From assembly GCF_000003605.2 (NCBI RefSeq), contig NW_003154743.1, positions 224,053 through 272,843 of the forward strand: 48,791 nt of DNA, in the 5' to 3' direction. Below the pieces are notes generated by a model, which was not told the DNA's origin, made no database searches, and saw nothing but the letters and a program-made list of their open reading frames with translations. The stretch comes from Saccoglossus kowalevskii (taxonomy: Eukaryota; Hemichordata; Enteropneusta; Harrimaniidae). Below, piece by piece: positions 1 through 48,791 of the stretch (positions within the stretch are counted from its first letter, which is position 1; each line of letters opens with the position of its first letter). The position numbers and the translations under genes are program-made.

Positions 1-345
1 CTGGACATGGTTATTGCAACCCAGCAGGTCATCAGTGTATTTGCAACACTGGATGGGTTGGCAGTGGATGTCATATACCAGATTGTCCTGGTGAACCAGA
101 CTGTAATGCAAGGGGTACATGTGACAGAAGCTATGATCCACCAACCTGTACCAATTGTGATGATGGATGGATAGGTGCTGCATGTGAATTACCATGTGTC
201 AATGGAACAGCACAGCCAGATTTCACTTGCTTATGTCACCCATGCTATGGTGGTGCAGGATGTAATCAAGAATGTAATAACCATGGTAGCTGCATTGACA
301 ACACTAACAGTAACCAGACATGTGACTGTGACGTGTCATGGTGGG
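1..345 (+). CDS. Exon 1 in window: EGF-like repeats
   Basis: The open frame has codons starting at position 3 and is rich in regularly spaced cysteines. It reads GHGYCN, then CICNTGWVG, then the CPGEPDCNARGTC signature, then two more EGF-like units ending CDVSWWG. The donor is G|GTAAGT after 345, leaving phase 1. The exon is cut by the window edge, so its true start is unknown. A near-identical inverted copy lies at 48447-48791. Confidence 0.8.
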
Positions 346-3300
346 GTAAGTATTTCTCAAGGCACTACTTTATTTTTATGTCACTGCATTGCGCATACAT
401 CATTATTGTGTGATACTTTAACAAATGACTATAACCAACATTAAAAATGGCAAGGTAAATAGAATTCATGTCTTTTCCTTTCCCTGAGTCAGTGTCATTC
501 ATATTTTACACTCAGGTGATACATGTACTGTTCGTGGTTGTCCAGGAGTTGGTGAAAGCTGTTCAAAGCACGGTTTCTGTAATGTCAATGATCAAGAGTG
601 CTATTGCTATTCTGGATGGAAAGGGAATGATTGCAATACACCAGATTGTCCTGGAACACCTGATTGTAGTGATAGAGGTAATATCCATTATCTAATATAT
701 TGTTTATATCAGCTAATTATATCGCCTCTCAAAATTATGTTGAAACATTTTTTCCTGGCAGTTTTGAAAGCATTTGGCATTAATAGGAAATTACACACAT
801 ATAGAAATATAAATTATATAAACTAATGAGATGATGCAACTTTCAGGGAACCTTGTATGGTCGATCTGCAGTTATGTTATGCTCAACTGGTGTTAGTTGC
901 ATCCCACTAATGATATTACGGTGGGAGTATCGTCACTCAGCCTTGTCATATCTGAAATATGTTTATAATGCATTTCATGTATGGTTTGCACTTGAGAAAA
1001 AAAACATCTAATGTCCAGCACTAAAATATACAGCCTATCATAAAAAATTATTTTGTTATTTTTTAGGTTTCTGTAATGGAACATATGAGCCTCCAATGTG
1101 TATCTGTGATGATGGCTACATGGGTGAGAAATGTCATATACCATGTATTCATGGAGAACAGTCACCTCCCAATAGTGGCATTTGTGTATGTGATCCCTGT
1201 TACTCTGGTATGAGCTGTGATACCCAGTGTTCCAATCATGGTAGCTGCATAAATAATTCCTGTGTCTGTGAAACTGGTTATAAAGGTGACAGTTGTCATT
1301 ATCTAGACTGTCCAGGTGATCCGGACTGTTCAGAACGTGGTACTTGTGTAAGACGAAGTGGATCATCTATATGTATATGTAATCCTGGGTTTGATGAAGA
1401 TGATTGTTCTGTAATGGTATGTCCCGGTACACCACAATGCAATGATAGAGGTAATATACAGTATGTCTTGTATCTGCAGATAGATATTCAGCATTTAGGG
1501 CTGTCAAACCCTAAAATGGGAAATGTATGTCATTTTAGCTGGTGCTGACTCCCTCACTAAAAGTGCAAACTCCTGTACTAGTTCTGTTCATTGAGTTTGG
1601 TATATCTGTGGAGGCTTTTAGTAGATTTTAACCTGCAAAATTGGTCATAACAAATTGACTATAATAATAGTATGCACTGGTTCATACTATCCCCATGCTG
1701 ATAATTTTCCCTATTTACACGCAAAAGTATTATTCAAATAATTAGCATTTCCCCAAATATGTCGATGGGCTTATTTCTTTTGCGATGACGACATACTGGT
1801 TATAATATGAACAATAATGAATATCGAATAAATACATTAAGTTTGGTACATAAGGCTAATATACCTTCAAATCTTAATGCATACTATGTGGTGGGGACCG
1901 GTAACTTTATGTAATAAAGGGAGGTCGTAGTCGTGGAAGACCCCTTCTGATATTTTAGGGGGAAAAAAATTGCCTCGATGCAATACTTTTGGAATCAATT
2001 CGACCGGAAATATTTTTTTTTCAAGGCCATATTTGAGTCATAGAATTATGGTATCTATAACTGGAAATTTTTGTACAAATTAATTTAATTCATATTGTTA
2101 TTCACACCACAGTTATTTGCTCATGTAACTTTGAATGAGCCTGCAGGTAGTTGCCGTATTTGAACAGAATATCACGCACAAATATCCTATTTATTTTTGG
2201 CAGAGGGGGGCTTTGTCCCCATGCGCATAGATTAACTAACTTTATTTTCAGTACTCACATTTAAGAAGACAAATATTATGGTGTTCAAACAGCTTTCCTC
2301 TTCATACAAATGACAGTTTATGAACTTTTTTGCTTTGCATATTTTAAATACTTGATTATTATATACATAATACAGGATCCTGTGAACTGATTAGTAACAC
2401 TCCACAGTGTAACTGTCAGCATGGATTTGATGGGAATGCATGTGAGCTGTGTCTACCTCGGTATGATGGGACCCATTGTGAACATTGCATTGATGGATAC
2501 ATAGGATGGAACACTGACTGTGGTGTGTTTTGCCTACATGGATATGCTACTGAGACTGGAGGTGATCTGTGTGAATGTTATGCTGATGAAACCAGTGGAT
2601 TCTGGACTGGTGCTAGTTGTAACGAGTGCATTGAAGGTTGGGGATTACCGGACTGTAAGGGATGTGGTGCAAGTACGTAAATATGCTTTGGAAATAACTT
2701 GATTCCAGCGTTTCCTGAATCATGAATGCTTGTCTCAATCTGATCAAATTCTGTGTGGGGGAAAGCTGTCATGTTATAATCAAAGGTTCAATCTAAATTT
2801 GTTATTGATTAGTTTGAATAGGTCATGCCAATCGTGTGATATTTGTATTCCCTATTGTTATGTATAATATGAGGTTATTACAAGAATATTTCAAAGTATG
2901 CACAAAGACAGTACAGTATCGACCAACGGTCAGCAGAGGTTGATGCGCGGCGTACTGTCTGAGTGCATACTTTGAAGTATTCTCGTAATAATCTTATTAG
3001 TATACATCTTTCCCTTACAAGGAGACATCATGGAATGCCAAAATCAGCGAACTTCTTTGTGTGAAGGCCGGTCAAACTCTGGTGGCAGCCATGTTCGTTT
3101 TTATTATTAGAGGACGCTTACACGCGTAATCATTCCATAATTGGAATTCACATGTCCTTATATGGTAGGATGAAATAACCCGTAAAATACCACAAAATTA
3201 TTGCACGCTGTAACTTATGGCATTACGGTGACAGATGTATAATAATAACTGTTATTAAATCTGGTTTGCCCATTCACTTTGGTAATACAAATATTTTCAT

Positions 3301-6300
3301 TCATGGTATTATAGTACTGTCTTGTTTTTTTGTTTCTTCTATAACATTTATGTGAATACTTACAACTAACATACAGTTAATTCTATGATTATCAGACAAT
3401 TTTCAAATTAGATAACATGAATTCTATCATTCTTAAACGTTTTCCAACAACAAATTGCCTTTCAAATAACTAGGTAATATTTTTTCATCATAATCAATTT
3501 GAATTTTTAATTCAGCTCAAACTTTCAATCAATCTTGTTTTAGGTTTTGTTGGTCGTGGCCATTGTGATATTCGATGTGAAGCTAACCAGGGTAGGTACA
3601 GAGATCCCTCAGATGGGCAAGGAGGCAAGGAATCTGTGATACCAGTACTACAGTGTGTGTCAGTCAGTGATGATGGTGATGGTTATGTCGCATGGCTTGG
3701 ATATGATAATAATAACCAGCATAATGTGTACATTCCCATTGGTGCTGATAATAGATTTGAAATCAACAATGAACATGGTAGCAGCATAGCCTATGAGAAT
3801 ATGGGTCAGCCTACCAAGTTTAAACCAGGACAGATGAGGAGCGTGTTTTTCATTATGTATGTATGCACACTTAATTGCAAATCATTTTGGACACTTAAAA
3901 ACTATTGGCTAACATGATGATCACTCACACAATAGTGGCCATTTTGGCACTTAAAATAATATTCTTCATTATTTTGGGCACTTATAAACTATTGGCCATT
4001 ATTTTGAACACTTAAAAAACTATTTACCATTATTTCCATTACTTAGATGTAATTGACCATTATTCCGGGCAACTATTGACCATAGTTTTGGGTGATTAAA
4101 AACTATTGACCATTGTTTTGGGTGATTAAAAACTATTGACCATTGTTTTGGGTGATAAAACTATTGACCATTGTTTTGGGTGATTAAAAACTATTGACCA
4201 TTGTTTTGGGTGATTAAAAACTATTGACCATTGTTTTGGGTGATAAAACTATTGACCATTGCTTTGGGTGATTAAAAACAATTGACCATTGTTTTGGGTG
4301 ATTAAAAAATATTGACCATAGTTTTGGGTGATTAAAAACTATTGACCAATGCTTTGGGTGATTAAAAACAATTGACCATTGTTTTGGGTGATTAAAAACT
4401 ATTGACCATTGTTTTGGGTGATTAAACTATTGACCATAGTTTTGGGTGATTAAAAACTAACGACCATTGTTTTGGGTGATTAAAAACAATTGACCATTGT
4501 TTTGGGTGATTAAAAATATGGACCATTGTTTTGGATGCTTAAAAAAATATTACCCGTTATTTTGGGCACTCATACATGTATTCTATTAGTTATTATTTTG
4601 GACTGTTAAAAATTATTATCCATTATTTTGGACACTTAAACAAGTGACCATTACTTTAAGCATTATTTTGGGCATTTTTTTTGGTGTTCAAAAAACTTGG
4701 CCATTATTGTGTTGTGCTAAAATAATATTAGACATTATTTTGAGATTTATATAGTGTTGGCCACTTAAAATATATTGGCACTATTTGGGCACTTATATTC
4801 TATTGCCCATTATTTCAGCCACTTTTTACTTATGTTTTCCCTGTGTGCGTCCGTGTGTCCGTGCGTCCGTGATCACCTGTATCTCATGCATGGGCCGCTT
4901 AAGTTCAAACTTCACTCATACATCACACATTATATGGGACATATGCACATGCATTTATTTCGTGATCCGATGTACGATAGCCGAATAGCGGCCATTTTAA
5001 GGCTGAAAATGCATCAAAATCGCATATTTTCACCATTATGGACCCGGATCTCAGTTATGCATGGACGGATTTTGTTTAAATTTGGTACATACATTAAATA
5101 TAATAGGACCTTGATACACATCATTTTTGGGGGGGGGGGTCGGGTTTGAAATGGTCGACTGGCGGCCATTTTGTTTTAAAGAATTCAGTTCTGGATCCGT
5201 ATCTGAGACATGCCTGGATTGATCGATTTCAAACTTCACACACACAAGGTACATCATGTCACAATAATGTATGTGCATTTGTTTCATGATCTCATAAACG
5301 ATAGCCAAATGGCGGCCGCTTTAAGGCCGAAAATGCATTGAAATCGTACATTTTCATCATTCCAGACCCAGAACTCAGTTATGCATGGACGGATTTTGTT
5401 CAAATTTGGTACATACATTAAACATAATAGGACCTTGATGCACGTCATTTTTTTTCGGATCGCATCAAAATCACGTATTTTCACAATTCCGGAACAGGAT
5501 CTCAGTCATGCATGGATGGATTTTGTTCAGATTTAGTACAATGTGTTGTACATATGCAGGTGCATTTCGGATCAGAACACTGAAAGTGGTCTGAGATTTC
5601 GGTCATGATCTTTGAATGTATATGTCACTCAAATATGAACGGAACGGGGACGTGTCATTAACAATGACTTGTCAACTGGGGACTGTTGTTTGGAGCACTT
5701 CAAAGTAGTGACCATTATTTTAAGCACTTGGAAATTAATGTCCATTGTTTTGGACACTTGTAGACTTTTCGTTTAGTTGTGACTTTTAGTTGTGACAATT
5801 AGTTTAACTGCTACAGATAGTAATTAATTTTCCAATTTAATAATATCCCGGGGGAGTTATCACCTACATATGCATCAGGTGGCCATAGTGTGTCATTGTT
5901 TACAAACAAGCATCCACCCATGAGCCTTTGCCTGCCTGCAACTAAAATTATTTAGTGTTATAATTTTTGTCTCTCAAAACATGATTTTGATTTCAATGTG
6001 GTTTTATACATTAGAAATGAAGTGTAATATGTTGACTATGATGATAATTATAGATAATAAATTTACCCTTTATCCTAATTTTAAGAGAAAAATCATAGGA
6101 TCATGATGTTTTGATGAACATAATCACTACATCGGTTTTATTGGAACTAATCAGTGGCCACAACTTAATTGAATCTCAGAATTATAATTTGTTTTCAATT
6201 TTAAAATGCTATTTGTATGGTATGTCAATAATCATATTGTTTATATACTTAGTATACCAGATGAGGAGACTGAGTACACCTGGAATATCGCATATACATT

Positions 6301-9300
6301 ATCCAATCAAGTGTATAGAACATCAATAAAATACAACAGTGGGGTAGAATGCACTGGTAATGAGTGGGAGGACAATCAGGTAAGACCAGTTAATCAGATT
6401 GCATTGTTCAGTTATAACAGTCTGGGCTTCTGTTATCCCTTCGGCAGTCGTCAATGTTGAAATATTTCATGTTGTCACATAAATTTGTATTATGCTAGAT
6501 CCTAATATAAAGAGTATGTTATGTTACTGTTTGATCAAGTCTAAACAATTGTACATCATTGCCTTGAATCTCTCAATCATATTTTCAGTGACAGATAGGT
6601 TTCTTACTAGCCATTCTTAGGCTGAAGGAAACCAGCATATTTCATTTATTATCTCTCAGTCTGATATATAATTGATTAATCAATCTATAGAAGCTAACTT
6701 GGAATTGAAAACATTTTTTAGGAATTTAATAACGAAACTGATCCTGGCTACTGTGAGTGCTACCATGGATACTGGGGACCTGCATGTGAGAATGAATGTA
6801 TTGGTGGGGCTAGTAATCCTTGCTTTGGTCGCGGGAAATGTGACTCAATTGATGGCAATTGCACATGTGATGTCAACTACCTACCTTTTAGTGACTGTTC
6901 AGACTGTGCAGATGGCTGGATTGGGGCAGATTGCTCTATAGGGATCCCTAGCTTACTGAATGCAGTTGGTGGTTCTTATCTTGGAAAAACGTTTGGGCTT
7001 GGTCATTTCACAACATTTGATGGAGCCAGTTTCATATTTTATGGCCGTGGAGAATACCTCCTATTTGCTAATGGTGAACTAGAGATACAGATACGAATGG
7101 TACAGTGCAATGCCGATGGGCAAGGAAGTTGTTTTAATGCTATAGCCTTCAAGATTGGTGCTAAGACTATGACAATCCATGGTGGGTATACTGATGATGA
7201 TTTAGGAGGTGTCGTGTGGATTGATGCTGTTAAGTCTTCCCTGCCACAGACAGAACACTTGGGATCTGGATACTACCTCTCAAGAGTTGCTATCGATCAT
7301 TACAAGTTGTCAAGTGACTACATTAACCTAGATGTGTTCATCCATGGAAGATACATTGCTTGTGATTTGTCAGTTGACACTTCAAAATGTAGTGGATCAC
7401 ATGGTCTGTTAAGCTCCTGTGACGGAAATCCTTGGAATGACTTCATCACTAGTGAGGGACTGGAGCTTACAGCAAACATAACTGGCACACTCAGCCAAGA
7501 AACTGTACATAATATCTATGGACCATCTTGGTTTGTCAACTCTAAAAGTAGTCTCTTTGTTTACAACTATGGATTATTTGACGAAGAGAGAAACAATACT
7601 GGCTCTGAAGCTGGATATGCATTATTTTTCAGAGATTCTCATTTGTATTCAGATGAGCTGTTCACTTTCTCTGATGGTGATGTTACATTTGAGTTCCAAT
7701 TCAAATTGAGCCCTGATCATATACAGTGTGGCACGTTGTTCTCATACACATTAGTTGGCACGTTTTCTCTCACTTGCTGTCGAGATTACCTGATTGTAAG
7801 TTATGATGATGAATTAAACCAAGAAGTGTTACTCACAGTAGTTGATGAAGTTTGGTACCAGGTGTCATTAGTGTGGCAAGCCAGCACAAAGCTCTTACAG
7901 ATTTACATCTATGATTTTGAAGTCCTGCAAAGTGATCGTGTAGACTTTGCCAACGTTGGAACTATTCTTCCACCAGGTGGAATTCTAACAATTGGAAAAT
8001 GGAACTCCCATCTTCATACCTTCTCTGATCCTCCATATCCTGGGTTTGTTGGATGGATGGACGAATTCATTATATGGAAACAAAGATTCGGCCTTACAGA
8101 TTTACAAAACCACTGGGGTTTGTTTATAGATTACAATACTAAAGGCCTTGCTAGCCTGTGGCGATTCAATGAAGGAAGTGGATTAGTGATTCAGGATTCA
8201 GCCTCCACAGCGAATCTGAAAATGCCTCCAGATCCATGGAATAACCCCGAATGGGTTTACTCATCAGCAGTTGTGAGGCGTTCTTTGTCATACTCGGTAT
8301 TAGCACAGTATATGGCATCTAGTTCGTCTGATGATTTTGTAATTGCTGCAGAGCATACATGCTATGACCTCATATATAGTAACATACTACAACGTGATTG
8401 CTCTACCCTTGGCATGTCTAATTATTTCTACTTGTCTTGCCTGAAGGATGTCATCAACAATAATAAATTAAATAGAGCAATGGATCTAATTCTGGGTTAT
8501 GCTGATTATTGCAAAGCCATTTTACAACTCTCATACTGGCCAGCACAGCCATTTTGCAACTATTTTGAAGGTAGGCATTTTCCCCTCTGGATTGGTGAAA
8601 ACTGTAACATTCCCTGCATATCAGGAACATCTTCTCCACATAATTCAGCACATTGTATGTGCTATCCAGGTTTCTGGGATGATACATGCAGTAGTGAATG
8701 TCCGGCTGGTGCTTTCTCACCTTGCCATGACCATGGAGTCTGCGATTCAGACATTGGTACTTGTGACTGTCCAGCAAAGTATACAGCTGATTGTTCTGTG
8801 TGTGCGCCAGATTGGTTCGGAGAGGAATGTGTGTCAGCGAAAGTTGATATTTCACAGAGCACACATTATGCTGTGTGTTCAGTTTTCAGCTACTCTCATT
8901 ACATCACGTCAGATGGCGCCACCTATGATATGATAGCTGCAGGCGAGTTCATCTTAGTTCAATCCATACCTCTGTCTGTGTTTGTTCGTCAAGTTCCATG
9001 CTCGGCAGGACGCACATGTATCAACCAGGTTTGGATTCATGTTAGGGAGGCTGATGTTAGTATCCATGGACCATATGATGACACTGGACGTGAAGTGATA
9101 TCATTGGATGAAGAGGAAGTATTGTTTGATCAGTATATTGTAGTTGGAGATGCTACGTTAGAACGAATTGGTCCTAAACAGTATACCTTCTCACAAGGAG
9201 ATATCAGTAACATCACTATCACCATCAGTGGTAGATTCCTCGACCTTCAAATTGTACTACATAAAGACCATTGTGAAGCATCTGACGGTACACTTTGTGG

Positions 9301-12300
9301 AAGCTGTGATGGCAACATTGATAATGACTTTCAGACGTCTTCATCTATTTACATACTACATAGCGACCTCACATTTGACATAATCAATAATGAATTTGCG
9401 GATTATTGCAAACTTTCTAACACAGCACAGACCAAATTTAGACTCAGTCATGGTGAATACAGAGAAGATAGAGATATCAGCGCTGGTGGTTACTGCTTAC
9501 ATTTTAGCAATAGTCATTGTGAAAGCCAGTCATTAGTACACACTTTTGATCTTGATGATGATGTCAGCATTGAATTACTAGTCCGTAGTGAAGATCCTAA
9601 TTTATATGGTGGAACCTTATTATCATATGTAAACATTCATCTCTTTGCAATCACAAATGATGGAACACTGAGACTGCATTATAATTCAAAAGATATTGAT
9701 ACTGGAATTGTACTATCAACCAAGCAGTGGGTACACATATCATTTGTTTACTTCAGATTGACTGGCACGTGTACACTTTATGTATTCAATGAATTTGGAG
9801 AGATTAGTGGTTATTCCTACAAACTAACAACCGGATTATTTAATCCCGGGGGCATTATAGCACTAGGAATATGGCCACCTGGTCACAAAGGGGGAAATAC
9901 TCCCAAAACAACATTTACTGGTGAGATTGATGAACTACGAATCTGGAGGACTTCATTTGACTATAACACTGTCAGACAAAACTATAGAATGAATGTACAG
10001 CCTGGGATGACAGGATTGAGTGGACTGTGGAAGTTCTCAGAAGGGCAAGGGAACAGCGTCAAAGATGAAGTATATAACCATTATATAACCATACCAAGGA
10101 ATAAAGGTGCTTGGTGGTATCTATCCAATTCACCTGTTGATAATGGACCGAGACATGATTATAGGTTCATTTCTTTACTCTTCAGTGAATTTACCAAAAG
10201 CCCAGCTGCACAATGTAGAACCGCAATTCTTGAAAGCAAAATACATGATGAATGTGCTACACTTGGAAATGCTCTAGCAGAGTATTATTACGACGCCTGT
10301 GTTATGGACATTGCATATTCTCAGTCAATGTTTTCATATACTTTGTCTGTACAAGCATATTCTACTTACTGTGAGGCTGTGCTACAACTACCATTCTCGC
10401 CAGAAGACCCGTGTAAAATGAATGCCACCGGCCCTGGTTGTGGAATCCATTGCGTATTTGGATCACCTGATCTTGAAAACAATGTTTGTGATTGTAATCA
10501 TGGATACTGGGGTGAGTCGTGCACTAAGATATGCCCTGGTGGGACGATCAATACATGTAATGGCCATGGAGTGTGTACTGATGAGACTGGGCATTGTGAA
10601 TGTGATGTAGGCTGGGATGTTGATTTCAACTGTACAGTCTGTGCTCCAGGATGGACAGGAGACTTGTGTACAACCAATACTGACACTGGAGGAACAGGAG
10701 AAATCTATGTGTGTAGCATGTTCGGGCAAGGACATTTCAACATCTTTGATAATGCTAGATTCGACTTCAAAGAAATTGGGGAATACAGCCTGATTAGATC
10801 AGAGTCAATGACATTACAAATCAGAATTCTTCCTTGTTATCTTGACTCATCGTGTATAACAGCAGTAGCACTCAGATATAATGGTGAAGATGTTGTTGTT
10901 AGAGCTGGCTATACCACAAACAGCAAATCTCTGCTTTGGTGGAATAACAATAACATAGACTATACTGAAAACACAGTACGAATGAACAGTTTTGTTTTCA
11001 ACCATGTGTCCACCAATGAATACTTACTACAAGATACCGCCGATGACATCCAGTTGCGTATTCGTGTTGCTGATCGATACTTTAGTGTTACATCTAAAGT
11101 GAAACAATCTTTGTGTTCTGACATAGATGGTATATGTGGATCATGTGATGGTAACGTGACCAATGACATCACAGATGTAGGACTTGCAATCAGCACTGGC
11201 ATTTGGACTGTGCATGTAAACAACAGTTTGTTTGGACCAATCTTTATCGACAGTGACTATGGTGAGACTCCATATACTACAGGTGCAGGTTATAGTTTGA
11301 TGATCAGTGACAGTCATTTGGTCTCAGATCTTTTAACTGACATATTCAGCGAGTCTGATGATGTGACTGTTGAATTCCTGGTTCAACTTGTACAAGATGG
11401 GGTAGTGTTTTCACATGCATCCGTCACATCGTTCTCTATAATAAGTGAAACATATATCAGAGTGCAAATAGGTGAAAGCATCATAAACACAACACTTTCA
11501 TTTGAGAAAGATGCATGGAACCATGTTGCAGTTGTATGGAAGAGAGCTGTCCGGCTATTATTTGTCTACATCATTAGTGCTGATGGAACAATGCATTATG
11601 ATACTATACCCACCAATAAGGTGATATTCTCAAATGGCGGCACACTTAGTTTTGGAACCAATCAGCCAGCATCCGGTGAAAGAATTCAAGTTCTGACCCA
11701 CGTTCCATTCATAGGAGAGATAGATGAAGTCCGAATATGGAGGAGAGCACTTTCCTCTATTGAAATAGAACACAGTTGGCATTTCAACATCATGCCAGAA
11801 ACACCTGACCTACTATGTTTATGGAAATTCAATGAAGGACAAGGTGATGTTATCTACAATTTAGTTGGCCACATCCATCTCAGATTCTTCAATCATGTTT
11901 GGAATTACAACATCCCAAAATGGAGGTTCGCATATTCATCAATAGAACTTGTATTAGTGAAATATACGTATACGTTTGTTGACAGCGCAATTGAGGTTTT
12001 AATTACAGATCACTGTACACAGATTGTGAGAGATTCTTCAATGTCAACCACATGTAGTGATCTTAGTGGTGGCTTGATTGATTTCCATTTCAAGGCATGC
12101 ATCCATGACATGGGTTGGTCTAATAACGCCTATGGCTCATTGGCAGTGAGCATTTCATTGGCTGATTACTGTTACTTAGTGTTACAGCCTCCCTCATGGC
12201 CAGCAAAAGACCTTTGCAATGCATTCTCTGGTGTAGTATTTCCAATATGGTTTGGTAATACCTGTGATGATGAGTGCTATTTTCCCTCAGGCAGTACAGT

Positions 12301-15300
12301 ACTGACCGGTATTTGTTCTTGCCATGTTGGATATTGGGATTCTCAGTGCAATTCAGTGTGTGTGGGTGGGGCTGGTAATCCATGCAACAACCATGGAGTG
12401 TGTCAACCAGATTCTGGTCAATGTGAATGTGAAGACAATTGGAAAGGAAACCTGCAGTGTACAGCATGTACTGATAACTGGAGAGGATCAGATTGTTCTT
12501 TAGCTGTCACACCTATAACACCTACAGACACTATTAAACATTGCTACACCTCCAAAGGTGGATTCTACACACTCTTTGATGGAGGGAGTATAACTTTCAA
12601 AAACAAAGGAGAATATCTATTTTATAAAGGAGCATCTGATGGAGTCCAGATTAATCTACTGCAAACAGCTTGCGACAACCAAGAAGTGTGTACAGTATCT
12701 GTTGGGATATCATTTGAGAGCACAGTGCTAATTCTAGATGCATCAGAAGAGGACGATTATGAACCCACTGTCTGGTTTGGTGATCAGAGAATATACCCTG
12801 GGAAAGAGACAACATTAACACCTGACTTCAGATTAATTAGAAGATCTTTACAGATTTATGAAGTTCTTGGACCAAGTGGTTTTCTTCTGAAGTTATTTCT
12901 TGGTGGGATTTATTTCAATGTTGACTTTGATATCAGAACATCGGGTTGCAGAGATGTATACGATGGAATCTGTGGTCCTTGTACAATAAAAAATGATGTC
13001 TGTCCACCTGATGATATCAAGTGTCGGATGAAATATACTGGATTGGTGGAGTTTTCTACTCATTATGACATCAATCTGAAGCTTGTACATGAACTGTTCT
13101 CAGATTGGAAGATCACAGTTGTTGATTCATTATTTCCATCAAATCTCAGAAATATCGGAGGAGGATACAGCCTTGGTTTCAGTGATAGTGGACTTGTGTC
13201 TTGGCCGTTCCATGATTATGTTCTGATAGATAAACACCTAACACTGCAATTGTACACCAAAATATATGTAGCAGAAGGCACATTAATATCATATACTCAC
13301 CAGTCAACTTTTTCAGTGTCTATCTTGGCTCAGAAATACTGTCTCCACTTTGGCAGTGTTGTTATTGACACTAGTATAATTGTGAAATTAAATATCTGGG
13401 TTCAAATTTCACTGGTCTATAATGTAGCGTCAGGTATGATGGAGTTCTCTGTTGTGGATGAAGATGGATGGTGTTTCCATGGATACTACTATATTGGATT
13501 ACATGTGTTTGTACCAGGGGGTGCATTTGGTCTGGGAATATGGCAACTACCGCCAGATGGTATGGGAAACCCTCCAATGGGGCAGTTCAGTGGTGAAATT
13601 GATAGAGTTGTTATTTGGGACAAACGCTTTCCATTGATTGATATTATAAGGTCTTCACATGTACATGTGACAAGATATGAGCGCAATATTATCTCACTAT
13701 GGAACTTGAATACTGGAGCTGGATTAATTGCTTATGATCCAGTGTCATTGCTCGATTTCAATTTTCCAACAGTCGTAAATCTACAACCAAACTGGCATTT
13801 GTCTACAGCTCCCATACAAACAGTTATTGATGTGCTTTTTAGATTGGTGGTTCGATTCACTGACCCAGTTCTTGAGTTGGAAGCCCATGATGTATGTACG
13901 AGATTGATGTTTAGTGGTACTATGCAAACTCATTGCGGAACCTTGACAGTAATATCAACATACTACTTCCATGTCTGCCTCACTAACATCGCTATGTCAG
14001 GGAATCTCAATCAAAGTATGGATGCAGTACTATCATTTTCATCACAGTGTGAACAACTACAAAATCTTCCGTCACCACCGGCACAAAGTCTCTGCAATGA
14101 CTTTCCAGGAAGACACTTTCCAATCTATGTAGGGGAGCACTGCCAACAGAGATGCTACTTTGGTGTTTATAAAGATACTAAGTGTGTATGCCATACTGGA
14201 TACTGGGGATCTGAATGTAACCATGTATGCCCAGGAGGAGGTCCTCATAATCCATGTAATGGGCATGGCAGCTGCGATGACATCACCGGTGATTGCATAT
14301 GTGACAAGCAATGGCAGGGAGGAACATATTGTAGTTTATGTACAGTTGGCTGGAGTGGTAGAGATTGCTCTATTCTGCTGCCAAGTTTACCTGATATCCA
14401 TCCGGTAGTATGTTCAGCTCGGTCTGGTGCTTTTATTAACTTTGATGGTATGGCATTCAACTTCAGAAGTGCAAATGTGATACAGCTACTCAAAGCAGAA
14501 AATATTGAGTTACAGGTAATGATATTGTTTACATTTCTTGTTGGTGTGGTTGTATTTTTTCTACAAAGGCGAGGGATTTTAAATATAAAAAAAATATTAA
14601 AAAAATATGATAACCAAGTAATTGGCACCAGTATCTGCATCAATATAATCATCAAAAAATATCTTTCATTTTATTTCATTTTTACACATGTTTTACCATA
14701 CTTCCCCGAGCATAAGCCCCTCCCCGAGTATAAGCCCACCCTCTGTTTTTAAACATTTAACATGTTGAGGGCATTCCTGAGTATAGGCCCAGGGTGTTTT
14801 TACCGGGCGTCAATGACATTTATTACAAATATGCATGTAAAAAATGTATTTCATTGAATAATAATCTGGATTGGTACGGTAGTTTGGTTCCTGCTTTTAC
14901 GAGAAAACTCGCATTAATTTCACAGTGCATGGCCGGCGAACGTATGGAACATGGTTCGGACCTTTTCTATTCTGTTATTTACTCAGGATGAACCCTGATG
15001 TTGCAATACTGTTTAAATACTTCCTCCACCCTCAGTTTACCTTTCGAACATTGAGAATCAACAGCTTTTTTGTCGAAATCAGATCGCATTTTAACATTGC
15101 GGTAATTCACTTCCGCATTGCGTTGAAAAAATAGCTTCGTCAATTATCGGAAAACTTCGTCTGTACGACACAGCATTTTGAAACGAAAGACGTGACCTGT
15201 TAGGTCAAAGGAATGATCAATCATGATGAAAAACACCATGGCGGAAATTGAATTGAAATTGAATTGAATTGAATTGTATTCCACAAAGAAAATATTAAGT

Positions 15301-18300
15301 TTTGCCTTCTACTGTTTATCCACAGACCCTACCATTTTAAAAAGTGTTGTGGAAATCAAAAAGATGTAATATTTCTCCGAGACCGGCGCTGTGAATGAAA
15401 AATGTAATGTGGATAATTTTTCGCGGTTGGGAAAATGGTTACAATTTTAAACCCCCCAAAAAATTATTAAGTATGGTAATAATATAGAACATTATTGTGT
15501 TTTTCAGATCAACCAGATTAGTTGTTACGATGATTCACTCTGCATTGATGCAATTGGTATCATGATGTTTGATGACATTGTGACTATTCATCATAAGGGT
15601 AACTACAAGACCAAGTCTTACCAAAACTATGAGTCAGTCAACTTCCATGGTGGTAGGCATATTAATAGAGAAGATCAGTGTCGTCTCCATGTAGCTATGT
15701 ATTCATCAAAGTATTACGAGTTCAATGTGCCAGAGATTGGTCTCACTGTGAACATAATGGCACTGAAGGAACATTTCTTGATTGACATGGAAGTTTCACC
15801 TGAGTTCTGTTGTAGCTCTGCTTTCTTTGGCATCTGTGGTCCCTGCTCCTACTGCAGTGGCGTGATTTCCCCCAATCAATGTGGGACTAACCGTAAACGT
15901 CGATCCACATACACGCTGAATAATAATGTGACTACACCGATTGTGATCAACGAAACTGACTCTGAAGAAATCATTGATGAAAAATGTCTCATGGCTATTG
16001 TGAGTCCGGGGATGTTCCGTGAAGATATGGAATCTGGTTTCAATCCAAATTTTGAAACTGGAGCTGGACATTGCATCTTCCTCAATCATACGTATGTTGG
16101 TGTTGATGAAGTACATCTGTTTAGTGGTGGTTATACCACAATAGAATTGCTCATAAGGACATGTGACTCAACAGTTTGTGGTGGGACAATTTTTTCCTAT
16201 AGCAGCGGCAGTACTTTCTTCATAACCCAAGAATTTGGATCATTAACTGTGCATTACAGTGACTTGAATTACACAACTGATATCATCTTTCAAGTAGATG
16301 TGTGGAACCAACTATCATTGGTTTGGGATCATGACAGTTATGTTTTGAATATGTATATATTTAATGATGTAGGAGTTGTAAAACGGCAGATGATAACTTT
16401 TGATGTTGATGTCCTGTTGCCCGGTGGATCGCTGTATATAGGTCAGTGGCAAGCAGCTGCAGATGGCAAAGGATTTCAACCGCTGGGTATATTCAAGGGT
16501 TACATCGATGAATTTAAAATTTGGAGCAGGTATGTTAAACAAAAACCATTATTAATTATATTTTACGATTTTACAGTCAATTTAGCTTTTTAGTGACCAA
16601 AATGCAATTTTTGGTGATTATTTTTTGTATGAAAGTATTAAAATGTGGTAAAAAATATACAGTAGGATGTCTAGGCTATACAGCAACTATATAGCAAGAA
16701 ATTTATTTTTGTTTGTTGCATTTTATTATATAATATGTATGTTGTGGGATGTGACAGGGGCTAAATTCTGCAATGTTTATTTTTATATGACAGAATTAAA
16801 ATGCAATAAAAAATAACTCATGAGTCAATACAGTAGGATGTCCAGGCTATACAGCCACTATATAGCGAGAAATGTTTTGTTTTTTTGTATGACTGACATG
16901 GCATTACTTTTTATTTATTTATTAGTACTATGTAGGTTTTTTACCACAGTATTGTATGGATTAAACAATCCAGTCAAACAGTGCAGTGCTTTGCCACTCA
17001 ATTTACATGCAATATTCAGTATTCAAAGAAACATTGCACATACTGCCTGTATATACCTACACCAATGATTTGATATTTATTTGTTTTACTCCTTGCAATT
17101 CACTTACAGATATTTTGACAACTTTGAAATCCAAGAGAATTGGAATGTTAATATACAACCTGGTGCTCCCTATCTAACAGCTATATGGAAATTCAATGAA
17201 GGAAATAGTAAGTGAAAACAGCCTAATGAATTGCTTCAGGGCAATGTCAGTGTTGGAAATCACTGCCTATCTGTGCGCCCAAGACAGGAAATTTTCAGTC
17301 AAGTTGGTAAAATAATTAACTCACATGCATGGTAATAAATACAAATATTTTCATGGTCTGCTTAATTTAAAATTTTTAACATGCAATTTGACTAAATATT
17401 ATTAATGGATGATGTTAACGCTGTTCTGCGTTTTGATGACTATTACAAAAGTTTTTAAACAGAATGCAATAATTTGAATTAGGAGATTTTAATAATAAAT
17501 CAAACATAGAAGTGATTATGAAAGAAACACTAGTTGTCATTATCTACTATTGCAAAATAAAATGAATTTGTGTATTTCTTTGGACAGAAGTATGTGACAA
17601 TAATTGCTAATGCAGGTAACTTTCTTGCAGGGTTAATGACATTTGAAAGTTACCTGCGCTGGTGACTGGCACACAGTTTTAAGTAATTTCACTGGGAATG
17701 TTAATTTGATTTACATCATGTTACAGTGACATCTGTCCAAACCAACCCCCAATGTTTAGGTTTTTTATATGAATCTGGCAATGGTGAAAAACAAAAATAT
17801 GTTTACCATCTGTACAAATTTACATATTTCCAAGAAAATATGTCTAAATTGTTACATTTATTTTTTTCCAGATGATATATTATATGACTCGGTGTCTAAT
17901 ATTCCGATGTATTTGCGACCATCACCAGCCAATCGTTCACCTGCCAAAAAAGTGTATTCTGATGCACCTGTACCACTTCCAACTAGAATCATTGTACAAG
18001 ACCCAGTAGATAATAAAGACCACTGGGGAGTGGACTACTGCCATAAACTATTTTTCACTGGACCAGTCTATGAGTAAGTGTTTTAACACAATCCATACAC
18101 AAGACACAGTGACACAGAGTTAGAAATCTACTATCCCAGAAAGTTTCTATGGTGATGTTGTTTACAAAATATAAAGGACAAATCAAATAAGTGCTGATAC
18201 AGCTTTATACAGAGCTGCACATTCTATTTTTTTTCTGTGCTAGTTGTATTATAATGGTTATCATACATGGAACAGGTGGTCCCCTTGATTCTGAAGTAAA

Positions 18301-21300
18301 ATATGAGCCCATATTCAAGGAACATGTCAATTACGGAAAGTATTTTTACTATACAGTCTAAACTATTTACATGTATTTGTTATCACTATGCATGTTAAAA
18401 TCTTGAGCATGGTGTACAATAAATATTGTACATAGTGTACATAATTACAAAAAGAAAATGCACATTTTATTTGTCAAATTAATGGTCATTAAACAATAAT
18501 ATTGAGCAAAAAAAGTGGGCAATATAACATGATAGAAATATGTAAACTTTAAATTTTACTTATAATATTCAATACATATCAGCGAAACTACATATTAGCG
18601 AAAAATATAAACATCAAGCTAAATATAAAACCTAAAATAATAGGTTATATTACAAAAAGTGTTTTTTATTCTTGCATAATGTAAATATTGTTGGTTTATT
18701 TTTTCTAGGGACTGTAAATCATTGGGTGACAGTGTAATACATCAGTACAATGACAAATGTGTGAGTGGCGTTATTGCAACCAACAGTACTGAAGCTGCCT
18801 TAGAAGTTGTGTTGGATTTCTCTGGATATTGTCAGATTATTCTCCAGTTGCCAAGTTCACCTGCGAAAACACTGTGTAATTCCTTTGAAGATGTGGATTT
18901 CCCAATATGGATTGGAGAGGAATGTGATATACAATGTTTGTTTGGTACACAAGACACCATGCAATCAGGACTATGCATATGTGAACCAGGGTTTTGGGGA
19001 GATTCGTGTGATAATGTATGTCCTGGTGGAGTGGACAATCCATGTAATAATGTTGGTGCATGTGATTCAGCAACTGGAATATGTGCTTGTCCTGCGAACT
19101 GGCAAGGAAATGAAAACTGTACTGAATGTTCACCTGGTTGGTTAGGAAATGACTGTTCAATGATAAATATATACTACTCTGTAATTGATGTGAGGATGCG
19201 TTACAGGATCTCCACTATTCTTAGTTCGTCACAGCTAACAACCATGAGTGGCATCACGTTCCTACACTATTCTATTGGTGAATACTACCTACTGCGAGTG
19301 TTAAACTACAGACTAATAGTACAAGCTAAGTTTATTAGATGTTATGGAACCTATTCATGCATTAGACATTTGGGCATTCGATTTGGAGACTATTCCGTGG
19401 GATTCACCCGCATCACATTCAGTGGACCATCCACCATTGGAAGCTATCCCAGGACATGTGTAAATGGCTTGGAAATGGTCATTGATAACCGTTTGGAATT
19501 TGGATTGTCGGGATATGTTATTGAAAGACTCTCATATGATGAATTACTTTTTGCTGGACCAAGTAATTTCAAAATAATTATCCGAATTGTCGGACATTAT
19601 TTGGCTATTGACACACGTATGCCAAGTGAAATATGTGACTCATCTGTTGGAGTTCTTGTAGGAGAATGTTGTTCAAATGTTACAGTCGCTACAGGGCTTT
19701 CTTCAATGCAAGCAGATAATGTACCATTAGATCTGTGTCTCCATGACTACCAGGAGCAGCATCCTTCACCTTTAGATACAAATCCCTATGAGTTTCCAGA
19801 AAACAATAACAGTTCCTGTGGCATAGACAATCCAACATCACAAGAAGATGTTTCCTTGTACATGAACCACTGGGCGGTGGATGTATGTGATTCAGTAATT
19901 GACTATCCAGTCCAGGAAGCATTCCTACAAACCACTGCAGGATACTGCTTGAAGTTTGAACACACATCAATTAGCCCTCAGTCGTCATTATTTCACCTGA
20001 CTCTCACACTTGATATGACAATTGAAATGTATGTGAAATGCAGTGACCCTTTTAGACGATGTGGAGCTGTATTTTCCTACACCAATGTGAAATCATTCAC
20101 TCTTGTCATCAACGATATCATCTATGTTGTCTATGATAATGTAGAATACCGCACAAGTTTGATTATTGAGAATAATAAATGGAACAAAATAGTCCTGGTG
20201 TATGATAGAAAAGGAAAGCTGAACATTTACAGTTTTACTGCCATGGGTGTGATCAAGCGAATGGAAATAGCTATTAACATTGATACATTTGGAGTGATGG
20301 GTTCTTTTGCTATTGGTCAATGGCAAGTTCAGCCTGATGGAACATCCCAAGTTCGAATACCCAACTTCCATGGTGATATTGATGAATTTAGAGTGTGGAA
20401 TAGAACCTTTGACAGTGTAGGAGTTGAGGAGATGTGGTATGTGTACCTACCTGCAACAACACCAAACTTGTACCATTTCTGGCCATTTGATGTAGGTGAA
20501 GGTGATTTAGTAAACAATGTGGTCAGTGACGATGATCTGTTATTACCAGCAAAGCCTTGGAACAGGCCAACATGGCTGCCTTCTGATCTCAATCTACCTG
20601 ATTTGGACACACCTGACACTATAGATGTTGAATTTAATGATACAGATATGGAAGCTATAGCCACCTTGCACTGCAACAACCTTATTAAATCGCCGCCTTT
20701 GTCTGACAGATGTGCTGGTCTTGGTGAATCTGTCAGTGCCTCATACTTCATGGCGTGTCTGAGAGTTGTAGCATCAACAGGGAACATCACATTAACATAT
20801 GAAGTGGCCTTTACATTTTCTGATGTTTGCCAAGTGACTCTAAATCTGACGTATTGGCCGGCTAAACCCATCTGCAATGAGGCTGCTAATGTACGTAGAG
20901 GAACAGATTGCAAAAATGAATGCATCTTTGGATACAAAGATGATTTGGATGATTGTATTTGTTACTCTGGATTTTATGACAGCAACTGTTCATCTGTGTG
21001 CCCAGGAAGTTCTGTCCAACCTTGTAACAATCACGGAGAGTGTATGGGGAACTATTGTACATGTGAAATCAACTGGAGAACAGGCCAGGACTGTGAAAAC
21101 TGTGGGTTGGATTGGGTGGGAAAGGAGTGTACTCTAGCTCTATACAGGCTGCCTTATTTTGTATACATCCAACGTACATACTTTGTGGCAACCATATCAA
21201 CTTATACAAGGTACACAAACTTTGATGGAATTAGTTTCTACTTGGGAGCTGTTGGTGAATTTTACATTATTAGACTTGCAAGTGTGCATGTCCATATCCG

Positions 21301-24300
21301 TCAAGTAACTTGCTACTATACATCAACATGTCTGAATACCATTGCTCTGACAATATCTGGAACAACTCGTCTTGTTATCCATGCCCCTGTAACACTGCAT
21401 GACAGACCTGGAATTTGGATTGATGAGAAGAGAATGTTACTGTCTTATATCAGATTAGATATCAAGAACACTGGCTGGTTCATACTCACTTTAACTGATT
21501 ATGAATGGGAAATACACAGTTCAGGAGCTGAGAGTATTGTAATACATCTACGTTTCATTGGTAAATACATGCAAATTAGTATTGAAGCACCAAAAACTAC
21601 ATGTATGACTTCCATCGGCCTACTTGGAAATTGTAATAATGACCTGAATGATGACATATTCCCAATGAATGATATCATGGCAATTAATTCAACATCCCAG
21701 AATGACATCAACATTGATTTAGCTGATTGGTGGAGAGTTCCTGCAAATGAGAGTCCATATCAAGGAATCACTGATCTCTATTATGAGATCCATGGTGATC
21801 ATTATGGGGGTGTTTATGCACTGTACTTTGATAGTACAAGTGGTATGACAAAACCTTTAAGGTATACTTTCGATGATAATCTTCTCAACACAGATATCAC
21901 GATTGAATTCCTGGTGAAACCTGTAGCATTAGGTGGTACGATAATTTCATTTGGGTTGGACTATACATTTGCAGTTATCAATGACGTCACCATCAAGATA
22001 CACCACAGTGGTATTGTATATGACACAAAGATACCTATTACCTTAGGAGAATGGAACCAAATCATAATAATAGTATATGCCAACAAGCAGTCGCTGGAGT
22101 TTTCTCACAAAGTTGACGTCAATATCTCTCGGTGCAGTTTTGAAATTGAAACAAGTGAACTACTCCAACCAGGAGGTGTATTAGCAATTGGTCATTGGCA
22201 GACTGCTCCTTTGACAGGACTTAAATATATAGATGCTAATTTTATTGGTGAAATAGATGAGTTGAGAATCTGGAATCGCTCTATTACACCTGCTTTCCTT
22301 GACCAAATAAGTGGGTTGAATGTTCATACTGGCCACTACCACCAAGACTTGGTAGGAATGTACGAGTTTAATTCTGGAGAAGGTACTGTTGTACCTGATA
22401 CACTGGATGACAATGATATTTTCTTACCACCTGGGTTGTGGAAACGACCAACCTGGCTGCCCTCAACAGCACATATAGCGCTTGAAATTAGTGAACCCTT
22501 TAGAAATGACAATGTTAACACATCTTTGCTGGAGTCTGCTGAGACAATATGCAGCTATATAAATGGCAGTGGTGGTATTGCTACACACTGTGCTAATATT
22601 TCAAAATCTATGGTTGAGTTTTACTTCATGACTTGTTTGAGCATTGTGTCAACAACTAATCAGTTGAATACTACATTTGATGTCCTGTTAACATTCAGTG
22701 ATTTCTGTCAACTGAACAATCGCTTAGAATATTCGCCACTGTATACCATATGTCATACATTGCTGCAGTTTAGTCCGCCAATTTGGTTTATACAATTTTG
22801 CTCGACATGTACACATGGATTTCCAGCTAACAATTATAAATGTGATTGCACACATGGTTTCTGGGGTGAAGACTGTTCAGACGTGTGCCCAGGTGGTCAG
22901 TCAACACCATGTTATGAACATGGACAGTGTCAGGCATCTGGGGAATGTTCATGCTGGCTGAACTGGAATGGTGACCATGAATGTGGGAGTTGCAGTTCAG
23001 GTTGGAGTGGCAGAGAATGTAGTGTTATAATCGGCCAAATAGCATCAAGTATTCATCGATATGCTAGTGTTGCTCTCCATGGTAAAGTCACAACAATTGG
23101 CAGTGTTTCCTTCTATATTTCAACACCAGGGTGGTACAGACTGATTAGTAATGTTCATCACAGTCTCAGCATTGATGTAAGATACTCCTTGCGTGTGAAC
23201 AATAGAAACTATGCCAGCTCGTTTGATGTCCTGATCATTAACTATGGTGGACAGCAGCTGGTTATGAGGGCAGCATTGTATTCAAAAACAGATTTAGAAC
23301 CATTCTTGTGGAGGAATAAAAAACTAATTATTCTGGATCACGAAACTCAAATAAGTCCAGATTTTCTTATAACTAGAATTGGGATTCATCGTTTCCGTAT
23401 CACAATAATAACTCTTGATTTAACACTGTATGTGACTGCTAATTATCAGTATCTGGAACTCGTCTTCAGTATCCCGGAAAGTGTATGTGATGATCCAAAT
23501 TACCTTGGTTTGACAATAAATTGTGATGTATTAGACCAGTTGCAAAATTGTAGTGCACAACATATGAATGAAACCGATGACTGTTCTATCACTCAAAGTA
23601 TGATTGACTCCTACGCTCAACTATATAGAAGAGATGATGTCGTCTACACCGAGTTTGAAAGCTATTCCAACTTGGTACCATTAAAAGGAGCAGGATATAC
23701 ACTTTGTTTTACAGATAGCTTAGTGATCAGCAAGTCACCATTACTGCTTCCATTGGACAGATTCACATTAGAACTTTTAGTCAGAATTCAAGCTACTGAT
23801 GGGACTATTCTTTCCTTCTCATCCATCAAAGTGTTTGCACTATTTGTTCTTCGAAGTAAACTTCATGTCCAAGATGCAGGTGAAGTATTTTCTACTGATC
23901 TGACCATTGAAGTTGGGTACTGGAACCAAATCAGCATACAATGGCGAAAACAAATTGGATTACTAGAACTCTACATATTTGACAGATTTGGCAATGGTCG
24001 AGTTGAAGCAATCAGACTGAATCAATTGACTTTCTCGTATGAAGGGAACCTAACAATTGGCCAGTGGTATTCTCATAATGACGCCACAGAACCATTAGTG
24101 CCTATTGTTGCGTTCAATGGTGATATTGATGAAGTCAGAATATGGGATAGAGAACCAAATCCAAGTATCATCACTGACTCCTGGATGGCAAATATTGGTG
24201 ACAATTGGCCGGATTTAGTTCACTTGTGGAAAATGAATGAAGGGGATGGAGAGTCGATAATGGATATCATCAGTGGAAACGATTTGGTAATTCCTGAATG

Positions 24301-27300
24301 GAATGGACCAACATGGCGTGTGTCCGATGCGAATACAACAACATCAATTGATTCACCATTGGAATTGCCACTGTTTGTAGATTTACAGCTGAAGGTGTTG
24401 GCAGAACAGAAATGCAACGAATTGATACTGACTGGTCAGCTGTTTACCACATGTTTGCCCATTGGTATTGCTGTGTTAGAGTCCTACTACATTCAGTGCT
24501 TGTATGACATTTTACACTACAGACATATTGATGCAGCCATGTTGCAAGTGGTGGCATTATCCGATTTCTGCTACCATCAACTCGGTCTTGACACTGATCT
24601 AACAAATTGGCCCTCTAAGCAACTGTGTAATGAGTTTCCAAGTCGACATGACTTTCCATATTGGATTGGTGCAGGTTGTAATGTCAAATGTGTGTTCGGG
24701 GAAAGAGACCATAACAACCATGAATCATGTGTTTGTAGGCATGCATATTGGGGGGCTGCTTGTGACAGTCCATGTCCAGGGGGAATCATTAATCCATGTT
24801 ATGGACATGGTAACTGCAATGTCACCAATGGTCTTTGTAAATGTCCTTCCCATTGGCTGAATAATAACGATGAACCAGAATATTCATGCTCAGAATGTGA
24901 CCCTGGATGGGCAGGAACAGACTGTTTGGTGAGCTATATGACAACAACTGAATCATATGGTATTGCTATAATTTTTGGGGACATTCACTTCACCACCATG
25001 GATGGACCTAGCTTTCATATGCATACCCCTGGGATTTACCAGTTGTTACAAACTCCAGCAACAACAATTCAAGCTTTGTTACTTCAGTGTAGTGGAAAAG
25101 TTGCCTGCAATAAGATAGTTGAAGTAGCAGTTATGAATGACAATGTTGGTATAGCAGTTGTTGTGGACATTAAATTTACCAATGTGATCACATTGTACAA
25201 AATCAATGTTGGAGAATGGGTGGAAATTCAAGACAGTTTTTCTAACAGAGTATCGAGTGGCACATTCTCGGTGACAATTAGAGACAATGTTGTCAACATT
25301 ACTACATCTGATGATGTAAACATTGTGGTTGTTATGTACTCAAATGTATTGAACTGTGTGATCGAGTCTGAGAATATCGTTAATATTCAAAGTAAACATA
25401 CAATGATAGGATCATGGGACAACAATTGGCTCAATGACTTGAACTTAGGATTACAGAGGAATGGTACACTATCAACAGTAAATGATACCTACTTCCTGGA
25501 AAATGTATTGTCTCAGTCATACATGGATGTTACGTTTTCCAACTTGTCCCATGTGGATTTATCAGAACGCCAGCTACAAAGTATATGGGCATATGAGGGA
25601 GATGTAATCACAGGTTATATACTTCGCTTTCTACACAGCCGTGTTACTGTAAGTGACCTCACAATTCTGGGATTAGATGCATTTACTTTAGAGTTCTGGG
25701 TTCGACTACATGGTGATAACTATCAGTCCATCCAAACAATGATCAGCTTTGACACGCCGGGTAACGTCTTTGTAGTAAAATTATCTGGTGGTGACTTAAC
25801 AATTGTCATGGATGGTGCAGTAATTACAACTGACTTAACTCTAATTGTGGAGCAATGGTATCATGTTGTTGTTACTTGGAGGAGCTATGATGGTCGATTA
25901 GCCATTTACCTATACTCGAGAATGAGCAAGCTTACGCTAGTGTATGTTGTCAACAATATATTCCTAGCTAAACTCTTTAACATACAAGGGGAGTTGCATG
26001 TAGGGCAGTTAGTATATCAAGGGCGTGTTGAATCGGCTGAAGACTGTAATGGGGATATTGATATGATACGATTCTGGGGATACTGTAAAAACATTAATGA
26101 TCTTGATAATGAAAGAGAGAAATACAGTGAATACTACAAGCCTGGGTTGCTGATCCGCATGCCATTGGAAGAGGGTTATGGACTCAATACATCTGTTGAA
26201 GTATTTCCTATTGATGGATATTCTGTAGGTGATAAAATAAACCGTTCAAGTATAACACTTGGGAACTTAGAACCAAAAGATTCGCCACCAGAATGGATAT
26301 CCACAGACATACCAATCACAGCTGATGGGAGCAACTTTCCAATATTCTCATCCCCTGAACTTAAAGAAGAAGCTGAAACATTTTGTCACGAGATGTATTT
26401 TGAAGGTACTCTAAATGAGTACTGTAGTGAGATCATCAGTTCTTATATATTTTATTATGAATCATGTCTTCTTGATATTGCTGCCAGTAACCATGTGGCG
26501 CAAGGAAATGTTTCTGTACATATGTATGCATTACTTTGTCAGAGATTATTGCAGCTACCAGAGGAGAGCTTCTGTGGGTTTTATGAATTCTGTCAAGAGA
26601 TAATTGAAGATGAAGAATCATTCCCCGTCTGGATTATAATATTGATTGTTTGTTTGATTATTGTACTCCTGGTATCATGCTGCATGTGCTGTGTGATATG
26701 TGTATTGTGTAAGAAAAAGAAAAAGAGGCGTACTGGTGAATATGATTGTAGCCACGTTGCCTTAATGGAACCTCAGTCCACTCAAGAAATACGATTTGCA
26801 ATGGGCTCATGTGAAGATGTACAGCTCACAAATTTTCCACAAGCAGAATCAGCTAGAAACGATTTTAATTTAATTGAAGCATGGACGGTAGGAAGAGCTG
26901 ATAATGGTGTTTCAAATGCAAATACAGACCAAGATCGTAGTGATGAGAAGCCAGATATACCCGAGAATCCAAACATACCTAATGCCTTCTTTAATAGTGT
27001 TTACAATGAAACTTCCTCCGGTTTCCAGGGTGTCAGTGAAGGAATGAATGATTTTATGAATGAAGAAATACCAATGCAAACATTACGACCTGCCCCTGAT
27101 GTGGATGACTTTTCTGGAGATTCATTTGAAGAGGATAACCTTGACATGCATCTACCTATTGCTTACACAAGTAGTAGTAGTAGTAGTGGCACTGATGAAT
27201 CAACATACACTGAATCTACAAGCCGACCTAGTAGTGGAAGACTGCATAGTGGTCGTGTAACACCATTAACAAGTGTACAGAATGAAGAAAGTAGTACACC

Positions 27301-27667
27301 AGAGCCTATGAAACCTAAGCGTACCCGTAAAGGAGATGCTTCCAGTAAAATGAGGAATAAACTCTTGAACAAAAACCAGGATGCAATTGTTGGTAAACGT
27401 AGAAGAAAGCGCAGAAGACCTAAGAGTGAAGCTCACAGTAGACCTAGAAGAAAGCTGGATAGCAATAGACCACAGAGTGTGGCCACCAGTAGATCAACAG
27501 AGGCTGCTCATCTTCCTCTTAATGCAGCTACTACTGGAGCTACTAGTAGACCTCAGAGTCCCCCACAAGGTCGTACAGCACATGTTGCCTGGTCAGATAC
27601 TCCCAGAAATAAAACCTTTGGGGTGAAATTGCCACCATTGATGCGCAATAATGAGAGTGAAACTTAG
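1..27667 (+). CDS. Giant nine-module VWD/LamG/C8/EGF single-pass membrane protein (5' partial, 11 exons)
   Basis: I joined eleven exons: 1-345, 516-677, 1067-1450, 2376-2672, 3544-3856, 6253-6379, 6722-14515, 15508-16529, 17110-17207, 17872-18073 and 18709-27667. All introns are GT-AG, the phases agree, and no stop occurs before TAG at 27665. The window part encodes 6,566 residues; the signal peptide and start lie upstream. Order seen: EGF-like repeats with a recurring CPGxPxCxxRGxC signature, a small FGY-type beta module, nine tandem modules (VWD-like, LamG jelly-roll, C8-like Cys region, EGF pair), one transmembrane helix (26627-26710) and a 318-residue basic tail. From family knowledge, VWD, LamG and EGF domains are extracellular and mediate protein or glycan contacts. 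A cell-surface adhesion or recognition receptor is my inference. I recognise no named orthologue; VWDE-like is the nearest description, without the full architecture. Confidence 0.85.
516..677 (+). CDS. Exon 2: one EGF-like repeat
   Basis: The acceptor is CACTCAG before 516 and the donor G|GTAATA follows 677. It is 162 bases, phase 1 at both ends, so it can be added or lost without changing frame. It encodes one EGF-like unit (SKHGFCNVNDQECYCYSGWK) and starts the next CPGTPDCSDRG signature, which continues in exon 3. Confidence 0.8.
678..1066 (+). other. Intron 2
   Basis: This is a 389-base intron with a GTAATA donor and a TTTTTTAG acceptor. I see no gene in it. It is alignable to the inverted copy near 47764-48111, where the last roughly 55 bases, including the acceptor, are deleted. 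Confidence 0.75.
1067..1450 (+). CDS. Exon 3: EGF-like repeats
   Basis: The exon is 384 bases, phase 1 to phase 1, between a TTTTTTAG acceptor and a G|GTAATA donor. It encodes EGF-like units with the motifs MCICDDGYMG, NHGSCINNSCVCETGY and CPGDPDCSERGTC, ending at the start of another CPGTPQCNDRG signature that exon 4 completes. The inverted pseudogene copy of this exon has lost its acceptor and carries a frameshift. Confidence 0.85.
1451..2375 (+). other. Intron 3, with about 285 bp absent from the inverted copy
   Basis: The 925-base intron aligns to the inverted copy on both sides (about 1451-1670 and about 1960-2220), but roughly 1672-1955 has no counterpart there. That stretch begins AGTATGCA at 1669 and has the reverse complement TGCATACT at 1879. 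This looks like a transposon insertion after the duplication or a deletion in the copy. I found no coding sequence. Confidence 0.55.
2376..2672 (+). CDS. Exon 4: EGF/laminin-EGF-like repeats
   Basis: The acceptor is AATACAG and the donor A|GTACGT; 297 bases, phase 1 at both ends. Cys-rich coding sequence includes CNCQHGFDGNACELC and WTGASCNECIEGWG, giving about three EGF-like or laminin-EGF-like units. Continuity with exon 3 is good because the split CPGTPQCNDRG|SC signature is completed across the junction. No copy of this exon is seen in the inverted pseudogene. Confidence 0.8.
2673..3543 (+). other. Intron 4, carrying a MITE-like element
   Basis: The 871-base intron runs from GTACGT to a polypyrimidine tract and TAG. 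Most of its middle (about 2866-3250) is a foldback repeat that recurs in inverted orientation at about 37895-38310. I see no gene in it. Confidence 0.7.
2866..3250 (+). mobile_element. Foldback MITE-like element, copy 1
   Basis: One end folds on itself: TCAAAGTATGCAC at about 2891 is repeated in reverse as GTGCATACTTTGA near 2963, followed by TCTCGTAATAA. The other end carries ACAGATGTATAATAAT. The same layout occurs reversed at about 37895-38310, including the shared stretch around a GGCAGCCATG-like motif. There is no coding capacity, so it is a non-autonomous DNA-element candidate. Its superfamily is unknown and its ends are approximate. Confidence 0.6.
3544..3856 (+). CDS. Exon 5: start of small FGY/FxPG-type beta module
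   Basis: The acceptor is TTTTAG and the donor GTATGT; phase 1 in, phase 2 out. After a short Cys-containing segment (GHCDIRCEANQG) the product reads CVSVSDDGDGYVAWLGYDNN, then YIPIGADNRFEI, then a GQPTKFKPGQM motif and a VFFI strand. I know this pattern (xFGYxNxN, IPxGxxNxF, GQPTxFxPG, VFxV) from many bacterial and some animal secreted proteins. Its function is not established, to my knowledge. Confidence 0.75.
3885..4830 (+). repeat. Degenerate flanks of the minisatellite
   Basis: On both sides of the homogeneous core the same pattern continues in weathered form (TTTTGGGCACTTATAAACTA, GGCCATTATTTTG and similar). Here the unit carries a CACTTA segment in place of GTGATTA, so the core is a locally homogenised derivative of an older array. 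Confidence 0.7.
4065..4530 (+). repeat. 30-bp minisatellite core array
   Basis: About 15 tandem copies of a 30-base unit built on TTTTGGGTGATTAAAAACTA followed by TTGACCATTG. Some units are 26 bases long, lacking four A/T bases. Copies are very similar in this core and much more diverged on each side. Confidence 0.9.
4835..5640 (+). repeat. Dispersed repeat block with internal duplications inside the minisatellite
   Basis: A GTCCGTG-rich start leads into units containing GAAAATGCATCAAAATCG, GGATCTCAGTTATGCATGGA and TTTGGTACATACATTAAA. The unit near 4994-5120 recurs near 5321-5440 and, truncated, near 5455-5540. It contains a run of G at about 5130-5139. Minisatellite sequence resumes after it near 5690, so it looks inserted. 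Family unknown. Confidence 0.65.
6253..6379 (+). CDS. Exon 6: end of the FGY/FxPG-type module
   Basis: The acceptor is ATACTTAG and the donor CAG|GTAAGA; phase 2 in, phase 0 out, 127 bases. It completes the exon 5 module (IPDEETEYTWNIAYTLSNQ, then a Cys in VECTGNEW). A broken copy of the second half lies inverted at about 46815-46860, where CAG has become TAG. Confidence 0.75.
6380..6721 (+). other. Intron 6
   Basis: A 342-base intron with a GTAAGA donor and an ATTTTTTAG acceptor. Only its first few tens of bases have a counterpart in the inverted copy. Nothing else is recognised. Confidence 0.7.
6722..6950 (+). other. EGF pair preceding module 1
   Basis: The motifs CECYHGYWGPAC, CFGRGKCDSIDGNCTCD and CADGWIGADC match the EGF pair that ends every later module (GYWGxxC; NPCxxHGxC; CxxGWxGxxC). 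The repeated unit could therefore equally be drawn as EGF pair first. Confidence 0.75.
6722..14515 (+). CDS. Exon 7 (7,794 bp): EGF, four complete VWD-LamG-C8-EGF modules and half of VWD5
   Basis: An uninterrupted 2,598-codon exon, phase 0 at both ends, between a TTTTTTAG acceptor and a CAG|GTAATG donor. The first Met of the open frame (7097) is internal: upstream in-frame codons from 6722 encode an EGF pair and the first strands of VWD1. The exon contains modules 1-4 and ends in the middle of VWD5 (IELQ|INQ), directly after the strand corresponding to LEIQIRMVQC in module 1. Such a long coding exon is unusual and suggests intron loss or expansion from an intronless copy. Confidence 0.9.
6985..8850 (+). 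other. Module 1: VWD-LamG-C8-like-EGF
   Basis: VWD-like from FGLGHFTTFDGASF to SCDGNPWNDF (to about 7446). LamG jelly-roll about 7606-8260, with GWMDEFIIW and SLWRFNEGSG. C8-like about 8350-8610, with HTCYDLIYS, DCSTL, LSCLKDV and YADYC. EGF pair to about 8845 with GFWDDTC and DHGVCDSDIGTCDC. The paired cysteines of the VWD strand (QC...SC) are present. Confidence 0.8.
8866..10680 (+). other. Module 2: VWD-LamG-C8-like-EGF
   Basis: VWD-like starts VCSVFSYSHYITSDGA and ends LCGSCDGNIDNDF near 9331, the most canonical VWD signature here along with module 3. LamG about 9486-10090 with GEIDELRIW and GLWKFSEGQG. C8-like about 10210-10430 (QCRTAI, ECATLG, DACVMD, YSTYC). EGF pair ends GWTGDLC. Confidence 0.8.
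10708..12510 (+). other. Module 3: VWD-LamG-C8-like-EGF
   Basis: VWD-like begins VCSMFGQGHFNIFDNARF and ends ICGSCDGNVTNDI near 11170. LamG about 11280-11880 with GEIDEVRIW and CLWKFNEGQG. C8-like about 12010-12265 with HCTQIV, TTCSDL, KACIHDM and LADYC. EGF pair with GYWDSQC, NHGVCQPDSGQCEC and NWRGSDC. Confidence 0.8.
12535..14380 (+). other. Module 4: VWD-LamG-C8-like-EGF
   Basis: VWD-like begins HCYTSKGGFYTLFDGGS, but its C-terminal signature is altered to ICGPCTIKND, without the DGN. LamG about 13158-13770 with GEIDRVVIW; the WKFNEG motif is weakened to SLWNLNTGAG. C8-like about 13890-14145 with DVCTRL, THCGTL and HVCLTNI. EGF pair with GYWGSEC and GHGSCDDITGDCIC. Confidence 0.8.
14516..15507 (+). 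other. Intron 7
   Basis: A 992-base intron splitting VWD5. It contains A-rich runs near 14585-14610, a duplicated CCCGAGTATAAGCCC-like segment near 14702-14740, and a short GAATT array (about 15247-15276). The frame stays open for 237 bases past the donor, but that peptide is low-complexity and unlike the modules, so it is intron. Confidence 0.75.
15247..15276 (+). repeat. (GAATT)n microsatellite
   Basis: About six tandem GAATT pentamers, one with an extra A, within intron 7. Confidence 0.85.
15508..16529 (+). CDS. Exon 8: second half of VWD5 and most of LamG5
   Basis: The acceptor is TTTTTCAG and the donor AG|GTATGT; phase 0 in, phase 2 out. It opens with INQISCYDDSLC, aligning to LEIQIRMVQC-type strands of the other modules. 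It reaches ICGPCSYCSG (degenerate VWD signature), a basic stretch GTNRKRRSTY that resembles a furin-type cleavage motif (RKRR), then LamG5 from GAGHCIFLNHTYV to GYIDEFKIW at the donor. Confidence 0.85.
16530..17109 (+). other. Intron 8, with a 171-bp direct repeat
   Basis: A 580-base intron. ACAGTAGGATGTCTAGGCTA at 16659 recurs with a few changes at 16830, followed on both sides by ACTATATAGC and an AGAAAT segment, so a unit of about 171 bp is duplicated in tandem. No gene is seen. Confidence 0.7.
17110..17207 (+). CDS. Exon 9: LamG5 end
   Basis: A 98-base exon between CACTTACAG and A|GTAAGT. It encodes the linker and the LamG end motif AIWKFNEGN that follows the GxIDEFKIW strand of exon 8. 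It is too short to call alone, but homology to the other eight modules makes it clear. Confidence 0.85.
17208..17871 (+). other. Intron 9, with a perfect 13-bp inverted repeat
   Basis: A 664-base intron. GCAGGTAACTTTC at 17612-17624 is matched exactly by GAAAGTTACCTGC at 17645-17657, a hairpin with a 20-base loop. Otherwise AT-rich with nothing recognised; acceptor TTTTTTTCCAG. Confidence 0.7.
17872..18073 (+). CDS. Exon 10: LamG5 end and start of C8-like region 5
   Basis: A 202-base exon, phase 1 in and phase 2 out, donor GA|GTAAGT. It encodes the segment between the WKFNEG motif and the Cys region. It starts NDILYDSVSN, includes a proline-rich stretch, and ends YCHKLFFTGPVYE, matching HCTQIVRDSSM-type sequence of module 3. 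Confidence 0.8.
18074..18708 (+). other. Intron 10
   Basis: A 635-base AT-rich intron with a GTAAGT donor and a TTTTTTCTAG acceptor. I see no gene or clear repeat. Confidence 0.75.
18709..27667 (+). CDS. Exon 11 (8,959 bp): rest of module 5, modules 6-9, transmembrane helix, cytoplasmic tail, stop
   Basis: A single terminal coding exon. The codon split across intron 10 gives GAG, followed by DCKSLGDS, so translation continues from exon 10 rather than starting inside. It carries the C8/EGF part of module 5, modules 6-8 complete, module 9 without EGF, a helix at 26627-26710 and a 318-codon tail ending NNESET with TAG. VWD and LamG motifs are progressively less canonical from module 6 onward. 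Confidence 0.9.
19170..21140 (+). other. Module 6: VWD-LamG-C8-like-EGF
   Basis: The VWD-like part keeps SIGEYYLLRV and one Cys pair (IRCYGTYSC), but its final signature is only GECCSNV. LamG about 19937-20560 with GDIDEFRVW and HFWPFDVGEG. C8-like about 20668-20910 with LHCNNLI, DRCAGLG, MACLRVV and FSDVC. EGF pair with GFYDSNC, NHGECMGNYCTC and DWVGKEC. Confidence 0.75.
21160..23030 (+). other. Module 7: VWD-LamG-C8-like-EGF
   Basis: The VWD-like part keeps YTNFDGISFY, a Cys pair (TCYYTSTC) and GNCNNDLNDDIF. LamG about 21806-22440 with GEIDELRIW and GMYEFNSGEG. C8-like about 22535-22800 with ICSYING, THCANI, MTCLSIV and FSDFC. EGF pair with GFWGEDC, EHGQCQASGECSC and GWSGREC. Confidence 0.75.
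23045..24935 (+). other. Module 8: VWD-LamG-C8-like-EGF
   Basis: The VWD-like part has lost most cysteines (IDVRYSLRVN in place of the QxxxC strand) and ends TINCDVLDQ. LamG about 23686-24300 with GDIDEVRIW and HLWKMNEGDG. C8-like about 24405-24680 with KCNELIL, TTCLPIG, IQCLYDI and LSDFC. EGF pair with AYWGAAC, GHGNCNVTNGLCKC and GWAGTDC. Confidence 0.75.
24955..26600 (+). other. Module 9: membrane-proximal, lacks the EGF pair
   Basis: The VWD-like part keeps DIHFTTMDGPSF and one Cys pair (LQCSGKVAC), but its signature is GSWDNNWLNDL with no cysteine. LamG about 25605-26190 with GDIDMIRFW; the WKFNEG motif is reduced to IRMPLEEGYG. C8-like about 26380-26600 with FCHEMYF, EYCSEI, ESCLLDI and YALLC, ending FCGFYEFCQEI just before the membrane. 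Confidence 0.75.
26627..26710 (+). other. Transmembrane helix with Cys-rich inner end
   Basis: Twenty-eight residues without charge (VWIIILIVCLIIVLLVS, then a CC/CC/C cluster) are followed at once by five lysines and two arginines. The basic stop-transfer side puts the C-terminus in the cytoplasm (type I). The cysteines at the inner face are possible palmitoylation sites. Confidence 0.85.
26711..27664 (+). other. 318-residue cytoplasmic tail with basic NLS-like patch
   Basis: The tail is low in hydrophobic residues. An acidic part (DDFSGDSFEEDNLDMHLP) leads to a Ser run encoded by AGT triplets (about 27170-27189), a Ser/Thr/Pro-rich part, and then a dense basic patch (KPKRTRKG, then KRRRKRRRPK, then RPRRK; about 27310-27460). 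It looks disordered. The basic patch would fit a nuclear-localisation or lipid-binding role. No known domain was recognised. Confidence 0.7.
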
Positions 27668-28460
27668 ATGTTTAGAATCATCAGTCAGTAAAAACACATT
27701 AAGTTCGTTAGAACATTAACTACATCCAAATCAAATTAGGTGACAAGAATGATATTAATGACATTTAATTTGCCAACATGTGTGTCCGTTCACTGTCCTT
27801 ACTGTGTAATTAAGTATATGATATAAATGGAAGACAATATACAGTATATGCTGTTATATATGTATTTTAATCAGATTCATGCTCTTGACCAATACCAGAT
27901 TTTCTATTTGTCATGGTCTTTGAAAGGGCTGTCCAATTTGTCAATTGGGTAATATTATTCGTGTGGGATTATTACTTGTTGTATATAGTCAGGACCATAA
28001 ATTTGGAGTGCAATTTACCACACATCTTCCATCCATTTCATTGTATATATATTTGTAATAGATGTGATATATATTGCTATTTAGAGAGATCGTTGTAATG
28101 GGTATGCAATTATTTAACATATAGATTTGATATGAACAACCATAGTATTACACAATAATGAGTGATATGTGGTATGATCCAGTTCTTTTCTCTATTTACA
28201 TTAATGTTAAGTGTGTAATTTAGAAGTTTGATGTTCAGCACTTCGCGGTGAGCACTATTGTTAATACTGCTGCATAACATCGCAACAATGGTCAAGTACA
28301 ATCATATATATTCAAATTACATTATGTACAGTTTTCTAAATACAGAACACTTATGACTCTGCATAATTACGTTGATATAAAAACCGTCCATTAAATTGTT
28401 TTATTAATATTTAGCATTTATTAAATAAAACTTCTTGTAATTCGAAATTCTTTGTTTCGT
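27668..28460 (+). other. 3' untranslated region with poly(A) signal at 28424-28429
   Basis: AT-rich sequence without open frames follows the stop. AATAAA at 28424-28429, about 760 bases after the stop, with a T/G-rich stretch just downstream (about 28445-28490), is the best cleavage candidate. A further AATAAATAAATAAAT lies near 29066. Confidence 0.5.
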
Positions 28461-29727
28461 CCAAAAAAATGTGTATTTTGTTTTAGGTGTGTTGTCCGAA
28501 TAATATTTGAAAAATGGCGGTGTGGTTCTGTGTTGACTAGGATATCATTTGAAAGGCGGGTATGTGTTTGTGTGTTGTCTTGATATTGTGTATTAGGTGA
28601 GGTAAACAGGACTGGAATGGCAAGAAAGTTTCAATCTATCGACATGGTTGTCAAATAAACTTGGTGTAATTTATCTGATGTTCAAGAAGTATGCAAATTT
28701 AATCTGAAGAATTTCAGTTTCTTGACCAGCAACAATTTGCTAGTTTGGTTTAAAAAATCAGTTTGATACGAGGCCTTGCACAATTAGGATTACTTTACGA
28801 TTCACTTATCGGTTGGACTGTGTTTATACACTGAGTGAAAATGACAAGAATTGTACAGCAGAATGTGTTCTATACAAACGGCGTCCATCATGTGACAACG
28901 TAATTCATTCGACCATGTCACCATTTTAGAAACTTTTCCCCTGTAGTAATACTAACTGAGAACCTCTCCCGTTTTCAAGCAACGTTGTTTTTATTGTGTC
29001 GTATTTGTGGACCGTGAAGTAATTTCATTGGAAGATTGTTTGTTGATTGTTCTCAGAGAGTATTGGAATAAATAAATAAATACTCCCTGCAAGGCTGTAC
29101 ATCTTTCTTTGTTTTATTACATTACTATTTTAATCATATATTATGAACCTTTCTTTCAAAGAGAATGAGACTACACAATACATTGAAGTGAAGAGAAGTG
29201 AATTTGACCAATTCGACGATGTCTTAATTCTGATAAAATAGATCGTAACGTGGGAAACACAGAATAGAGTAAATTCTCTCGTATTTACACGCATTAAATT
29301 AGCTGGTAAGAATGTGATAACCATATTGTGTAATCTCACATGGGATGCTGCAATGAATGCAAAACACCATTGAAAAGTCGAATGTGATTGGTTCCCGAAA
29401 TAAAACCCATACGGGATTTATTGAAGCCTCGTTAAAATAACACTTTCAACAATGTCTTTCTGTGCTAGTTCTACGCTGCCTCACATTTACGATTTATCAT
29501 TTGAAAAAAAACAAAAAAACATTCATAACCACCTAAATCGCTGTAATATTCACAAGAGGGCGCACGATAGTACTGTGCTACTAATCGCAGCTCGGCTTCT
29601 AAATGAAGTGTGCCAACCTTGTTGGGATCTGAAAAAGAGGCGCTGCCCGTCGATTTCTCCATGTAAACTGGATACTTCCTACATCCGAAATGAACACGAA
29701 GAGACTTGCAGGGCAAATTTCAGATCA

Positions 29728-29795
29728 TATTAAAACCAGGTTTGACCTGATTCTATTATTATTTCTATTAAAACCAGGTTAGACCTGATTTCTAA
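29728..29795. repeat. Two tandem copies of a CAGGT-nnn-ACCTG palindrome
   Basis: TATTAAAACCAGGTTTGACC at 29728 and the same segment with one change near 29766 are about 37 bases apart. Both arms CAGGT and ACCTG are kept while the spacer differs (TTG, then TAG). A third partial copy (ACCAGGTAAGA) follows near 29829. Confidence 0.6.
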
Positions 29796-30334
29796 TAAAG
29801 TATCTCTTAAGACGAGCAATTCAGAAAGACCAGGTAAGATAAAAATTGTATTTACCCAGGATGCATTGCAGGTATGGGTTGATGACCATGATTCAACAGG
29901 GGTTGTGAACTGCTTTTTTTAACACTGCGAGTTTCACCCGAATGTAGCATTAAATCAATCTGTCGTTCCATTTGTTTTATAAAAATCTTTCAAATCTTAA
30001 CCACTATGGCATGGTTCAATCTATATAAATCGATGAAGTTCAACTAATTACGGTAATGATGCGCAAATTACCTAATGACATCGGACTTTGGGCATGGACA
30101 CTTTACAATGATGGTATTAGGCATTTTTCGAGAGAAAAAAAATAGCAAGCAAGACTTGTATTTCCATGTAATTTGGTTGACAAGTTGATTTACCCACCGC
30201 TTTTGTCTAGTTGTAAATAAAAGCCCCCCCCCCACAATATTTTGAATTATGAAATGTAAACACTATAGGAACCTGCCAGGCACCAAATTTGATACTTGAT
30301 AAATTTATGTTGAACTATTCAACAATGATTTCAA

Positions 30335-30960
30335 ATGTGAATAGAATAGAATCTTTATTGCTGTCGTACCACATATTTTAGGTTTTGGTGAGAAGTACAA
30401 TAAAAGTAATAAATTCTGAAAACATAAAAAATACCTAACATTTACAGGAAAATTAAAACAAGGCGCTCAAATTTCTAAGCTACTGGTTTATATATATTTC
30501 ACTATTAATTGAATTTATAAATGTTTTTCGCCACATCATTTATAATGTTTTCATCTTTATTGTTTAAAATATTAATTAATAACTGTTTTTGTTGTCATGA
30601 ATAATGAACTTCTCAGCGTATTTACTTACATGACAGTAAAAAGTGTTACTCATTGTCAATTTTTTTAATTTCACAAACTGAACATTTTCTATCGGTGATT
30701 GGTACATGCGATGTGCGTTTATCCTCAGTTTGGTCATCCAGAGCGATATTGGGTTTTTATTATTATTTGCAAGTATTACTTTATTGAAAAATCCGTCTGT
30801 TATTAATTTTCTGTACGTTCTCAGATTATTTTTATGGTTTGTGCCTTTGTAGTCATTGTAGCTTCATCGTTACACATAAAACTGATACTATCCAATACTG
30901 TAGTTGCCAAACGCTGCGAATTCTGGTATTCTCAATTGTAGTAATACGTAAACTGCATGA
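30335..30960 (-). mobile_element. Degraded 3' end of a non-LTR (LINE) retrotransposon
   Basis: On the minus strand, sequence from about 30850 to 30650 translates, with shifts, to NNLRTYRKLITDGF, then TKLRINAH, then RKCSVCEIKKIDNE followed by a stop and HFLLSC. This is the usual LINE C-terminal pattern of a KLRTYxxFK stretch, a KxRxxxH stretch and a CxxC...ExHFLxxC zinc motif. About 300 bases later it ends GCAATAAAGATTCTATTCTA, a poly(A) signal plus short tandem tail. Stops and frameshifts show it is dead. Confidence 0.65.
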
Positions 30961-31899
30961 AGATTTTATGTTTTAGATATCGCGCCGAAAAGGTGATTTT
31001 ACGTCACGAGAGTCAGCGTGGTTCAACTTGGGCCACTACATCGTGTGAGCTAGTTCGTACAATACGACTTCTATCCGATGCGACACATAATCAACTTCTT
31101 TTACCCACATAGAGGGACTGTGCTTTATCATGGGCACAATGGGACTGTGGCCAAACCAAATGCAGCGTCTCCAAAATATTGCTTATCGTAATCTGTAGAA
31201 ATCCGCGAACCGCTAAGTTGAATCGCAAACTATAAAACAAAGTCATCATGTGTGTTTTTTTAATCATATTTCTCCAACTTGTATACGCAATTTTACTCTT
31301 TAGCTTACACTGTTTGGATAATTTAATATAGATTAGTAAAATTAATAAAAAAAAACTTAAAATTAGCCACGAACGTGAGTCCCTACCCTAACGATGTCAC
31401 TTGGCCAAGTTTCTGGGCAGTGCAGAAGGACTGGTTTAATTGCTGCATCAAACTTCTTTAGATACATAATTCCGAAAGAAAAAGTATTTAAAACATTTTT
31501 TCAGATCTAGTCAGCCTAATCTAATATATCTGTGTTATGTTCTTTGTTTCTGACTAAAATATGATAGTTACGGCGTTAAGGCGCATATGAAAGCACATTT
31601 TTTGTTGACAAAAATATAAAAAAAACACAGCTCGCGTCTCAATTTTGAAAAAAAGAACAAAAAAGAGAATTTCTACTTATAACTCATTCAATGGAGATTA
31701 GGATTATAACACGATTGAAATCCAGCTAACACTCCTTTACGATGTAACGTTACCAGAATATGAAACATAATATAATATTTGATTTCCAATATTGGAAATA
31801 AAAGTGCGCCAGCGGGCGATGTTCCTTCCTATTGCCGATGAGGGCGTCATCCTAGGTCAGCGCGAGGGTCATTGCGTTGGTGTTTCTTATGTTGTATCC

Positions 31900-31907
31900 T
31901 ATAAATA
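31900..31907 (+). promoter_or_regulatory. Candidate TATA box (TATAAATA) for the zinc-finger gene
   Basis: TATAAATA lies downstream of a locally GC-richer stretch (about 31800-31880) and 51 bases before a good splice donor, as expected if transcription starts near 31930. The zinc-finger coding exon begins at an acceptor about 1 kb downstream. Inferred from sequence only. Confidence 0.35.
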
Positions 31908-31929
31908 TTATTGTTTTAGTGCTATGCAC

Positions 31930-31958
31930 ATGCTACACTGCGGTGCAACAGTTGTCAG
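31930..31958 (+). other. Candidate non-coding first exon of the zinc-finger gene
   Basis: The sequence ends GTTGTCAG|GTAAGC, a near-consensus donor. Upstream ATGs at 31924 and 31930 would not be in frame with the zinc-finger reading frame after splicing to 32978, so this would be 5'UTR. The exact start is unknown. Confidence 0.3.
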
Positions 31959-32977
31959 GTAAGCCTCTACATACAAAATTATCGTAAATTCAAATAATTT
32001 ATTCAAAGATTCGTTAGATGTAGCTTGTGAAGATTTAGGTAGCAACACAATGAGATTTGTTCATAATTACACCTTTGTAACACGAAAAACACGAGATTTC
32101 ACTCAAATGAAACGACATGCCAATAATTGTTGGTGGAAATTATGTGTTCATCATGGTGATAGTGTTTGTAGCAATAGTTGATAGTCCATGATCAACTCAT
32201 TTTATAGTCATCATCAGCTATGATGACGCCATGTTGTTTTTTACTCGATCTTCTGCTACAGTGAGTCAAGGAAAGATACAAGGCTCGGGTCAGTCGCCCG
32301 GCGATTGTTTATTGAAGGTGTGGCTATCTTTACAGAAACCTGTGTAGATTGGTCAATGTGTATAGTAGTCCAGTCAGGCCTGCTTCCATAGAACATTGAC
32401 CTGAGCTACATAGGCATTCCATAATGACAAAACTATTAAATACGTTCACACAACAGCATTTATCCGAACCCTATGGCTCGATCCATCAAAAATGGTCATG
32501 TATATGCGTTTGGCTCAAGCCAATTTTGGCTCCATTAAACCCTCTGGGTTGAACTCTGATAGGGTTGAGCTCCGGCGTGGCATGTATACGCATTGGGGTC
32601 CAACTATGGGGGCTGAAATCATGCCCCCAATCATCTTCTTCAAGTAACCTCTCATTCCAATTATGGCAGAGACAATATTGTTTGTAATTTGGATCATGCA
32701 ATTTCTGGCTTGACGAAGAGGTACGCGCCCTAATATCTATTTGGCAGAGTAAAGAAATACTGCGATAGATTGATAGCTCAACAGGAAACAGGAAGTTAAA
32801 GCATAGACCTAAGACCTACGTTTCCTAAGGTCTATGATTAAAGAAACTTATTTAAAGATAAAAATTGTAGAAGCAGTCATGGTATGGCAACGCGTTTCTA
32901 CTAGGTTTAGGTAGACAATACTTCATATTTATAGCACTATATAATCTTCTTTGATTGATATATATTTTATGTTTTAG
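31959..32977 (+). other. Probable first intron of the zinc-finger gene
   Basis: It would run from GTAAGC to a TATGTTTTAG acceptor. A hairpin lies near 32802-32836 (CATAGACCTAAG against CTAAGGTCTATG, 11 of 12 pairs). Short open frames on the minus strand near 32486-32701 have no recognisable domain. Confidence 0.4.
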
Positions 32978-33004
32978 TGTCATGAGAAAAAGGAAACTGG
33001 GAAG

Positions 33005-33670
33005 ATGGCCAATGAAACAACCATTCGTTCTGAAAGCAGCTCAGCATCAAATATGAGTCAGGAAAGTGGATTTACATTGGAGGTGGGTGACAACGCAGGT
33101 GGGATTTCTACACAGAGACATCAACTGGATAATGCAGAGTGTGAAAAAAAACAGTACCAGTGTCAGCTGTGTGCTATGCTGTTTACATCGCAAGCAGGAT
33201 TGAGTAGTCATACATGTGTTGGACTTGACAAATCATATTGTGATGAAAGCATCAGTGTTTCCACACATCAAAGTACCCATGGTGTGAAAATGACATCTGG
33301 GATGATCAGACCGAACCAGCACCAATACAACTACAGCGGAAAACAGTTATCACATCAAAAGAGAATGCATAGAGTCAACTCAACACCAGAACAATATTTT
33401 TTCAAATGTAAATATTGTAGCGACTATTTAGCAAACAAACACACATTTAGGCAGCATCTGAAATCACATGAACGTGAACGTTTGCAAGCGATTCATCGAT
33501 GCAAGTTTTGTCCTAAAGTCTGTTTAATGGAAAGTCAGTTGCTTTGCCATATGAGGATACATACAACTCAAAAACCATTTAAGTGCACACTTTGTCATAA
33601 ACAGTTTTCAGATCATCTCCAGCTGGTGACTCATCACAAAACACATGCAGATGAGAAACCATTGCAATAA
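33005..33670 (+). CDS. Small C2H2 zinc-finger protein (221 aa)
   Basis: Likely a nuclear nucleic-acid-binding protein. The N-terminal 50 residues are Ser/Thr-rich and polar. Finger 1 is a C2HC variant (C53, C56, H69, C71). Residues 105-122 (SGKQLSHQKRMH) look like a finger that has lost its cysteines. Three intact C2H2 fingers follow: C135/C138/H151/H155, C166/C169/H182/H186 and C194/C197/H210/H214. The last two are joined by a linker near the TGEKP type (TTQKP), and the protein stops seven residues after the last finger (ADEKPLQ). An acceptor TTTTAG at 32976-32977 lies just upstream and the exon is open in frame back to 32978, so translation could begin in an earlier exon; ATG 33005 is the simplest start. 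Target unknown. Confidence 0.75.
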   Translation: MANETTIRSESSSASNMSQESGFTLEVGDNAGGISTQRHQLDNAECEKKQYQCQLCAMLFTSQAGLSSHTCVGLDKSYCDESISVSTHQSTHGVKMTSGMIRPNQHQYNYSGKQLSHQKRMHRVNSTPEQYFFKCKYCSDYLANKHTFRQHLKSHERERLQAIHRCKFCPKVCLMESQLLCHMRIHTTQKPFKCTLCHKQFSDHLQLVTHHKTHADEKPLQ

Positions 33671-34050
33671 GATTTTAATACTTGGGTTACCACCCATGGA
33701 CCAATTGCTTTGCCTTGCCTAGTGTTAGTGTTGTTAACAATTTCATTTAATCAGGGCTACTGTAGTTTTTGGTAAAACTGGATGTATTATCTTGTTGCAG
33801 TTCAAATCTGGCATTTATGTCAAATTGTTGGCCACACGTCTTAAAAATCTGCAAAAAACATTCACAGATGTTAAACAGAAAAATTTATTACAATTTATTG
33901 TTTTTAAGTGTCACATATTTATTAATTTTGATACATCATATTCTTTTCCGATATTTTCTCCAGACTAAATATTTGTTTGGAAAAAAGATGCATAGAAAAG
34001 GTATGTTAAAGCAAACTAGTTTCATAAAAAATAAATAATCAAAATGTTCT
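33671..34050 (+). other. 3'UTR of the zinc-finger gene, AATAAA at 34030-34035
   Basis: AT-rich sequence after the TAA stop. AATAAA at 34030-34035 is followed by a T/G-containing stretch. An 89-codon open frame here (33769-34038) has no domain and low-complexity composition, so it is treated as UTR. Confidence 0.45.
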
Positions 34051-35011
34051 GACAAATAGCAATCTTATCACTACATATAATTTGTTTCACCGTGTGTAAC
34101 AACAAATTGTATTATGGGGAGAACTTTTTATTGTAGGAATCAATGGTTCAAAAATCCCCATTTTCATAGATGTTCAACTTGTGTTTTGTGCATGAAGTAA
34201 TTTGGTGACCATAAATTGTTTGTAAACAACAGCATTAAATGAAACTACATTGTGTATACATAAAAAAAATCTGATTTTTTTTCTACTGAAATAGGCAACA
34301 CTGTCATACAACCTTAAATTTATAATTTACCCATTGTTTGGTATGGAGTATGTGTTACTCTGTAAGATTTGTCATTTTAGATAAAACTACTTACTTGTTG
34401 TATAAAAATTGTTGGTAAATATTAAATTAAGTGGTCATTTTTTTTTTCTCGACAAATCATTGATCATGTGACCCCCTAACAAAAGAACACTTATTAAAGA
34501 TTAGTTTGAACTTGCTAGTTTAAAGCGCGGTGGTCGTCGCGCAGCGCGTGTTTGATTTTCAAGCGTTGTATACGTCGCTATGAGTCCCATAATCGAACAG
34601 GACGCGGCGCAAAAACTACCGCCCTTTAACTAATAAAATAAATAACAAGCAAAGGTGCTTCCCAGGATGCCTGACATTGACTAGCAATCATGGAATGAAC
34701 CATTGGTAAGGGCTAGAATTCCCAAATTAAACCAATATTTGTTAAACAGTATCAAACTATGTCCAAATAGTGTCAGTAAATTAGCTAGTGATGATATAAA
34801 AAACTTTTGACAGTATGTGACATCAAAGTAAGTAATTTTTAATCTGTCTTGTATTATAACACACAATTTAGATGAATACATTATTCAGGTAATAAAAACT
34901 AGAAACAAAATACTACAAATTCAGGTAAAAACTAATTCTAATAAAACTTCAATCACATCAATGTTTATACAGTTCATCCAATAATTACAGATGAAGTTTT
35001 ATAGCAATGCT
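34051..35011. other. Convergent intergenic region between zinc-finger and SDR genes
   Basis: The two genes converge here. It contains a 117-bp MITE-like element (34516-34632) and probably the SDR 3'UTR. ATTAAA on the minus strand at 34843-34838 is a weak poly(A) candidate. Nothing else is recognised. Confidence 0.5.
34516..34632. mobile_element. 117-bp MITE-like element with terminal inverted repeats
   Basis: It begins TAGTTTAAAGCGCGGTGGT and ends ACTACCGCCCTTTAACTA, which is the inverted repeat with a few mismatches. TA at both ends could be a target duplication. It is notably more CpG-rich than its surroundings. The internal part around GTCGCTATGAGTCCCATA recurs inverted near 38570-38610. 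Confidence 0.6.
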
Positions 35012-35214
35012 TCAATTTTCAGCTGCTAGTCCTTGCTTAGCCCTGGATGCCATTATCATGTCAAACACTGTAGGTAGTAATGTCCGTAAATATATTGCTG
35101 CTTTGTGAGTGAATGGTCCAAGTACAACGTCATTGGTTTTTGTGACAATAGCTTTCATGATATTGTCAGCAACATATTCAGGTGACATTCCAGTCTCTAT
35201 CGTCTTATCCATGA
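35012..35214 (-). CDS. DHRS7B: SDR exon 6 and stop
   Basis: It encodes [20 protein letters not shown] and the C-terminal hydrophobic helix ([17 protein letters not shown]), ending [10 protein letters not shown] with TAG at 35014-35012. Acceptor TTTTTTTCAG. Confidence 0.8.
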
Positions 35215-38200
35215 CTGAAAAAAACAAATTGATATAAGTTAGAAAGCTACACAAAAGTAAAAATATTACGTATATTTGATATGCCATTCTACAAGAATGA
35301 AGACAATGAATTAAAAAAATGTACTCGATTAAGAAACAAAATGTAATGAGAATAGCAAGCTTTGTTTTGATGTTAAAAGTATCACCAATTTGACCATAAA
35401 CAGATTGACAGTTAACCAAAAACTAATACAATGATTTTAATTCTAGACAAATTTAATTTTTTGTTTATTTGCTTGTTTGTTTTATAATTACATGGTTAAC
35501 AAATTGACAAAAACTGACATCCATAAAACATTGTATGACCAAAAAAAGGTTTGCTTCTTGTCTGGCATCACAGGTGGTTTGTTATACAATTTTGCTTGTC
35601 AACAAAGTGTGTCATATACAAGTATAGGAAATGTTTGTATTTATCAATCCAAATCAACCTTTAATGCACATATTAAAAAACTAAAACTAAAACTGCATTA
35701 TTTTAAAATTTTTCCTGAGAGGAGAAGCAAAACCTTTGGGGGGGGGGCTAACCTTTTATCAAGTCAACCTTTTATCATTTCCAACAAAAATAAACCTAAA
35801 AATAATTATTATCAAAAATCTGCAGTCAATGGGGAAATTATTAAATTTAGTCTATATATAACATACAAATTATATAAAACATAAAAATGTTTAAAATGTT
35901 GCCTCAAATATATAGCAAAGAAAATGATGGTGCCCTTACCTCCATATGTAGAACCATCAGGGTTGACAGCATTCAGAGACAGATTGGTTTTAATATAACT
36001 TGGACTGATTACTGATACATTGATATTTTTATCAGCTAATTCAGAACGTAAACTATCAAAGAATGCCTGCATGGCGTGTTTAGACGCTGTATCTGAAAAA
36101 ATAAGTTATACTGTATTAGTAAGTATGGCTATACATGGATGCTGTATCTGAGGAAACAAGTTACACTGCATTAGTAATAATGTAGTGTACAAGTTTTAGG
36201 AAGGATTTATGCTTAGAATAATTGTTTTATTATTATAATAATATTACTTCAATTTAATTTAATTTAGAGAGAAACAATTTTTATGAATTTCATGAGTCAG
36301 TGAAAATCACATATGTTGTAACAGTGACAATTTCTCTGCAGTCCTACAACATGGAATCTCAGTGACTGTGGTGAAATTTTGTTTTCACGAAAGCAATATC
36401 ATCAAATCATGAAAGTTCTTAACAGCAAAAAGGATTAAATGATACAGCGAATGCCATCAGTAAAAGTTCAGACCATTGACAATTAGCATGCAATGTTCTG
36501 TAATTATAATCCCCGGCCTTGTTAACACTGGGAAGTGCACCCTCACATCAGGGCAATAATTTCCTGTATCACGTCTGGCCCAACACACCTTTGGTCGTAC
36601 GGCTTACACGTCCTCACATGCTTGGACACTCTCGCCACATGACCTTGGGTCGCAAAAGTCATATCCAGTCCATAAAGAATATTATCATACACCTTGTATT
36701 GCCCGGTTGTTAACGCTGTGGGAAGTGTGCCCTCACAACAGGGCAATAATTTCCTGAATCACGCTCAGCCCAGCATGCCAGACTTTCATCAATCAAAAAA
36801 AAAATATGCCATTCTAAATTACGTTGTGTGTTTGAGGTCACAGTGTGGTAAAATTGTAATTACACCTATAAGGTACTAGTATATGATAAACCATTATGGA
36901 CTGGATACAGCTTTTACAGTAATTAACATTATTACAAAACCCTTTCAACTTCTATAAATATTGTTTTCACTAATTCCTCTTCATCAACTAACTTTGTATC
37001 TCACTAATTTGACTTGTTTAAAATCCTAATTATTATTCAGTGGAAAACAATATTACATATATTTACATAAGAAATTAAAAAACATTGTCTCCAAATAAAA
37101 GATATATGAATTCATTATTTTAAATGATTTATTTCATTTGAAAGTTCATAACGGTATGGAAAATAAATTGGGGTCATCGAATATTTTTTTTTAAAACAAG
37201 GGACCAAATAGTCAAGAAAAATGGTAAAATTTTCTTTGTGTCTAGATTTCCATTGCACTGGTTTTGCTAATATTTCTTCATACCAAGAAAATATTACTTC
37301 ATGACATGGGCTGAATGACGTTCTATATTGTTGATACAATGAATTTCATGAAGGCATGAATATTTTTGTCACGAAAATTTATAAAATATTAATGACCCTT
37401 ATATTTCATTCAAACCCAAAGAATTCACTTTTTTTGAATATATATTTGGTATTACCCATTACACACAAGTGGGGTTTCATTCAAACATTGGCTGATTTAC
37501 AGTAAAAGACAGAAAGCTTTACCTTATTTGCGAATAATGATCATCAACTTTCATTCAAATATTTAATGACTGGCCCAAGAGTTCCACACTGTATACGCCC
37601 ATAGTGTGTGTGCAAGCCTTTAAGTAACATTGCAACTGCAACAGTTCAATTATTCTGATGATGTGGCCATACCATTTCTAGATTGGTCAATTTGATTTCT
37701 ACCACTCATTTTGATTTATAAAAATTTATATTTATAAAAAATTTATAACTTCCCCAGGTACTTGTCTTTCATTGAAATTTACAAAACAATTATATAAAAA
37801 ACATACATGCCTACATGAAATTCACTTAAGTTTGAATATGATAATAATATTAGATTAGTGAGATTCTGATATTAATAATATTTTAATGAATTACATTTAT
37901 TATTATACATCTGTCACCATAAAGTCATAAATTACAGCGTGCCATAATTTCATGGTATTTTACGGGGTATTTTCATCTTACCATATTAGAAAATGCGAAT
38001 TCCAAATATGGAGTGATTACGTGCATAAGCGTCCTCTAATAATAAAAAACTAACATGGCTGCCACCAGGGTTTGACCAGACTCCACACAAAAAAGTTCAC
38101 TGATTCTGTTCTAAACATTTTTGATTTCGGCATTCCATGATGTATCCTTGGAAGGAAAAGATGTATAATAATAATGTTATTACGAGGATACCTCAAAGTA

Positions 38201-40883
38201 TGCACTCAGGCAGTAAACTGTTGCATTGACCTTCGCTGCGGTTCCGTCGATACTGTCGCTGTACTGTTTTTGTGCATACTTTGAGGTATCCTCTTAGTAA
38301 CCTCATAATATTTATAATATTTTAATGAATTTAATTTTCCCATCATGCAGTATTGCAAAAACCAAATTTGTGTGCTCTTCATACTTACAAGCAGTTCTGA
38401 AGGGTATGGCCATTTTGCCCTGGACACTACTAACAGCCACAATATGACCACTACCATTGGTCAGCATAGCAGGAAGTACACCTTGCAACACAACCACAGA
38501 CATGAATATAAATTACAATAATTGTGAAATTTACGTGGTGGTGGTTGTCATCTGGCCACGTCCTGTTTGATATGGGACTCATAGCGACATACACAATGTG
38601 CGTAAAATACATTGTTTGTTTACATGAAATTTAAACGCCACCGCTCTTTAAATATTACAATCATTCAATGTAACCCAGTCTATTGATTTTGACAAAAGTG
38701 GGTTTTCGTAAAAAATTTAATTTTAGATGAGCAATGATCATGACATGCCTTGAAGATAAAAATGGCTCTCCTGGAATCAATACCACACACGATTTAAGGA
38801 ACTGTTAAAATCTCTTTAAGATTTTTAATAAGTACTGTTTTTGTTTTGTTTTGATGAAGTCTTGATCAACTAAAATCAAAGCAATATTTTAAAGAACATT
38901 GGACAGATATCGATTTTCAACAACTTGAATGGAAAGCTGAGTTGAACACATTTTTGAAGCTCAAACAACACAAATGTTTTAAATTGAACTTGAAATTAAA
39001 ATCATATCTTATATGCATTTGGGGTTGCACTGTGCAGGCTGTCTGTCTGTGTGTATGCGCTAATAACTGAAACCAGTAGGCACTGCAACATTTCTAGACA
39101 TGTTAGACTATGCATCCTTTGTGATATCAGAAGATTATTATCATTTTCATTTAATTTTATGAGTTGCACCCATCCATGTATTTCAGGCAATTTGGCAACG
39201 TTTGTGCACCATGTACATTCTGAAAAGCATTCATATTTATTAATATAATATATCTTTTATCAATTGCTGTATTGTGAATTTATTTTTTTCTTATTTCTTA
39301 TTACTTTGATCATTTATACCTATTTGTAGCTGTGTACATTTAGGCTGATTGCTTTTAGTGTGGAATAAATATATTTATTATCATTTGATATTAGACATTA
39401 TCATTTAAACTGCCTGTGTATGTGTTCTTCTGTTCTCTGATTGGCTATCACCTACATTCCACACTACGCAGTTCATTCAGTAATTCATTCGTACAACAAT
39501 TTATGAACCATCGATCAACCACAAGAATATATATTTGGTGAACGATTGTATTTAGCATCTTTTAAACGTGTACTACAAGTACATTATATAAAGATGTGTG
39601 ATTCACCAAAAAGACACACGCCAAGTTATGATGACAGGTATTCTTTATGATCACCACCGTACCTTTTGTCAGAGCTACAGCACCAAAATAATTCACATCC
39701 ATCAATTTTTTGTCAACTTCCAGAGAGGTTTCAACTGCAATGCCACGAAATCCAATTCCACCATTATTAATTAAGATATCAATGTTACCATGGAAACTGA
39801 TGGCTTCATTTGCCTTCCTCTCAAGGCTATTCACAAGTGACAAGTCCAATGGTAAGATTCTTGGAATATGTGTGGTCGTATCCTGCAACAAAAAATGTAT
39901 CAAACGAAAACAAAAATACACTTACATTTTTAGTTTCAAGTTTGCTTTTTGAATACTTCCCTTATGTCTCGACTCAAAATAAACCTATTAAAAATGCAAG
40001 TATGTATATATATAGTTATTTTAAGAAAGTTAATGAATAAAATATCATTGTTTAGTTCCAATTTTTATCCAAATTGTTGAAAAATATGGAAAAAATTTTT
40101 TTGTTAATGGTGAGAAAACGATATTTTCTAAGGTTTAAAATTGATCTTCATATGAATTGTACTACAAAATTAAAATGAAATGTTTACATACCAGTTTCAA
40201 GGCACATAACTCATTTCTGACTCGTTCCAACTCAGAAGATCTCCTGGAACTCAATATTAGTTTAGCACCAGCTTTATAGCACAGCTTAGCACAAGCTAAA
40301 ACAAAACACATTAACTTTCCTATAATATGGATACTCCATAGCTGATCATGCAAAGTGATGTGGAAATGTAATGATAATATTAAAAAAAAAAATGTCATGA
40401 AATCAAATGAAATGGCTATTTGTATATGATAGCCAGGATGGTTGAGTAACCAAAATTACAAAAATCACAGTTTGTGTAATGGTATATGCTTGCAGCAAAT
40501 GTAATTTATGACTTGTAACCTTACATACAGGATATGGAATGACATATGTAATATAAAAAATTTACTCTAGTAAAAGTGCATCTCCAATAGAGCACATAAA
40601 AACCAAAAATTACATTTGCTGTACACTGAATCATTAAAATTATACTTAATTTGACCATAGAAACACACATTTGAATCTTATGCAAGAGCATGTACTACTA
40701 ATAGTAAGAACAAATATGGTATTTACCTTCCCCAACTCCTGAACTAGCCCCAGTAATCCATACCACTTTATTTCTCAGGCTTTCAAGTTTATATTTATAC
40801 TTGATCTGACGGATAAGCCATAGAACACCAAATCCACCAAGTGTAATACTGGCCAGTGCAGCTACGTATTGCAAAATAGCCAT
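35012..40883 (-). CDS. DHRS7B: DHRS7B-type short-chain dehydrogenase/reductase (309 aa, 6 exons)
   Basis: Complete minus-strand gene; exons 40883-40727, 40295-40192, 39882-39663, 38481-38389, 36092-35940 and 35214-35012, with GT-AG introns and consistent phases. It is a membrane-anchored NAD(P)(H)-dependent oxidoreductase. Residues 4-24 form a signal anchor. The cofactor motif TGASSGVG is at 44-51, the structural motif reads NNGG (126-129) instead of the usual NNAG, catalytic Ser is at about 179, and YTASK gives Tyr192 and Lys196. The segments [31 protein letters not shown] and [16 protein letters not shown] follow the vertebrate DHRS7B pattern, and the length fits. DHRS7B (PexRAP) has been linked to ether-lipid synthesis at peroxisomes/ER; its role here is inferred. 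DHRS7 or DHRS7C are the alternatives. Confidence 0.8.
35215..35939 (-). other. SDR intron 5
   Basis: A 725-base AT-rich intron with an eight-G run near 35742-35749. Nothing else is recognised. A 135-codon plus-strand open frame at 35477-35884 has no known domain and is regarded as chance. Confidence 0.6.
35940..36092 (-). CDS. DHRS7B: SDR exon 5
   Basis: It completes the catalytic Tyr codon and encodes [18 protein letters not shown], then [16 protein letters not shown]. The usual PG after the sixth strand is PS here. Acceptor TTTTTTCAG, donor G|GTAAGG. Confidence 0.8.
36509..36790 (+). repeat. Direct repeat pair, about 190 bp apart
   Basis: A segment with CAGGGCAATAATTTCCTG preceded by GTTAACACTGGGAAGTG near 36520 recurs near 36710 as GTTAACGCTGTGGGAAGTG and CAGGGCAATAATTTCCTG. 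The unit is about 90 bases with scattered changes. Confidence 0.7.
37499..37650 (+). repeat. Diverged dispersed repeat (pair with 43295-43445)
   Basis: GATCATCAACTTTCATTCAAA here and GATCATCAGCTTTCATTCAA near 43331 are followed at similar distance by CCACACTGTATACGCC and GCACATTGTCTACGCC, then by GTGTGCAAGCC and GTGCGCACAAACC. Same orientation. Family unknown. Confidence 0.5.
37895..38310 (-). mobile_element. Foldback MITE-like element, copy 2
   Basis: The reverse complement of this segment aligns along its length with 2866-3250: GAGGTTACTAAGAGG, TCAAAGTATGCACAAA, ACAGTACAG, GAGTGCATACTTTGA and CTCGTAATAA, then ACAGATGTATAATAATAA at the far end. It sits in an SDR intron, copy 1 in an intron of the giant gene. 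Confidence 0.6.
38389..38481 (-). CDS. DHRS7B: SDR exon 4
   Basis: A 93-base exon encoding [20 protein letters not shown] to PFRTA, with the catalytic Ser region. The donor T|GTAAGT splits the catalytic Tyr codon between exons 4 and 5. Confidence 0.8.
38525..38655 (-). mobile_element. Second copy of the 34516-34632 element
   Basis: Its reverse complement carries TGTCGCTATGAGTCCCATA and CAAACAGGACG, matching the core of the 117-bp element. One end reads AAAGAGCGGTGGCG, like that element's terminal repeat. Ends are approximate. Confidence 0.5.
38860..39375 (+). mobile_element. Degraded LINE 3' end
   Basis: Plus-strand fragments read [19 protein letters not shown] and, after a frameshift, [12 protein letters not shown]. 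This is the CxxC...EDxYHF zinc region typical of LINE polyprotein C-termini. The stretch ends with an AATAAA near 39364. Frameshifts and stops show it is inactive. It is antisense within an SDR intron. Confidence 0.45.
39663..39882 (-). CDS. DHRS7B: SDR exon 3
   Basis: It encodes ILPLDLS (the Asp that contacts adenine), the [13 protein letters not shown] segment and the [18 protein letters not shown] helix. Acceptor TTGCAG, donor G|GTACGG. Confidence 0.8.
39883..40191 (-). other. SDR intron 2
   Basis: A 309-base AT-rich intron, donor GTATGT, acceptor TTGTTGCAG. Nothing is recognised. Confidence 0.7.
40192..40295 (-). CDS. DHRS7B: SDR exon 2
   Basis: It encodes the remainder of the first Rossmann unit, including [11 protein letters not shown]; the Arg pair after the second strand fits NADP(H) preference. 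Acceptor GTTTTAG, donor CTG|GTATGT. Confidence 0.8.
40296..40726 (-). other. SDR intron 1 (after the first coding exon)
   Basis: A 431-base AT-rich intron, donor GTAAAT, acceptor TTTGTTTTAG. Nothing is recognised. Confidence 0.7.
40727..40883 (-). CDS. DHRS7B: SDR exon 1 (coding): anchor and cofactor motif
   Basis: The start is ATG at 40883, in good context (GAGGATGG). It encodes a hydrophobic anchor, a basic [13 protein letters not shown] segment and TGASSGVGE, and ends at donor G|GTAAAT. A TTATCAG acceptor ends at 40894, ten bases before the ATG, implying an upstream non-coding exon. Confidence 0.8.
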
Positions 40884-40893
40884 CCTCCATACA

Positions 40894-43139
40894 CTGATAA
40901 CAAGAAATAAAAGTTATAGTAATATGGATTTCAGCTAAACTGTAATTTCACTAAAGATGTAGCTAATTTAAAAAATATATATATTCTTACTTGAAAGTAA
41001 TTGGTACTTGTTATTTATCTAAATTAGGATTCTATTATTTTATGCATTGAGCCAAATTTGGTGAATACCGATAACATATGTAGTGTATTTCATAGTGTTT
41101 TACAGTAATACTTTACAATTTCCAGGGCTGTAATTATTATTTATTCTTGGGATCATGGCGCTATGTCACAGCACGTTCTATATTACTATAATGCACACCA
41201 CTGTATATCTATGAGCTCTGCTCGATTTGCTATAGAACAGCTGTTGAAGAGTTGGCAAAACAGTTAACATTGAGAAAACAGAACAAACTCAACTATGAGA
41301 CAATACTTAATAACCAAATTTATACATGTACATGTATGTTGTACAAGTATGGGATACAGGAGCATCTATACAACTAGCCCAAAGTACAGTTGTTGTTTTT
41401 TTGAACGTTGTTTTAGCTAAGAATATATGCTGTATGACAATGTAGTTACTGCTTCGACGATACAATAAATTACAATCACATTCACCGAAAAAGTAGTATA
41501 TATTTTGGACTATTTTTAGACAAATAGTTCAGTTTCTGGAAAAAGTAAGAGCACACTTTTACCACTTCTTTTAGTATATTTCATTCACATTTTAGTATTA
41601 GTATATTCTTATTTTGATACATTGAAAATGAACATTTATGCATTTAAAAGGTTGTAAAGAGTTGTTGTCTTCAGCAATATTAAATATTGACATTGAACTT
41701 TTGATTATATTTGATCTGATAAGTAACATGATCAAATGTCAAATTAATCAAAACAAATGGTAATTGTTTAGAGGTTATAAACAGCAATTGAGTATATTTG
41801 ATAGAGAATACAAGACCTTTCTAGGGAAAATTAGCATATTTGGCAGGAGATAATGCCCGATAATTAACTGCCACAAATATGCTAATTCATAAGTTTATTA
41901 TAACATGCTTGCACAAGAAATACACTACAATATAGCCATTTATATCACGTTGCTATATTTAAATTTAAATTACATTACTATCACACTATTTGATGATAAG
42001 CCATGATGTTTTAAAAACACTGTGGAATTGATTGAGGGTTGAAATTCAGCATATTTTAGGACGTCTCACAATTCAATCAAATATCAAAGAATACCTTTAT
42101 ATTTAATTTATACCAGAATAATTTAGTTATTTACACCAGAATAAGTTTGAATTTTTCTCAAGACATTTATTCTCTCAATTTAATAAATTGTAATGGTGGA
42201 AATTAATTAAACAACATTCATCACACACAAATATTTTTCAAATATACTTTCAAGTATTGTGCTATGTTTTACATAAGCAACAAACACCTAATTGGCAGTA
42301 ATGTTCACAACTGGGATGTAGATGCACACAATGTACTTCACTAACCTCAAGTTGGACCATGCAAATAAACAATTTGTTAGTGGATCGATCTCTCATAGCC
42401 CTGTGGATCATACGGGCCCGTGTTCAAATTATTGTATGACGACCCTCATGATTTAGTGGATATGTATAGTTAAGGAATAAATTAGCGTACAATGTAATTT
42501 GAAAAAAAAAAAGGTAAAGCGTATACATACGTCTTCTGGGGCCTTTTTTATCACAGTGGTACAAATTAGACCACAGTTGAATATTTTAGGACAGATACAA
42601 CTGCTGATTAAAAAAATGCTAATCATTCACATTACTGCATCGTCAAGCCCCTGTATCATGAGACAAATACGTATAAGCGCTGTGTTCATCGGCCGAACTA
42701 TTGGACAATGCACGATTACTAAAAAAAGTAGTAACCGTGGACAATGTGATCGGGGGATTGCCCGTCCGTATTAATTATGACACTAATCTCCCGACACGCA
42801 GTCAATGTACGCAGGGCTAAAGACTAATTTGATAAACACAACAATCTTACTTAGCATTTTCTGAATTATCGTGAACTGTCATTACTTAATAGCTTATTAA
42901 TAAAACAATGAAAATAACTCACGTCAAGTCCCAGTCACATGTCGATATCAATCTTTTATCGAACAGTTTGTAAGTTCAATCAAGCGTTAAAGGTCACGTA
43001 GATGGTCAGGTGACCACCAACAAAAACTACCTGACAAAGTACCTTATACACGCGAGCCTGAAAATATGAATGATCAAACATTTTAATCCCAACACAGCAC
43101 ATGCTTTGTGCTAAAGAGAATACACTACAAAAAACTCAC
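40894..43139 (-). other. Probable first intron of the SDR gene
   Basis: If the non-coding exon near 43.2 kb is real, this 2.2-kb stretch is intron. It has an 18-bp-stem hairpin (41829-41887). Otherwise it is AT-rich without recognisable genes; the 91-codon open frame at 42499-42774 has no known domain. Confidence 0.35.
41829..41887. repeat. Hairpin with about 18-bp stem
   Basis: AATTAGCATATTTGGCAG is matched in reverse by CTGCCACAAATATGCTAATT with a two-base bulge, around a loop of about 20 bases. It could be a tiny foldback element. Confidence 0.7.
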
Positions 43140-43198
43140 CAGGTGATATTATTAAAAAATCTCATTGCATAAATTATTCGAAGTGCGCCATCTAGTGT
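43140..43198 (-). other. Candidate non-coding first exon of the SDR gene
   Basis: On the minus strand a consensus donor CTG|GTGAGT ends an interval that starts about 30 bases below a TATAAATA box. Joined to the acceptor at 40894 it would supply the missing 5'UTR. Start position estimated. Confidence 0.3.
43184..43195 (-). promoter_or_regulatory. CTCF-like motif
   Basis: The minus strand reads CTAGATGGCGCA. AGATGGCGC matches the core I know for bilaterian CTCF binding. It lies beside the candidate SDR promoter. A single short match is weak evidence. Confidence 0.3.
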
Positions 43199-43221
43199 TA
43201 GAACACTACTCTTGCCAGCAG

Positions 43222-43229
43222 TATTTATA
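43222..43229 (-). promoter_or_regulatory. Candidate TATA box (TATAAATA) for the SDR gene
   Basis: TATAAATA on the minus strand, about 30 bases above the presumed start of the candidate 5' exon. Sequence inference only. Confidence 0.3.
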
Positions 43230-43294
43230 CGACCGGATCAAATAACATACCAGTATCTGTAGTATACAGAGAAAGCCAGACAGAGGTACCTTAG

Positions 43295-43445
43295 AATATA
43301 AACATACTTATAACGATTTTTAAATACCGATCATCAGCTTTCATTCAAAATAAAATAGTTGAAAATGATTCTCTAAAGAGCTGCACATTGTCTACGCCAA
43401 TAATGTGCGCACAAACCTTCATATCAAGCGACCAAGCAACTTCAC
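43295..43445 (+). repeat. Diverged dispersed repeat (pair with 37499-37650)
   Basis: The matching blocks are described for the partner copy: GATCATCAGCTTTCATTCAA, GCACATTGTCTACGCC and GTGCGCACAAACC, in the same order and orientation. Confidence 0.5.
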
Positions 43446-43710
43446 AAATTTTTATCATTTTTTTTTCTTTATGCTTTTTGTTACTTTACTTTGCATGTAC
43501 TGTACATGTTATTTTTCTTTTACTAATATCTGATTTGTAATTTTTTTAATATTGTGTGTTAATAAATAAATAGTTAGCCCACTTATGAAAAATGAGTGGA
43601 TTGCTGATTGAATGATTAATAATGATTTATAAAAAATATATATATATTAATAAAACGTTTGTAATATTCCCAGTTTATGCCTTTGACTGCATACAAAGAA
43701 CTTGTAAATA

Positions 43711-44003
43711 CACAGGGAGTTCAGGAACTATGATCAATTATATGCAGTCTCCTTGAACGGAGCGGGGATATCGGCTGGTATCTAGTGTAAGAAATACCCA
43801 AGGGATGAATGCTCCAGCGAGCTCATATTTTTTAAACTGGAAAAAACACTGAGACGAACAGAATGAAAAATAAAATCTATAAAAAATACCAGGTTGAAGA
43901 ATATTAGTTGCTCTTTCAAATTTTGCCAAAGTCTTACCTATATTTATACCCCCCCCCTCATAGAAACTGCATACAGTTGATCATAGTTCCTGGGATCCCT
44001 GTG
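43711..44003. mobile_element. 293-bp MITE-like element with long terminal inverted repeats
   Basis: The left end CACAGGGA, then CAGGAACTATGATCAA and TATGCAGTCTC, is matched by the reverse complement of the right end (CACAGGGATCC, CAGGAACTATGATCAA, TATGCAGTTTC). Inverted repeats are about 40 bases. GTAAATA precedes and GTAAATT follows, a possible target duplication. No coding capacity; superfamily unassigned. Confidence 0.75.
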
Positions 44004-44399
44004 GTAAATTATCTGTATGAATCTTATTTTTGATCACTTCAACCATCGGGTGATGAAGGTTATTGAAACATTGATGCCAACATTGATACGAATCTAATTT
44101 GCGCCTACTATAAAATATGGGTCTACAGTTTATAATTAGCTATATACTGACCCCATTTCAGACGTCATGAATGTAGACGACATTCCCAAGTGCCAATTGT
44201 TTGCTCATTATAATAATAAGTGAGGTATCAGGTGAAATAATTATGTCTATTTTGGAGAGAATTGTTTTTATATATATTGAGAAATATTTTTTCACTTTAT
44301 GTTAAATTATGTTAAAGGTTTACAAAACAAGGCACAAACAAATTTTATTAGAAAAATTGTAATGTATGAACTTGACGAATGGAGATTGGGCAAAGCAAA

Positions 44400-45400
44400 T
44401 GCTGTGAAGATAATTTTACAAAAGTGTTGTAAATATATCCTTAAAATTCCATATAACGCTAACACAGAGGGTGAGCTAAGTCAACCGAGTTTAAAGTCGG
44501 CTTGTGAAAATTGCCAAATATTGGTTGCGCATTTCCAAAATGAGTTACTCATCGTTACGATCGCTACATTCTTGAGTGCTACAACTTGAAATTTTAACTT
44601 CACCAAGCAAACAATATAAAACCGTTTTGGTCTTGTAACTGAAAATGGATATTATTTTGTGATGGTTTTGGAGTTTGTTGCGACTCGACAATCCTTTAAT
44701 TATAAAGAAAAATCGTGCGACATGGATATTGGCAAGAACAAATCAATAAGTGCCCGAAACGACAAGAACGAACGAGTGCCAGCACATAATTCAAAAATAG
44801 AAACGGAAAGATACCTTCTACTTGCTAGAACTGAAACAAGTTGTCAATTTGTGTATCGAATACCATTGCGGATGGATTACGTGTCTAGTATATGCCATTA
44901 TATCACATGATACCGATTGTCATCCGTTATTTATCAATTTATAATTATCGAGCGCACAAGTTGTACCAATGTTATTACACAGATAAATTTGAAAACTCGC
45001 GTTTAAGAAACCAGACACCTTCTCAGAGTATATTAATTATTGTGTCCAGTAAATAGTGCACGTACTCCCCAGAACAGTGTATATTCTATGATACTACTAT
45101 AATCGTACTTTTAGGCGAGTGGACTATCGTATGGAATAAACATATTATTATTACTATTTTATAATAACACAAATTATACTTGTTAATTTTGTCACCTGAT
45201 GTATGCATAAATTAGTCATAATTTTATAATTAATTGCGGAACAGCGCCACGCGTTGTGAAATTGGGAGAGTAACTTATGATTGTAAACCAGTAGATATTA
45301 CAGAGGAGGTAAAAATACGGAACAAAATTTGGGATGATTGTTTCACTGTGAAAGACGCTGACCATATATTTTATTGTTGTTCAGTTTTGAGCTGGATTTA
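44400..45400 (+). mobile_element. Possible degraded LINE fragment
   Basis: Plus-strand CCKYILKIPYNANTEGELSQ (about 44425-44485) resembles the FCKYxLGVxxxxxxxxxxGELG region of LINE polyproteins. About 0.9 kb later, near 45310-45390, DADHIFYCC resembles the C-terminal EDxxHFLxxC zinc region. Spacing fits one element. The sequence between is scrambled, so this is tentative. Confidence 0.35.
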
Positions 45401-46814
45401 TTTTTAGGACGATATAGATTTTTGTAAATATTTGTTTTAAAAAACGGATGGACAATACCCGTATCGTATCGTACGCGATTGTTATTTTTTACATTATTTT
45501 GACCGCGAGATTGTATGACATTTATATTCATTTTAATCAAAGCATATTAGACTCAAGAAGACAATTTTTAAGTATGATGCAGTACGTATTGATGATCTAG
45601 ATGCTGATACAAAATAAGATGTTTCTGACATGACATATTGTTTTTCCACATCTTGTATTACACAGTAAATACAATAGTATGTCCTATTAAAAACAAGTAT
45701 ATTAGTCCACGAGCCATACCGAAAATCATTACCAAATCAAAGGACAAAGGATGACACCACTTTTTTTTTGTAGGAGAGAACTTCTAGTTTCAGAATTTAT
45801 CTTCTTGTCACGAAAAAATAATAGTTTGTGAGGTGAAATCCGCTAGAAGGCGCTTTTAGGAAAATCTTGACATTTTTTAGAATTTTTCTGAAAAGGTATC
45901 TGTTAAATGTATACTTTCAAGAAATATAAGAATTAGTACGGTATATTGCAGGAAAAGAGGTCAAATATGGCTTAATGTGTGATAATTCCAATAGAAATAC
46001 CATTTTTAAATGCGATTTTCGACCGTTTTTATTTTTTTCAGCAACATCTATCCTGTTTCATTTCACTCTGATACTTCACTATTGTCTATGCCTATGGGCC
46101 ATTCACAACAGTCCACTTGGAAATCAAAAACACACAACAGGGTCAGTAGTAGGAGTCAAAGTTTAAAGGGTCTGTATCAGTAAATATACCGACAGGGGAT
46201 TTTATAGTGATAACCGCTTAACCTATTCACTTTCAAGTTACTTGAATTACATGGCTAGTGATTGTTAAAAGAATATTTTGTTAGTACAGTGGAATTGTTG
46301 TCTCAGGACATATGTGTATATTTGTGGATTCATGTGAATGAGTAGGGCGGCTCTACGTTTGGCTGGATGGAGAGGTGGTCCAATGATGAGGGTTGGGAGG
46401 ATAATTCTGTTATATTCTTTCATTTAATTCGATAATGACAAACGTTGTGAACATAGTATACAATACTAGATGACTGAATGTCAGTGTATTGCGCTGTATT
46501 ATTGTTCTATTTTTTCTATATCCAATCGTGTCTACCCATCACCAATTGTCTACTCATAAAAATGGGCCAAAATATATACAAACTTGAACATGCTGATATA
46601 GATCAATGTTGATTATTCAGAAGGAAATATAACCTTACTTCATTACAATATACCTTCACCAATGTTTGCAGCACATTATTGATCATGGAAGTAACAAAAA
46701 CAGTACTTTGACATTTATCACTGTGACATTTGTTTGTCCTGTTTTTCAATTTTTAATTTTCAGTGAACGAAAAAATAGTCTATTGGACAATGCAACCTGA
46801 CTAACTGGTCTCAT

Positions 46815-46860
46815 CTAATTGCCCTCCCATTTATTACCAGTGCATTCTACCCTACTATCG
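46815..46860 (-). pseudogene. Exon 6 scrap with stop codon
   Basis: GGGTAGAATGCACTGGTAAT matches exon 6 exactly in this 20-base stretch. The last codon is TAG rather than CAG and the following donor GTAAGA is ATGAGA. Confidence 0.75.
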
Positions 46861-47418
46861 TCTTTGATTGATATTTGAAACATGCACAGCAACAAATATT
46901 CATTATCTGTCGTCTGTATACCCCGCCCCTCATACAATAATCAATTGAATGTAATAATTTGTTCAAATATGCCAGTAACTTGCAGGCTCATCTGAAGTAC
47001 AAATCAATGAGCCGAACATTTTGTCAGAATTTTGTAGTGTTTCAAATCTGATATTTACGTGTCATACTGTGGTGTGCTGGATAGAACTTAAATAACAATG
47101 CGAAGTAAGGTACATTTGTTGATAAACTTCTAGTTATAGATATCATAATTCTATGAATCAAATATGGCCATGTAAAAAAATGTTTCTGGTCAAGTTGTTT
47201 CTCAAAAAATTGCGTTGAGGTATTTTTTTTAGCTAAATTATCTGATAGTGAAACAATTGTGCGGGTTAAATACATTTCCTGATTAAGCTTTCATGGACAT
47301 ACCAAAATCAATGACCTATCATAGAAGTAGGGTGGTCAGTACCAGCTACTAAAAACATTTCACATTTTAACAGCCCTGTACGCTGAATATCTATGGATAC
47401 CACCACAAAATATATAAC

Positions 47419-47763
47419 CTCCACCATTACATTGTGGTGTACCTGAACACACCATAACAGAACAATCATCTTCATAGACGTTCCACTTCGTCTTACACAA
47501 GTACCACGTTCTGGACAGTCCGGATCACCTGGACAGTCTAGATAATGACAACTGTCACCTCTATAACCAGTTTCACAGACACAGGAATCATTTATGCAGC
47601 TACCATGATTGGAACAATGGGTATCACAGCTCATACCAGAGTAACAGGGATCACATACACAAATGCCACTATTGGGAGCAGACTCTTTCACATGAATACA
47701 TGGTATATGACATTTCTCACCCATGTAGCCATCATCACAGATACACATTGGAGGTTCATATGT
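47419..47763 (-). pseudogene. Exon 3 copy, acceptor lost and frameshifted
   Basis: Alignment with 1081-1450 is close (MCICDDGYMGEKCHIPCIHV), but about 55 bases including the polypyrimidine tract, AG and first codons are missing, and 25 bases are deleted within the CPGDPDC region's downstream part. Confidence 0.85.
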
Positions 47764-48111
47764 TTTATTGCTGGACATTAGATAACACAGCTATTTTTTT
47801 TCTTTTATGTCCCAAGTACAAGTCATACCTGCAGAGCATTATAACCGTATTACAGATTTGATACAAAAGGGCTGTGTGACCATATTTCTTTCATAATAGC
47901 ATTAGTGGCATGCAGCCAGCGCCAGTAGATCGCAAAATACCTGCAGACCCAACATTACAAAATTCCCCCAAAGTTGTATCATCTCATTCGTTTAAATAAT
48001 CCATATTTCTATATTTTTGTAATTTTCTATTGATACCAAATGCTTTTAAAATTCATATACAACTAATTAGTTGATATGGACAATTGATATAAACAATAGA
48101 TTAGATATTAC

Positions 48112-48273
48112 TGCTATCACTACAATCAGGTGTTCCAGGACAATCTGGTGTATTACAATCATTTCCTTTCCATCCAGAATAGCAAAAGCACTCTTGATCA
48201 TTGAAATTACAGAAACCATGCTTTGAACAGCTTTCACCAACTCCTGGACAACCACGAACAGTACATGTATCCC
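48112..48273 (-). pseudogene. Exon 2 copy
   Basis: It matches 516-677 with a preserved GT donor and an AG acceptor (CACCCAG). The intron before it has three extra T, so the two copies go out of step by three bases here. Confidence 0.8.
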
Positions 48274-48446
48274 CTGGGTGTAAAAAAATATGAATGACAC
48301 TGACTCAGGGAAAGGAAAAGACATGAATTCTATTTACCTAGCCATTTATAATGTTGGTTATAGTAATTTGTTAAAGTAGCACACAATAATGTTGTATGCA
48401 CAATGCAGCAACATAAAAATAAAGTAGTACCTTGAGAAATACTTAC

Positions 48447-48791
48447 CCCACCATGCCACGTTACAGTCACATGTCTGGTTACTGTTATTGTTGTAAATGC
48501 AGCTATCATGGTTATTACATTCTTGATTAAATCCTGCATCACCATAGCATGGGTGACATGAGCAAGTGAAGTCTGGCTGTGCTGTTCCATTGACACATGG
48601 TAATTCACATGCAGCACCTATCCATCCATCATCACAATTGGTACAGGTTGGTGGATCATAGCTTCTGTCACATGTACCCCTTGCATTACAGTCTGGTTCA
48701 CCAGGACAATCTGGTATATGACATCCACTGCCAACCCATCCAGTGTTGCAAATACACTGATGACCTGCTGGATTGCAATAACCATGCCCGG
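48447..48791 (-). pseudogene. Exon 1 copy (EGF-like repeats)
   Basis: The copy is nearly identical to 1-345, with the open frame and G|GTAAGT donor kept. A few substitutions occur. Taken alone it would look functional; the downstream breaks decide otherwise. Confidence 0.85.

Follow-up and report, generated by a model that had tools for sequence, protein, structure and literature searches.

FCGBP and the gel-forming mucins carry tandem VWDs within D assemblies of the order VWD-C8-TIL-E, a trait in common with the protein analysed here. Teneurins are type II membrane proteins in which the ectodomain follows the membrane anchor, MUC4 has EGF and a VWD that is unrepeated, and we know of no LamG part in zonadhesin. 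The published account of zonadhesin, as far as it was available (PMC1325057), describes a membrane mosaic that combines tandem VWDs, of which zebrafish has nine, with EGF and a C-terminal transmembrane segment; it also has MAM, mucin and TIL parts, a short tail and, in zebrafish, symmetric 17-exon blocks. The available part of PMC10880436 names GDPH as the motif at which FCGBP, MUC4 and others autocleave, and describes MUC4 as a transmembrane mucin with a VWD. Literature on the domains, the architecture and hemichordates was searched by titles and starts of abstracts, with subscription journals mostly outside; among the matches listed, the architecture was undescribed, in line, within that scope, with a sequence-only reading of this DNA, which knew of no named receptor with the repeat. 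The domains are known, and their nine-fold repeated combination, as read from the sequence, appears to be a new arrangement. An automatic gene prediction for the gene may well exist.

The window (the whole stretch of DNA analysed, 48,791 nt of Saccoglossus kowalevskii contig NW_003154743.1) contains open frames at 6722-14752 (2,676 aa) and 18680-27667 (2,995 aa) and a third at 15451-16593; at the stop frequency of 27701-35000, a stretch of 2,676 codons would be expected to hold about 160 stops. Five exons were spliced in silico to give a joined protein of 6,024 residues with zero internal stops. Features of the joined model are as follows (position, strand, feature, basis).

6722-14515, 15508-16529, 17110-17207, 17872-18073, 18709-27667 (+): five joined exons; ORFs and splice sites
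6722-6934 (+): EGF block preceding module 1; translation, boundary
6935-8830 (+): module 1, 632 residues; leave-one-out profile
8831-10669 (+): module 2, 613 residues; leave-one-out profile
10670-12496 (+): module 3, 609 residues, structure predicted; leave-one-out profile, predicted model
12497-14368 (+): module 4, 624 residues; leave-one-out profile
14369-19156 (+): module 5, 639 residues, four introns; exons 14369-14515, 15508-16529, 17110-17207, 17872-18073 and 18709-19156
19157-21130 (+): module 6, 658 residues; leave-one-out profile
21131-23020 (+): module 7, 630 residues; leave-one-out profile
23021-24925 (+): module 8, 635 residues; leave-one-out profile
24926-26599 (+): module 9, 558 residues, without EGF; leave-one-out profile
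26618-26707 (+): transmembrane segment; hydropathy
26708-27664 (+): cytoplasmic tail, 319 residues; hydropathy, motif scan
27665-27667 (+): stop codon; ORF

Every module (9/9) was recovered over most of its length by a profile built from the other eight, at E values of 1.7e-142 to 1.2e-117 for modules 1-8 and 2e-47 for module 9, and not one of the 18 reversed or shuffled controls was matched by these profiles at E<=10, so that the nine-fold repeat proposed earlier was confirmed. Wrong joining or chance as the origin of the nine modules was rejected on splice phases, stop expectation and the leave-one-out profiles. Pairwise identity between modules was 18-30% and the module tree was star-like, with five of six inner branches open and the sole join (modules 6 and 7, 90/90) flagged as possibly false; the array is accordingly old and its order of duplication not recoverable. 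Module 9 contains 11 cysteines as against 23-32 in modules 1-8.

Modules were scanned singly, with the intron-split module 5 left out, and Pfam VWD and Laminin_G_3 were each matched in six of the eight at E<=1; in the scan of the three exon proteins, PF00094 (VWD) was found in P0001 at E 2.5e-36. The best PDB profile match for the VWD part was FCGBP. Judged from the sequence, several VWDs are degenerate, CGxC standing at the usual VWD position in 4/9 modules (2-5) and Pfam VWD being absent at E<=1 from two of the eight singly scanned modules. The LamG part is a pentraxin-like jelly roll, supported by Pfam, PDB profiles and predicted structure, and has profile and fold in common with neuronal pentraxins, PAPP-A and ADGRG4; the jelly roll here, in contrast to those proteins, is one part of a nine-fold mosaic. 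The predicted model of module 3 had a mean pLDDT of 68.3, with the jelly roll better than the VWD part. In the structure search with this model, at least one-fifth of the rows covered residues 205-426 only, and missing VWD or C8 rows therefore carry no meaning.

For the cysteine-rich region that had been labelled C8, no Pfam C8 match was obtained at E<=1 in the eight singly scanned modules, and PDB profiles at E<=10 gave two chains, neither of them a C8 protein. Alignment by hhalign against two putative C8 stretches of the same genome, chosen by eye and with one tblastn, gave a P value of 0.012 and a probability of 3.7%; the spacing of four cysteines is similar, and residues 439-518 of module 3 were predicted to be all-helical. 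TIL was absent at E<=1 from the eight singly scanned modules and the three exon proteins. The per-module order VWD-LamG-C8-EGF of the sequence-only reading thus held for VWD and LamG, C8 stayed unproven, and EGF was present in eight of nine modules, module 9 having none. Compared with D assemblies, LamG here lies between the VWD and the helical cysteine region and EGF occupies the TIL position; unlike FCGBP and the mucins, the nine-module protein is membrane-anchored, and its 6,024-residue stretch contains no GDPH. From these sequence features, the protein is a member of neither the zonadhesin nor the FCGBP family. The NIDO and AMOP domains of MUC4 were likewise not found in the scanned window pieces and the upstream piece, and the GDPH of MUC4 is missing as well. 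A search of viral contigs with P0002 (exon protein) gave no relative.

A single hydrophobic segment was found in the 6,024 residues, near the C-terminus and after all modules, and is followed by the 319-residue tail, in support of the type I topology proposed earlier. Pfam assigns an EGF type shared with teneurins, with strong matches in the 5' exons and mostly weak ones in the modules; teneurins differ in topology, as the only transmembrane segment of this stretch follows the ectodomain modules. The ectodomain stretch comprises 5,675 residues with 237 Cys and 46 sequons. The chances are about even, on the sequence features, that the gene, a single one, encodes a rod-like membrane-anchored adhesion or mucus-binding molecule with a nine-module stalk. 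The disulfide-rich modules would form a stiff multivalent stalk on the epithelial surface with the EGF blocks as joints, the jelly rolls, present in many copies, might bind glycans or proteins as ligands, and the VWD parts could contact other proteins in mucus or coat, so that the whole would act as an adhesive or a mucus tether anchored in the cell, zonadhesin-like or like a membrane-tied FCGBP. An adhesive role is plausible from the domains alone, and a shared fold proves no function.

A secreted mucus or matrix precursor, not a receptor, would result if the protein were cleaved at the furin-like RKRR site at residue 2727, between the VWD and LamG of module 5, into a freed N-terminal fragment and a membrane stub. 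No other R-x-[KR]-R occurs in the ectodomain stretch, and the two further matches lie in the tail, but so short a motif would by our estimate turn up about 0.5 times by chance over 5,675 residues, and disulfides could keep the halves joined; we regard such processing as unlikely. Gamete recognition in the manner of zonadhesin is quite unlikely. Zonadhesin is, by analogy, what we infer to be the nearest functional analogue, since both are membrane proteins with tandem VWDs, nine in zebrafish zonadhesin too (PMC1325057, as available), EGF and a C-terminal transmembrane segment, and membership fails on TIL. MAM is also absent from the scanned pieces (exon proteins and 5' exons), the true N-terminus lying in the assembly gap. 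EGF is interspersed here and module 9 separates the last EGF from the membrane, the tail of 319 aa contrasts with the short cytoplasmic part of zonadhesin, and the VWD blocks of zonadhesin are spread over many exons (symmetric in zebrafish) as against the giant exons here.

The tail, with 64 Ser/Thr, 46 Lys/Arg and a bipartite NLS-like stretch, could instead belong to a signalling receptor from which it is freed to enter the nucleus, which we consider very unlikely: tails often carry basic stretches, the protease and target are only hypothetical, and seven other tail motifs that were tried gave one SH3-type match alone. Allorecognition, named earlier beside adhesion and surface coat, is highly improbable, with a large polyvalent ectodomain and nothing else in its favour and one locus only in the assembly, by a search of limited reach; adhesion or surface coat stays plausible from the domains.

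The four introns (992, 580, 664 and 635 nt) are each GT-AG and phase-consistent, and the three middle exons amount to 1,322 nt (2 mod 3), so that skipping all three would put the giant exons out of frame with each other. Module 5 assembled across the introns was matched to the other modules at E 2.1e-134, like the rest of the array, which supports the gene model. Two separate genes, one giant exon each and falsely joined, are extremely improbable: module 5 begins in the first giant exon, crosses the three small exons and finishes in the second, with intron phases that agree. The sequence thus supports a single gene that encodes a type I membrane protein of very large size with a nine-module array. 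The placement of both giant exons on one protein, as read earlier, was upheld by the 6,024-residue frame; of the 11 exons and at least 6,566 residues then proposed, the verified part is 6,024 aa over five exons.

Module 5 alone is interrupted by introns, each of the four lying inside a domain and none at a domain border, and the array is in this respect unlike whole-domain exon shuffling. Module 5 may have gained its four introns; alternatively, introns were lost from the flanking blocks, most simply in two cDNA-mediated events. If the gene model is right, the nine-fold block lies mostly in intronless giant exons and offers a model for giant-exon formation, as well as a case for testing the re-engineering of a VWD assembly (LamG inserted, EGF replacing TIL), and a very large membrane-anchored adhesion molecule would have arisen from a block, repeated nine times, in which a VWD is followed by a pentraxin-like jelly roll.

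The 572-Mb genome was searched with module 3, giving 10 matches, all at the nine-module locus, with modules 1, 2, 4, 6, 7, 8 and parts of 5 among them besides the query itself. Module 9 was missed, and since equally diverged copies would escape in the same way, the single locus is provisional. Elsewhere in the genome, contig C1622 (L027:1949-6367) has a long Asn/Thr-rich repeat frame with a VWD and, by eye, an ordinary-looking C8; taken as a candidate relative, this VWD frame reads by eye as a different, Asn/Thr-rich protein and was rejected.

The window begins directly after an N run, and its right edge is the scaffold end. Exons upstream of the array and the Gly-rich exons beyond the gap are listed below.

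about 3-345, 516-677 and 1067-1450 (3-1450, +): 5' teneurin-like EGF exons, the first entering from the assembly gap; Pfam, splice-site candidates
2348-2680 (+): laminin-type EGF exon; EGF_laminin 9.4e-07, ORF bounds, splice sites not fixed
3544-3856 (+): putative exon; ORF, acceptor 3543, donor uncertain
6253-6379 (+): putative exon; acceptor 6252, donor 6380
scaffold 205,986-210,158 and 143,115-146,873: giant exons with a Gly-rich repeat that has no name; unit of about 390 residues by eye

EGF_Teneurin/EGF_2 matches were obtained in 3-344 and 1012-1449, and 516-677 was read as EGF by eye; Pfam/NCBIfam at E<=0.1 gave nothing for 3474-3854 or 6188-6379. The Gly-rich ORF at scaffold 205,986-210,158 found nothing in Pfam or NCBIfam and matched a single PDB entry, at E 0.26. 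As a one-sequence query of the genome it gave 11 matches including itself, all on this scaffold and the same strand at 120,036-212,458, and more Gly-rich exons, one of 1,253 residues, were read upstream. The EGF exons are already mid-array at the window start, and the Gly-rich gene has no visible end in the sequence read. It is possible, at somewhat less than even chance, that the gene spans the gap into the Gly-rich exons, extending over about 130 kb with an estimated length of roughly at least 10,000 residues, as a lineage-restricted surface filament without described counterpart. In that case one protein would combine the Gly-rich repeats and EGFs with the nine VWD-LamG-Cys-EGF modules, followed by a membrane anchor and a tail of nuclear type. 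The start of the protein, with its signal peptide, lies on the far side of the assembly gap.

At 46784-48791 (-), the 5' EGF exons recur as an inverted copy in a decayed state (3-1549 against 48789-47335, 83% identity), with a splice donor lost and a deletion inside the third exon. The sequenced block ends at the same repeat point on both sides, and the assembly probably broke there. The window further contains a minisatellite with units of about 30 nt (3881-4742), an open frame with C2H2 zinc fingers (32978-33670, +) and exons at 35012-40913 (-) that we read as those of a DHRS7-like short-chain dehydrogenase; Rfam (gathering cut-offs) and ARAGORN found nothing in it.

On the mitochondrial contig C4830, ND1 and COX2 share a strand and COX1 is encoded on the other one. 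Codons were read as ATA=Ile, AAA=Lys and AGA=Ser (two AGA codons in ND1, at least one at a usual Ser site) from residue sites presumed to be conserved, and none of ND1, COX1 and COX2 showed an AGG codon. The available part of PMC3121625 reports AAA=Lys and a derived mitochondrial gene order for Saccoglossus, with AAA missing in Balanoglossus and AAA=Asn in echinoderms. The code agrees with the deuterostome origin suggested earlier, and the best guess from it is an acorn worm of Saccoglossus type; less likely, on the three genes read, is the pterobranch Rhabdopleura, which has the same three codon assignments together with AGG=Lys.
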